Below are positions 1 through 64,000 of a DNA stretch of 64,000 nucleotides, in pieces. The translations under genes and the position numbers were made by a program. The DNA is from Sorghum bicolor (Eukaryota; Streptophyta; Magnoliopsida; Poales; Poaceae): positions 17,601,344 through 17,665,343 of the forward strand of contig NC_012877.2 of the NCBI RefSeq assembly GCF_000003195.3. The letters are read 5' to 3'. The notes beneath the pieces were generated by a model that saw only the letters and a program-made list of their open reading frames with translations, was not told where the DNA came from and made no database searches. The number at the start of each line of letters is the position of its first letter. The stretch's first letter is position 1.

Positions 1-461
1 AACTCCATTCTCTATATATCAATTATTTTTTTGCCACATAAGCAAAAGTTATATATGTTGTTCCTACTCCAGGAGAAGTTACTCCCATCTTCTATAAACC
101 ATATTGCGAATGTGGCCATACTTATTTATCATTTGGAGTATGTTTATATAGTCATTTTAAGATACTCCAAATCTTACTATGTGAAAAAAATTCAAGAGAC
201 CCCATATTTTTTAATATATTAGTATAATACTATGGTAGTAGTATATAAAATAAGTATAACTATATACTCTACACATACTTACATACTTGACATACATACT
301 GTCCTTGATGGTCTAGTATGGTTATATACTTTGTCCACTTATTCTTTGTCGGGCCATCTATACTCTAAATCTAAAGACATACACAAAGGACACTCCAGGG
401 AGACCCAAGCACCAGTGATAAAATGTGGTGGTGAAATTTTGATTTGTCACTGATCCACATG
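1..461. other. AT-rich stretch without a recognisable gene
   Basis: AT-rich, with short open frames in several frames that show no recognisable domain. No splice-supported exon was found. The similar stretch 813-1,057 is also empty of recognisable genes. Either could be intron or intergenic DNA of the minus-strand gene at 4,659-5,679, if that gene extends beyond the left edge. Confidence 0.5.
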
Positions 462-812
462 TTATTAGTGACTAAACTAATTTTCATAACTATTGCATCA
501 ATTATTAGTGGCAAACAACAATATCTCCATAGGATGCACCTTCAGTGGTGAAGTTAGTGAAGAAACATTAATTTATCACTAATAAATAGATTAATTGTGA
601 CTAAATGTTGTGGAAAAATATTTTTATTCACTGTTTACAAGGTTAATTGTGACCAAATAATTTTTCTTACTGTTACAACATTAATCAGTGACAAAAGCAC
701 GTGTCACACATAATAAATAATTTGTGGCAAATATTGTATTATCAATATTTACTAGGTTATTTTGACTAAATATTACTCTCTAACTAGAGTATGATTTTTA
801 TTAGTGTCAAAA
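462..812. repeat. Degenerate array of a TTATTAGTGACTAAA-like motif at about 40-bp spacing
   Basis: Variants of a motif resembling TTAATTGTGACTAAAT start near 462, 502, 540, 591, 643, 681, 716, 756 and 797, mostly 35-52 bp apart. Inverted forms lie near 436 and 571. Short motifs repeated in both orientations resemble the subterminal repeats of CACTA-type transposons, but no CACTA terminus was confirmed. The periodicity is seen directly; the element class is inference. Confidence 0.4.
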
Positions 813-1057
813 TTTCCTCACTATTATTTCTTTAGGAACACATAAGAATAAAACCAGATAAATATATATTTGGAACTTCAACTACCATGGTGGGGATTGG
901 CGAGCTTTGGTCGGAAAACATTGCCAGGTGCATTTGGTTCATTTTGAAAAATGGATATTGCTGTTCTTACCCGTGCTGTAGAAACTATCGGTAATTTTAC
1001 TTTTACCTTTTGAAATTTAGAATTCTATCCCCATGTTTAGAAATTATAAATGAGCCA

Positions 1058-1179
1058 CTTGTCCGGACTATTCGTTTAGCTGAAAAGTTATGGCTAAAAA
1101 TACTATTCGTTAATTTATTATAAGAGAAAAATATTATTAAATGATTGATAGATTTAACAGATAAGCTCAAGTGAATAAG
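1058..1179. mobile_element. Small MITE with CTTGT...ATAAG ends
   Basis: About 122 bp. It starts CTTGTCCGG, continues with TTTAGCTGAAAAG, and ends ATAAGCTCAAGTGAATAAG, an imperfect inverted repeat of the start. The AT-rich interior (ATTATAAGAGAAAAATATT) matches the general form of a very common grass MITE. No clear target duplication was identified, so the superfamily is left open. Confidence 0.5.
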
Positions 1180-1290
1180 ATGGAACTGCCCTCTATTCTG
1201 ACCCCATCATCCCATCGTTTGAAGCCAAGACCACCTCAGGCTTGTATTGTTCTCATCATTACTAGCAGCAGTGGTCAGCGGCAGGCTTGT

Positions 1291-1502
1291 TTAGGCCTTG
1301 TTTTGATTCGATTTTTTTTTATTTTAACACTGTAGCATTTTTATTTTTATTTGATAAACATTGTTTAATTATGAAATAATTAGATATAAAAGATTCGTCT
1401 CGTAATTTACAGACAAAATGTATAATTAGTTTTTGTTTTCATTTATATTTAATGCTTCATGCATGTGCCGCAAAATTTTTTAGTTTTTGGATGAACGCCT
1501 TA
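1291..1502. mobile_element. Tourist-like MITE copy (TTA target site)
   Basis: Starts TTA-GGCCTTGTTTTGATTC and ends GGATGAACGCC-TTA. The interior holds the family landmarks seen in the other copies of this window: CACTGTAGCA, GATTCGTCTCGTAATTTACAG, ATTAGTTTTTGTTTTC and GCATGTGCCGCAA. The TTA duplication and the GGCC(T/C)TGTTT terminus fit PIF/Harbinger-type (Tourist) MITEs. Confidence 0.7.
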
Positions 1503-1514
1503 GGTGCAAGTATA

Positions 1515-2193
1515 CATGGCTATAAGGATGAAAACGGAACGGAAATATCTCGAACCGAACTGAACCGCTTTCTATATTTGATCCGATCGAATTCGTATTT
1601 TCTTGTCCGACTTTATCGTTTTCGTTTTCGTATTTTAGATGTTTTATATTTTAAATGTAAAAGTAGAAAATGGTTTTGATATTTTTCGACCGTTTTCTGC
1701 TTTTCTACTTTTAATTTGAAATATTTCGAATTCAAAATTTCGTTTAAACCGAATTTAGTTAACTGTAGGGTCACACAGCCCAATTACAAACTACTAATCA
1801 TGCATCTACGTTCTTTCTACTAGTGGCTAGTTGCGTTCCCTAGCTATTATTGCTTATTCTAGACTTGTATTTATGTGTGGGCTATTGTATTAAATACCTA
1901 AGACCAAGGATCATGCACTTTTTAATTATTATATGGACTTGAATTTGATCGTGTATATACTTAGTCATGTACTTGGTACTACATATTGGTATTTCGTATT
2001 AAGTTTTCGTATATCGACCGTGTTCGACATAAATCCGATCGAATTGGTTCGTTTTCAAAATTCTCGATATTTCGTAAGTTTGTGTTCGTTTTCGTGTCCG
2101 ACTTTACCATTTTCGTTTTCATTTTCGTATTTTAAATATAAAAGTAGAAAACAATTTAGGAGTTTTTCGACCGTTTTCATCCTTACATGGCTA
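1515..2193. mobile_element. Non-autonomous hAT-type element with 8-bp TSD CATGGCTA
   Basis: The element body is 1,523-2,185 (663 bp). It begins TAAGGATGAAAACGG and ends with the perfect inverted repeat CCGTTTTCATCCTTA. It is flanked on both sides by CATGGCTA (1,515-1,522 and 2,186-2,193). An 8-bp duplication is the hallmark of hAT transposition. The interior holds two related blocks containing TTTTCGACCGTTTTC-like sequence and no transposase frame, so it must have moved in trans. Ends and TSD are seen directly; the hAT assignment rests on TSD length. Confidence 0.75.
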
Positions 2194-2584
2194 TGTAGCC
2201 CGTGGGCCGATGACACGATCCATGGCGCGGCAGTTTGGCCTTACCTGAGCAGTGGCCCGCGGCCCGGTACCAGTCATAGGATGGTGGCTGTGGCATGAGT
2301 AGTGATGAAAACGGATTGGATACGAACGAGTACTGTTGATATTATATTTGTTTTTATTTTTTTATGATATTTGGATTCGGATACGGATAGATATCGGATA
2401 CAACTACGGATACAGATGTCTTGGATGTGAATACGGATAAATATATATCGAATACAGGTTCAGTCGGATGCGGATAGTGTTGATTACAAATATTGCTCCG
2501 GATATTAAGTAAAAGCAACATCTATCTATAAACATGTGTTGTAGTCATTTGACCACTCCGTGAGTCCTAATTACATCTAGATTG

Positions 2585-2847
2585 TACTATCTCCGTATAG
2601 GATTTAGAAGTCGTTTAAAACATCGACATGGTCTTCAAAACACAACTTTAACCTCTTATTTTTATGAAAAATATTTAGAAAAAATGTATAAATATATATT
2701 TATAAAAGTATTTTTTCAAGAAAAATCTATTTATATATTTTTGACATTTACAAACTCAATAATTTAAAAATTATTGATGATTTATATTTGTAATATTGAA
2801 CTTAAATCTTATCTAAAATGACTTCTAAAACCTATACGGAGGGAGTA
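2585..2847. mobile_element. Stowaway MITE nested in the hAT element
   Basis: TA target on both sides. The left end CTATCTCCGTATAGG and right end CCTATACGGAGGGAG are inverted repeats, extended inward by TTTAGAAGTCGTTT / AAAATGACTTCTAAA. About 263 bp including TAs. This is the standard Tc1/mariner-derived Stowaway form of grasses. Confidence 0.8.
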
Positions 2848-3274
2848 CGTGTAGAGGTCAGGCAGGCCCACTCACGAATTAGGAACGACGTGGCTCGGCT
2901 GTTGTATACTTCATGGGCTTCGGCTTTGGGCCAACACATCCTGCTACTTGTGTTGGGCCTGTGCGAATGCGAGCAATGAAAACATAAGACAAAGCAGCAT
3001 CGAGTATGCTAGTTTAGTTCCACCTCGATGCCCAGCCAGGAACACAGGAGCAGGCTTCCTATATAAGACTATGAGCACAACAGTTTGCAAGGCTTAGCAA
3101 AATTGCTAGGTTACGGTGACGTAATTAACTCCAACTCAATATAAATTTATATGTTAAATTTAAATATATATTCGGATATATTTCCAGATAATCTAAAAAA
3201 ATATTGGATATCTGATATCCGGTGGATATTAATGAGATTATATTTGTATCCGCTATCCGTCAAGTATTCGAATT

Positions 3275-3688
3275 TATATCCGATATCCGATAGATGGTCC
3301 GGATATCCGATATAGATGTCCGTTTCAGTTTTCATGACATTCGGACCGTAGGATTTTTATCATTTTAGGCCTTGTTCAGTTCGCAAAAACTTGTGAAAAA
3401 CGGCACTGCAGCACTTTCGTTTTTATTTGACAAACATTGTCCAATTATAGAGTAACTAAGCTCAAAAGATTCATCTCGCGGTTTACAGATGAACTGTGCA
3501 AATAGTTTTTGTTTTCATGTATATTTAATGCTCCATGCATGTGCCGCAAGATTCGATGTGACGGGGAATCTTGAAAAATTTTGCGAACTAAACAAGGCTT
3601 TATATCCGATATCCGATAGATGGTCCCGATATCCGATATAGATGTCCGTTTCAGTTTTCATGACCTTCGGACCGTAGGATTTTTATCA
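3275..3688 (+). repeat. 88-bp direct repeats flanking a Tourist MITE
   Basis: 3,275-3,362 and 3,601-3,688 are the same 88-bp unit (start TATATCCGATATCCG, end GGATTTTTATCA) with about two mismatches. The Tourist MITE lies between them. The unit is far too long to be a target duplication, so it reflects a segmental duplication around the insertion or a pre-existing tandem repeat into which the MITE inserted. Confidence 0.75.
3365..3602. mobile_element. Tourist-like MITE nested in the hAT element
   Basis: TTA-GGCCTTGTTCAGTTCGC at the left and GCGAACTAAACAAGGC-TTTA at the right form inverted termini. Internal landmarks CACTGCAGCACTTTCG, ATTCATCTCGCGGTTTACAG and GCATGTGCCGCAAGATTCG match the other family members here. 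Confidence 0.8.
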
Positions 3689-3713
3689 GACCATTTTCAT
3701 CCATAGGCATGAG

Positions 3714-3931
3714 GCACAGTGCTAGTTCAGGTCAGCGCCCACGGCCACGGCTGGTACAATGCCCGCTGGACACAGCAGAAGGTGCTCGCGGCTGCTACGG
3801 TCATCTTGCGGGCGACAACACCGCCAGGCGTGCGGGCAGCAGCTCAGCGTCTGGCAGGTGGCATCGTCCCACGGGCTGTCATGCTCTCGTGCGGCCAGAG
3901 GCCTGACACGGTGGCTCATACGTTGCTCTCC
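3714..3931. other. GC-rich host fragment, no assigned gene
   Basis: This 218-bp GC-rich island lies between the hAT element and a Tourist MITE. It is open in several frames on both strands, as expected for GC-rich DNA, but no frame shows a recognisable domain and no splice sites can be matched to the neighbouring gene. With 2,194-2,291 it formed one continuous sequence before the hAT insertion. It could be a gene remnant. Confidence 0.35.
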
Positions 3932-4170
3932 AGGCCTACCGAAATTTTCGTTTGTTTTTGGATAATGTGGTATTTTTATTTTTATTTAATAATTATTATT
4001 CAATCATAGACTAACTAGATTTAAAAAATTCATCTCGTAATTTATAAACAAATTGTGCAATTAGTTTTTATTTTCGGCTATGCTCATTATTTCATACGTG
4101 TGCCGTAAGATTCGATATAACGAGAAATCTTAAAAAGTTTTTGGTTTTGGTTGAACTAAACAAGGCCTTA
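3932..4170. mobile_element. Tourist-like MITE with a diverged left end
   Basis: The right terminus TTGAACTAAACAAGGCC-TTA is clear, as are internal landmarks (AATTCATCTCGTAATTTATA, GTGTGCCGTAAGATTCGAT). The left end (AGGCCTACCGAAATTTTCG) is diverged, so the left boundary is approximate. Confidence 0.65.
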
Positions 4171-4194
4171 TATTGTTTGATCATTCTCTATATT

Positions 4195-4435
4195 TGTCTA
4201 TTCATCGGTCTCAAAAAGAGTGACGCTTTTGATTTTAGACATTGTGTTTGACCGTTCATTTTATTTAAAAAGTTTTTATAAATTAGAAAATAAATAAATA
4301 TATATTAAAATATATTTAATGATAAAATAAGTCATAACAAAAAAAATAATATTTAGACAAAAAAATTGAATAAGACATATGGTCAAACAAATATTTAAAA
4401 GTAAAAAACATCAGTCTTTTTGGATGTAGGGAGTA
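4195..4435. mobile_element. Degraded Stowaway-like MITE
   Basis: The right end CAGTCTTTTTGGATGTAGGGAG-TA is typical Stowaway. The left side carries the partner TCGGTCTCAAAAAGAGTGACG, a diverged inverted copy. The interior is AT-rich with GTGTTTGACCGTTC and a matching TATGGTCAAACAAAT on the other arm. The left boundary is approximate. Confidence 0.55.
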
Positions 4436-4658
4436 TGCTAAACGCTCAATCGTCTAATGTCTTAGTGATGATTGACAATTCAATAGCATTGTTTGGGCAA
4501 ATTTGTAGATACACAACTTTTAGTGCACACTTACGTATGCATTATGTTAAGATACATAATACAAATAACATATAGAAAAGAAAAAACACCTTATAATTTA
4601 AAATAGAGTAGCACCTAATATATGTACCCATTACAACCCACCGGGTACTGAAACTGAC

Positions 4659-5679
4659 CTTTTTTGACGTCATTATTGCGAAGACAGTTCTCCCATTGTT
4701 GTCAAGATAGTCTGGTATATACGCTCTTCGAACCTCATTCTCCATGCTAGCGAGGTCTTCCTAACATGATTTCCAAGAAGAAATATAAACTTTGTTATTA
4801 CCAGTATATAACAAATACTACGCGTAATATCAAGCGATCATTTTGAGAAGTTACGTTCCCACTGAGATACATATGTAGACTAGCTACATGCACATGTGAG
4901 TAAGTTTATTGGTAAAAGGGCTGGTGTCTATGTAATGTGTTTTAGTGTTTGGTTTGTGAAATCACCTCGTGTTCGTGAGTAGGTATATCAATATTTCATT
5001 CCTTTAATATAATGATCAATCAATTTCTCATACATATACTAATTACTAGCTCGTGTGAAATGAACTTGTGATGGATCAGCTCATTATGTTCCACAAACCA
5101 AATAAGAAAAAGTGAGAAATGAGTTGACGATGGCACCTAATTCTTCAAACCATAAACACAGCTACCCCCTATGTGTTGATCTCCGAGAGCAGAGTAGTGT
5201 GTGTGCCTTGTTAACAAAGGACCGGGCTATCACAAAAAGTTAAACTGAGAAGGAGGAGTATTTTTCTAATTATTTCAGAAGAACCTCTAGAGTATTAAGA
5301 TTCGAAGTATAGCAAAGATTCGAATACCCAGCAAATCTTGTCTGGCTTGTACTGACGCCTCCACTTGACAGCTTCCTTGAGAGCCTTGGTCGCTTGTTCC
5401 ATGCTCCAGTTCTTTGCTCGGAGAAACCTGCGGATGGTGCCGTCCGATAAGAAGCTCGGCATCTCCGTCGGCAGGTCGCCCAGCAGCTCACGGACCTCGT
5501 CTATCTTCATGTCCAGGACTCCAGAGATTCATGTCACTTCATGTATCGACAGTACAAAATAGAGGAAACGACATTAATTAATACAGTAGTTTCTGACTGG
5601 TTACCTTTCGCTGTTGTTCCTGAGGAGACGCCTGTTTTTGTTGCTTCCCTTCATTCCTGGTCTTCAACAGAGAACTCAT
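4659..5679 (-). CDS. SEC14-like (CRAL-TRIO) phosphatidylinositol-transfer-type protein, 5' exons only
   Basis: Three exons of a plant SEC14-like protein are visible. Exon 1 starts at ATG 5,679 (MSSLLKTRNEGKQQ...) and runs to about 5,605 or 5,598. Exon 2, about 5,518-5,328, encodes a CRAL-TRIO N-terminal helical region (MKIDEVRELLGDLP, then FLRAKNWSMEQATKALKEAV) and ends TGG|GTATTC. Exon 3, 4,760-4,659, is bounded by TTAG|GAAGAC and AAG|GTCAGT and encodes EDLASMENEVRRAYIPDYLD and on to MTSKK. Exons 2 and 3 join in phase. The exon 1-2 join is in frame only with the donor at 5,597, not the better-looking GTAACC donor at 5,604, so translation might instead start at 5,510. The family binds lipids in a C-terminal CRAL-TRIO fold; those exons are not visible down to position 1. 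Either intron 3 is long and MITE-filled and the gene continues off the window, or this is a 5' gene fragment. Confidence 0.72.
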
Positions 5680-5998
5680 GGCTCTGCGATGGATATGTGG
5701 CCGGGGCTGGCTAGCTACAGAGCGCAAGATGCAGCGAAACCTGGATTGTAACTTCCCGCGGATTTATTGAGTTTCTAACGCGTCGTGGTCGTATTATTTT
5801 TTGAGGTCTGGAAGCATCGTATCGGTAGAAGCAGACGAGTGGACGACGTGATCGAAAGGGAATAGCAATACACAAACCTGGGTGGCTGGGTAGCTAGCAG
5901 CTGCTGCCGCCATAATGGTTGGACCCAGACTGGACGCGAACACTGAATGTGGTCAGCATCGCTGACCATACCCATAAATAGAATACATAAGCTAGTCA
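5680..5998 (-). other. Upstream region of the SEC14-like gene
   Basis: This 319-bp stretch lies upstream of the putative ATG at 5,679. It should hold the 5' UTR and promoter of that gene, but no clear TATA box at a usual distance was recognised. The open frame across it has no recognisable domain. Confidence 0.35.
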
Positions 5999-6236
5999 AA
6001 GGCTATCACCTAAAAATTCAAAATTTTACAAGATTCTCTATCACATCGAATCTTACGGCACATGCATAAAACATTAAATGTAGATAAAAAAAATAACTAA
6101 TTGCACAATTTACTTGTAAATTACGAGACGAATTTTTTAAACCTAGTTGCTCCATGATTGGATAATGTTTTGTCAAATAAAAATGAAAGTGCTACAGTGT
6201 CAAAATCCAAAATTTTTTTGAATCTAAACAAGGCCA
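5999..6236. mobile_element. Tourist-like MITE in the opposite orientation
   Basis: The same family landmarks appear reversed: ATCGAATCTTACGGCACATGC, AATTACGAGACGAATTTTT and GTGCTACAGTGTC. The right end is TCTAAACAAGGCC. The left terminus is diverged and the target duplication is not clear. Confidence 0.65.
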
Positions 6237-6338
6237 GAGTAGATCAAAGATGGCAAGAGAATTCGATCAGCCGGTGTTCATGTACGTTTTTTTTGACAAG
6301 AGATGTTCATGTACGTTGAAGTTATAGCAGCCAGAAAC

Positions 6339-6584
6339 TTAGGCTTTGTTTAGTTCCGAAAAGATTTCGGATTTCGTACTGTAGCACTTTCGTTTGTTTA
6401 TGACAAATATTATCTAATTATAGACTAACTAGGATCAAAAGATTCGTCTCGTGATTTCCAGCTAAACTGTATAATTAGTTTTTGCTTTCGTGTATATTTA
6501 ATGTTTCATGCATGTGCCGCAAGATTCGATGTGACGGAGAATCTTGAAAACTTTTTGCTTTTGGGTGAACTAAACAAGGCCTTA
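6339..6584. mobile_element. Well-preserved Tourist-like MITE
   Basis: TTA-GGCTTTGTTTAGTTCCG on the left and GGGTGAACTAAACAAGGCC-TTA on the right. The body at 6,342-6,581 contains ACTGTAGCACTTTCG, GATTCGTCTCGTGATTT and GCATGTGCCGCAAGATTCG. It is the best preserved copy of the family in the window. Confidence 0.82.
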
Positions 6585-6799
6585 GAACCAGTGAAGATAT
6601 GGGAGATACACCAATTTAACGCCGACAAAATTTTTATGGTGGACAGTCATCAAAATAATTAATTACTGGATCTATCTATGTGGGATAGATGCTTTGTTGA
6701 GGAAAGGGACTCTGCCGACAAATAATATAGGGCGCTGTTGGCAACAGGACATCAACCGTGACCCCACAAATCCAAATTAAATGGAATAATAGCGAACTG

Positions 6800-7090
6800 A
6801 TTATAGGTCAGATGGTTAGCTTTCTTATGGTAGAACCTGTATACCTAGGTTCAAGTTCTCGATTTGGCACTGGTGCTGGCATTTTGCTGGATTTATTCTA
6901 AGAGTTTACGGTGCTATGTTTAAGTAGTAGGTGACGTCTCCGTCGACAGCAAGACACTTGTGATAACTTCGTGAATCTCTAGATTTACTGCATCAATCCT
7001 TCATAGGTGCTCATCATAAGGATAGGGCTATAAGTGACTGCGTTGTACTCTCTTTGTACCTCAATTAGCTAAGGTTTTGGGCAACCTTGC
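6800..7090 (+). mobile_element. Probable tRNA-related SINE
   Basis: TAGGTCAGATGGTTAGC (near 6,805) resembles a Pol III A box and GGTTCAAGTTCTCGA (near 6,850) a B box, spaced as in tRNA genes. No tRNA cloverleaf can be drawn. A T-rich tail region with GTGCTCAT...TTGTACCTCAATTAG follows. This arrangement is typical of plant SINEs. Boundaries and target duplication were not established. Confidence 0.4.
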
Positions 7091-7211
7091 CGTTTTTTCA
7101 AAGACTCGCGCTCAGAGGTCTCACCAATCGAGCTACACCAAGTTGTTGTAGAGGAAACACTCGCAGTACTATTTAATAGGGGCAAAGCACGAAAACTAAT
7201 CCTTAATTAAT

Positions 7212-7271
7212 TACTCCTTGGTTACCGCAATCATGTTCTAAACGTCAGGTAATTCAGGTACGGAGGGAGTA
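7212..7271. mobile_element. Very short Stowaway-like derivative
   Basis: TA-CTCCTTGGTTACC at the left and GGTACGGAGGGAG-TA at the right form imperfect inverted repeats only 60 bp apart. It probably is an internally deleted Stowaway MITE. Confidence 0.4.
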
Positions 7272-7329
7272 CTGTGTAATTCTAAAAAAATAAACAAAAC
7301 AATAATAGGGTTGCCGGTGATAAAGTAAA

Positions 7330-7502
7330 TACTCCATCATTTCCAAATTATAAGGCGTTTTAACTCTTGTAAATATATTATTTTTATTATGTATCTAGAA
7401 ATTATGTATATCTAAATGCGTAATGAAATTTTCTTTAAAAAAATCCTTACAAAAACTTCAAAAAAAAATCAAAGCGTCTTATAATTTGTAATGGAGGGAG
7501 TA
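7330..7502. mobile_element. Stowaway MITE
   Basis: TA target. The left end CTCCATCATTTCCAAATTATAAG and the right end CTTATAATTTGTAATGGAGGGAG are inverted repeats with few mismatches, followed by TA. About 173 bp, non-coding. Confidence 0.8.
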
Positions 7503-7935
7503 GTCAACAGTTATGTATGTGCATCTCTTCCTAGCTGTTGAAAGGACCAAATAGTCCAAGAGTGAGATGAATTTAGCTCAAGAAATTTGAATAACAACAA
7601 CCTTAGGATATGCAAATTCAATTTTAGCTACTTGCAAGGTAGTACCTACAACTAAAATAATTACACTAATGTTGTCGTTAGAAAGGTAGACACTAAACAT
7701 GCCAAGTGAATCTATCAGGAAATTTGCACAACAGTTGATACAAACCCATGAGATAAGCAACTATAGTAGAGCTCATGATCACACTAGGAGAAGGGTACTT
7801 AGTGTGGAAACTAAATCTATTAATGTTAGGGATAAATATTATGGACACCCATCTAAGGATAACAAACCGTAGTCATGAACCTCGATTGTCTGAGGATAGA
7901 CCCTAACCCGTAGTAAATGGACCAAGCCTCGGGGA
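7503..7935. other. Unassigned sequence left of element F
   Basis: No recognisable coding region or complete repeat. The last bases before F (TCGGGGAGCTAC) resemble a polypurine tract, so this could be the internal 3' end of some other retroelement, or simply the host site of F. The five bases 7,936-7,940 (GCTAC) would be the left copy of the F target duplication; its partner is outside the window. Confidence 0.35.
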
Positions 7936-7940
7936 GCTAC

Positions 7941-9175
7941 TGTTGATGGTAGATAACTCCTAAATTTAATCGTCAACTAAACATGAAATTGGACCTATAT
8001 GCAAACACCTAGTAGATATAGGGTTATCACTAACAGAATTCCACGAGTTTTGGTGAATATCTGTTTCTGCAGGGTGTCAACTGAAAACAACCAAAGATGG
8101 TCCACATATCACGTTTACATAGAGAGAACACCGCAAGCGTCAACTTTTCTATGATCTAGAAGGTTCGAGGAGGCTCCAGACCGAACGAGAGGCGAAACGG
8201 GCACGGGTGCCGGGCGGCCGCACGGAGACCCCATAGGCGCCCGCCCCACTATGGTGGCCAATAACACCCAACCTCGCGGATTCTGCCTCCACCGACTTTG
8301 TGGATTAATCTTAAGCACAGTTTAAGTCTGTTTGATCCAAGGGCTGCGGTGCTTCCTAAGGGGCTATAAATAAAGACCATGACCCCCACAGAGGCATCTC
8401 CTTCATCTTCTTCATTAGCTATCTGCATAGCAAAAACTAAGGTTTCATCAAGTAGAGAAGTAGAGGTCCCTCTAGTTCATCTAGTTCTAGTTCTAGTTCT
8501 AGTTATTTAGTTGTATCTAGATTAGAGGGAGAGAGAAGAGGAGAGAGCCAAGGAGGAGCCAGATATGTCGGATCTTCCTCAACATTGTATTTTGCAGCAA
8601 CCAGTTCGTCTTTGGTTAATCTCCATGTGCTTCAATTCTATAGTTCCTAAGTTTTTATTTAACTTTCATATTTACTTTTAAGTTATTTATTGGATTATTG
8701 CTTGCATCAAGTGCTCTAGTTCTTTGATACGCTACAGTAGTAATTAATAGGTTAAGCGTGGTGCTTAGTCTTGCAATTACCTAGAAGTGCACCCAATCCA
8801 GCGTATTGTTGTGGTAGCCCCAGGATCGTGACAGTCCTGACGGCCGACGTATTCCACCATGTTCAGAGTAGTGTTGTAGGGCCGTAGACAGAGCTTCCTA
8901 GCCCCTATCTCATCTCTTTCCATGGTTAGTGTTGTGATGTCCCAAAATACATAACCTTAGAGTAAATTCTGGTTCCTAGATCAACCTATAGAACTCTCAG
9001 GAAAATTCCTCTCTTCCCTACAATATTATATATAGTTATCCTTGGGCATTCTAAAACTCAACTAGTACACTTCACGTTCCCCGTGGAAAATTGATACTTT
9101 GGAATACTCTCGGTTGAAAGCTACATCGGTATCAGTGCGCTTACGGATTTTTCTGTGTGTTTAAAATATCCAACA
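7941..9175 (+). repeat. 5' LTR of element F
   Basis: Starts TGTTGATGGTAGATAACTCC and ends ATCCAACA, giving the TG...CA ends of LTRs; 1,235 bp. A TATA box (CTATAAATAAAG) lies near 8,364, preceded by GC-rich GGCGCCCGCCCC at 8,236. A short CTAGTT tandem repeat follows near 8,475-8,505. The start is homologous to the LTR starts of D and of E1/E2 read on the minus strand (TGTT(G/A)A(T/C)GG...CCT(A)AA). Confidence 0.75.
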
Positions 9176-9202
9176 AGCTTTCTAGCGCCGTTTCTAGGGA
9201 AC
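9176..9202 (+). other. Primer-binding-site region of F
   Basis: AGCTTTCTAGCGCCGTTTCTAGGG directly follows the LTR. It is a diverged form of the TGGCGCCGTTGCCGGGG sequence found at the same place in E1. Such sites are commonly assigned to tRNA-Asp-type priming in the Athila/Tat group; that assignment is from general knowledge and was not verified. Confidence 0.5.
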
Positions 9203-9286
9203 GGTAGCTGTGTTAGTTCCGAGCCAAGTTCGTCCATTTATCCTTTTTCTTTTTTACCACCTTTTTAATCACCACAATCATACCAC

Positions 9287-10209
9287 ATGGATTCCACTCC
9301 AATCTATAAATTATCCACACCAAAGCGCGAGTTCTTAAAGCCACCACAATCGTCGAAGCCAACACAGCTTCTAGCTATGAACTTCATCCTGGCTTTATAG
9401 TCATGGTTCAGGACCAATCCTTCTCTGGGCTAGAAAATGAAGATCCTCATAACCATCTTACGAAATTTGAGCAATTGTGTTCTTGCCTAACTATTGATGG
9501 CATGACACAAGAGACCCTCAAATGGAAGTTGTTTCCATTCTCCCTTTTAGGTAGAGCAAAACAATGGTATGCTCATTCCGTAAGAGGCGTCAATGGAAAT
9601 TGGGATGAACTTCGAGATAAGTTTTGTCATACTTTCTTCCCTCTTTCTAAAATAGCAGCCCTTCATAGAGAAATTCTTAACTTTGAACAAAAAGAGAAGG
9701 AAACACTAGGAGCTGCTTGGGCTAGATTCATAAGCCTTACTAATTCTGGTCCAACCCATTCCTTGCCGGAAAACATCCTTTCAAAACACTTTTATCTAGG
9801 ACTTAACAAGGAAGCTGCTCTACATCTCGACTCCGCTTCAAGAGGTTCATTCTTGCATAAAACCATAAATGAGGGGCAAGCCATTCTTGAGAAAACCCTT
9901 GAAAACACCCCTTACACTAGCATTTTTGATGAGTTTCCCAAAGAAGAAAAAGTAGTCGAGCCCAGCCCTAAACCACAAGATGAGGAACACACAACCGAAT
10001 TAGATATTTCAATAGACTCTTCTAATAATTTGGTTGTTGAAAAACCTCCCATTGAGGGAATGCAAACTCAACTAGAGGATGATGAAAGATCCCCTTTAGA
10101 GTTTCCCTTTGAATTCAAGGAAGATATTTTTGAAGACTATGGAATTTCATTGAATTGTCTTGTCCAAGTGAGACCTCAAGAAAAGACCACTCCTATTGAA
10201 CTACATTAA
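9287..10209 (+). pseudogene. gag of element F (degenerate)
   Basis: The clearest open part is 9,403-10,209. Similarity extends upstream in the same frame through a stretch reading SSYELHPGFIV. The capsid-like region contains FPFSLLGRAKQWY, FCHTFFPLSKIAALHREI and GAAWARF, matching the retrotransposon gag family and close in wording to the gag of D and E1. An acidic tail follows (near 9,940-10,200). A start in another frame at 9,287 hits a stop at 9,398-9,400, so the real initiation codon is uncertain. The product would be the capsid polyprotein packaging the element RNA in cytoplasmic particles. Confidence 0.7.
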
Positions 10210-12971
10210 GAATTAATGGCTATAGAACACATTCAAAGCCTTTTGGCAGTCATGATGGCTAAGAGAAGCAGAGTTATCTCCTGAGGTAGCTCGGATCACC
10301 TTTCCATCCACCATTCTTCTATGCCAAGTTAGAGGGTCTGCTAGAAGAGTCCACTATAATCTTTCTGTCGGGATAAATATTATTTCAAAAGAGTTAGTTA
10401 CAACTCTTTATCCCGGCATGTCCTTAACTCCATCTCAAAAGCTTTGGCAAGGACCATCAGGATTTATTCTTGAAAGCCATGGGGTATTAAGGACTATTCC
10501 TGTTAGAATAAAGAACTTTGGGATATGCCTAGATTTTCATATTTTTTGAGATCCCAGAGATTCCTCTCTTGATTGGTAGACCAATCATGAGACTTTGACA
10601 AGAACAAACACAACGAGGTCAACTAGATTTCAAGGTTGGGAATTCCACTATTATTGTCCCTCTTGCCCGATCTATTAACACAATAGTGGAACTTGAACCA
10701 GACCCTATTGAGGAGGTCTTAATGGTGTCTCAAGAAGAAATGGTCCAACCATTCTTTGATGAAAAACACTTCATTCACGAAGAGGAAGAGTTGGCCGAGC
10801 CCATTGAGCTAGACATAAATGAACAACCTCCACCTCCTTCAATAGAGTTGAAACCTCTTCCACCTGGACTTAGATATGTCTTTCTTCACAACAACCGTAA
10901 CACTTCTGTCATCATTAGTGACAAGCTTTCTGAATATGAAACACAACACCTTATGATTGTTCTAGAAAGACATAGATTAGCCATAGTCTACTCACTCCAT
11001 GATCTCAAGGGGATTAGTGTCGCTCTCTTCACACATCGTATTCCTACGGATCTCGATATCTCTCCATCAAGAGAACATCAATGTAGGCTTAACAATGATA
11101 TGTGGGAAGTTGTTAAGAAAGAGGTCCTTAAGCTTTTACACGCTGGGATTATTTATCCTGTTCCACATAGTGAGCGGGTTAGCCCTGTCCAAGTTGTGCC
11201 GAAGAATGGAGGAATGACTGTTGTTGAGAATGAGAGGAATGAACTCATTCCTCAACGCATCATCACTGGGTGGAGGATGTGCATAGATTATCGAACACTT
11301 AATAAGGCTACAAAGAAAGATCACTTCCCGTTACCCTTCATCGATGAGATGTTGGAACGGCTTGAAAAGCACTCTTTCTTTTGTTTCCTTGATGGGTATT
11401 CTGGTTATCATCAAATTCTGATCCACCCTGATGACCAAAGTAAGACTACTTTCACATGCCCGTATGGAACTTACGCATACCGATGAATGCCGTTCGGATT
11501 ATGTAATGTTGTAGCTTCTTTTCAATGGTGCATGATGTCTATTTTCTCTTACATGATCGAGAAAATCATGGATGACTTTACTGTCTATGGCACAACCTTT
11601 AATGATTGTCTGGAGAATCTAGACAAAGTCTTACAAAGATGCGAAGAAAATTACTTAGTCCTAAAGTGGGAAAATGCCATTTTATGGTTCGGGAAGGAAT
11701 AGTGCTAGGACACAAGGTGTCCGAACATGGGATAGAAATGGATAGAGCAAAGATAGAAGTTATTGAACAACTTCCACTTTCCCACAAATGTGAAAGGAAT
11801 CCGAAGCTTTCTAGGCCATGCGGGGTTCTATAGGCATTTTATCAAAAACTTTTCTCAAATCACTAGACCCCTCACTAGACTATTGGCTAAGGGTGCACCT
11901 TTCATCTTTGATAATGAGTGCTATGAATCTTTTAAAACCCTCAAACAAGCACTCATTTTAGCTCCAATCATCCAACCACCTGATTGGACGCTGCCTTTTG
12001 AGATCATGTGTGATGCTAGCGATTTTGCTGTTGGTGCCGTTCTCAGCCAAACAAAGGATAAAAAGCATTATGCTATATCCTACGCTAGCAAAACCTTGAC
12101 TAGACCATAGCTCAATTATGCTACCACTAAGAAAGAGTTGTTGGCAGTTGTCTTTGCAGTAGACAAGTTTAGATCTTACTTAGTTGGAGCAAAGGTAATC
12201 ATTTATTCAGACCATGCTGCTCTTAAATACCTACTCACTAAGAAAGATGCTAAACCTCGGTTGATCCGCTAGATTCTTCTACTCCAAGAGTTTGATATAG
12301 AAATAGAAGATCAAAAAAGGAGTAGAGAATTCAGTAGCCGACCACTTGTCTAGGCTTCATTTCAAGGACACACATGAGCTTCCCATCAATGACTACCTAA
12401 GAGATGATACCTTGTTCAAGATATGAGACTCCAATCCTTGGTATGCAGACATTGTGAACTTTATAGTAAAGGCTATGTCCCACCTGGTGTAAATAAAAGA
12501 AAATTAGTACATGATAGCCGTCTTCACCTATGGGATGAGCCCTATCTTTTTTGAATCTACTCCGATGGATTATTGAGAAGATGTGTCCCTATGGCTGAGG
12601 CTATTCAAATAATGGAAAGATGCCATGCCTCTCCTATGGAGTACGTTATGGAGCATTCCGAACACATGCCAAGTTTTGGCAAAGTGGTTTCTTCTATCCA
12701 ACGATGTATGAAGATACAAAGGAGTTTGTTAGAAGATGCCACCGATGTTAGAAGCATAGGAATATCAACTCATGAAATGCAATGCCTCTCACAAACAATC
12801 TCCAAGTTGAACTTTTTGATGTTTGGGGCATTGATTTCATGGGCCATTCCTCGTGTCTGGGAATTGTGAGTATATCTTGGTAGCTGTGGACTATGTGTCC
12901 AAATGGGTAGAAGCACTACCATGTCGAACAATAGATTCTAAACATGCCAAGAGAATGTTCCATGAAGTGAT
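10210..12971 (+). pseudogene. Protease-RT-RNase H-integrase (first part) of element F, degenerate
   Basis: The protease region at about 10,270-10,680 is broken by stops but retains PLLIGRPIM. RT is read at 10,686-11,486 (CIDYRTLNKATKKDHFPLPF, DGYSGYHQI), continues after an in-frame TGA at 11,484 (probably CGA to TGA) with MPFGLCN and the active site MDDFTVYG, then shifts frame near 11,670. RNase H appears at 11,763-12,110 (MCDASDFAVGAVLSQ) and beyond a stop. The integrase zinc-finger region and core start (VDYVSKWVEALP) follow to 12,971, where E1 splits the gene between the first and second catalytic aspartates. With several stops and shifts it cannot be functional. Confidence 0.8.
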
Positions 12972-13505
12972 TGTTGGGTATTCTTAACATCATTACCAAA
13001 AGTAGACTAAGTTCTCTAAATCTAGTAACGGTGCCAAAAATGCCAAACCTATCCCTCACACCACTTAAGCCAAGTTGTCATCCCCAGCATGATATGAGAG
13101 ACGCGGTATTGAAATATGCAATTGCTCTTCTAAATAAATAATGAATGGGATCTGCAAGCGCACAGATTAATACCGATGTAGCATTTTAACCGGGAAGTAT
13201 TCCAGGTATCGTTATTTATATTTTTACCACTGGGAAGGGATTAGCAATCATCAATATTGATTACAGAATAGAATATGAGATTGAGCATCTATCATTGCAT
13301 ATGTAATTGAGAACATTTATCTAACTCATTCATACAGGGATAAGTGTCACATAAAGGATATATGAAATAATGAATAGTGACAAAGATAATTAATCTGATC
13401 AGCCACATATAAATATGATAAGCACCTCAATTAGATACTCTAGAAAGTCATTAGCATGGAATTAGAACGAACTACAAGAATATTTCCTAGGTTATTCTCA
13501 ACTAT

Positions 13506-14205
13506 TGTTGACACCGTTTTTGGGCACGTGTCTAGGATGGCAGGATGAGGTGGCAGTACGATGTTTACGAGGTGAGTTGCCGATAAGAATGGTTGCCGAT
13601 GAAGGAGAAGTTGAACGTGACTAAGTCTACAGGCAGTGATATGACTGTGCCGATGGCTGGATAAGAAAGTCTGCCGATGACTATGGCAAAGGGTCTGCCG
13701 ATGATGCAAAGAGGGAGTCCGGGAGCTGCCGGTCGTTATGTGAGGGAGTTTCAGTTTGTCACGGGGGATAGTTTTGTTATTTCCTTAATTATTTACATCA
13801 TTTTGTATACGGATTCCGTATAGTTTGGAATTCGAATTCTAATCGTTTCTCGTTGTAGCTCTTTGAGCAGGGTATAAATATAGACCCTAGGGCCTTGTAA
13901 TGAGACATCTATCAATCAATCAAACACACGTTTTTACTCATATTCCAGCATCTACTTTTCGACGACTTCGTCATACTTTTTCCCTTTTATTACGAGTTCT
14001 TAGGAATTCGTCGACTTAAGCTCGGCGTGTTCTCAAGTTCCGCGTGAGTACCTCTTAGCCGTGACATCCGGGCGCATCGCTGTTGTCAGGACTAAAGTAT
14101 TCGAGTTATCACCTTTGCCGATAGTAAGGTCAAATCGGCTGGCACGCCTTAACGTTTGAATCGGGTATTAGCCCTTTGTGTTTGCAGATCAGTTTTGCAT
14201 CAACA
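13506..14205 (+). repeat. 5' LTR of element A
   Basis: TGTTGACACCG...GCATCAACA, 700 bp, with TATA box GGTATAAATATAG near 13,871. It contains several GCCGAT hexamers. The following CATCTTTTGGCACGCTCGGTGGGAC (14,206-14,230) is the PBS region; the primer tRNA is not assigned. Confidence 0.9.
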
Positions 14206-14252
14206 CATCTTTTGGCACGCTCGGTGGGACCAGATTCAAGATCAAGATCAAC

Positions 14253-17200
14253 ATGTCGATCTCTGACCTCGATCAAGAGAACGTCATCCCCGTGACGGAG
14301 GCCAATCTCAAGGATGAGCAGAAGCAAGCTATTGCCCAAGTCATGGAAGAGTTCAAGCAGCAATGCCTGAGATCTTTCAGCATAAATAGGAGCGGCGAAG
14401 TGGTCCAGAAAGATGCACTACCGGCACCACGGCAGGTTACCTTTGACGCCAATCCTGGCAAGCTTCAAGACATGGTTGACAATGCCATCAATCGAGCATT
14501 GATCAACCAAGCTGGTGTACTGTCTAATACGGTTTTCAATGCCGTGGCAAGAACTTTCAAGGAAGGACAAATCCCACCAAATTATGTGGGCCCCTCTCAC
14601 CATCAGCCAACGGCACCAGAGGTCACGGCTCCATCGGATGCTTTGACGGCTGCAAGTGCACAATCTGCCGTCCCTCCAAATACATCGGGAGCTACTGGTG
14701 CACTATCTATGCTGATGACAACCAACCCACAGACTTCAATTGGGCAGCATAAACTGACGACAGATATGTTGGCATCGGCAATGCCAGGGTTGACTCTTCC
14801 TCCCAACTGGTGGGGTTACGGTATGCCTCCAGAGTTGACACCAGGAACATCACAAATAACTGACATGAGGGGCAAGACTCCTATGACATCGGCGCCTCCC
14901 AATGCGCCGGTAAACCAGAGTCCTCGGTATACCACAACTACCACCGCAAGGCCTCACACTGGAAATCCTCAAGATTCAATGCTCCAAATACCTAATGCAT
15001 CGGCAGATTCAATGCTGATGCAACAGAGGTCTATGGCACAGTCAGGGTATGTCAATTCGATGATGATACCCAATTACCAATCATCGGCAGCACCTATGCC
15101 GATGAACGCTAATAATGGATGGCTTGGGCAGCAAGTCTTTCCACAATCGCCCTAGCAGAGTTATCAGACTACAGGGTTCCAGCAAGGACAGGTCTATCCC
15201 GGGTTCCAAGGTCAGGGGATTCCCAACCAGCCAATGAATTTCGTACAGCAACTCGGGGGACAGCAAATCGGTGGACAGCAGTTTGGTGGTCCGCAGATTG
15301 GAGGACAGGTGATCAATCCAATGTTCCGTGCAGATCACGTCCCGAACAGACACGTGGAGGTTCGCCACCAAGTGCCAGATCCGCAGCCGCCTCATCGGCA
15401 AGATCCCGATGCATATTGGGCCGATAAGATTGCTGAAGTAATGAGGGAACAATTTGGGATAAAACCCAAAGTCAACACTTACTCTTATCGGACACCGTAT
15501 CCTCCCGCGTATGATTTGATCCCGCTTCCACATCGGTACAAGGTACCAGATTTTACAAAGTTTTCCGGGCAGGACGACACGTCAACCATGGAGCATGTCA
15601 ACAGGTTCATCATTCAATGCGGAGAAGCCGGTAATAGGGACGAATTGAGGGTTCGTCTATTTTCATCATCATTGTCTGGATCGGCCTTTACTTGGTTCAT
15701 ATCATTACCTCCCAACTCAGTAATTACTTGGGCCAATCTGGAGAAACAATTCCACAAATACTTCTTTTCGGGGGTTCACGAGAAGAAGATCGCCGACTTG
15801 GTCAAGTTGAGACAACGTAATGAAGAGTCGGTTGAGGGTTTTGTGCAGAGGATACGAGAGGTCAAGAATAAATGCTATAGCTTGGTTCTAGATGATCGAC
15901 AGCTAGCCGATTTGGCTTTCCAGGGTTTGTTGCCACATATCAGGGATAAGTATGCCTCTCAGGAGTTCGAAAGTTTAAGTCATTTGGTGCAGAGGATTTC
16001 TGATCAAGACATCAAGCCTTTCGAGCCTAAAAGAGCATGGAATAAGAAAGTGTCATTTGTCGATGAAGCAACAAGCTCAGATTCTGATGAAGAACCAGTA
16101 ATCGGCTTGGCAGAGTGGGTAAAAAACAAGAAGCCGATGTTTTGTCCTTTTGGGCAGAAGGAACCAGAGAAGTTTGCTTTTGACACCGCTAAGGCTGATA
16201 GGATATTTGACTTTCTACTTCAGGAAGGTCAGATCAAACTGTCACCTAATCATGTGATCCCATCGGCAGAAGAGTTGAAGAGGATGAGATATTGCAAGTG
16301 GCATAATGCAACTTCCCATGACACCAACGAGTGCAAAGTATTCAGATAGCAGCTGCAATCGGCTATAGAGTCTGGGAGAATCAAGTTTGACAGTTCCAAA
16401 GCCCAGAAGCCGATGAAGATAGACCAACATCCTTTCCCGACAAACATGTTGGATGCTAAGGGGAAGGCTAAGGTCTTAACATCGGAGACAGCTGAGAAGA
16501 GTGCATCGGTAGATCCTCAGCATCAAGTTACTACTGCCGATGCAAGAAGTAAGGGCTTGGTCCAGGAAGGAACTAGCTCAGGAAGGCCTCCTCGGTCTGG
16601 TATCGTCATAACTCATAGAAGGCCTCGAGAAAATTGGCAACAACGGGAAGATCGGTATCGGCGCCAGCAGGAAGATTATCGACGGGAAGAAGAAAGACGC
16701 CGACAGGAGTGGAATCGGCACAGGGATCATTGGAATTGTCCATTCTTCATCCATTGTTGGGAGGAAAATATCAAGCTTCCTACTGTCAGAGACTGCCCTG
16801 AGTGCAACGGTTATGATCGGTATGATAGAACCGATCGGCGTTATCATGATGATGAACGGCGATTTAATGGGCCAATCAGAGGAAGGGCGTCAGTTCATGA
16901 TCGGCTGGGGGGCAGGCTTAGCGTTCACGATCGGCTCGGTGACCATGTCCAGTATTTTCCCAGGAACCAGGAAGAGCTCGAGGAGATGGCTAATGTGGGT
17001 TCCCGATGAGTTCATATTTTGCAGAGATGCTAACACACATCGTATGGAGTCAAGGGAGAACCGACGCCCGGCAGCAAGGCAGAAACCACTTCCTCCATGG
17101 TGTCCTGAAGGATTAACCAAGACACAGAAAAGGAGATTGCAGTGTGAAAGGCAAGAGGAGCTAAGCAAGGGCGAGAACTCTGGAAGTCAGCAGCCATCAG

Positions 17201-17898
17201 ACGCTAAGAGGGAAGGTCCATCGGCAGGGGTCAACATGGTCTTTATGTTGCCGATGGAGTTTCTTGCACCATCCAGTGATGATGAGTTGGAATTTTCTGA
17301 TCAGATAGCTCAGCTGGCTCTGGATCCGATGACGGCTATCTTTGAGAAACCTGCCGATGACGAGAGACAACATCTCAAAGCTCTGTTTGTCAAAGGGAGG
17401 GTTGATGGGCAGCTAATGACCAAGATCCTAGTTGATGGAGGAGCTGCTATTAATATCATGCCGTATGCAGTATATCGGAAGCTTGGGAAAGGGGATCAGG
17501 ATTTGACCAAGACCGATATGATGCTCAAAGACTTTGAAGGAAACATGTCTGCGGTTAAGGGGGCAATATGTGTGGAGTTGACCATCGGCAGCAAAACCTT
17601 GCCGACAACTTTCTTCGTCATCGGTGGAAAGGGTGCTTACAACTTATTGTAGGGAAGAGATTGGATTCATGCCAATTGTTGCATCCCATCTACAATGCAC
17701 CAATGCTTGGTTCAGTGGGTAGGTGACAAAATTGAGATTGTCCCAGGAGATTCTTCTTATGTTATCGCATCGGCAGAGGCGGACACCTATGAAAGGACCA
17801 GGTGCATTTCAGGGGAAGTTTGGGAGAAAGATTTTCTCAAGGTTGCCGATTACGAGATTCCACCGATCCAAGCAGTCGGTTCTGACGACGGTTTTTAA
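14253..17898 (+). pseudogene. gag-protease of element A (broken)
   Basis: Starts MSISDLDQENVIP at 14,253, the same start as in B. It is interrupted by TAG at 15,153 (CAG in B), TAG at 16,347 (CAG in B), a 2-bp deletion near 16,990, and TAG at 17,650 (TTG in B). Capsid region, CHHC knuckle (YCKWHNATSHDTNEC) and protease site (LVDGGAAINIM) are still readable. It ends TAA at 17,896-17,898, overlapping the pol ATG as TAATG. Confidence 0.85.
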
Positions 17899-20800
17899 TG
17901 GATAGATTCGCCGATGATGGAAAATTAGGCCAGGGATTCACATCGGCCGATGATTTGGTAGAAGTAGATATAGGTAGTGGTGATAAGCCTAGGCCTACTT
18001 TTATTAGTGCTAAATTAGATCCTGAGTGTAAGCAACAATTGACTAGTTTGTTAAAGGAATATAAAGATTGCTTTGCTTGGGATTATACCGAGATGCCTGG
18101 TTTAGACCGATCAATTGTTGAACATCGGTTACCCATCAAGTTTGGATTTCGGCCACATCAGCAACCAGCTCACCGATGTAATCCTAACATTCTACCTGAT
18201 ATTAAGGCCGAAATCACCAAACTTATTGAAGCTAAGTTTATTCGGCAGTGTCGGTATGCCGAGTGGATTTCTAATGTTGTTCCGGTTTACAAGAAGAACG
18301 GGAAGCTTTGGGTGTGCATTGATTTCAGGAATCTCAATAAAGCTACGCCGATGGATGGATACCCAATGCCTGTCGCCGATCTACTGGTTGATGCTGCGGC
18401 TGGTCATCGGGTCATCAGCTTCATGGATGGTAATGCAGGTTACAATCAAATATTCATGGCGGAGGAGGATATTCCAAAAACCGCATTCAGGTGTCCTGGT
18501 CATGTTGGGCTATTTGAATGGATAGTCATGACTTTTGGGTTGAAGAATGCTGGTGCTACTTATCAAAGGGCTATGAATTTTATATTTCATGAGTTCATCG
18601 GCAAACTCGTGGAGATTTATATTGATGATGTGGTGGTTAAGTCTGGAGATTTCTCAAAGCATCTTGCCGATTTACAAAAAGTGTTAGAGTGCACAAGGAA
18701 GCATGGATTAAAGATGAATCCCAACAAGTGTGCATTTGGTGTATCGGCAGGGCAGTTTCTTGGTTTCATGGTACATCAAAGGGGTATTGAAATTAGTCGA
18801 AGACCATTGATGCCATCAATAAAATAGTGGCCCCTACCAACAAAACCGAGCTCCAATCCTTGATCGGCAAGGTAAATTTTATCAGGAGATTTATATCTAA
18901 TCTGTCTGGTAAGATTCGTGCTTTCAGTCCTCTTCTTAAATTGAAAACCGATCAAGAGTTTATTTGGGGAGAAGAACAGCAGTTGGCTCTGGATGAAATC
19001 AAGAAGTATCTAGTAAATCCTCCAGTTCTAGTTCCACCTCAACAAGGGAAGCCCTTCAGATTGTATTTATCTACCGATGGATCGGTTATCGGTTCAGCTT
19101 TAGTTCAAGAATTTGAAGGGAAAGAAAGGGTAATTTATTATTTGAGTAGGAGGTTGATTGATGCTGAAACCAGGTATTCGGCCATTGAGAAACTATGCTT
19201 ATGCTTATATTTTTCATGTATCAAGCTGAGACATTACCTGTTATCGGCCGAATGCACTGTTGTTCGCAAAGATGACGTGGTCCGATACATGCTATCTATG
19301 CCGATTATGAGTGGTAGGATCGGTAAATGGATTTTAGCGCTGTCGGAGTTCGATTTGCGTTACGAATCGGCTAAGGCAGTCAAAGGGCAGATTATGACCG
19401 ATTTTGTGACTCAGCATTGCGGTATAGTGGAAACCTTGGAAATTGTACCCTGGACGCTCTTCTTTGATGGATCTACCTGTGACCGGGGGGCAGGAATCGG
19501 CATTGTATTAGTTTCCCCTAAGGGGAGGAAGTATGAGTTTTCCTTGCCGATTGTTGCCACATCAACAAATAATCAGGCTGAGTATCAGGCTCTGATCAAG
19601 GGATTGGAGTTATTAAGAGAAGTTCGTGCTGATGCTGTTGAAATATTTGGGGATTCTATGTTGGTTATAAATCCATTGGCCGGAAGCTATGAATGCCGAA
19701 GTGAAGTTCTCATAACTTATTTCGAGAGAAGTATGCAACTGTTAAAGGAATTCAAGGATTTCCGATTAGAGCATGTTCCCCGATTGCATAATGAAGACGC
19801 CAATCGGTTAGCTCAGCATGCCTCGGGATATCAGCCAATGATTAATGCAATATCGGCAGTCGGTGCCGGTGATTGGAGGAAAGAAATTATTGATTATCTA
19901 AAAGATCCATCGAAAAAAGTTGAAAGACGGGTTCGATTTCAAGCAACCAAGTATGTGCTCCTTGAAAATGAATTGTATTATCGAACTATCGACGGAATTC
20001 TTCTCCGATGCTTGGGTGATGATGAAGCTAGAAGTTTGATGGGGGAAATCCATGAAGGAGTGTGTGGAGCGCATCAGTCGGCTTTTAAGATGAAATGGAT
20101 GATTCGAAGGAATGGATATTTTTGGCCAACCATACTTGAGGATTGTTTTAAATATTTCAAGGGATGTCAAGGTTGTCAAAAGTTTGGTAATATTCAGAGA
20201 GCACCCGCATCGGCTATGAATGCTATAATAAAGCCTTGGCCGTTCCGGGGATGGGCTATCGATCTAATCGGCCAGATTTATCCACCATCTAGCAAAGGGC
20301 ATAAGTTCATTCTAGTTGCCACTGATTATTTCACCAAGTGGGTTGAAGCTATTCCTTTGAAGAAAGTCACATCGGCCAATATGATTGATTTTGTGAAGGA
20401 ACATATTATTTACCGATTTGGGATCCCTCAAACAATTACTACCGATCAGGGCACTATGTTCACATTGGGGGAGTTCGATGAATTCGCAATCGGTATGGGG
20501 ATCAAAGTGTTGAATTCTTCTCCTTATTATGCTCAAGCCAATGTGCAGGCCGAAGCATCTAACAAAGGAATTATCAAGCTTATTAAACGAAAGATCGAAG
20601 AAAATCCTAAGCGGTGGCATACATTATTAAATGAAGCATTGTGGTCTTATCGGATGGCTTGTCATGGATCAACTAAGGTTTCACCCTATCAATTGGTGTA
20701 TGGACATGATGCGGTGTTGCCTTGGGAAATTAAGGCTGGATCTAGGCGATTATCTTTTCAAGATCGATTAACTGCCGACGATTATGCCACTTTGATGACC

Positions 20801-21130
20801 GATGAATTGGATGATCTAGCAGGGCATCGGTTAAAAGCTTTAATGAGTATAGAAGAAAATAAGAAGAGAGTTGCTAGATGGTATGATAAGAAAGTGAAGG
20901 CTAAAGAGTTTGCCGATGGGGATTTCGTATGGAAATTAATTTTACCAATTGGGACCAAAAGTTCGAAGTTTGGAAAGTGGTCTCCTAATTGGGAGGGTCC
21001 TTATCGGATAAGTCGATCGGCTCCTGGTAATGCCTACATTCTAGAAACCCTCGAAGGAATTGAATTTCCCAGAGCATTAAACGGCAAATATTTAAAGAAG
21101 TACTACCCCAGTATATGGGTCGATGCATAG
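17898..21130 (+). pseudogene. pol (RT-RNase H-RNase H-integrase) of element A, frameshifted
   Basis: Open from 17,898 to a one-base deletion near 18,806 that ends the frame at 18,827; the rest is open 18,827-21,130. RT (MDGNAGYNQI, YIDDVVV), both RNase H domains and the integrase core (TTDQGTMF, QAEASNKG) remain. The glycine in the ANGQAEAS motif of B is valine here. In B the same region is one uninterrupted frame. Confidence 0.87.
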
Positions 21131-21140
21131 AAGTTTAGGT

Positions 21141-21230
21141 GCCGATAACACTCCTATCGGCTGGATCCAAATGTTTAGGGACAAGACTTGGTGTTTCAAA
21201 AGTTTAGGTGCCGATAACAGTCCTATCGGC
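21141..21230. promoter_or_regulatory. Tandem hairpins between pol and the antisense gene (element A)
   Basis: Two copies of GCCGATA-N7-TATCGGC (21,141-21,161 and 21,210-21,230), each a perfect 7-bp stem. They sit between the stop of pol (21,130) and the stop of the antisense PMD gene (21,284). The pair is conserved in B and C. Confidence 0.55.
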
Positions 21231-21283
21231 TAGACTAAAAGCTGAGGAAGCAGGAAAGCGCAGATAGAATGCCGATGGAAACT

Positions 21284-24200
21284 CTATGTGTTAAGCAGCG
21301 TCTGGATTGCCGATATAGCGCGTAGCCGAATTTGGTTGGCTGCTTCTATCTCCTTGATGTCATCATCGGCAGAACCTTCTATCGGCTTCAGCTTCTTCTT
21401 CAGTTGAAGTGCCTTGCGACCATGAGCATTTCGCTCGTGCTCAAGAAGCCTGATGGTCTCTGGCAATTGGCTCTCTTCCTGTTGGGCTTGGGACAGAGCG
21501 TTCTCCACTTCCTTGAGCTCCGCCAACAGAGATTCTTTTCTTACCGATAGATCGGATATCTTCTGCTTCAGTGTGTCTCCAGAAGATCTCAGGATACCGA
21601 TGTTCTTGTGCTTCTCATCGGTCAAAAGCTTCTCTTTCCTCATTTCATCGGAGAGTTGAGTCTGAGCGGCTCTATCGGCAAGACGCCGAGAAGCTCTCTG
21701 GTACTGCAGCTAGCGACTCTCTAGATGAGCGGCTTGGAACAGGATTTCTTCAACGTCGGCTGGGATTTGGCCTCTGAGAGTTCTGAACAGGGTCTTGGTA
21801 GGGTCGGAATCATCAACCAATTGCGCTGTGTCCTGGTGAAGGAGAGCTGACAATTCTTCCAGCCTGACCCTGATCTCTGCCGATGTGATGCCGACTGTCT
21901 GAGAAGAGCTTGCTTCTTCACCTTCTTCTTCAGAGAGATCGATGGCGAAGGAGAACAGGCTATCGGGAGAATCTTGTTCCTGGGAGGGAAAGTAAAATTA
22001 GCTCATATTCAGAGAATCGGCAAATAATGCTAACGGTAAACGGTGACTTACTTGCTTCAAGGCGATCTCTTGTCTTTGACTGAGAAGTGCTGACGGAGCT
22101 GCAGGCTGATCGGCCAAAGATGCCGATGGAACTAAAGGTTGATCGGCTGAGATTGCCGATGGAACGATATCAACTGAAAGAAGACAAGAGGAGTTATGAG
22201 ACTAAATGAGAATAAGTTCATCGGTAGCGATATTGTTAAAGTATGTTACCTGGAGGAGGAACAACGGTTGTCTGAATCGGGAGAACTGCCGATGGTATAA
22301 CTGGACCCACCGGGCCAGTTGTTTGTTCACCCATGTCAGCTGATGTATCTTCTGTTTGAGATCCTTCCTGCTGGGGTTCTTCTATCAGTGGTGCTTCCTG
22401 CATAGGTGGGGGAGATGGTGCTTGCTGTGGCTGGGCTTCTGGAGAAGAAGGAGAAGACTCCACCGGAATTGGAGACACCGGAGGAGGAGGGGGAGTTGCT
22501 ACCTTCTGGCGCTTTGTTCCAGTCTTAGCACCTGTGGTGCCCTTTCTCTTTGGTTGGCTAGACTGGGGGGCATCGGCACTTTCACGCCTGGCTTTTGCCG
22601 ATACGCCGGTTTGCTGCAATAACGAACAAGAGTTTATAAGCGTAAATATGGCCGATATAAAGATAGTCAGCATAAAGGAAAAGATTTGACAGATTGCCTT
22701 GAAAGCCCGCGCCAGAGTGAGGGTAGCTACCGTTGGTGATGTCTGGGTTCTCCTGGTGGTGACTTTCCTGAGACGCACACCCCGATGCACAATGGAAGCC
22801 AGGGTGGGAGCATTGTGGCCGATGGAAGAAATCAGGCCTGATGGAAACAAGTCGATCGGCTTGCCGCTCCTGCTAACCGATGGGGGGATGTTGTCAACCT
22901 GCAAAAAGAATACAAGGGTAAGCTACCGATGGAAATAGTATTGAGAAAATGAAACATTGGTTTGAGTTACTTACAGTGTCATCGGGAACTTCGTATTCGG
23001 AGTCAATCATGCCGCGGTATGAAAGTGCCGATCTGCAAAATAGATGCTCTTTCCATTCTGCCCACCATAACTTGTATGCCTGAGTGATAAAAGCAGCCGG
23101 AACCCATTCTGACAGATCTACATCTGTATCGGCGTTTGGTGGTAGTTGGGCTACTCGAATCCACTCAAGGAGGTTGTTGATGGTTTCTCTGGGTTTTATC
23201 ACATCGGCATAAGGAAGTGCAATCGGCAACTGGCCGAAAGCTAACTGGCGAGCTAATGCCGATGGATTGTAAAATTCATAAGTCTGAGGTGAGGTTTTTG
23301 TGCTACCAAAGAAATTCACTGGAATGATTCTGGGAGTTACAATTGCCATCTTCGCTTCATTATCCCTGTCGAGAGCTTCATCAAATGGATTGAAGGTCTG
23401 AGGGAGCATGCTATCTAGGTCATCATAAGCCAACCATGGTCGTTCGTCTCTGGCCAAACCCTCATACAGAGTCTGGAAGAATCGGCCGATTTGATCCGGA
23501 TTACTCCCTGAACCAGGTAGAACGATGACAGCTTCGCCAAAGTTCAAGGGGGCACGCGTTGCCGATTCCTCTTCACCCAACACATGGTTTTCGGCTATAT
23601 CTCTTGGGAAGTGCTGTGTGAACAAGTTGAAATCAAGGCGCTTATGTAGGTGCAGATTGAGCCACATATTAATAAACCACCAGGGGCCTCCCAAGTTGCT
23701 GATGGACTGGCCAAGCAGAAGTTTCTGGGCTACCTGATGAAGAAGATGGTAAACAGCGCCAAGCAAGTATTGGCCGAGAGGAAATTGGCCACCGTTAGCC
23801 AGTCTTTCTGCTGCCGATAGATAGACGGAAGTCGGCCCTGCCGATCGACCACAGAATACAAACTTGTCCAGCCACATGTTCAGAAAGGTGGTTTGTTCCT
23901 TTATGGTAACAGATCCTTTCCCACGGTACTTCTGGATGTACCCTGACCAACCGCCGATAGCGCGAGTCTCCACCTTGGCACTAGGGGCAGTATCAAAAAA
24001 ATGGGTGCTATCGGCAGAAGATATGTCTAGACTAGTAAGCATGGCTACATCGGCAAGGGTAGGAGAAGCAGGGCCGTGGCCAAAGGCAAAAGCATTAAGG
24101 GTGTGTGACCAAAAGTAGGATGCAGCTATCAGCAGTGACTCATTCCTATGCATATCGGCGATAGACAACCTAATGCATTGGGCTAGTTTCCATTCGCCCC

Positions 24201-24582
24201 ACTGAACTTCATAAGAATTGCTGACTCTCAAGAACCAGTCTTTCCACCCTACGGTAGGGCTAGGCCAAGAGCGGAAGGAATCTTTCCACAAATCTAACGA
24301 AAAATTTTCAGTTCTGAAGGGGATCCTGTTGGTTTCTGCGTTAATGAGTTCGGTTGGATCTGGATCTCGTAGAGGACCGAGACATTAGAGGTGTGGTTGA
24401 TCAGTGGGGATGACAATTTTATTGGACAATTCCTAGTGATTTTTGGGAATAAAAATAAATACAAAGAGGAAAGAAAAGGGAGATATTCAGTAAAATGAAT
24501 TGCGAATGAACAGGGATATGAAGGAAAAATACAGGAGACGGGGTGGAGATTTGACCTCAGGGACGACGAAGCCGACGGCCAT
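21284..24582 (-). pseudogene. Antisense plant-mobile-domain gene of element A (broken)
   Basis: Same six-exon structure as in B: exon 1 24,582-24,556, exon 2 24,432-22,975, exon 3 22,898-22,698, exon 4 22,613-22,250, exon 5 22,173-22,052, exon 6 21,979-21,284. Exon lengths are 27, 1,458, 201, 364, 122 and 696 nt. A TAA near 24,387 in exon 2 (CAA in B) and a TAG near 21,716 in exon 6 (CAG in B) destroy it. Exon 4 keeps the frame that B has lost. The exon 3 donor is GC (AAG|GCAATC). Confidence 0.75.
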
Positions 24583-24730
24583 CTTGCTGCGAAGAGAGCG
24601 TTTGGGGGCGCCGGAGTTGATGAAGAGGAGTACTTGTCGAAGATCTTGGGAGTTTTGGATGGCGCCGCCGCTGGAAAAGTAAAGTTGGGTAGTAGAATGG
24701 TGTGATGGGGAAGGAGTACCCGAGAAGGGA

Positions 24731-24740
24731 CTATTTATAG
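24731..24740 (-). promoter_or_regulatory. TATA box of the antisense gene (element A)
   Basis: The minus strand reads CTATAAATAG about 150 bp upstream of the ATG at 24,582. The region 24,583-25,207 is otherwise non-coding and rich in GCCGAT/ATCGGC. Confidence 0.55.
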
Positions 24741-25207
24741 GACAAAATGGGCAAGGGCAAATCTGACTTATCTCTTTGCCGCATCCGAGAAATCCGAGGG
24801 TACTCAGGTGGATATGGTAACTGTTCGCACGATAATCTAGGGATTGTGTAGGTGATTTGATGGGAAGCGATCATTATCTGAAGATATTTTACTATGCAAG
24901 ATCTCCTGGTCGGTCCATCGGCAACGTTCTATAACGGTCATATTGCCGATGGGCGGATAGAGGGGAAGTGACCGTTTGTGCGAATATCCTGGTCAGAACA
25001 TCGGCAGATCTTTGTAACGGTATTATTGCCAATGTACGGTTGAGAAGAAATGCCCGTTTAGGAAGTTGGGGATTTCGAGGAATCTGCGGAGGAATAGGAT
25101 CAGAGTTGTTCAGATTGAGGTTGTCGGTTACCGATTAGGAGCATTAATTGCGGGAGAAGGCATCATTACTGCAGAGAATTTCGGAGCATTAGTAGTTTTA
25201 TACTCCG

Positions 25208-25222
25208 AAACTGGGGGGCATG
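25208..25222 (+). other. Polypurine tract of element A
   Basis: AAACTGGGGGGCATG lies directly before the 3' LTR start at 25,223, the expected plus-strand primer position. Confidence 0.75.
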
Positions 25223-25922
25223 TGTTGACACCGTTTTTGGGCACGTGTCTAGGATGGCAGGATGAGGTGGCAGTACGATGTTTACGAGGTGAGTTGCCGA
25301 TAAGGATGGTTGCCGATGAAGGAGAAGTTGAACGTGACTAAGTCTACAGGCAGTGATATGACTGTGCCGATGGCTGGATAAGAAAGTCTGCCGATGACTA
25401 TGGCAAAGGGTCTGCCGATGATGCAAAGAGGGAGTCCGGGAGCTGCCGGTCGTTATGTGAGGGAGTTTCAGTTTGTCACGGGGGATAGTTTTGTTATTTC
25501 CTTAATTATTTACATCGTTTTGTATACGGATTCCGTATAGTTTGGAATTCGAATTCTAATCGTTTCTGGTTGTAGCTCTTTGAGCAGGGTATAAATATAG
25601 ACCCTAGGGCCTTGTAATGAGACATCTATCAATCAATCAAACACACGTTTTTACTCATATTCCAGCATCTACTTTTCGACGACTTCGTCATACTTTTTCC
25701 CTTTTATTACGAGTTCTTAGGAATTCGTCGACTTAAGCTCGGCGTGTTCTCAAGTTCCGCGTGAGTACCTCTTAGCCGTGACATCCGGGCGCATCGCTGT
25801 TGTCAGGACTAAAGTATTCGAGTTATCACCTTTGCCGATGGTAAGGTCAAATCGGCTGGCACGCCTTAACGTTTGAATCGGGTATTAGCCCTTTGTGTTT
25901 GCAGATCAGTTTTGCATCAACA
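25223..25922 (+). repeat. 3' LTR of element A
   Basis: 700 bp. By eye it differs from the 5' LTR at four single bases and no indels (about 0.6%), which indicates a young insertion. Confidence 0.9.
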
Positions 25923-25969
25923 ACTATATAGTCTAGCATTATCATAGTTAGTGCAAGCACACTTAGCAA

Positions 25970-26386
25970 TCATTGTGAGACAAGACTACGCCCATGCATA
26001 GTGATATTAGCAAGGTAAATGAGAAACATAGCAATCACTCCCCTGTAATAATATTGCTCTGCCAGCCCAATACACGAGAGGGGGACTATATAAGAATCAA
26101 TGAAGCTGTCACTATCACGAACTACCCCACGATCTGGCATATTGGGTACAATCGCAGATAAATACGGTATAAGCACCACGCCTACACAATATCTATCATT
26201 TACCCATGGATCCGATGGATAAACGCTATACGATCCTAAGCATGTATATAGATCCAATCTAACTAAGCCAAGTACATAACTATGATAAACTAAGAACAAT
26301 ATAATCTTGAATATAAGCAAGTAGAGCAAAGTCATAAGCAATATATTGAAGTAGAACAAAGTCATATTCATAATATTGAAGAACAA
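25970..26386 (-). other. 138-codon LTR open frame of E1, left LTR copy
   Basis: Open frame downstream of the minus-strand LTR TATA box, with a hydrophobic N-terminal half and a C-terminal stretch DSDSFIDSYIVPLSCIGLA. The same-length frame is present at 45,012-45,428 and, in the independently inserted E2, at 62,416-62,832. A diverged relative appears in the D LTR at 57,601-57,924 (DSDSFVDSYIV). No known family was recognised. It may be a real leader peptide or only conserved LTR DNA. Confidence 0.35.
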
Positions 26387-27046
26387 AGATAATTAGAAGA
26401 ACAGTTAGAAGCACAATTAGAGAATTACCAAGAATCCTCTTGACAGATCCGGAAACCAATCGAAGATTGACTCCTTCTAGTTCTAATCCTATGTAGCTAT
26501 GCTAATATAGATATCTAATTGATGTGGTGGCTCTAATCTTGATCAGAGGCTTCTTCTCCCTTGAGAATAATGAATTAGGGTTGAGAGGCTCTCTCCTCCA
26601 GGGGCCAGGGGGTCTGGTTTTATAGTCCCTTCAAGTGAATATGGGCCGTTGGATCAAACCGACATAGATAGTATGGTTTAGATTCATCCTTTAGGTCGGT
26701 GGAGATCTCCCACGAAGCAGAGTCCTGATTGGACTTAGGGAGGGGGCGGGCGCCCAGAGGGACAGGGCGGGCGCCCTGCCTCTGGCCCCGTTTCGTCTCC
26801 GCTTCGGTCTCGTGGCTTCTGGAGTCTTCTAGATGTAAGATAATTGCGCAGCACATTAATATCTCTATGTAATCCCGACGTGTGGGCCTTTCTTCCGTAT
26901 TTCCTGATAACCCCCTGCATAAATAGACAAACACCAAAACTCGTGGAATTCTGTCAGATAAAACCCTAAGTCTAGATGTTGATTTCATTTGGATCCTTTT
27001 CTTTGTTTATTTGATAATTAAATTTGATACTTAAGGATCGTCAACA

Positions 27047-28449
27047 AACTCCCCCAAGCTTACCTCTTGCTCGTCCCTGAGCAAGGATAGACTCAGTAAT
27101 GGATCAGAAGTTGTTGCAATATCTTTTAAAAATTGATGGTACACATGCTTTTAAATAAGATCTCATCTCTGAGTTAGAGTAAACTGTCAAGACTTAAAAC
27201 TTACTTACTTTACCTTTCACCATGGAACTTGTAACCGTCACTTCTGTCTTGAGTAGTTAAAAGATAGAACAGTCTAGTCAAGTGCCATGTCTCTTATTCT
27301 TGATCAGCTATAGCTCTGAAGTTTTTGTAGATTTTCAAATAAAACTCAGAGATTCCTTGTATGACTCTCTCAGATCTCTCTTTTGTGGTATTTCTGGATC
27401 CTTACCAAGGTAGTGATGGTATATGCCTTCTCTCAATAAGTATGTGGTATTTGTGGTATAAGGCATAGTGACATTGCCTTCTTCCTCACCCTGCTCTAAT
27501 AAGGCTTTAATATCTGGAGCTCATAGGTGGGAGATATAGTATACATACTTACAAGACAAGTATTGCATAGTCAAACCATGGATCCAAAGAAACAAGTCAA
27601 TAAGTTTAATCAAGATGTGCATGTGTGGCGAATGAATGGTGTATGGTGATGATGGTGGTAACAATGGTGGAAGTATAATTCTACTTTGCTCTTTGAGGGG
27701 ATACATACCTTCCTTGCTTTTTGAAACTTTATGAAAGGAGAATGAGATGCTCTATATTTTTCTTTTCTCTCAGGTGGGTATCTTGTACCCCTAATTCTAC
27801 TGTCGGACACTTGTCCATTTTTACCTCTCGTCTCACTTTTTCTTTTCTTTCGAGGTTCCGAGCACTTGCTCCTTTTTATTTCCTCGTATCTCTCTCTTTT
27901 TTTAGAGCACTCATCTCTTGAGATAATATAGCAAGTGGTAGTAACAAGATAACTTGAGCATTTATTTCACAAGGGAAAAACAGAAATATTTTTGGTTATT
28001 CCCTCCCGGATTAGGAGTAGAATATTTTTTTGGTGGTTCTGGAGATGGAAATGGATGGATATATGTGGATGGTACTTCCGGAGTAGAAGTAGCATGTATG
28101 AGTGAACGTGCAAGTGAAATCTTGATTTAACCAGATGACAAGCTCCTAGGGGTCTACACAGCTTGACCACACTCAATGCTCATAAGCAGTAAATAGTAAA
28201 TGTGTGGCTCAAAGTCTAGCAAGCATGTATATATGGCTGTGGTAGGAATTTAAACTCTCATCATATAGGAACTCATCATGCAACATTTTAAAGATTTTCA
28301 AAGATAAAATTCTCCATAATTCTAGCATCTCTAGGAATAGATAAACAGCAGCCCAACCTTCCCATATCGTATCCGTTAACAACTTAGACTTCAAATCAAG
28401 TTTTCATCCCACAAGTTTAGGTCTAGAGCAAGCTTTAAATTATAACAGT
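27047..28449 (-). other. E1 non-coding 3' internal region with polypurine tract
   Basis: The plus-strand AACTCCCCCAAGCTT at 27,047-27,061 is, on the minus strand, the tract AAGCTTGGGGGAGTT directly before the 3' LTR, the expected plus-strand primer. The remaining about 1.4 kb has only short open frames without recognisable domains. The same sequence begins E2's internal region at 63,494. 28,445-28,449 (ACAGT) is the left target duplication of B. Confidence 0.7.
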
Positions 28450-29145
28450 TGTTGACACCGTTTTTGGGCACGTGTCTAGGATGGCAGGATAAGGTGGCAG
28501 TACGATGTTTACAAAGTGGGTTGCCGATGAGGATGGTTGCTGATGAGGGAGAAGTTGAACGTGACTAAGTCCACAGGCAGTAATATGGTGCCGATGGCTA
28601 GATAAGAAAGTCTGCCGATGACTATGGCAAAGGGTCTGCCGATGATGCAAAGAGGGAGTCCGGAAGCTGCCGGTCGTTATGTGGAGGAGTTTCGGTTTGT
28701 CACGAGGGATAGTTTTGTTATTTCCTTAATTATTTGCATCGTTTTGTATACGGATTCCGTGTAATTTGGAATTCGAATTCTAATCGTGTCTGGTCGTAGC
28801 TCTTTGAGCAGGGTATAAATATAGACCCTAGGGCCTTGTAATAAAAAATCAATCAATGAATCAAACACACGTTTTTACTCATATTCCAGCATTTACTTTT
28901 CGACGACTTCGTCATACTTTTTCTTTTTGTTACGAGTTCTTAGGAATTCGTCGACTTAAGCTCGGCGTGTTCTCAAGTTCCGTGTGAGTACCTCTTAGCC
29001 GTGACATCCGGGCGCATCGCTGTTGTCAGGACTAAAGTATTCGAGTTATCACCTTTGCCGATAGCAAGGTCAAATCGGCTGGCACGCCTTAACATTTGAA
29101 TCGGGTATTAGCCCTTTGTGTTTGCAGACCAGTTTTGCATCAACA
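28450..29145 (+). repeat. 5' LTR of element B, followed by PBS
   Basis: TGTTGACACCG...GCATCAACA, 696 bp, TATA box GGTATAAATATAG near 28,811. The PBS region CATCTTTTGGCACGCCCAGTGGGAC follows at 29,146. Confidence 0.9.
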
Positions 29146-29192
29146 CATCTTTTGGCACGCCCAGTGGGACAGGATTCAAGATCAAGATCAAC

Positions 29193-32100
29193 ATGTCGAT
29201 CTCTGACCTCGATCAAGAGAACGTCATCCCCGTGACGGAGGCCAACCTCAAGGATGAGCAGAAGCAAGCTTTTGCCCAAGCCATGGAAGAGTTCAAGCAG
29301 CAATGCCTGAGGTCTTTCAGCATAAACAGGAGCGGCGAAGTGGTCCAGAAAGATGCACTGCCGGCACCACGGCAGGTTACCTTTGACGCCAATCCTGGCA
29401 AGCTTCAAGATATGGTTGACAATGCCATCAATCGAGCGTTGATTAACCAAGCTGGTGTACTGTCTAATACGGTTTTCAATGCCGTGGCAAGAACTTTCAA
29501 GGAAGGACAAATCCCACCAGATTATGTGGGCCCCTCCCATCATCAGCCAACGGCACCAGAGGTCACGGCTCCATCGGCTGCCTTGACGACTGCAAGTGCA
29601 CAATCTGCCGTCCCTCCAAGTACATCAGGGACTACTGGCGCACTATCTATGCCGATGACAACCAACCCACAAATTTCAGTTGGGCAGCATAAACTGACAA
29701 CAGATATGTTGGCATCGGCAATGTCAGGGTTGACTCTTCCTCCCAACTGGTGGGGTTACGGTATGCCTCCAGAGTTGACACCGGGAACATCACAAATAAC
29801 TGACATGAGGGGCAAAACTCCTATGACATCGGCACCTCCCAATGCGCCGGTGAACCAGAGTCCTCGGTATACCACAACTACTACTGCAAGGCCTCACACT
29901 GGAAATCCTCAAGATTCAATGTTCCAGATGCCCAACGCATCGGCAGAGTCAATGCTGATGCAACAGAGGTCTATGGCCCAGTCGGGGTATGTCAATTCAA
30001 CGACAGTACCCAATTACCAATCATCGGCAGCACCTATGCCGATGAACGCTAATAATGGATGGCTTGGACAGCAAGCCTTTCCACAATCGCCCCAGCAGAG
30101 TTACCAGACTACAGGGTTCCAGCAAGGGCAGGTCTATCCCGGGTTCCAAGGTCAGGGGATTCCCAACCAGCCAATGAATTTTGGACAGCAACTCGGGGGA
30201 CAGCCAATCGGTGGACAGCAGTTTGGTGGTCCGCAGATTGGAGGACAGGTGATCAATACAATGTTCCGTGCAGATCACGTCCCGAACAGACACGTGGAGG
30301 TTCGCCACCAAGTGCCAGATCCGCAGCCGCCTCATCGGCAAGATGCCGATGCATATTGGGCCGATAAGATTGCTGAAGTAATGAGGGAACAATTTGGGAT
30401 AAAACCCAAAGTCAACACTTATTCTTATCGGACACCGTATCCTCCCGCGTATGATTTGATCCCGCTTCCACATCGGTACAAGGTACCGGATTTTACAAAG
30501 TTTTCCGGGCAGGACGACACGTCAACCATGGAGCATGTCAACAGGTTCATCATTCAATGTGGAGAGGCTGGTAACAGGGACGAATTGAGGGTTCGTCTAT
30601 TTTCATCATCATTGTCTGGATCGGCCTTTACTTGGTTCATATCATTACCTCCCAACTCAGTAATTACTTGGGCCTATCTAGAGAAGCAATTCCACAAATA
30701 CTTCTTCTCGGGGGTTCATGAGAAGAAGATCACCGACTTGGTCAAGTTGAGGCAACGTAATGATGAGTCGGTTGAGGGTTTTGTGCAGAGGATACGAGAG
30801 GTCAAGAATAAATGCTATAGCTTGGTTCTGGATGATCGGCAGCTAGCCGATTTGGCTTTCCAGGGTTTGTTGCCACATATCAGGGATAAGTATGCCTCTC
30901 AGGAGTTCGAAAGTTTAAGTCATTTGGTGCAGAGGATTTCTGATCAAGACATCAAGCCTTTCGAGCCTAAAAGAGCATGGAATAGGAAAGTGTCATTTGT
31001 CGATGAAGCAACAAGCTCAGATTCTGATGAAGAACCAGTAATCGGCTTGGCAGAGTGGGTAAAAAACAAGAAGCCGATGTCTTGTCCTTTTGGGCAGAAG
31101 GAACCAGAGAAGTTTTCTTTTGACACCGCTAAGGCTGATAGGATATTTGACTTTCTACTTCAGGAAGGTCAGATCAAACTGTCACCTAACCATGTGATCC
31201 CATCGGCAGAAGAGTTGAAGAGGATGAGATATTGCAAGTGGCATAATGCAACTTCCCATGACACCAACGAGTGCAAAGTATTCAGACAGCAGCTGCAATC
31301 GGCTATAGAGTCAGGGAGAATCAAGTTTGACAGTTCCAAAGCCCAGAAGCCGATGAAGATAGACCAACATCCTTTCCCGACAAACATGTTGGATGCTAAG
31401 GGGAAGGCTAAGGTCTTAACATCGGAGACAGCTGAGAAGAGTGCATCGGTAGATCCTCAGCATCAAGTTACTACTGCCGATGCAAGAAGTAAGGGCTTGG
31501 TCCAGGAAGGAACTAGCTCAGGAAGGCCTCCTCGGTCTGGTATCGTCATAACTCATAGAAGGCCTCGAGAAAATTGGCAACAACGGGAAGATCGGTATCG
31601 GCGCCAGCAGGAAGATTATCGACGGGAAGAAGAAAGACGCCGACAGGAGTGGAATCGGCACAGGGATCATTGGAATTGTCCATTCTTCATCCATTGTTGG
31701 GAGGAAAATATCAAGCTTCCTACTGTCAGAGACTGCCCTGAGTGCAACGGTTATGATCGGTACGATGGGATCGATCGGCATTATCATGATGATGAACGGC
31801 GATTTAATGGGCCGATCAGAGGAAGGGTGTCAGTTCATGACCGGCTGGGGGGCAGATTTAGTGGGCACGACAGACTTAGTGACCGTGTCCAGTATTTTCC
31901 CAGGAACCAAGAAGAGCTCGAGGAAATGGCTGATGCGCGGGTTCCTGATGAATTCATATTTTGCAGGGATGCTAACACACATCGTATGGAGTCAAGGGAG
32001 AACCGACGCCCGACGGCAAGGCAAAGGCCACTTCCTCCATGGTGCCCTGGAGGATTAACCAAGACACAGAAAAGGAGATTGCAACGTGAAAGGCAAGAAG

Positions 32101-32840
32101 AGCTAAACAAGGGAGAGAACTCTGGAAGTCGGCAGCCGTCAGACACTAAGAGGGAAGGTCCATCGGCAGGCGTCAACATGGTCTTCATGTTGCCGATGGA
32201 GTTTCTTGCACCAGCCAGTGATGATGAGTTGGAATTTTCTGATCAGATAGCTCAGTTGGCTCTGGATCCGATGATGGCTATCTTTGAGAAACCTACCGAT
32301 GACGAGAGGCAGCATCTTAAAGCTCTGTTCCTCAAAGGAAGGGTTGATGGGCAGCCAATGACCAAGATCCTAGTTGATGGTGGAGCTGCTATTAATATTA
32401 TGCCATATGCAGTATATCGGAAGCTTGGGAAAGGGGATCAAGATTTGACCAAGACCGATATGATGCTCAAAGACTTTGAAGGAAACGTGTCTCCAGTCAA
32501 GGGGGCGATATGTGCAGAGTTGACCATCGGCAGCAAAACCTTGCCGACAACTTTTTTCGTGATCAGCGAAAAAGGTGCTTACAACTTATTATTGGGAAGA
32601 GATTGGATTCATGCCAATTGTTGTATCCCATCTACAATGCATCAATGCTTGGTTCAGTGGGTAGGTGACAAGATTGAGATTGTCCCAGGAGATTCTTCTT
32701 ATGTTATCGCATCGGCAGAAGCGGATACTTACGAAAGGACCAGGTGCATTTCAGGAGAAGTTTGGGAGAAAGATTTTCTCAAAGTTGTCGATTATGAGAT
32801 TCCACCGATCCAAGCAGTCGGTTCTGATGACGGTTTTTAA
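29193..32840 (+). CDS. Gag-protease polyprotein of element B (Tat lineage)
   Basis: 1,215 codons from the ATG at 29,193, chosen because an upstream in-frame ATG (29,118) lies inside the LTR. Residues about 150-370 are low-complexity, rich in Gln, Pro, Gly and Met. Residues about 430-600 are the capsid-type gag domain (YKVPDFTKFSGQDD, FSSSLSGSAFTWFISLPP). A zinc knuckle of CHHC type follows (C681, H684, H689, C694). A second Cys/His cluster lies near 829-851 (CPFFIHCW ... DCPECN) after an Arg/Glu-rich segment. The retropepsin domain has LVDGGAAINIM (D1062) and ends near LLGRDWIHA. The product forms particles and matures the polyproteins. The stop TAA shares its last A with the ATG of pol. All blocks have counterparts in A and C. 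Confidence 0.92.
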   Translation: MSISDLDQENVIPVTEANLKDEQKQAFAQAMEEFKQQCLRSFSINRSGEVVQKDALPAPRQVTFDANPGKLQDMVDNAINRALINQAGVLSNTVFNAVARTFKEGQIPPDYVGPSHHQPTAPEVTAPSAALTTASAQSAVPPSTSGTTGALSMPMTTNPQISVGQHKLTTDMLASAMSGLTLPPNWWGYGMPPELTPGTSQITDMRGKTPMTSAPPNAPVNQSPRYTTTTTARPHTGNPQDSMFQMPNASAESMLMQQRSMAQSGYVNSTTVPNYQSSAAPMPMNANNGWLGQQAFPQSPQQSYQTTGFQQGQVYPGFQGQGIPNQPMNFGQQLGGQPIGGQQFGGPQIGGQVINTMFRADHVPNRHVEVRHQVPDPQPPHRQDADAYWADKIAEVMREQFGIKPKVNTYSYRTPYPPAYDLIPLPHRYKVPDFTKFSGQDDTSTMEHVNRFIIQCGEAGNRDELRVRLFSSSLSGSAFTWFISLPPNSVITWAYLEKQFHKYFFSGVHEKKITDLVKLRQRNDESVEGFVQRIREVKNKCYSLVLDDRQLADLAFQGLLPHIRDKYASQEFESLSHLVQRISDQDIKPFEPKRAWNRKVSFVDEATSSDSDEEPVIGLAEWVKNKKPMSCPFGQKEPEKFSFDTAKADRIFDFLLQEGQIKLSPNHVIPSAEELKRMRYCKWHNATSHDTNECKVFRQQLQSAIESGRIKFDSSKAQKPMKIDQHPFPTNMLDAKGKAKVLTSETAEKSASVDPQHQVTTADARSKGLVQEGTSSGRPPRSGIVITHRRPRENWQQREDRYRRQQEDYRREEERRRQEWNRHRDHWNCPFFIHCWEENIKLPTVRDCPECNGYDRYDGIDRHYHDDERRFNGPIRGRVSVHDRLGGRFSGHDRLSDRVQYFPRNQEELEEMADARVPDEFIFCRDANTHRMESRENRRPTARQRPLPPWCPGGLTKTQKRRLQRERQEELNKGENSGSRQPSDTKREGPSAGVNMVFMLPMEFLAPASDDELEFSDQIAQLALDPMMAIFEKPTDDERQHLKALFLKGRVDGQPMTKILVDGGAAINIMPYAVYRKLGKGDQDLTKTDMMLKDFEGNVSPVKGAICAELTIGSKTLPTTFFVISEKGAYNLLLGRDWIHANCCIPSTMHQCLVQWVGDKIEIVPGDSSYVIASAEADTYERTRCISGEVWEKDFLKVVDYEIPPIQAVGSDDGF

Positions 32841-35800
32841 TGGATAGATTCGCCGATGATGGAAAATTAGGCCAGGGATTCACATCGGCCGATGATTTGG
32901 TAGAAGTAGATATAGGTAGTGGTGATAAGCCTAGGCCTACTTTTATTAGTGCTAAATTAGATCCTGAGAGTAAGCAACAATTGACTAGTTTGTTAAAGGA
33001 ATATAAAGATTGCTTTGCTTGGGATTATACCGAGATGCCTGGTTTAGACCGATCAATTGTTGAACATCGGTTACCCATCAAGTCTGGATTTCGGCCACAT
33101 CAGCAACCAGCCCGCCGATGTAATCCTAACATTCTACCTGATATTAAGGCCGAAATCACCAAACTTATTGAAGCTAAGTTTATTCGGCAGTGTCGGTATG
33201 CCGAGTGGATTTCCAATGTTGTTCCGGTTTACAAGAAGAACGGGAAGCTTCGGGTGTGCATTGATTTCAGGAATCTCAATAAAGCTACGCCGATGGATGG
33301 ATACCCAATGCCTGTCGCCGATCTACTGGTTGATGCTGCGGCTGGTCATCAGGTCATCAGCTTCATGGATGGTAATGCAGGTTACAATCAAATATTCATG
33401 GCGGAGGAGGATATTCCGAAAACCGCATTCAGGTGTCCTGGTCATGTTGGGCTATTGGAATGGATAGTCATGACTTTTGGGTTGAAGAATGCTGGTGCTA
33501 CTTATCAAAGGGCTATGAATTTTATATTTCATGAGTTCATCGGCAAGCTCGTGGAGATTTATATTGATGATGTGGTGGTTAAGTCTGGAGATTTCTCAAA
33601 GCATCTTGCCGATTTACAAAAAGTGTTAGAGTGCACAAGGAAGCATGGATTGAAGATGAATCCCAACAAGTGTGCATTTGGTGTATCGGCAGGGCAGTTT
33701 CTTGGTTTCATGGTACATCAGAGGGGTATTGAAATTAGTCGAAGATCTATTGATGCCATCAATAAAATAGTGGCCCCTACCAACAAAACCGAGCTTCAAT
33801 CCTTGATCGGCAAGGTAAATTTTATCAGGAGATTTATATCAAATTTGTCTGGTAGGATTCGTGCTTTCAGTCCTCTTCTTAAATTGAAAGCCGATCAAGA
33901 GTTTATTTGGGGAGAAGAACAGCAGTTGGCTCTGGATGAAATCAAGAAGTATCTAGTAAATCCTCCAGTTCTAGTTCCACCTCAACAAGGGAAGCCCTTC
34001 AGATTGTATTTATCTACCGATGGATCGGTTATCGGTTCAGCTTTAGTTCAAGAATTTGAAGGGAAAGAAAGGGTAATTTATTATTTGAGTAGGAGGTTGA
34101 TTGATGCTGAAACCAGGTATTCGGCCATTGAGAAACTATGCTTATGCCTATATTTTTCATGTATCAAGCTGAGACATTACCTGTTATCGGCCGAATGCAC
34201 TGTTGTTTGCAAAGATGACGTGGTCCGATACATGCTATCTATGCCGATTATGAGTGGTAGGATCGGTAAATGGATTTTAGCGCTGTCGGAGTTCGATTTG
34301 CGTTACGAATCGGCTAAGGCAGTCAAAGGGCAGATTATGGCCGATTTTGTGAGTCAGCATTGCGGTCTAGTGGAAACCTTGGAAATTGTACCCTGGACGC
34401 TCTTCTTTGATGGATCTACCTGTGACCGGGGGGCAGGAATCGACATTGTATTAGTTTCCCCTAAGGGGAGGAAGTATGAGTTTTCCTTGCCGATTGTTGC
34501 CACATCAACAAATAATCAGGCTGAGTATCAGGCTCTGATCAAGGGATTGGAGTTGTTAAGAGAAGTTCGTGCTGATGCTGTTGAAATATTCGGGGATTCT
34601 ATGTTGGTTATAAATCAATTGGCCGGAAGCTATGAATGCCGAAGTGAAGTTCTCATAACTTATTTCGAGAGAAGTATGCAACTGTTAAAGGAATTCAAGG
34701 ATTTCCGATTGGAGCATGTTCCCCGATTGCATAATGAAGACGCTAATCGGTTAGCTCAGCATGCCTCGGGATATCAGCCAATGATTAATGCGACATCGGC
34801 AGTCGGTGCCGGTGATTGGAGGAAAGAAATTATTGATTATCTAAAAGATCCATCCAAAAAAGTTGAAAGACGGGTTCGATTTCAAGCAACCAAGTATGTG
34901 CTCCTTGAAAATGAATTGTATTATCGAACTATCGACGGAATTCTTCTCCGATGCTTGGGTGATGATGAAGCTAGAAGTTTGATGGGGGAAATCCATGAAG
35001 GAGTGTGTGGAGCGCATCAGTCAGCTTTTAAGATGAAGTGGATGATTCGAAGGAATGGATATTTTTGGCCAACCATACTTGAAGATTGTTTTAAATATTT
35101 CAAGGGATGTCAAGGTTGTCAAAAGTTTGGTAATATCCAGAGAGCACCCGCATCGGCTATGAATCCTATAATAAAGCCTTGGCCATTCCGGGGATGGGCC
35201 ATCGATCTGATCGGCCAGATTTATCCACCATCTAGCAAAGGGCATAAGTTCATTCTAGTTGCCACTGACTATTTCACTAAGTGGGTTGAAGCTATTCCTT
35301 TGAAGAAAGTCACATCGGCCAATATGATTGATTTTGTGAAGGAGCATATTATTTACCGATTTGGGATTCCCCAAACGATTACTACCGATCAGGGCACCAT
35401 GTTCACATCGGGGGAGTTCGATGAATTCGCAATCGGTATGGGAATTAAAGTGTTGAATTCTTCTCCTTATTATGCTCAAGCCAATGGGCAGGCCGAAGCG
35501 TCTAACAAAGGAATTATCAAGCTTATTAAACGAAAGATTGAAGAAAATCCTAAGCGGTGGCATACATTATTAAATGAAGCATTGTGGTCTTATCGGATGG
35601 CTTGTCATGGATCGACCAAAGTATCACCCTATCAATTGGTGTATGGACATGATGCAGTGTTGCCTTGGGAAATTAAGGCTGGATCTAGGCGATTATCTTT
35701 TCAAGATCAATTAACTTCCGATGGTTATGCCACTTTGATGACCGATGAATTGGACGATCTAGCAGGGCATCGGTTAAAAGCTTTAATGAGTATAGAAGAA

Positions 35801-36073
35801 AATAAGAAGAGAGTTGCTAGATGGTATGATAAGAAAGTGAAGGCTAAAGAGTTTGCCGATGGGGATTTGGTATGGAAATTAATTTTACCAATTGGGACCA
35901 AAAGTTCGAAGTTTGGAAAGTGGTCTCCTAATTGGGAGGGTCCTTATCGGATAAGTCGATCGGCTCCTGGTAATGCCTACATTCTAGAAACCCTCGAAGG
36001 AATTGAATTTCCCAGAGCATTAAACGGCAAATATTTAAAGAAGTACTACCCCAGTATATGGGTCGATGCATAG
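32840..36073 (+). CDS. Pol polyprotein of element B: RT, two RNase H domains, integrase
   Basis: 1,077 codons in one frame. RT: CIDFRNLNKATPMDGYPMP, FMDGNAGYNQ (D177) and YIDD at 241-244. The first, gypsy-type RNase H carries LSTDGS (D394) and SAIEKL. A second RNase H of the archaeal/plant type follows with all four acidic residues visible: FFDGS D524, AEYQAL E562, GDSM D586, HNEDAN D634. Two RNase H domains are a known mark of the Tat lineage. Integrase has an HHCC finger (H719, H726, C757, C760) and a D,D-35-E core (D789, D850, E886). It has no protease of its own, which is in the upstream frame. The -1-shifted overlap (TAATG) suggests reinitiation or a shift links the two products. Confidence 0.93.
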   Translation: MDRFADDGKLGQGFTSADDLVEVDIGSGDKPRPTFISAKLDPESKQQLTSLLKEYKDCFAWDYTEMPGLDRSIVEHRLPIKSGFRPHQQPARRCNPNILPDIKAEITKLIEAKFIRQCRYAEWISNVVPVYKKNGKLRVCIDFRNLNKATPMDGYPMPVADLLVDAAAGHQVISFMDGNAGYNQIFMAEEDIPKTAFRCPGHVGLLEWIVMTFGLKNAGATYQRAMNFIFHEFIGKLVEIYIDDVVVKSGDFSKHLADLQKVLECTRKHGLKMNPNKCAFGVSAGQFLGFMVHQRGIEISRRSIDAINKIVAPTNKTELQSLIGKVNFIRRFISNLSGRIRAFSPLLKLKADQEFIWGEEQQLALDEIKKYLVNPPVLVPPQQGKPFRLYLSTDGSVIGSALVQEFEGKERVIYYLSRRLIDAETRYSAIEKLCLCLYFSCIKLRHYLLSAECTVVCKDDVVRYMLSMPIMSGRIGKWILALSEFDLRYESAKAVKGQIMADFVSQHCGLVETLEIVPWTLFFDGSTCDRGAGIDIVLVSPKGRKYEFSLPIVATSTNNQAEYQALIKGLELLREVRADAVEIFGDSMLVINQLAGSYECRSEVLITYFERSMQLLKEFKDFRLEHVPRLHNEDANRLAQHASGYQPMINATSAVGAGDWRKEIIDYLKDPSKKVERRVRFQATKYVLLENELYYRTIDGILLRCLGDDEARSLMGEIHEGVCGAHQSAFKMKWMIRRNGYFWPTILEDCFKYFKGCQGCQKFGNIQRAPASAMNPIIKPWPFRGWAIDLIGQIYPPSSKGHKFILVATDYFTKWVEAIPLKKVTSANMIDFVKEHIIYRFGIPQTITTDQGTMFTSGEFDEFAIGMGIKVLNSSPYYAQANGQAEASNKGIIKLIKRKIEENPKRWHTLLNEALWSYRMACHGSTKVSPYQLVYGHDAVLPWEIKAGSRRLSFQDQLTSDGYATLMTDELDDLAGHRLKALMSIEENKKRVARWYDKKVKAKEFADGDLVWKLILPIGTKSSKFGKWSPNWEGPYRISRSAPGNAYILETLEGIEFPRALNGKYLKKYYPSIWVDA

Positions 36074-36083
36074 AAGTTTAGGT

Positions 36084-36175
36084 ACCGATAACACTCCTAT
36101 CGGCTGGATCCAAATATGCTTGGGGACAAGACTTGGTGTTTCAAAAGTTTAGGTGCCGATAACAGTCCTATCGGC
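36084..36175. promoter_or_regulatory. Tandem hairpins between pol and the antisense gene (element B)
   Basis: 36,155-36,175 is GCCGATA-N7-TATCGGC with a perfect 7-bp stem. 36,084-36,104 is the same with one end base changed (ACCGATA). They lie in the 155-bp gap between the convergent 3' ends of pol (36,073) and the PMD gene (36,229). Confidence 0.55.
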
Positions 36176-36228
36176 TAGACTAAAAGCTGAGGAAGCAGGA
36201 AAGCGCAGATACAATGCCGATGGAAACT

Positions 36229-39200
36229 CTATGTGTTAAGCAGCGTCTGGATTTCCGATATAGCGCGTAGCCGAATTTGGTTGGCTGCTTCTATCTCCTT
36301 GATGTCATCATCGGCAGAACCTTCTATCGGCTTCAGCTTCTTCTTCAGTTGAAGTGCCTTGCGACCATGAGCATTTCGCTCGTGCTCAAGAAGCCTCATG
36401 GTCTCTGGCAATTGGCTCTCTTCCTGTTGGGCTTGGGACAGAGCGTTCTCTACTTCCTTGAGCTCCGCCAACAGGGATTCTTTTCTTGCCGATAGATCGG
36501 ATATCTTCTGCTTCAGCGCGTCTCCAGAAGATCTCAGGATACCGATGTTCTTGTGTTTCTCATCGGTCAAAAGCTTCTCTTTCCTCATTTCATCGGAGAG
36601 TTGAGTCTGAGCGGCTCTATCGGCAAGCCGCCGAGAAGCTCTTTGGTACTGCAGCTGGCGACTCTCCAGATGAGCCGCTTGGAACAGGATTTCTTCAACA
36701 TCGGCTGGGATTTGGCCTCTGAGAGTTCTGAACAGGGTCTTGGTAGGGTCGGAATCATCAACCAATTGCGCTGTGTCCTGGTGAAGGAGAGCTGACAATT
36801 CTTCCAGCCTGACCCTGATCTCTGCCGATGTGATGCCGACCGTCTGAGAAGAGCTTGCTTCTTCACCTTCTTCTTTAGAGAGATCGATGGCGCAGGAGAA
36901 CAGGCTATCGGGAGAATCTTGTTCCTAGGAGGGAAAGCAAAATTAGCTCATACTCAGAGAATCGGCAAATAGTGCTAACGGTAAACGGTGACTTACTTGC
37001 TTCAAGGCGATCTCTTGTCTTTGACTGAGAAGTGCTGACGGAGCTGCAGGCTGATCGGCCAAAGATGCCGATGGAGCTACAGGTTGATCGGCTGAGATTG
37101 CCGATGGAACGATATCAACTGAAAGAAGACAAAAGGAGTTATGAGACTAAATAAGAATAAGTTCATCGGTAGCGATATTGTTAAAGTATGTTACCTGGAG
37201 GAGGGACAACGGTTGTCTGAATTGGGAGAACTGCCGATGGTATAACTGGACCCACTGGGCCAGTTGTTTGTTCACCCATGTCAGCTGATGTATCTTCTGT
37301 TTGAGATCCTTCCTGTTGGGGTTCTTCTATCTGTGGTGCTTCCTGCATAGGTGGGGGGGATGGTGCTTGCTGTGGCTGGGCTTCTGGAGAAGAAGGAGAA
37401 TACTCCACCGGAATTGGAGATACCGGAGGAGGAGGGGGAGTTGCTACCTTCTGGCGCTTTGTTCCAGTCTTAGCACCCGTGGTGCCCTTTCTCTTGGGTT
37501 GGCTAGACTGGGGGGCATCGGTACTCTCACACCTGGCTTTCGCCGATGCGCGGTTTGCTGCAATAATGAACAAGAGTTTATAAGCATAAATATAGCCGAT
37601 ATAAAGATAGTCAGCATAAAGGAAAAGATTTGACAAATTGCCTTGAAAGCCCGCGCAAGAGTGGGAGCAGCAACCGTTGGTGATGTCTGGGTTCTTCTGG
37701 TGGTGACTTTCCTGAGGCGTACACCCCGATGCACGATGGAAGCTAGAGTGGGAGCATTGTGGCCGATTGAGGAAATCGGGCCTGATGGAAACAAGTCGAT
37801 CGGCCTGCCACTCCTGCTAACCAATGGAGGAATATTGTCAACCTGCAAAAGGAATACAAGGGTAAGCTGCCGATGGAGGTAATATTGAGAAAATGAAACG
37901 TTGGTTTGAGTTACTTACAGTGTCATCGGGAACTTCGTATTCGGAGTCAATCATGCCGCGGTATGAAAGTGCCGATCTGCAGAATAGATGCTCTTTCCAT
38001 TCTGCCCACCATAACTTGTATGCCTGAGTGATAAAAGCAGCCGGAACCCATTCTGACAGATCTACATCTATATCGGCGTTTGGTGGTAGTTGGGCTGCTC
38101 GAGTCCACTCAAGAAGGTTGTTGATAGTTTCTCTGGGTTTTATCACATCGGCATAAGGAAGTGCAATCGGCAACTGGCCGAAAGCTAACTGGCGAGCTAA
38201 TGCCGATGGATTGTAAAATTCGTAAGTTTGAGGGGAGGTTTTTGTGCTACCAAAGAAATTCACTGGAATGATTCTGGGAGTCACAATTGCCATCATCACC
38301 TCATTGTCCCTGTCGAGAGCTTCATCAAATGGATTGAAGGTCAGAGGGAGCATGCTATCTGGGTCATCATAAGCCAACCATGGTCGTTCGTCTCTGGTCA
38401 AACCCTCATACAGAGTCTGGAAGAATTGGCCGATCTGATCTGGATTACCCCCTGAACCAGGCAGAACTATGACAGCTTCGCCAAAGTTCAAGGGGGCGCG
38501 TGTTGCCGATTCCTCTTCACCCAATACATGGTTTTCAGCTATATCTCTTGGGAAACGCTGTGTGAACAGGTTGAAGTTGAGACGCTTGTGCAGATGCAGA
38601 TTGAGCCACATGTTGACAAACCACCAGGGGCCTCCCAAGTTGCCAGTGGATTGGCCGAGCAGAAGTTTCTGGGCTACTTGATGGAGAAGGTGGTAAGCAG
38701 CGCCAAGCAAGTATCGGCCGAGAGGGAATCGGCCACCGTTAGCCAGTCTTTCTGCTGTCGATAGGTAGACAGAAGTCGGTCCTGCCGATCGACCACAGAA
38801 TACAAACTTGTCCAGCCACATGTTCAGAAAGGTGGTTTGTTCCTTTATGGTGACAGATCCTTTCCCACGGTACTTCTGAATGTACCCCGACCAACCGCCG
38901 ATAGCGCGAGTCTCCACTTTGGCACTAGGGGCAGTATCAAAAAAGTGGGTGCTATCGGCAGAAGATATATCTAGACCAGTAAGCATGGCTACATCGGCAA
39001 GAGTAGGAGAAGCAGGGCCGTGGCCAAAGGCAAAAGCATTGAGGGTGTCTGACCCAAAGTAGGATGCAGCTATCAGCAGTGACTCGTTCCTATGCATATC
39101 GGCAATGGACAATCTAATGCATTGGGCTAGATTCCTTTCGCCCCACTGAACTTCATTAGAGTTGCTGACCCTCAAGAACCAGTCTTTCCACCCTACAGTT

Positions 39201-39524
39201 GGGCTGGGCCAAGAGCGGAAGGTGTCCTTCCACAGATCTAAGGAAAAATTTTCGGCTCTGAAGGGGACCCTGTTGGTTTCTGCGTTGATAAGGTCAGTTG
39301 GATCTGGGTCCCCTAGAGGGCCGAGGCATTGAAGGTGTGGTTGATCGGTGGGGATGACAATTTTGTTGGACAATTCCTAGTGATTTTGGGCGTAAAAAGA
39401 AATACAAAGAGGAAAGAAAAGGAAGATGTTCAGTAAAATGAATTGCGAGTGAACAGGGATATGAAGAAAAATACAGAAGACGGGGTGGAGATTTGACCTC
39501 AGGGACGACGAACCCGACGGCCAT
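36229..39524 (-). CDS. Antisense six-exon gene of element B with a plant mobile domain
   Basis: Predicted exons: 39,524-39,498 (MAVGFVVPE), 39,376-37,919, 37,842-37,642, 37,557-37,195, 37,118-36,997, 36,924-36,229. Splice sites are GAG|GTCAAA...CACTAG|GAA, ACT|GTAAGT...TTGCAG|GTT, AAG|GCAATT...TTGCAG|CAA (GC donor), CCAG|GTAACA...TTTCAG|TTG, CAA|GTAAGT...CCTAG|GAA. The joined product would be about 955 residues. Exon 2 holds a plant mobile domain (FGHGPASPTLADVAMLTGLD, FLNMWLDKFVFCG, FPLGRYLLGAAYHLL). The middle is proline-rich with basic, NLS-like PKRKGTTGAKTGTKRQK. Exon 6 is strongly coiled-coil (KQKISDLSARKESLLAELKE). PMD proteins act in plant gene silencing and developmental control; the role inside a retrotransposon is unknown. 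B has lost one base near 37,552 in exon 4 relative to A, so the annotated product is probably frameshifted after exon 3. Confidence 0.75.
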
Positions 39525-39672
39525 CTTGCTGCGAAGGAAGCGTGTGAAGGCGCCGGAGTTGGTGAAGAGGGGTACTTGTCGGAGACCTTAGGAGTTTTTG
39601 GTGGCGCCGCCGCTGGAAAAGTAAAGTTGGGTAGTAGAATGGTGTGATGGGGAAGGAGTACCCAAGAAGGAA

Positions 39673-39682
39673 CTATTTATAG
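39673..39682 (-). promoter_or_regulatory. TATA box of the antisense PMD gene (element B)
   Basis: The minus strand reads CTATAAATAG about 150 bp upstream of the ATG at 39,524, leaving a leader of roughly 120 nt. Identical in element A. The rest of 39,525-40,150 is non-coding and rich in GCCGAT/ATCGGC. Confidence 0.6.
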
Positions 39683-40150
39683 GACAAAAAGGGCAAGGGC
39701 AAATCCGACTTATCTCTTTGCCGCATCCGAGAAATCCGAGGGTACTCAGGTGGATATGGTAACTGTTCGCACGGTAATCCAGGGATTGTGCAGGTGATTT
39801 GACGGGAAGCGGTCATTATCTGAAGATATTTTACTGTGCGAGATCTCCTGGTCGGTCCATCGGCAATATTCTATAACGGTCATATTGCCGATGGGCGGAT
39901 AGAGGGGAAGTAACCGTTTGTGCGAATATCCTAGTCAGAACATCGGCAGATCTTTGTAACGGTATTGTTGCCGATGTACGACTGAGAAAAATGCCCGTTT
40001 AGGAAGTTGGGGATTTCGAGAAATCTGCGGAGGAATAGGATCAGAGTTGTTCAGATTGAGGTTGTCGGTTACCAGATTAGGAGCATTAATTGCTGGAAAA
40101 GGCATCATTACTGCAGAGAATTTCGGAGCATTAATAGTTTTATACTCCGA

Positions 40151-40164
40151 AACTGGGGGGCATG
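40151..40164 (+). other. Polypurine tract of element B
   Basis: AACTGGGGGGCATG directly before the 3' LTR at 40,165. Confidence 0.75.
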
Positions 40165-40860
40165 TGTTGACACCGTTTTTGGGCACGTGTCTAGGATGAC
40201 AGGATAAGGTGGCAGTACGATGTTTACAAAGTGGGTTGCCGATGAGGATGGTTGCCGATGAGGGAGAAGTTGAACGTGACTAAGTCCACAGGCAGTAATA
40301 TGGTGCCGATGGCTAGATAAGAAAGTCTGCCGATGACTATGGCAAAGGGTCAGCCGATGATGCAAAGAGGGAGTCCGGAAGCTGCCGGTCGTTATGTGGA
40401 GGAGTTTCGGTATGTCACGAGGGATAGTTTTGTTATTTCCTTAATTATTTGCATCGTTTTGTATACGGATTCCGTGTAATTTGGAATTCGAATTCTAATC
40501 GTGTCTGGTTGTAGCTCTTTGAGCAGGGTATAAATATAGACCCTAGGGCCTTGTAATAAAAAATCAATCAATGAATCAAACACACGTTTTTACTCATATT
40601 CCAGCATTTACTTTTCGACGACTTCGTCATACTTTTTCTTTTTGTTACGAGTTCTTAGGAATTCGTCGACTTAAGCTCGGCGTGTTCTCAAGTTCCGCGT
40701 GAGTACCTCTTAGCCGTGACATCCGGGCGCATCACTGTTGTCAGGACTAAAGTATTCGAGTTATCACCTTTGCCGATAGCAAGGTCAAATCGGCTGGCAC
40801 GCCTTAACATTTGAATCGGGTATTAGCCCTTTGTGTTTGCAGACCAGTTTTGCATCAACA
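40165..40860 (+). repeat. 3' LTR of element B
   Basis: 696 bp. About seven single-base differences from the 5' LTR and no indels by eye (about 1.0%). Confidence 0.9.
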
Positions 40861-41712
40861 ACAGTTATATCTAAACTTGAGAGAGAACTTCAAATTTTAA
40901 AATTTGGCAGAGCAACAATTCATCATATCCATGCTTGAGTTTTATTTAGATACAGATTAGCATAGCCACTTTATTTATTTATTAAACACACTAAGCAAAA
41001 GATATATATATATATAAGCATAAAATCTTTATTTGGTTTTCCATAGTTATATTTTAATATAGTACAAGTATAAAGATAGATAGATAGAAACACTTATCGG
41101 GATAAATGGGGGTGCTCTCCCCCAAGCTGAATTTTGACGTAATTTCTCTTGATGTAGCTAGCAGGTGGCAGAGGTGTATTTGAAAGTCAGCAGCATTCTG
41201 ACAGCGATTAGAATGTCCTCCGTCTGCTAGTCTTCTTGATTCTTAAATTCTGTGGAGCTCAAATAGACAACAAAGCTTGTGGAACTGATTAAGTGTTAGC
41301 ATAAATATCTAGCCTTTATCATGTTGAGACTCCTCAATAATTATTACTCCCTGTTTTTATATTTTCATTTTATAAAGCAGAAAAGAAATATTTATTTTAT
41401 TTTTATGCCACCACAGTGAATGTACTTATGGGTTTTATGCCACTCGTATACTCACATGGGGCTTTACTGTTTTTCACATTTTTATTTTCTTTTTAAGATA
41501 GAATGAACATGATTAACTAAGCAAACTATTTTAAATAATTGAAAGGAAAAGGATAACTACCAAGTTTACCTCTTGGCAAGGCGTTCGGTGCTTTTAAGTC
41601 CTCCGAACGGGACTCTCCGTTTTCTTCAATTGTCCTGGGATTCGTTGGGTGGCGGAGTCAGTACTTCCGGCAGCGCCTCCTCTTCATGTATAGTAATCTT
41701 CTCTTTCCATAC
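40861..41712 (-). other. E1 non-coding internal region, part next to gag-protease
   Basis: Lies downstream of gag-protease on the minus strand and continues at 28,449-27,047 beyond element B. No open frame with a recognisable domain. It contains a (TA)n run near 41,001-41,017 and a polypurine-like AGCTTGGGGGAGAGCACCCCC on the minus strand at about 41,111-41,131, matching tracts in F and D at the same relative place. 40,861-40,865 is the right ACAGT duplication of B. Confidence 0.6.
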
Positions 41713-44274
41713 CTAACTCGGTGCTACGGTCTCCTCTGGATAATTCTGTTTAAACTCTACGTCTTCTGAACTTACAACTTCTCCTTCATAGTCTGCCCAT
41801 CCGTCCTTGATGATTTGCCTCCTCTGGTTGCGGTTGCGTCGTTGTCTTACCTGCTTAGATTTTTCAACGATATAGTTAGGGTTAGTAAAATAGCGGCGTA
41901 CCTTCTCTGAGGGGAAGTGCATATGGACTTCTCCAGTTCCAATGTAGATGATTGCTTTAACGGTGCTGAGGAACGGTCTTCCAAGGATGATGGGTGGATC
42001 GTATTCATCTTCTCCCTTGTCAATAACTTGAAAGTCTGTGTAGACAAAATGATCGTCTATTTTGACTGGGACATCAGTTACTGTTCCTTTAACTTCTCGA
42101 AACGTCTGATCTGCCATCTGGAGCTGAATGTATGTTGGTGTTAAGGGCATGGTTCCGAACAAGAGCCGATAGGTGACTGTGGCCATTATGTTGACGCCCG
42201 ATCCGGTGTCGCAAAACGTCTTGTAGAAGCTGTATCCATTTATGGAGCAATAGATGCTTGGCATTCCTGGGTCGTCCTTCTTGGTCAAAAACGGTGACTT
42301 AAGTTGATGATCTTGGCCTCCATGAACTGCAGTGACCATCTTAGCTGACTCGGTCCACACTTGCTTGTTCCTGTTCCTCCTGTTGGTCCTCTTTCTTGAT
42401 TCACGTCTGGGTTGATCTGGAATTTGTGTAGTCTTGTTCTTGAAGAAAAATGTCTCCTTCCTCCCTTTGATGTAGAAACTGATCTTGGCAGCACTGGCGT
42501 AGATGATAGCTCCCATGGTGTTCAAGAATGGCCTCCCAAAGATGATAGGTGCCCTCTCATCATTTCCGGTCTCTACCACTACGAAGTCTGCTGGGGCATA
42601 TAAGGTACCAACTCGGACACAGAGGTTCTTCAATATTCCTTTTGGAAAACTTATCGTCTGATCTGCAAACTGCAAACACATGGTTGTCTCTAATAAAGGA
42701 TATGTAAAGAATTTTTCATAGAGTACCCTGGGTATAATGTTGACGCTAGAGCCAAAGTCACAGAATGCTTCTGGGACATCCACCATGCCGATGGAGATCG
42801 GGATGACGGGGCATCCTGGATCACCTCTCCTGACCGGCAGAAGGTCAGTAGTGAATTCAGTGACGGGGTTACTCCAATTATTACCTGCATCAAACATGTC
42901 TACAAGATTTGCATATTCTAATCCTTCCGGTTGTGATGGTATACCGGGGTTAGTAGTAGGAACAGGAGCAGCTATTTGATTTAACTGAGATTCAATCATT
43001 TTATTAAATCTAATTTGATTCTTGATGGCAGTAGAAAAATTATCCATTCTATTATTTATATTTTCTAGCATTTTATCATTAGATGCCAATTTCTTAGATA
43101 GGTTATCCATTAGCTTTACTTGATTAGACACTAACTCTCTCAAAGGTGGAAAATTATTATTATTGTTGTAAGAATTGTTACCTTGATAATTACCTGAGTA
43201 GTTAGGCCTCTGTTGATTCCAACCTTGATTTTGTTGAGGACAGTTGTAGTAGTAGTTGTTGTTGTTGATGTAGTTCACATCCTCAAGTATCTCAGGGCAG
43301 TGGTTGCCTGAGTGTCCAGTGTCTCCACACTCCTCACAAGTCATGTGAGAATCGTAGATGTGCATAACCTCCTTCTTATCTCCAGCTCTATCATCGAGCT
43401 TCTTCATGAGCAGGTCTAGCTTTGCAGACAGCATGTCTACCTCCTTGAGCTGATGCATACCTCCACTTCTCTTGCATGTCTGGGTCCTCTCTTCATTGCA
43501 GCTTTGGTTGGACGCCATCTTCTCCACTAGAGCTGTGGCTTGTGGTATAGTAAGTGATAAGAATGCTCCTCCAGCTGCAGCATCCATGGTTTCTCGGGCA
43601 CTGTTGCCGAGCCCATGATAAAACGTCTGCATCAATAGCCAACTCTCCATTCCATGATGGGGACATTCTAGGATGTAGTCTTGAAAGCGCTCCCATGCTT
43701 TTGGAACAGATTCATCATTTTGTTGCTGAAAACTTGTAATCTTCCCACGGAGAGCATTGGTCTTGCCCATGGGAAAGAACTTAGCCAGGAAGTTTGTTGA
43801 GCAGAGTGCCCACATAGTATTCTTCTCCTTTGTAGCGTAAAACCACTGCTTCGCTCTTCCTAACAGTGAGAATGGGAAGTGGTGAAGTTGTATAGCATCT
43901 TTGGAAACTCCTGATATGGTGAATGTGTTGCATATCTCCAGGAAGTGTTGTAGATGAGCACTAGCATCTTCGTGTGCCTTCCCACAGAACTGGTTGGATT
44001 GCACCATGTTGATAAGTCTAGGCTTGAGCTCAAAGTTGCCGTCGATCTCTGCAGCAGGTCCAGTGCGGATGTTGTCCGTAGTGGGAGCTGAGAACTCGCG
44101 GATCGATTTGTTCGCCATGGCTTCGAACTCTGAAGACAAGTTCCGGTGATCTTCTTGATTGGATGAAGCTTCTTGCTGAAGTGTTGATGATCTCTTCTTG
44201 AGCTTGGCTCTTGTCTTCTTGAATAATGCTTCGGGATTGTCAACAAAATTTCCTGGAAGATGTCTTCTATTCAT
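41713..44274 (-). CDS. E1 gag-protease polyprotein with two tandem retropepsin-like domains
   Basis: An uninterrupted frame of 853 codons starting about 160 bp after the PBS. Residues 95-260 are the capsid-like gag region (FPFSLLGRAKQWF, LAKFFPMGKTNALRGKI, AWERFQDYI). Residues 313-326 form a canonical CCHC zinc knuckle (C313, C316, H321, C326). Residues 337-374 are extremely Asn/Tyr-rich. A heptad-like stretch near 385-435 may be coiled coil. Two homologous aspartic-protease domains follow, about 183 residues apart: domain 1 has FCDFGSSVNI with D506 and a GRPF motif near 580; domain 2 has FCDTGSGVNI with D689 and a GRPF motif near 765. Between them lies a basic linker (RRESRKRTNRRNRNK). The protein would assemble particles and cut itself. 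No RT or integrase follows. The open frame in a non-autonomous element suggests recent activity. Confidence 0.85.
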   Translation of the reverse strand: MNRRHLPGNFVDNPEALFKKTRAKLKKRSSTLQQEASSNQEDHRNLSSEFEAMANKSIREFSAPTTDNIRTGPAAEIDGNFELKPRLINMVQSNQFCGKAHEDASAHLQHFLEICNTFTISGVSKDAIQLHHFPFSLLGRAKQWFYATKEKNTMWALCSTNFLAKFFPMGKTNALRGKITSFQQQNDESVPKAWERFQDYILECPHHGMESWLLMQTFYHGLGNSARETMDAAAGGAFLSLTIPQATALVEKMASNQSCNEERTQTCKRSGGMHQLKEVDMLSAKLDLLMKKLDDRAGDKKEVMHIYDSHMTCEECGDTGHSGNHCPEILEDVNYINNNNYYYNCPQQNQGWNQQRPNYSGNYQGNNSYNNNNNFPPLRELVSNQVKLMDNLSKKLASNDKMLENINNRMDNFSTAIKNQIRFNKMIESQLNQIAAPVPTTNPGIPSQPEGLEYANLVDMFDAGNNWSNPVTEFTTDLLPVRRGDPGCPVIPISIGMVDVPEAFCDFGSSVNIIPRVLYEKFFTYPLLETTMCLQFADQTISFPKGILKNLCVRVGTLYAPADFVVVETGNDERAPIIFGRPFLNTMGAIIYASAAKISFYIKGRKETFFFKNKTTQIPDQPRRESRKRTNRRNRNKQVWTESAKMVTAVHGGQDHQLKSPFLTKKDDPGMPSIYCSINGYSFYKTFCDTGSGVNIMATVTYRLLFGTMPLTPTYIQLQMADQTFREVKGTVTDVPVKIDDHFVYTDFQVIDKGEDEYDPPIILGRPFLSTVKAIIYIGTGEVHMHFPSEKVRRYFTNPNYIVEKSKQVRQRRNRNQRRQIIKDGWADYEGEVVSSEDVEFKQNYPEETVAPS

Positions 44275-44411
44275 ACATTCCCCTGCATAAGATAAAATAG
44301 AAAAATATCGGGGTAAAACTGTATGAGAGAATAGATAAGCTCAATCAAATTAGTGATGCGAATGATAACTCAAAATCTTTTTATTCCATTCCTGATTAGT
44401 AATCAACCTTC

Positions 44412-44435
44412 CCCGGCAACGGCGCCAAAAATGCT
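44412..44435 (-). other. Primer binding site of E1
   Basis: On the minus strand the LTR end AATACCCAACA is followed by AGCATTTTTGGCGCCGTTGCCGGGG. TGGCGCCGTTGCCGGGG is the usual Athila-type PBS (generally assigned to tRNA-Asp; assignment not verified here). Confidence 0.7.
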
Positions 44436-46088
44436 TGTTGGGTATTCTTAACATCATTACCAAAAGTAGACTAAGTTCTCTAAATCTGGTAACGGTGCCA
44501 AAAATGCCAAACCTATCCCTCACACCACTTAAGCCAAGTTGTCATCCCCAGCATGATATGAGAGACGCGGTATTGAAATATGCAATTGCTCTTCTAAATA
44601 AATAATGAATGGGATCTGCAAGCGCACATATTAATACCGATGTAGCATTTTAACCGGGAAGTATTCCAGGTATCGTTATTTATATTTTTACCACTGGGAA
44701 GGGATTAGCAGTCATCAATATTGATTACAGAATAGAATATGAGATTGAGCATCTATCATTGCATATGTAATTGAGAACATTTATCTAACTCATTCATACA
44801 GGGATAAGTGTCACATAAAGGATATATGAAATAATGAATAGTGACAAAGATAATTAATCTGATCAGCCACATATAAATATGATAAGCACCTCAATTAGAT
44901 ACTCTAGAAAGTCATTAGCATGGAATTAGAACAAACTACAAGAATATTTCCTAAGTTATTCTCAACTATATAGTCTAGCATTATCATAGTTAGTGCAAGC
45001 ATACTTAGCAATCATTGTGAAACAAGACTACGCCCATGCATAGTGATATTAGCAAGGTAAATGAGAAACATAGTAATCACTCTCCTGTAATAATATTGCT
45101 CTGCTAGCCCAATACACGAGAGGGGGACTATATAAGAATCAATGAAGCTGTCACTATCACGAACTACCCCACGATCTGGCATATTGGGTACAATCGCAGA
45201 TAAATACGGTATAAGCACCACGCCTACACAATATCTATCATTTACCCATGGATCCGATGGATAAACGCTATACGATCCTAAGCATGTATATAGATCCAAT
45301 CTAACTAAGCCAAGTACATAACTATGATAAACTAAGAACAATATAATCTTGAATATAAGAAAGTAGAGCAAAGTCATAAGCAATATATTGAAGTAGAACA
45401 AAGTCATATTCATAATATTGAAGAACAAAGATAATTAGAAGAACAGTTAGAAGCACAATTAGAGAATTACCAAGAATCCTCTTGACAGATCTGGAAACCA
45501 ATCGAAGATTGACTCCTTCTAGTTCTAATCCTATGTAGCTATGCTAATCTAGATATCTAATTGATGTGGTGGCTCTAATCTTGATCAGAGGCTTCTTCTC
45601 CCTTGAGAATAATGAATTAGGGTTGAGAGGCTCTCTCCTCCAGGGGCCAGGGGGTCTGGTTTTATAGTCCCTTCAAGTGAATATGGGCCGTTGGATCAAA
45701 CCGACATAGATTTTATGGTTTAGATTCATCCTTTAGGTCGGTGGAGATCTCCCACGAAGCAGAGTCCTGATTGGACTCAGGGAGGGGGCGAGCGCCTAGG
45801 GGGACAGGGCGGGCGCCCTGCCTCTGGCCCCGTTTCGTCTCCGCTTCGGTCTCGTGGCTTCTGGAGTCTTCTAGATGTAAGATAATTGCGCAGCACGTTA
45901 ATATCTCTATGTAATCCCGACGTGTGGGCCTTTCTTCCGTATTTCCTGATAACCCCCTGCAAAAATAGACAAACACCAAATCTCGTGGAATTCTGTCAGA
46001 TAAAACCCTAAGTCTAGATGTTGATTTCATTTGGATCCTTTTCTTTTTTTATTTGATAATTAAATTTGATACTTAAGGATCGTCAACA
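44436..46088 (-). repeat. 5' LTR of E1 (right copy, uninterrupted)
   Basis: 1,653 bp, TGTTGGGTATTC...CGTCAACA on the plus strand. Transcription would run leftwards from the minus-strand TATA box near 45,658-45,672 into gag. GC-rich palindromic blocks lie at about 45,785-45,820. Downstream of the TATA box it holds a 138-codon open frame (45,012-45,428, minus) also present in the other LTR copies. Confidence 0.9.
45012..45428 (-). other. 138-codon LTR open frame of E1, right LTR copy
   Basis: Differs from the left-LTR copy by a few codons, with no stop or indel. It lies in the transcribed leader between the LTR promoter (near 45,665) and gag, so it would be an upstream open frame on the element RNA. 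Confidence 0.35.
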
Positions 46089-46093
46089 GTGAT

Positions 46094-46843
46094 ATTTCCT
46101 TGTTTTGGTATACCACAAATAGTCATAAGCGATGGAGGTTCCCACTTCATCGATAAAGTCTTCTGGAAGTACCTAGCAGATCATGGAGTTCGTCATACCG
46201 TCGCAACAGCATACCATCCACAGACCAGCGGTCAAGCAGAAACATCTAACAAACAAATCAAGAATATTCTGCAAAAGACCATGGATGAATAGGGAAGGGA
46301 TGGAAGGACAAACTCTCTGATGCACTGTGGGCTTATCGAACTGCTTACAAGACGCCCATAGGCATGTCACCCTATCAACTTGTATATGGGAAAACATGTC
46401 ATTTGCGTGTGGAAGTAGAGTTCAAAGCTCATCGGGCAATCAAGAAATGGAATATGGATCTCCACCTAGCTGGTAAGAATCGTTAGATGCAATTATCTGA
46501 GTTAGAGGAGTGGAGAGAAAAGGCCTATCATAGCTCTAAGATATACAAAGAGAGAACGAAAAGATGGCATGATAAGAGAATCAAGCACAAGGAGTTTAAC
46601 CCTAGAGACAAAGTTCTACTATTTAATTCAAGAGTTAAGCTCTTTGGACATGGTAAATTACGTAGTAAGTGCGATGGACCATATAAGGTCATCAATACTT
46701 CAACCCATGGGGCCATTACCATTCAAGACGATGCAGGTAACACTTTTAAGGTAAATGAACAACACTTGAAGATTTATCTTGAGCCACAAATTAATTCGGT
46801 AGAGGAATTTGATGTCATCGAGTTCATTGAAGTCTTACATTAA
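46094..46843 (+). pseudogene. Integrase C-terminal part of element F
   Basis: Continues the frame interrupted at 12,971: [20 protein letters not shown] gives the second catalytic Asp, and [13 protein letters not shown] the catalytic Glu. A stop occurs at 46,290, then a frameshift to [20 protein letters not shown], another stop near 46,484, and an open C-terminal stretch 46,487-46,843 with KVLLFNSRVKLFGHGKLRSK and GPYKV, typical of the gypsy integrase C-terminal domain. The duplicated GTGAT at 46,089-46,093 marks the right edge of E1. Confidence 0.8.
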
Positions 46844-46984
46844 TACTCAATCAACCTAGGCTCTAGACAACTAATGCATAAACACTTAACTCTTAACATG
46901 CTCCATGAGTTTTGTTGTCTATTCGAGTTCCACGGGATTTTGGAGGACCGAGGAGAGAAAACTTAAAATGCCAGCCAGTGGATT

Positions 46985-47058
46985 GAAAGACTATATCAAC
47001 ATTTAGCTTGGGGGAGAGGCATGCCCCATGTGTATCCAGGTAAGTACCCTTACACTCT
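46985..47058 (+). other. Polypurine-like tract and following sequence of F
   Basis: TTTAGCTTGGGGGAGAGGCATGCCCC follows the pol stop by about 150 bp. The same AGCTTGGGGGA core occurs after the gag-protease frames of D and E1. It is not next to a 3' LTR here, because element C begins at 47,059, so it may be an internal (central) tract rather than the terminal one. Confidence 0.5.
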
Positions 47059-47798
47059 TGTTGACACCATTTTTGGACACGTATCTTCGGACGCGTATCT
47101 GGGAATTAGGAAAATATAGATCGGCAGGTGAAAGAGTGGTGACTGTTTATCAAGGAGGTTACCGATGGGAATTGATGCCGATGGCTAAAAAGCAGAATGT
47201 GGTCAAGACTAGGGATGGTGATTGATCTATGCCGATGACTGATACTAGTGGTTGCCGATGCCGATGGAAGGTGGTTTGCCGATTGCCAATGACAATAGGG
47301 GGAGGCGCAGGAGTTGCTGACAGGATGGTGGCGGTGTGCCGATTGCTTGTGGTAGATAGATTAATGTTTTCCATAGCTGTTAGAGTTCGTTTTGTGTGCG
47401 GATTCCGTTCAATTTGGAATTAGAGTCCTAGTCGTGTCTGGTTGTAATTCTTCTGGGCAGGGTATAAATGTAGACCCTGTAGCAATGTAATGAACAACAC
47501 AATCAATCAAACACAAGTTTTTACATCTATTCTAGCATCTACTTTTTCGATGACTTCGTCAACTCGCATACTTTCTTTTTACCTATGAGTTCTTAGGAAT
47601 TCATCGAGTCAATCTCGGTGAGTTCTCAAGTTCCGCGTGAATACCTCTTGGCCATGACATCCGGGCGCATCACTGTTATCGGGACCAAAGTATTCGAGTT
47701 ATCATCTTTGTCGATTATAAGGTCAAATCGGCTGGCATGCCTTAACGTTGAATTGGGTATTAGCCCTTTGTGTTTGCAGATCTAGTTTTGCACCAACA
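47059..47798 (+). repeat. 5' LTR of element C, followed by PBS
   Basis: TGTTGACACCATTTTTGG...TTTTGCACCAACA, 740 bp, TATA box GGTATAAATGTAG near 47,460. The PBS region CATCTTTTGGCACGCCCAGTGAGAC follows. It is recognisably the A/B LTR but diverged, with small indels. Confidence 0.87.
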
Positions 47799-47850
47799 CA
47801 TCTTTTGGCACGCCCAGTGAGACTGACTCAGATTCATCATCAAGATCAAC

Positions 47851-50800
47851 ATGTCAAACACTGATTTCGACTTGGAGAACGTTATCCCCGTGACGGAAGC
47901 CAATCTCAGAGATGAACAAAAGCAAGCTATGGCAAAAGCTATGGAGGACGACAAGGAGCTATGCTTGAAATCCTTCAGTATCAACAGGAGCGGCGAGGTG
48001 ATCCAAAAGGAAGCATTGCCGATGCCTTGGCAAATCACATTTGAAGCTAATCGTGGTAAACTACAAGAGATGGTTGACAATGCTATCAATCGTGCTCTAA
48101 TCAATCAATCCAGTGTGCTGTCCAATACAGTTTTCAATGCTGTGGCTAGAACTTTCAAAGAAGCACAAGTACCACTAGCTTATGTGGGCCCGGCCTATCA
48201 TCAGCCAGGATCATCATCGGTTACGGCTCCATCAGCTACTCAGGCCATTACGGGTACGGAAGTTACTTCTCCTCCAAGCACATTAGGGATGACTAATGGG
48301 CAATCTACACCGATGACGACTAATCCATCAATATCAGAGGGACAAGTTCAACTTGCCACAGATCTATTGGCATCGACAATGTCAGGGTCTGTGTTCAAGA
48401 ATTGCCAAGTTACTCCCAACTAGTGGGGATATGGTATGCCCCCGGACTTTGTTGCAAATAGTTCTGGGACATCTCAAGTGGTTGACATCACAGGCAAGGC
48501 TCCTATGGCATCGGCACCCCCAGTATCGCCGATGACTCAGAATCCCCAGTATTCTACAACTAGCACTGCAAGGCCTTTTACTAGGAATTCTCAGATGCCA
48601 ACGTTCTAGATGCCAAATACAACGGCGGATCCACTGCCGACGTATGAAAGGTTTATGACACAGCCAGGGTATGTCAATACAATGATGATGCCCAATTATC
48701 AACCATCGGCAGGGCCTACGCCGATGAATGTTAACAATGGATGGACAGGGCAGTTTGTCTTTCCATAAATATCTCAGCAGAATCATCAGGCTATGGGATT
48801 TCAGCAGGGACCAATGCAACTTGGGTTTCAGAATCAAGGATTGGTCAATCAGCCGATGAACCTTGCTCAGCAAGCTGGTGGCCAACAGGCGGTGGCTAAT
48901 GCTATGTTCTCTGGAGATCGTGCACCACAGAGACACATAGAAGCTTATCAGCAGGTCCCAGATCCACAACCCGCTCATCAGCAAGATGTCAATGCCTATT
49001 GGGCTGATAAGATAGCTGAAGTGATGAGAGATCAGTTTGGGATAAAACCCAAAGTCAACACTTATTCTTATCGGACACCGTATCCTCCTGCATATGACTT
49101 GATTCCACTTCCAAATCGGTACAAGGTGCCGGATTTCACCAAGTTCTCTGGACAGGATGACACGTCAACCATGGGACATGTTAACAGGTTCATCATCCAG
49201 TGTGGGAAGGCTGCTAATAGAGATGAGTTAAGGGTTCGTTTATTCTCATCATCTTTGTCTGGATCGGCCTTTACTTGGTTTATTTCATTACCTCCCAACT
49301 CAGTGATTACCTGGGCCGATCTAGAAAAGCAATTCCATAAATACTTCTTTTCTGGAGTTCATGAGAAGAAGATTACCGATTTAGTCAGGCTAAAGCAGCA
49401 CAATGATGAATCGGTTGAAAGTTTTGTGCAAAGGTTGGGAGATGTTAAGAATAAATGCTATAGTCTGGTTCTGGATAATCGGCAGCTAGCTGATTTGGCT
49501 TTCCAAGAATTATTGCCACATATCAAAGATAAGTATGCATCTCTAGAGTTTGAAAGTTTAAGTCATTTGGTGCAGAGGATTTCTGACCAAGATATCAAAG
49601 CTTTTGAACCTATGAGAGCATGGAATAAAAAGGTGTCATTTGTTGATGTGGCAACAAGCTCAGATTCTTATGAAGAACCAGTCATCAGCTTGGCAGAATG
49701 GGTAGAAAAATAAGAAGCCGATGTCTTGCCCTTTTGGGCATAAGGAGCCAGAAAAGTTTGCATTTAACATCACCAAAGCTGATAGGATATTTGACTTTCT
49801 GCTTGAGGAAGGGTAGATTAAATGGTCGCCTAACTATGTAATTCCGTCGGCTGAAGAATTAAAGAAGATCAAGTATTGCAAGTGGCATAATGCAATGTCT
49901 CATAGTACAAATGAATGCAAAGTATTCAGACAGCAGTTGCAATCGGCCATAGAGTCTGGGAGGATCAAGTTCGACAGCACCAAAGCTCAAAAGCCGATGA
50001 AAATCGACCAGCATCCTTTCCCCACAAATATGTTGGATGCTAAGGGAAAGACCAAAGTCTTGACGTTAGAAGAAGCTCAGAGAAGCGCATTGGTAGATCC
50101 TCAACATCAGATCACTGCCGATGACGCCAAGGGCAAAGGTTTAATCCAGGAGGGCACTAGTTCTGGAAGACCTCCTTGGTCTGGCATTGTGATCACCCAT
50201 AGGAGACATCGGGAAACCTGGCAGCAGCGTGAAGATCGGTATCGTTGCTAAGAGGAAGATCGTCGCCGAGAAGAAGAAAGACGCCGACAAGACTGGAATC
50301 GACATAAAGATCATTGGAATTGCTCGTTCTTCATCCACTGTTGGGAGAAAAACATCAAGCTACCAACTGTTAGAGATTGCCCTGAGTGTAACGGTTATAA
50401 TTGGTATGATAGACCAAATCGGCAGTATCAGAACAATGATCGGTGTTTTGATGGGCCGATTAGAGGAAGGACATCAGTTCATGATCGGCTGGGGGCAGGC
50501 TCAGTGTGCATGATAGGCTTGGTGAATGTGTTGGCTATTTTCCAAGAAACCAAGAGGAGCTTGAGGAGATGGCGGATGCGCGAGTTCCCGATGAGTTCAT
50601 ATTTTGCAGAGATGCTAATACTTATCGGGTGGAAACAAGGGAAAACCGTCGTCAATCGGTAAGGCAACCACAACTTCCACCATGGTGTCCAGAAGGGTTG
50701 ACAAGGACACAGAAGAGGAGGTTGCAACGGGAGCGACAAGAAGAATTGAGTAGGGGAGAGAATTCTGCCAAGTCTAGAGATCGGCAGCAGTCAGATCCTA

Positions 50801-51489
50801 AGGGAAAAGACCCATCGACAGATGTTAATATGGTGTTTATGTTGCCAATGGAATTTCTTGCACCTTTCAGTGATGATGAGGAGATAGATTTCCCTGATCA
50901 GATAGCTCAGTTAGCTCTTGACCCGATGACAACTATTTTTGAAAACCCTGCTGATGCTGAGAGGCAGCACCTTAAAGCTCTATTTGTCAAAGGTAGGGTT
51001 GATGGGCAGCCGATGACCAAGATACTTGTTGATGGTGGGGCTACTATCAATATTATGCCATATGCAGTCTATCGGAAGCTTGGAAAAGGGGATCAAGATT
51101 TAACCAAGACCGATATGATGTTAAAGGATTTTGAAGGAAATGTGTCTCCAGTCAAGGGAGCCATATGCGTTGAGTTGACCATCGGCAGCAAGACCTTGCC
51201 GACAACTTTCTTTGTCATCAGTGGAAAGGGTGCTTATAATTTGCTGTTGGAGAGAGATTGGATTCATGCCAATTGTTGCATTCCATCTACAATGCACCAA
51301 TGCTTGGTTCAGTGGGTAGGTGACAAGATTGAAATCGTCCCAAGAGATTCTTCATATGTTATTGCATCGGCAGATACTTATGAAAAGACCAGGTGTATTT
51401 AAGGAGAAGTTTGGGAGAAGGATTTTCTCAAAGTTGCTGATTATGAAATTCCACCGATCCAAGCAGTCGGTTCTGATGAAGGGTTTTAA
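47851..51489 (+). pseudogene. gag-protease of element C (decayed)
   Basis: Start ATG at 47,851 (MSNTDFDLENVIPVT). Stops include TAG at 48,421 (TGG in A and B), TAG near 48,607, TAA near 48,766, TAG near 49,814 and TAA near 51,399, plus frameshifts near 49,705 and 50,500. The capsid block (48,793-49,713), the knuckle region and the protease site (LVDGGATINIM, about 51,027) remain readable. TAATG at 51,487-51,491 is conserved. Confidence 0.85.
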
Positions 51490-54400
51490 TGGATAGGTTC
51501 ACCGATGATGGAAAATTAGGCCAAGGGTTTACATCGGTCGATGATTTAGTAGAAGTAGATATAGGTAGTGGTGATAGGCCAAAGCCTACTTTTATTAGTG
51601 CTAATTTAGATTTTGAGTGTAAACAACAGTTGACCGATTTGTTAAAGGAATATAAATATTGCTTTGCTTGGGATTATACCGAGATGCCTGGTTTAGACCG
51701 ATCGATTGTTGAACATCGGTTGCCTAACAAGTCTGGGTTTCGGCCACATAGCAGCCAGCACGCTGATGCAATTCTAATATCCTACCTGATATTAAGGCTG
51801 AAATAACTAAACTTATTGAAGCTAAATTTATTCGGCAATGTCGTTATGCCGAGTGGATTTCCAATGTTGTTCCGGTTTACAAGAAGAACGGGAAACTGTG
51901 TCTGCATTGACTTTAGGAATCTTAATAAGGCTACGCCGATGGATGGTTACCCAATGCTGGTTGCGATTTATTAGTTGACGCTGCAGCTGGACATCGGATC
52001 ATTAGCTTTATGGATGGCAATGCAGGATACAATCAAATATTTGTGGCTGAGGAAGATATTCCCAAGACTGCATTTAGATGTCCTGGTCATGTTGGATTGT
52101 TTGAATGGATAGTCATGACCTTTGGTTTGAAGAATGCTGGTGCTACTTATCAGAGGGCTTTGAATTTTATCTTTCATGAGTTCATCGGCAAGATAGTTGA
52201 AATTTATATCGATGACGTGGTGGTTAAGTGTGGATATTTCACAAAGCATCTTGCTGATCTGCGAGAAGTGCTGGAGTGCACAAGGAAGCATGGTTTAAAG
52301 ATGAATCCTAATAAATGTGCATTTGGCGTGTCGGCAGGACAATTTTTTGGTTTCATGGTGCATCAGAGAGAGATTGAAATTAGTAGGAGATCTATTGATG
52401 CCATCAACAAGATAGTTGCTCCCACCAATAAGACTGAACTTCAATCACTGATCGACAAGATAAATTTCATCAGACGATTTATATCTAATTTGTCTGGTAA
52501 GATTTGTGCTTTTAGTCCTTTGCTTAAGTTGAAAGCCGATCAAGAGTTCGTGTGGGGGAAAGAGAAACAGTTAGCGTTGGATGAAATCAATAATTATTTA
52601 ACAAATCCTCCAGTTCTGATTCCACCTCAGCAAGTAAAGCCTTTCAAATTATATTTGTCTACCGATGGGATGGTCATTGGTTCAGCTCTAATTCAAGAAT
52701 TTGAAGGGAAGGAGCGTGTGATTTATTATCTAAGTAGAAGACTGGTGGATGCTGAGACAAGGTATTCGGCAATTGAAAAGTTGTGTTTATGTTTATACTT
52801 TTCTTGTATCAAATTAAGGCACTATTTGCTGTCGGCCGAATGCTGTGTTATATGCAAAAATGATGTCGATACATGTTATCTATGCTGATTATGAGTGGTA
52901 GAATCTGCAAGTGGATTTTGGCATTGTCGGAATTGGATCTACGCTATGAATCGGCTAAAGCGGTTAAAGGGCAGATTATGGCCGATTTTGTGACTCAGCA
53001 TTGCGGTGTGGTGAATGCCTTGGAAATTGTTCCTTGGACGCTCTTCTTTGATGGATCGACATGCGACTGAGGGGCAGGAATCGGTATAGTACTAATTTCT
53101 CCTCGAGGAAAGAAGTATGAGTTTTCTTTGCCGATTGTTGCCACGTCAACAAATAATCAAGCTGAGTACCAAGCTCTGATCAAAGGGTTGGTATTATTGA
53201 AGGAAGTTCATGCTGATGCTGTTGAAATCTTCGGCGATTCTATGCTTGTTATAAATCAACTAGTCGGAAATTATGAATGTCGAAGTGAGGTTTTAATAAC
53301 CTACCATGAGAAGTGCATACAATTGTTGAAAGAATTCAAGGATTTCCGGTTGGAGCATATTCCTCAGTTACATAATGAGGAAGCTAACCGATTGGCTCAG
53401 CATGCTTCGGGATATCAACCCATCTTGGGCGTATTATCGGCAATCAATGCCGATGATTGGAGAGGGGAGATTGTTGATTATTCAAAAGATCCATCCAGGA
53501 AGGTTGAGAGGCGTGTTAGGTTTCAAGCAACAAAGTATGTACTCCTCGAAGGAGAGTTGTATTATCGGACAATAGATGGAGTTTGGCTTAAATGTTTGAG
53601 TAATGATGAGGCTAGAAGCTTGATGGGTGAGATCCATGAAGGAGTGTGTGGAGCACATCAGTCGGTTTTTAAGATGAAGTGGATGATTAGGAGAAACAGA
53701 TATTATTGGCCGACTATACTTGAGGATTGCTTTAAATATTTCAAAGGATGTCAAGGATGTTAGAAGTTTGGCAATATTCAAAGGGCACCCACATCGGCCA
53801 TGAATCCTATTATTAAGCCTTGGCCGTTCCGGGGATGGGCTATTGATCTAATCGGCTAGATTTATCCGCCATCAAGCAAGGGGCACAAGTTCATTTTGGT
53901 TGCCACTGACTATTTTACTAAATGGGTTGAAGCTATTCCTTTGAAGAAAGTAACATCGGCTAACATGATTGATTTCGTGAAAGAACATATTGTTTACCAA
54001 TTTGGTATTCCTCAAACAATCACTACCGATCAGGGTACTATGTTCACATCAGGAGAGTTTGATGAATTTGCAATCGGTATGGGGATTAAAGTATTGAATT
54101 CTTCTCCTTACTATGCTCAAGCCAATGGACAAGCCGAAGCGTCTAATAAAGGGATTATTAAGCTCATCAAGCGAAAGATTGAAGAAAATCCTAGAAGATG
54201 GCACACATTATTGAATGAAGCTTTGTGGTCATATCGGATGGCGTGTCATGGATCGACCAAAGTTTCGCCCTATGAGTCGGTATATGGACACGATGCAGTG
54301 CTACCATGGGAATTAGGACTGGATCTAGACGAGTGTCTTTTCAAGATCAATTGACTGCCGATGATTATGCAATTTTAATGAAAGATGAGTTGGATGATTT

Positions 54401-54713
54401 GGCAGAGCATCGGTTGAGAGCTTTGATGAGTATAGAAGAAAATAAAAAGTGAGTTGCTAAATGGTATGACAAAAAGGTAAAAGTTAAGGAGTTTGCCGAT
54501 GGAGATTCGGTATGGAAATTGATTCTACCGATTGGGACTAAGAGTTCAAAATTTGGAAAATGGTCTCCTAATTGGGAAGGTCCTTATCGGGTAAACCGGT
54601 CTGCTCCTGACAACGCTTATATTTTAGAAACTCTCGAAGCAGTTGAGTTTCCCAAAGCATTAAATGGAAAATATTTAAAGAAGTATTACCCAAGCATCTG
54701 GATCGATGCATAA
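51489..54713 (+). pseudogene. pol of element C (decayed)
   Basis: Readable in pieces at 51,489-51,806, 52,010-52,888, 52,873-53,070, 53,128-53,763, 53,896-54,354 and 54,519-54,713. RT (MDGNAGYNQI, YIDDVVVK), both RNase H regions and integrase (TTDQGTMF, NGQAEASNKG) can be followed. Frameshifts lie near 51,750, 51,895 and 52,870, and stops near 53,070, 53,761, 53,860 and 54,450. Confidence 0.85.
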
Positions 54714-54723
54714 AAGTTCAAAT

Positions 54724-54806
54724 GCCGATAACACTCCTATCGGCTGGATGAAATGTATCTAAGATCATATATGATGTTTTAAGGTGCCGATAACAGTCCT
54801 ATCGGC
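54724..54806. promoter_or_regulatory. Tandem hairpins after pol (element C)
   Basis: GCCGATA-N7-TATCGGC at 54,724-54,744 and 54,786-54,806, both with perfect stems, although the neighbouring coding sequence of C is heavily mutated. Confidence 0.55.
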
Positions 54807-54856
54807 TAGACCAGAATGATAAAAGTTTCTAAGGACAGTGCTTGCCGATGAAAAGC

Positions 54857-56929
54857 TCATAGGTTCAGCAAACCTTGGATAGTTGATATGGCGCGTAGTC
54901 GAATGTGGTTGGCCTCTTCTATCTCCCGGATATCCTCATCGGCAGAACCCTCTACCGGCTTCAGCTTCTTTTTCATCTGCAGTGCCTTACAAGCCCAGGT
55001 GTTTCGTTCTTGCTGAAGAGTCTTGAGCATCTCAGGCAGCTGGCTTTCTTCTTACTGAGCTTGGGTCAGAGCTTCTTCTACTTGTTTGAGCTCAGCTAGC
55101 AGGGCTTCCCCTCTTACTGATAGGTCGGAGATCTTTTTGTTTCAGTGTATCTCCCAAGGACTGCAGAATACCGATGCTTTTGTGCTTCTCATCGGCAATA
55201 TGCTTTACTTGCATTACTTTCTCTAAGAGTTGGGCGTAAGTGGCTCTATCGGCAAGACGCTGGGTAGCCTTCTGCTATTGGAGCTGGCGGCTCTCTAAGT
55301 GTGCAGCCTGGAATAGAATTTCTTCTGCATGGGCTGGGATCTGGCCTTGAAGAGTCTTGAATAAAGCTTTGGTTGGATCGGAATCATCTACTAACTAGGT
55401 AGTGTCTTGATGCAACAGAGACAGTAGGTTTTCTAGCTTAGCTTTAATCTCTGTCGATGAGATTCCTATTGCTTGAGAGGAGCTCGCTTCTTCACCTTCG
55501 TCATCGGAGATGTCGATAGCAAAGGAGAATAAGCTGTCTGGAGAGTCTTGTTCCTAAAAAAGGAATAGAGATAAGTTATCTGATAATCGAATGTTGATAA
55601 TAAAGGGTGAAGATTAGAAACTTACTTGCTTCAGAGTGATTTCGCGCCTTTGACGAGTGGATGCGGCCGGTACTATAGGTTGATCGGCTGGAGTTGCCGA
55701 TAGAACAATGTCAACTGAGAAATTACAAGGTTAATTATAATTTGTAAAAATAAATCCATCAATGATAATTTTGTGGCCAGTACTTTACCTTGAGGGGGTG
55801 CAGTGCTTGTTTGTTCTGGAGGAACAACCGATGATATAATCAGAACCGCTGGATCAGCAGTTTGCTCAAGTACATCGGCTAGTGCTTCTTGTGGCTGAGG
55901 TGCTGGTTGAGGAGGGTATGGTACTTTCTGTGTCTGGATTTCTGGTGAAGAGGGGGATGATTCCACATGAATCGGTGACACTGGACGAGGAGGAGAAGAT
56001 GGTGCTGTCCTCTGGCGCTTTTGTTGCGACTTGGTGCTCTTGGGGCCTTTTCTCTTGATCTAGCTAGGCTGGGGGGCATCGGCACTTGTTTGGGCGCTTC
56101 TAGTCTTTGCCGATTTGCCAGTTTGCTGTTACAACAATCAAGATTTCATGAGTAAAAGTGTGAAAGAGTATTGATGAAATTTTATTGGAAAAATAAAAGT
56201 TACCGATGAAGTTCCCGTGGCAGTCGATGTACCCTGAAAAGGTTGTGTGAGTACGAGACAAGATCAGTATAAGCAAAAGAAATTAAGAGTCTACCTTGAA
56301 AGCCTGTGCCAGAGTGGCAGGGGCAACCGATGGAGAGGTCTTCGACTGCTTGGTGGTCGTCTTCTTGAAGCGTACGTTCCGATGCGCCAGGGCTGCTAAA
56401 CTTGGTGCGTTATGACCGATCAAAGAGATTGGACCTGATGGAAGGAGTTCGATCGGTCTTCCACTCCTGCTGACTGTCGGGGCTGGATTGTCGACCTGTT
56501 AAAATGAAAACAAGTAAGTTACCGATAGGAACAGAAGTGATAAAGGAACTAAGATTTCGGTCGAAGACTTACAGTGTTATCAGGAACTTTATAGTTGGGA
56601 TCGATCATGCCACGATATGTCAGAGCTGATCTGTTGAACAAGTGTTCCTTCCATTCTTCCCACCACTGTTTATACATCTAGGTAATGAAGAGGGCCGGAA
56701 TCCAAGCCGATAAATCGATATATGACGTATCGGCATTTGGTTGAAGCTCGGCTATCCTTATCCATTCGAGTCCGCTGGTTATAGTTTCCCTTGGCTTCAC
56801 CGCATCGGCATAACAAAGTCTAATCGGCAGCTGCCCAAAAGCCAGTTGACGAGCTAGTGCCGATGGGCTATAAAATTCATAAGTGGGGTTGGAGTTCTTC
56901 CCACTGCCGAAAGTATTCACTGGAATGGC
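54857..56929 (-). pseudogene. Antisense PMD gene of element C, 3' exons only
   Basis: The stop is at 54,857-54,859. Exon 6 (about 55,553-54,857), exon 5, exon 4 and exon 3 are recognisable, and exon 2 runs from its donor at 56,573 (ACT|GTAAGT) up to 56,929, where D cuts it. Several stops are present. At the exon 3 donor C has a normal GT (AAG|GTAGAC) where A and B have GC. Confidence 0.65.
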
Positions 56930-58426
56930 TGTTAACGGTCCTTAAGTACTAAATTTAACCATCAACTAAACATGGAAAAGGATCAATATGCACCAAACAT
57001 CTAGAATTAGGGTTTTATCTGACAGAATTCCACGAGCTTTGGTGTTTGTCTATTTCTGTAGGGGTTTATCAGAAAATATGGAGAGAAGGCCCACATGTCA
57101 TGTTTACAACGAGATAATTACGTGCTGCGCAATTTTCATTAATCTAGAAGAGTCCAGAAGCCACGGGAACGAACGGGAGACCGGACGGGCCCAGGGGTAG
57201 GGCGCCCGCCCTCCCCCCTTGGGCGCCCACCCTGGCCTCGGGGCCAATCAGAATTAATCTCCTAGATTATGCTCCACCGACCTAAAGGATCAAGGAAAAC
57301 CGTGAGATCAATGTCGGTTTGATCTGACAGCCCAAATTCACTTGAAAGGACTATATAATCAATGCCTCTCCATCCCGGGGGAGGGAGGAGAAATCATTAT
57401 CAGAGGTAGCCATCAAAGTTAGGGTTTAGAACTTCTCTCCCACAGAGAATTAGAATTAGCTACTCCCTAATCCTTCAAGTTTAGAGGATTGATTAGATAG
57501 GAATTAGAGAAGTAGAGCACTACGCTCTGGATTTGAATCTTCGTTAATAAAGATTGGTATTATTTCATATCTTTCTCTACTACTTTGTTCTAATTGCATT
57601 ATGTCTCTATTTGTTATGCTCTTAGTTTGCTCTAGTTCTATATTTGATATAGTTAAGATTGATAAGGAGTTTATGCATAAGTTTGCAAAGCGCTTAGCTC
57701 TTAACACGTGGGAGTTAAGTGGTAGATCATATGTAGGCGTGGTGCTTAGATATTATTTACCTACAAATGTATCCTATTGGCCGGGTTGTGTGGTAGTTCA
57801 CGATAGTGATAGCTTCGTTGATTCTTATATAGTCCACCCTCCATTGATAGGACACGCAGAATTTGTATTGCGGAGTAAGTCTTGCGATGCTCTGATTTAC
57901 TTTAGCAATGTTCCTTATACATGAATGAAGAGTCTTTTATGCTATATATGATCTTGTAGATAACTAGAGTAGATTGTGACTTAGTAGATAGTAGATAACT
58001 TAGAATCCATTCTCTAGCTAATCCGACGTCATCTTACATATATGAGGAGTAGTCTATTTTCTAATCGCTGTGTTATTTACCCATTAGCTTATATTTCATT
58101 ATCATTATTATTATGGCTTACCCCCTGCCAAAGTAAGTGACTGTGTGACGAGTTCCTCATTAGTAATCATGTTCTTGCAAGTTTATCTCTAGTCTATGCC
58201 TTGATAGATTTTATTTATCTCCCTTGTGATTAAGCAAAATTATAAATAACGATACCTGGAATACTTATCCTGGTGAAATGCTACAATGAGGTGTTTTATC
58301 TGTGCGCTTGCGGATAGAATAGATTATTTTCTAGAGAGCCTTTACATTTATAAATACCTTTGTACACTCTGGCACCATGCTGGGGATGACAACCTAGTAT
58401 CCAAGTGGTGTTAGTAAGTGTCAACA
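56930..58426 (+). repeat. 5' LTR of element D, followed by PBS
   Basis: TGTTAACGGTCCTTAAG...AGTGTCAACA, 1,497 bp. TATA box GACTATATAATC near 57,350, preceded by AGGGCGCCCGCCC (57,199) and TTGGGCGCCCACC (57,219). The PBS region TTTCTGGTGTCGTTGCCGGGG lies at about 58,431-58,451, a variant of the E1 site. It is homologous over several blocks to the E1/E2 LTR read on the minus strand. Confidence 0.8.
57601..57924 (+). other. 107-codon LTR open frame of element D
   Basis: Lies downstream of the LTR TATA box. Its HDSDSFVDSYIVHPPLIGHAE stretch is related to the 138-codon frame in the E1/E2 LTRs, but the remainder has diverged. No known domain. Confidence 0.3.
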
Positions 58427-58741
58427 AGCATTTCTGGTGTCGTTGCCGGGGAACAAAACGCAAAAAGGGAAACACATAGGAACGGTAAGGAAAGTCAGGA
58501 AATTAGTCAAGGTTATTCACACAAAATATTAGACTAGACTATAGAGAAATAATTGCATAAAACAGCTACTAAGTGAGAAATCATAACAAGGCACCTCTGC
58601 TTTGGCAGGTTCACCCTTTTGTTTTTCTATGTTTATATTTTTATACAAGGTATATCAAGATTGACTTTGGTACATTCAACTCTTCATCATCAGAACCAAA
58701 GCAATCAAGAAAGAAGAAGGTACCTACCAATTGCTGAAGCT

Positions 58742-60699
58742 ATGGCACAAAAGACCTTGTAAGAATTCTCTGCTCCGAGTCTTGAGAACATTCCAACTGG
58801 TCCAAGATTTGCAGTAGAAGAAGGATCATCTGAGTTTGAGCTCAAGTCAAGCCTCATCAATTTGGTACAAGCTACACAATTCAGTGGAAAGGCACAGGAA
58901 GATGCTAGTGCACACTTGCAGAATTTCTTAGAGATTGGAAGCACAATCCGCATCAATAGAGTCGACAAAGACGTCATACTGCTTCGCCTCTTGCCGTTCT
59001 CACTAGAAGGGAAGGCGAGGAAGTGGTTCTACACTCATCAAGATAACATCAACAACTGGATGAACTTGTCAGATGCCTTTCTATCAAAGTTTTTCCCAAT
59101 GGGCAAGACAGCTGCCTTAAGAGGAAATATTGTCGGTTTCCAACAGCAGAAAACAGAAACCATTTCAGAAGCATGGGAGCGTTTTCAAGGATACATATCA
59201 GATTGTCCTCACCATGGAATGGCCACATGGTTACTTATACAGACCTTCTACCATGGATTAACCCAGAAGGTTCGTGAGTGCCTAGATGCATCTGCTAAGG
59301 GATCATTCTTGGAGCTTACAATTGGAAAAGCAGAGATCCTTTTGGATAAGATAGCAGAAAACCAAAGCTGGTTCCAAGATGAAGCTCAACAATGTCATCA
59401 AACTAAAGAAATACCAGAAGAAGTAAATGCATTATCAACCAAGATGGAAAAATTGCTCCATTGGATTGACTAGAGGGCCAAGTTCAAAGAAGATCAAAGG
59501 GCCATTGAGACAGCATACAAATATCAACGTACCTCGAGTCAACCCAATAGCAAAGGTATGAATTCAGGTAATACTTTCAAGCAACTTTCATTAAAAGAGA
59601 TAATTGCTCAACAAATAAAAACTAATGATGAAGTTAAACAAAGGCTAGATACAAATGGATCATCTCTAGAAGATATACACAATAAAATGGATTTTCTATC
59701 AAATGCCTTTGATGAGCAAAACACTCTCAATAAAAGGTAGAGCTTAAATTAATAAAGCTAGCTGCTACATTGCATGTTGCCACTAACATTGAGCATGTAA
59801 AGAACATAACTACTAGAGGAGGCAAAGCCACCAGGGATCCCCCATACCTAGAAGAGAAACAAAGAACATCAGCACTAGTGCAACCAGCAGTGATAGAAGA
59901 AGAAAGCCCAGTTGAAGCAGAAGATCTACTACAACCACCAAGAACTGGAGAAATGAGGAAAGATTTTTACGACACCAACTATCTGCCATTTCCCAGAAGG
60001 TACAGAGGACTGCAGTGGGATGAGCAGTTTGGTAAGTTTGTAGAGGTCATTCAGAAATTATATGTCAACATACCTCTACTCGATGCCATACAGGTACCTA
60101 CATATGCAAAGTACATAAGAGATATTCTTAACAAGAAGAGACCACTGCCCACCACTGAGGTTATCAAGCTGACAGAAGAATGTAGTGCGGCCATCCTCAA
60201 CAAACCACCAAGGAAGAAGAAGGATCCAGGATGCCCCACTATTGATTGCTCGATCGGAAACCAACACTTCAACAATGCACTTTGTGATCTCGGAGCAAGT
60301 GTCAGTGTGATGCCAGCATCAGTCTACGAGAAGCTTGAGCATATGACCCTAGAACCAACATCAATGTGCCTACAACTAGCAGATCAATCAGTTCGACACC
60401 CGTTGGGTATCGCCGAAAACATTCCAGTCAAGATCAGAGATTTCCTTGTGCTAGTAGACTTCGTGGTACTGGACATGAGTCCTGACTCAAAAGTGTCCAT
60501 CATCCTTGGATGGCCATTTCTGAGCACTGCCAATGCTCACATCGATGTTGGGAAAAGAGAAATCAAGTTCAACATAAACAGAAAAGAAGAACACTTCACA
60601 TTCAAGCCCAGACCAGAGAGAGACTCTACAGTGAAGGAAGTTCATGAAGAAGAACCACTGAAGACACCATCTTCGGAGGAAGGTAATTCAGAAGATTAA
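58742..60699 (+). pseudogene. gag-protease of element D (broken)
   Basis: The ATG at 58,742 opens MAQKTL and hits TAA at 58,760, while the frame continues EFSAPSLENIPTGP, parallel to E1's gag. The capsid block 58,862-59,473 (FPFSLEGKARKWF has become LLPFSLEGKARKWF here; SKFFPMGKTAALRGNI, AWERFQGYI) ends in TAG at 59,471, and another stop follows at 59,738. The protease part 59,770-60,699 has CDLGASVSVMP as active site and ILGWPFL where ILGRPFL is usual. Unlike E1 there is one protease domain. No pol follows. Confidence 0.78.
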
Positions 60700-61240
60700 A
60701 ATATTTGGAAGTCCAGCTTGGGGGACCTAAAAATCCCAAACCCTCGCCGGGAGGTAAATCGGTATTTATCCGCATCATTAATTCTCTCATATTTAATTCT
60801 TGCATTAGTCATATTTATTCATAGCATTATTACAATAATCAAAAGCCCCATATAAATAATATTTATGGTGTGTAACAATGCATATTTATTAATTATTGTG
60901 GAGGCACAAAAATATTTTCCATTATCATTTCAATAAGTTTCAATTCTCATAGATTTTCCTGCATTATATTTAATTACAGTAACCTTCTAGAAGCATGACC
61001 CACACTCCTTGGGTCCCACATGTCATACACCACACCTCACACACATCCCATCACATTATTTGATCCACCAACATAACTCCACTCACCAGCACTTTTCCAC
61101 CGACCAAACACCACCCATGAACTATTATTATGCGTAAGAGCCAAGCAAAGGAGGGAGTGGAGAAAAGGCAGCCAGGATGGCCACCAAAGGTGGGCGCCCG
61201 CCCACCTACAAAGGGTGCCCGCCCTGTCCCCCTTTCCTCC
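60700..61240 (+). other. Non-coding internal region of D with polypurine-like tract
   Basis: CCAGCTTGGGGGACC at about 60,714-60,728 follows the protease stop, matching tracts in F and E1. The rest is AT-rich and non-coding up to two GGGCGCCCGCCC-type blocks at 61,190-61,226. Confidence 0.5.
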
Positions 61241-61592
61241 TATAAATTGCCACTTCCTACCTCCAACTTCTTCAGACAAGCATTCCAGAAAACCACGCAA
61301 GTTTCAGTTTCCAGAGAAGGAGCTCTTGTAGTGAAGTGAGAAGGAGAGTAGAGAGGAAGAGAAGAGTGGAAGAGAGGTTGGTAGTCTCTGAGTGAGAGAA
61401 TAAGGTTCACCAAGTAAGTAGTGATCCCGCTGTCCAGAGCGGAAGTAAACGTTGTTTAGGGGGAGGTACTACCAAAATAAAAACTTGTCTTAAACGACTA
61501 ACCCCTGGACTACTAACATTTCGGACAGCTGACCACTAACATTTTCTCTCACATTTTCCACTAGTTGTGTGTGTGTCAAATTTTGTCTATAG
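61241..61592 (+). promoter_or_regulatory. Internal promoter and leader intron of element D
   Basis: TATAAATTGC at 61,241 is preceded by TGGGCGCCCGCCC and GGGTGCCCGCCC, the same GC-box pair found upstream of the LTR TATA boxes. A GA-rich leader follows, then a plausible intron 61,414-61,592 (CCAA|GTAAGT ... GTCTATAG|G) ending just before the ATG at 61,594. This suggests a separate transcript for the downstream frame. Confidence 0.5.
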
Positions 61593-61593
61593 G

Positions 61594-61829
61594 ATGTTCA
61601 AGAAGGTAAAGAACGCAGGGAAGGCCCTCAAGAAAATTGGTACGAGGAGCTCGTCCCGACACTCCTCGCACCAGTCAGAGATGAGCATTGACCCGACGCC
61701 CCCGCAAGCTCCATCATCTTCATCTGATCAGCAAGTCAAGGTCCTCCTCAAGATAGGAGACCTTGGACTGAAGACCCGCAGGGAAAAGGAAGTTTACCAG
61801 CAGCTAAAGAATAAGGATTTCATTCACAC
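61594..61829 (+). pseudogene. 5' part of an Athila-type third open frame in D, cut by E2
   Basis: MFKKVKNAGKALKKIG then a Ser/Pro-rich stretch and KTRREKEVYQQLKNKDFIHT, ending abruptly at the E2 insertion after 79 codons. A basic start and a YxxL...FxHT pattern resemble the extra (env-position, ATHILA ORF-type) protein of Athila elements. That match is from memory of the family and is uncertain. The remainder should continue to the right of E2, outside the window. Confidence 0.45.
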
Positions 61830-64000
61830 TGTTGGGTATTCTTAACATCATTACCAAAAGTAGACAGTTTTCTAATTCTAGTAACGGTGCCAAAAATGCC
61901 AAACCTATCCCTCATACCACTTAAGCCAAGTTGTCATCCCCAGCATGACATGAGAGACGCGGTATTGAAATATGCAATTGCTCTTCTAAATAAATAATGA
62001 ATGAGATCTGCAAGCGCACAGATTAATACCGATGTAGCATTTTAACCGGGAAGTATTCCAGGTATCGTTATTTATATTTTTACCACTGGGAAGGGATTAA
62101 CAATCATCAATATTGATTAAATAATTGAATATGAGATTGGGTATCTATCATTGCATATATAATTGAGAACATTGTATCTAATTCTTTCATACAGGGGTAA
62201 GTGTCACATAAAGGATATATAAAGTAATGAATAGTGACAAAGATAATTAATCTGATCAGCATAACTTAGCCACATAATAAATATGATAAGCACCTCAATT
62301 AGATACTCTAGAAAGTCATTAGCATGGTATTAGAACGAACTACAAGAATATTCCCTAAGTTATTCTTAACTATATAGTCTAGCATTATCATAGTTAGTGC
62401 AAGCATACTTAGCAATCATTGTGAGACAAGACTACGCCCATGCATAGTGATATTAGCAAGGTAAATGAGAAACATAGCAATCACTCCCCTGTAATAATGT
62501 TGCTCTGCCAGCCCAATACACAAGAGGGGGACTATATAAGAATCAATGAAGCTGTCACTATCACGAACTACCCCACGATCTGGCATATTGGGTACAATCG
62601 CAGATAAATACGGTATAAGCACCACGCCTATACAATATCTATCATTTACCCATGGATCCGATGGATAAACGCTATACGATCCTAAACATGTATATAGATC
62701 CAATCTAACTAAGCCAAGTATATAACTATGATAAACTAAGAACAATATAATCTTGAATATAAACAAGTGGAGCAAAGTCATAAGCAATATATTGAAGTAG
62801 AACAAAGTCATATTCATAATATTGAAGAACAAAGATGATTAGAAAAACAATTAGAAGCACAATTAGAGAATTACCAAGAATCCTCTTGACAGATCCGGAA
62901 ACCAATCAAAGATTGAATCCTTCTAGTTCTAATCCTATGTAGCTATGCTAATCTAGATATCTAATTGATGTGGTGGCTCTAATCTTGATCAGAGGCTTCT
63001 TCTCCCTTGAGGAATAATGAATTAGGGTTGAGAGGCTCTCTCCTCCAGGGGCCAGGGGGTCTGGTTTTATAGTCCCTTCAAGTGAATATGGGCCGTTGGA
63101 TCAAACCGACATTGATTGAACGGTTATCCTTGATCCTTTAGGTCGGTGGAGATCTTTCCCGAGAGAAAGTCCTGATTGGACTCAGAGAGGGGGCGGGCGC
63201 CCAGGGCAACTGGGTGGGCGCCCAGTGCCTGGCCCCGTTCGGCCTCCGCTTCCTTCCTGTGGCTTCTAGAGTCTTCTAGATGTAAGATAATTGCGCGGCA
63301 CGTTAATATCTCTATGTAATCCCGACGTGTGGGCCTTTCTTCCGTATGTCCTGATAACCCCCTGCAGAAATAGACAAACACGAAAACTTGTGGAATTCTG
63401 TCAGATAAAACCCTAAGTCTAGATGTTGATTTCATTTGGATCCTTTTCTTTGTTTATTTGATAATTGAATTTGATACTTAAGGACCGTCAACAAACTCCC
63501 CCAAGCTTACCTCTTGCTCGTCCCTGAGCAAGGATAGATTACAAGTTGCTGCAATAATTAAAAATTGACGGTACACATGCTTTTTAAATAAAGTCTCATC
63601 TCTGAGTTAGAGTAAACTGTCAAGACTTAAAACTTACTTACTTTACCTTCACCATGGGACATGTAACCGTCACTTCTGTCTTGAGTAGTTAAAAGATAGA
63701 ATAGTCTAGTCAAGTGCCATGTCTCTTATTCTTGATCAGCTATAGCTCTGGAGTTTTTGCAGATTTTCATATAAAACTCAGAGATTCCTTGTATGACTCT
63801 CTCATATCTCTCTTTTGTGGTATTTTTGGATCCTTACCAAGGCAGTGATGGTATATGCCTTCTCTCAAAATATGTGGCATTTATGGTATAAAGCATAGTG
63901 ACATTGTCTTCTCTCTCACCCTACTCTAATAAGGCTTTAATATCTGGAGCTCATAGGTGGGAGATAAAGTATACATACTTACAAGACATTTATTGTATAG
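61830..64000 (-). mobile_element. Element E2: second E-family element, runs off the window
   Basis: Left LTR 61,830-63,493 (1,664 bp), TGTTGGGTATTC...CCGTCAACA, highly similar to the E1 LTR. It is followed by the polypurine tract complement AACTCCCCCAAGCTT at 63,494-63,508 and internal sequence matching 27,062-27,560. Same minus orientation as E1. The expected left TSD is CACAC (61,825-61,829). It is an insertion independent of E1, into element D. Confidence 0.88.
62416..62832 (-). other. 138-codon LTR open frame of E2
   Basis: The same frame and length as in both E1 LTRs, with several amino-acid changes but no stop or indel. It is downstream of the minus-strand TATA box (GACTATAAAACCAG) near 63,060-63,075. 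Confidence 0.35.

Follow-up and report, generated by a model that had tools for sequence, protein, structure and literature searches.

A probable intron-bearing antisense gene for a plant mobile domain protein in a Tat-type LTR retrotransposon of sorghum

The window analyzed here, a 64,000-nucleotide stretch of Sorghum bicolor DNA, probably holds an LTR retrotransposon of the Tat lineage, present in many copies, that has a transcription unit besides gag-pol: an accessory gene with introns, in antisense orientation between pol and the 3' LTR. In the mechanism we favor, Pol II would transcribe this gene from its own promoter, as the conserved TATA box suggests, and the host spliceosome would remove the introns from the antisense RNA. 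The product, which combines a plant mobile domain (PMD), a basic linker and a probable C-terminal helix, would then go to the nucleus and act in trans for the element. Its most likely target would be the silencing or transcription of the element's own copies, via the PMD.

Two complete sister elements lie on the forward strand of the window. Element B (28450..40860) has LTRs at 28450-29145 and 40165-40860 that differ at 7 of 696 sites, with the TSD ACAGT; element A (13506..25922) has LTRs at 13506-14205 and 25223-25922 that differ at 4 of 700 sites, with the TSD ACTAT. The gag-protease ORF of B (29118..32840, forward) ends in a stop codon that overlaps the start of the pol ORF (32840..36073, forward) as TAATG, an overlap present in seven of eight copies, the eighth being without the T. 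Over 29118-32837 and 32840-36070, Pfam profiles placed the domains of B in gypsy order: gag, protease, reverse transcriptase (RT), RNase H, an additional RNase H (RVT_3) and integrase. The position of the second RNase H, between RNase H and integrase, supports the assignment of A and B to the Tat-type Ty3/gypsy elements and agrees with the lineage proposed in the earlier note. On the opposite strand of B, the antisense gene spans 39524-36229, between the end of pol at 36073 and the start of the 3' LTR at 40165. A tRNA scan of the 64-kb window returned zero tRNAs, and an Rfam scan at the gathering score returned two snoR71 matches, neither inside the antisense gene.

The earlier note had described six antisense exons and a TATA box in B, and we recovered the same coordinates and lengths, all on the minus strand. 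Exon 1 (39498..39524; 27 nt) contains the ATG, and exon 2 (37919..39376; 1458 nt) encodes the Plant Mobile Domain (PF10536). Exon 3 (37642..37842; 201 nt) is followed by a GC donor. Exon 4 (37195..37557; 363 nt) encodes a proline-rich linker with a bipartite basic motif, exon 5 (36997..37118) is 122 nt long, and exon 6 (36229..36924; 696 nt including the stop) encodes a charged, probably helical segment. The TATA box, a TATAAATA box, lies at 39674..39681 on the minus strand, with its counterpart in A at 24739-24732. Exon 2 is open over all 486 codons. In 1000 first-order Markov shuffles of this exon, stop-free runs reached 245 at most, and a chance open frame was thereby rejected.

In A, the gene occupies 21284..24582 of the minus strand (exons 24582-24556, 24432-22975, 22898-22698, 22613-22250, 22173-22052 and 21979-21284). 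The claim that A and B agree in exon lengths and splice sites held except for exon 4, which is 364 nt in A; that intron 3 is GC-AG in both elements, the remaining introns being GT-AG, had been missed. Among 31 aligned copies, exon 4 is 364 nt long in 27, 363 in B alone, and 343, 361 and 292 once each, and we attribute the length in B to a 1-nt deletion seen in none of the others. Since A is interrupted by two stop codons, one at residue 25 and the other in exon 6, and B carries this deletion, the full product cannot be read from either window copy in its present form. A third copy, C, retains a minus-strand remnant (54857..56927) that is cut off within exon 2. Exon 2 of C ends at 56573, followed by exon 3 (56495-56295), exon 4 (56125-55789), exon 5 (55714-55626) and exon 6 (55553-54857), and its intron 3 has a GT donor.

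Copies elsewhere in the genome were sampled in two ways. The exon-2-picked set (L009-L038, L009 being B) comprised 30 of 88 scored copies from 5683 candidates. Because picking by exon 2 similarity lowers exon 2 diversity, we chose 12 more copies for their similarity in pol, taking from the 129 scored (21031 candidates) the first 12 rows other than B and copies already in the exon-2 set. Four rows were skipped on the latter ground (L010, L019, L026 and L036), three of them without stops to the alignment end. A complete, unbroken antisense gene was found in 3 of the 12 pol-picked copies, a fraction that understates the intact share among the top pol rows because those three skipped rows were stop-free to the alignment end. 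Exon 2 was stop-free in 80 of the 88 scored copies, a figure biased by their having been picked by exon 2 similarity. The TATAAATA box was kept in 30 of 31 exon-2-picked copies and in 11 of the 13 members of the pol-picked set (12 plus B).

The same exon structure was found in the other copies, each splice signal being present in 28 to 31 of the 31 aligned copies. The exon 1 donor was GT in 31. Exon 2 had an AG acceptor in 31 and a GT donor in 28 (AT in three), and exon 3 an AG acceptor and a GC donor in all 31. Exons 4 and 5 each had AG and GT in 30, and the exon 6 acceptor was AG in 28. In the 12 pol-picked copies, the acceptors of exons 3 to 6 (AG), the intron 3 donor (GC) and the intron 4 and 5 donors (GT) were intact in 12/12, the exon 2 donor (GT) in 11/12, and the exon 1 donor and exon 2 acceptor in 10/12 each. 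The 3' splice sites had been said to be traceable in C; all four alignable acceptors (exons 3-6) proved to be in register and, beyond that claim, so did all four alignable donors (exons 2-5). When exons 2 to 6 are read in the spliced frame, differences between B and C are most frequent at codon position 3 of every one of them (0.47, 0.49, 0.38, 0.41 and 0.48), and the introns have no common codon-position peak. The introns of B are also T-rich (0.36-0.46, versus 0.22 in exons). In Miscanthus, the annotated proteins P0001 and P0002 continue through the exon 2-3 boundary, and P0002 through the exon 5-6 boundary as well, judged by eye. Conserved splice sites and a codon signal that follows the exons thus support the introns as real, intron 3 more weakly.

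Might intron 3 instead be coding, or exon 1 and intron 1 be misplaced? Intron 3 has the GC donor, is 84 nt long in 30 of 31 copies and is stop-free in frame 0 in 31 of 31; its B-C position-3 rate is likewise high (15/28). Given the GC donor and the stop-free frame, intron 3 could be retained. Exon 1 is just 27 nt long, the context of its donor (GAG/GTCAAA) is poor, and C ends before reaching it. However, the donor at this site in C is GT and the intron there is longer, and intron 3 is T-rich (0.46). Its variants look less constrained than those of exon 3 (pN/pS 0.47 versus 0.25, from small numbers), and the Miscanthus protein models match up to the AFK residues at the exon 3-4 boundary, again by eye. 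We regard a partly wrong exon model as unlikely.

LTR retrotransposons pass through RNA, and a five-intron gene in the sense direction should therefore lose its introns. The unspliced exon 2/intron 2 junction had 601 genome matches (297 + 304; up to 3 mismatches). Intronless copies, which would be direct proof of splicing, were sought through the joined exon 2-3 sequence, the one joined junction searched, with zero genome matches at up to 3 mismatches. These counts support the earlier explanation that antisense orientation is the reason for intron persistence: the reverse-transcribed RNA would be the sense strand, in which the splice sites are reverse complements and unspliceable.

A profile search bore out the proposed PMD: PF10536 scored 50.8 bits in B and 57.8 in the portion of A that follows the first stop, both above the curated cut-off (34.9), in a partial match to profile positions 4-189 of 347. 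An NLS-like proline-rich middle and a coiled coil had also been proposed. Exon 4 has the proline-rich linker and the bipartite basic motif described above; the putative coiled coil comes from a periodicity test on a hand-chosen stretch (10 of 2000 shuffles reach it). DUF1409 scored 12 bits on exon 6, under its 29.2 cut-off, and a PDB sequence search with a 30-sequence profile gave zero matches at E up to 0.1. All eight relatives above 550 aa carry the basic motif in KRK-x-KK/KR form, as judged with a loose pattern drawn up once their sequences had been inspected. Since the relatives share the PMD and the basic motif, we read the product as a putative accessory factor of the nucleus that may affect silencing.

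Host genes typically contain introns, and gene capture by transposons is a known process. Could the element, then, have recently picked up a PMD gene of the host, introns included, that rides along as a passive passenger? Homologs occur in Miscanthus, Saccharum, Urochloa, Oryza and Festuca, which argues against recent capture, as does the constraint on shared variants described below. In a tree, A and B grouped with 14 homologs, compared by sequence alone, in a single clade (100/100) that excluded seven sorghum PMD matches; the branch length was 2.34 and carried a long-branch warning. The sorghum loci in the tree were L001-L007 of eight, L008 being left out, and were read by us as genic. The tree disfavors recent capture, which we consider very unlikely. 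Relatives were also sought in viral contigs, where 0 of 42 pattern matches were confirmed.

Is the protein itself under selection? Between A and B, dN/dS of the antisense gene was 0.13 (952 codons) versus 0.146 for gag and 0.142 for pol; because dS differs four- to fivefold between parts of the element, A/B ratios mix histories. Antisense dN/dS ranged from 0.13 to 0.19 overall; the B-C comparison covered 335 codons of exons 3-6, with no exon 2 codons of C, and 240 codons of pol. For polymorphism, codons were dropped where readable rows were fewer than 80%, fewer than 10 (pol-picked count) or fewer than 8 (10-row test), as were majority-stop codons and variants with changes at two or more bases. 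The pN/pS counts excluded exon 5 and, in the 31-copy set, cut exon 6 at 505 of its 696 nt. In the pol-picked set plus B, pN/pS was 0.15 for shared and 0.49 for private variants (p 3e-9). Without the three copies in which exon 2 is shortened (1358, 1266 and 1331 nt), the values were 0.15 and 0.33 (p 0.0009). This contrast stems from exon 2 and is missing in exons 4 and 6 (exon 6, p 0.78). Exon 4 is weakly constrained, with shared pN/pS of 1.47 in the 80%-readable count and 0.33 in the pol-picked count, and a B-C value of 0.48. We conclude that, by these sequence measures, constraint on the antisense protein is similar in strength to that on gag and pol, and greatest in the PMD exon.

These data also bear on whether the antisense RNA itself works, pairing with sense RNA to limit or tune the element through small RNAs. 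The conserved TATA box predicts antisense RNA, and dsRNA from antisense transcripts is treated in PMC7264820. However, RNA pairing needs no open frame, and the codon-phase signal in five exons together with dN/dS of 0.13-0.19 points to a protein. We judge this reading quite improbable.

Several published systems resemble this gene in part. Gypsy-encoded plant mobile domains form PMD-A clades (Ikeda et al. 2017, PMC5418596), and our gene resembles them as a PMD carried by a Ty3/gypsy element that groups apart from the sorghum PMD matches taken as genic. The PMD-A passages of that paper do not give orientation, introns, promoter or a selection measure; with the PMD-A reference sequences outside our comparison, membership is suggested by analogy. 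According to Neumann et al. (2019, PMC6317226), 57% of Ogre elements contain a PMD extra ORF; in that survey, eORFs of at least 250 codons were predicted by getorf. Ogre elements also have the second RNase H between RNase H and integrase, in the same order as B. They differ in that gag-pro and pol are reported to lie 274 bp apart on average, the gap being an intron in the elements of pea and Medicago, whereas in B they overlap; B thus has the PMD extra ORF and no intron-like gag-pro/pol separator. Retand elements of similar size have an antisense coding region, TRP28, between pol and the 3' LTR (Vicient 2025, PMC11963269). The TRP28 domain (PF04195) is present in 97% of recent clusters, and some Retand antisense genes carry Smc matches; the word "intron" has 0 occurrences in the main text of that paper. 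PF04195 was absent from the Pfam matches of exon 2 of A and B, of the joined exons 1-3 of B and of exon 6 of B, the regions scanned. Gene23 of Grande is likewise antisense, between pol and the 3' LTR, with its own promoter and a nuclear product; a PMD and introns are unmentioned in the passages seen (PMC7264820). PMD genes carried by Gypsy elements are therefore in print already, as are antisense genes that have a promoter of their own (PMC5418596, PMC6317226, PMC7264820), and our literature search found no intron-bearing antisense PMD gene. Taken whole, the interpretation in the earlier note stood as to PMD, Tat lineage, antisense orientation, introns and constraint; it had missed that both copies are broken, the GC donor and these precedents.

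What might the protein do? Published PMD proteins work in silencing and gene expression (PMC5418596, PMC7156037). Among them, Arabidopsis MAIN and MAIL1, likened to our product by domain alone, are host genes in silencing and are not element-borne. Anti-silencing by a transposon-captured PMD has already been the subject of speculation, for MULE elements (PMC5418596). A silencing role may apply here, on the basis of published work on distant genic PMD proteins. With the same gene anatomy, the protein could instead be a nuclear replication factor that helps to import or integrate element DNA or targets insertion, with no silencing role. The basic motif in all eight long relatives, constraint near that of gag and pol, and the nuclear location of Grande GENE23, for which retroviral-accessory-like roles are suggested (PMC7264820), are in keeping with that role. 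However, such a factor would arise from a separate antisense RNA, and the published PMD proteins act in silencing and gene expression, as noted above. We hold a replication role to be possible but somewhat unlikely. A bolder form of the silencing reading is that the element's non-genomic strand serves as a haven for a true multi-intron gene, that its nuclear PMD protein interferes with PMD-based silencing by the host, and that genic MAIN/MAIL-type proteins and the antisense factor belong to one arms race; this seems to us rather doubtful.

The intron-bearing antisense accessory gene that we favor gives a concrete gene model with which to approach the function of such antisense genes in Tat elements. 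Surveys of unspliced ORFs catch exon 2 and can miss the remaining exons. A family of about 600 matching sites that keeps intron 2 with a constrained protein shows how an element can carry a host-style split gene. If the protein does act on silencing, element-borne and host PMD proteins would be linked.

The antisense gene of element B, one of two full-length Tat-type Ty3/gypsy LTR retrotransposons in the window, lies on the minus strand between the end of pol at 36073 and the start of the 3' LTR at 40165. Its six exons occupy 39524-39498, 39376-37919, 37842-37642, 37557-37195, 37118-36997 and 36924-36229, and the other element, A, has the same layout, as the earlier note had claimed. The Plant Mobile Domain (PMD) proposed for the product was borne out by the match of exon 2 to its profile, PF10536 (E 1.9e-13 for B, 1.3e-15 for A). 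Neither window copy has an intact antisense gene: A carries a stop at residue 25 and another in exon 6, and B has lost one base in exon 4. The gene had also been credited with its own TATA box. The box (TATAAATA, B 39681-39674) is indeed conserved, being kept in 30 of 31 copies picked by exon 2 and in 11 of 13 rows comprising B and the copies picked by pol similarity; its use as a promoter is presumptive.

Four lines of DNA evidence agree in suggesting that the antisense gene is spliced. In the exon-2-picked set of 31 copies, made up of A and 30 loci of which B is one, every donor and acceptor is conserved in at least 28 copies and up to all 31, the intron 3 donor being GC throughout. The 12 pol-picked copies all keep the exon 3-6 acceptors and the intron 3-5 donors (intron 3 again as GC); the exon 2 donor is kept in 11, and the two sites flanking intron 1, the donor of exon 1 and the acceptor of exon 2, in 10 each. 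In C, a diverged relative about 70% identical, every alignable splice site is kept, as the earlier note had traced in part, and the intron 3 donor is GT. Between B and C, codon position 3 of the spliced frame is the most divergent in each of exons 2-6, whereas the introns have no common codon phase and are less alike (56-62% identity versus 69-73% in exons). The introns of B are T-rich. Lengths are steady: 76 nt for intron 2 (31/31 copies), 76 nt for intron 4 (30/31) and 72 nt for intron 5 (30/31). Intron 3 is the weak point of the exon model. Because it is steady at 84 nt (30/31) and open in frame 0 in all 31 copies, it may be retained in the A/B family.

How would introns survive in a retrotransposon? 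Antisense orientation had been proposed as the cause. In the genome searched (709.1 Mb, 846 contigs, with the window at 17,601,344-17,665,343 of contig 8), the unspliced exon 2/intron 2 pattern gave 601 matches at up to 3 mismatches, whereas joined exon 2-exon 3 sequence, the sole junction examined this way, gave none. At this junction, unspliced-only counts are as predicted for copying via sense RNA. The intron 3 donor pattern had 575 exact matches; among the 100 matches listed, 99 carried GC and one, at G000:C1:55021085-55021104, carried GT.

We then consider selection on the antisense protein. Between A and B, dN/dS was 0.13 for the antisense exons (952 codons), close to gag (0.146) and pol (0.142). 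Between B and C it was 0.19 for exons 3-6 (335 codons; dS near saturation) and 0.088 for pol (240 codons). Among the pol-picked copies plus B (13 rows), pN/pS was 0.15 for shared variants, those found in at least two copies, versus 0.49 for private ones (Fisher p 3e-9); leaving out three copies with deletions in exon 2 made it 0.15 versus 0.33 (p 0.0009). As read from these variants, the pattern is one of constraint during element replication and drift once inserted. The source of the contrast is exon 2. Without those three copies, exon 4 shows none (shared 0.33, private 0.31); in exon 6 shared pN/pS (0.21) is not below private (0.17), both being low; and exon 3 has few variants. In an 8-copy comparison, private pN/pS was 0.18 for the antisense exons, 0.21 for part of gag and 0.28 for pol; shared values, from small numbers, were 0.12, 0.33 and 0.10. 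The whole gene is unbroken in 3 of 12 pol-picked copies, and unbroken up to the alignment end in 14 of 31 exon-2-picked copies, a count biased by that selection. In the exon 4 linker (37195-37557), shared amino-acid changes are in excess among exon-2-picked copies (17 nonsynonymous, 4 synonymous) and not among pol-picked copies (18 and 19).

With the A product as query, two Miscanthus proteins matched; a profile search found at least 111 proteins among the best 8000 candidates. Named sources are Miscanthus floridulus, Saccharum hybrid, Urochloa humidicola, Oryza officinalis, O. barthii, O. minuta, O. sativa and Festuca glaucescens, the others being ORFs. Precomputed annotation places DUF1409 (PF07197) in 5 of the 111; on rescanning, the relatives P0089 and P0094 were above the cut-off, and P0001, P0108 and B exon 6 below it. 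A bipartite basic motif, by a loose pattern devised post hoc from these sequences, occurs in A, B and all eight relatives longer than 550 aa. In a 23-row tree, which carries a long-branch warning, A, B and 14 homologs, known here from proteins alone, form one clade (100/100) that leaves out seven sorghum PMD matches, labeled B-like or C-like in this analysis. Of two Miscanthus proteins, P0001 (named isoform X2) is missing 14 residues that P0002 has immediately ahead of the exon 6 start, a difference suggestive of alternative splicing in the region of exon 5. The end of P0002 is an integrase core domain, as though its gene model had been fused with another element.

Both elements are complete: A spans 13506-25922 and is flanked by the 5-base target duplication ACTAT, and B spans 28450-40860 and is flanked by ACAGT. 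Their LTR pairs differ at 4/700 and 7/696 sites, which at the grass rate of 1.3e-8 substitutions per site and year dates them to roughly 0.2 and 0.4 million years. The gag-protease and pol ORFs of B encode gag, protease, RT, RNase H, a second RNase H and integrase, which is the Tat arrangement. At the ORF junction (32826-32855) the two overlap as TAATG in seven of eight copies, the eighth lacking the T; this stop-start layout suggests reinitiation, not a frameshift or intron. Synonymous A-B divergence over 32840-39376 is uneven, four- to fivefold (pol 0.06, exon 6 0.06, gag 0.14, exon 2 0.24, exon 3 0.33), as though the copies had been pieced together from two lineages. A and B both sit inside a larger LTR element on the minus strand, D (12967-46093; duplication GTGAT at 12967-12971 and 46089-46093; LTRs of about 1.65 kb differing at 23/1653 sites; gag ORF 41713-44274), A within its 3' LTR and B within its short internal part. 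Hits to the plant snoRNA family snoR71 (RF00097) fall at 43649-43755 and 59113-59219, one of them opposite the gag ORF of D.

PMDs in Gypsy elements are already on record. According to PMC5418596, two PMD-A clades belong solely to Gypsy elements; the paper also offers, as speculation, anti-silencing by captured PMDs of MULE elements. PMC6317226 reports PMDs in 57% of Ogre elements, and PMC9289625 gives PMD as the most frequent atypical domain of its plant Gypsy consensuses. The antisense ORF review PMC7264820 cites Grande gene23 as having its own promoter and calls for searches for antisense and spliced transcripts. PMC11963269 describes antisense TRP28 genes in Retand elements; a word search of its main text found no "intron". 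The literature searched, outside which the key papers Steinbauerova 2011 and Gomez-Orte 2013 fall, yielded no account of a PMD gene that is both antisense and intron-bearing; absence is unproven.

The gene, its introns and its constraint are well supported; that the protein acts on silencing is a tentative proposal, and a rather doubtful one. The basic motif would fit a nuclear location, the probable C-terminal helix would fit self-association, and the PMD, by analogy with genic PMD proteins (PMC5418596, PMC7156037), would point to a role in silencing or transcription. Most likely, the antisense gene would supply a nuclear accessory protein serving the element in trans.
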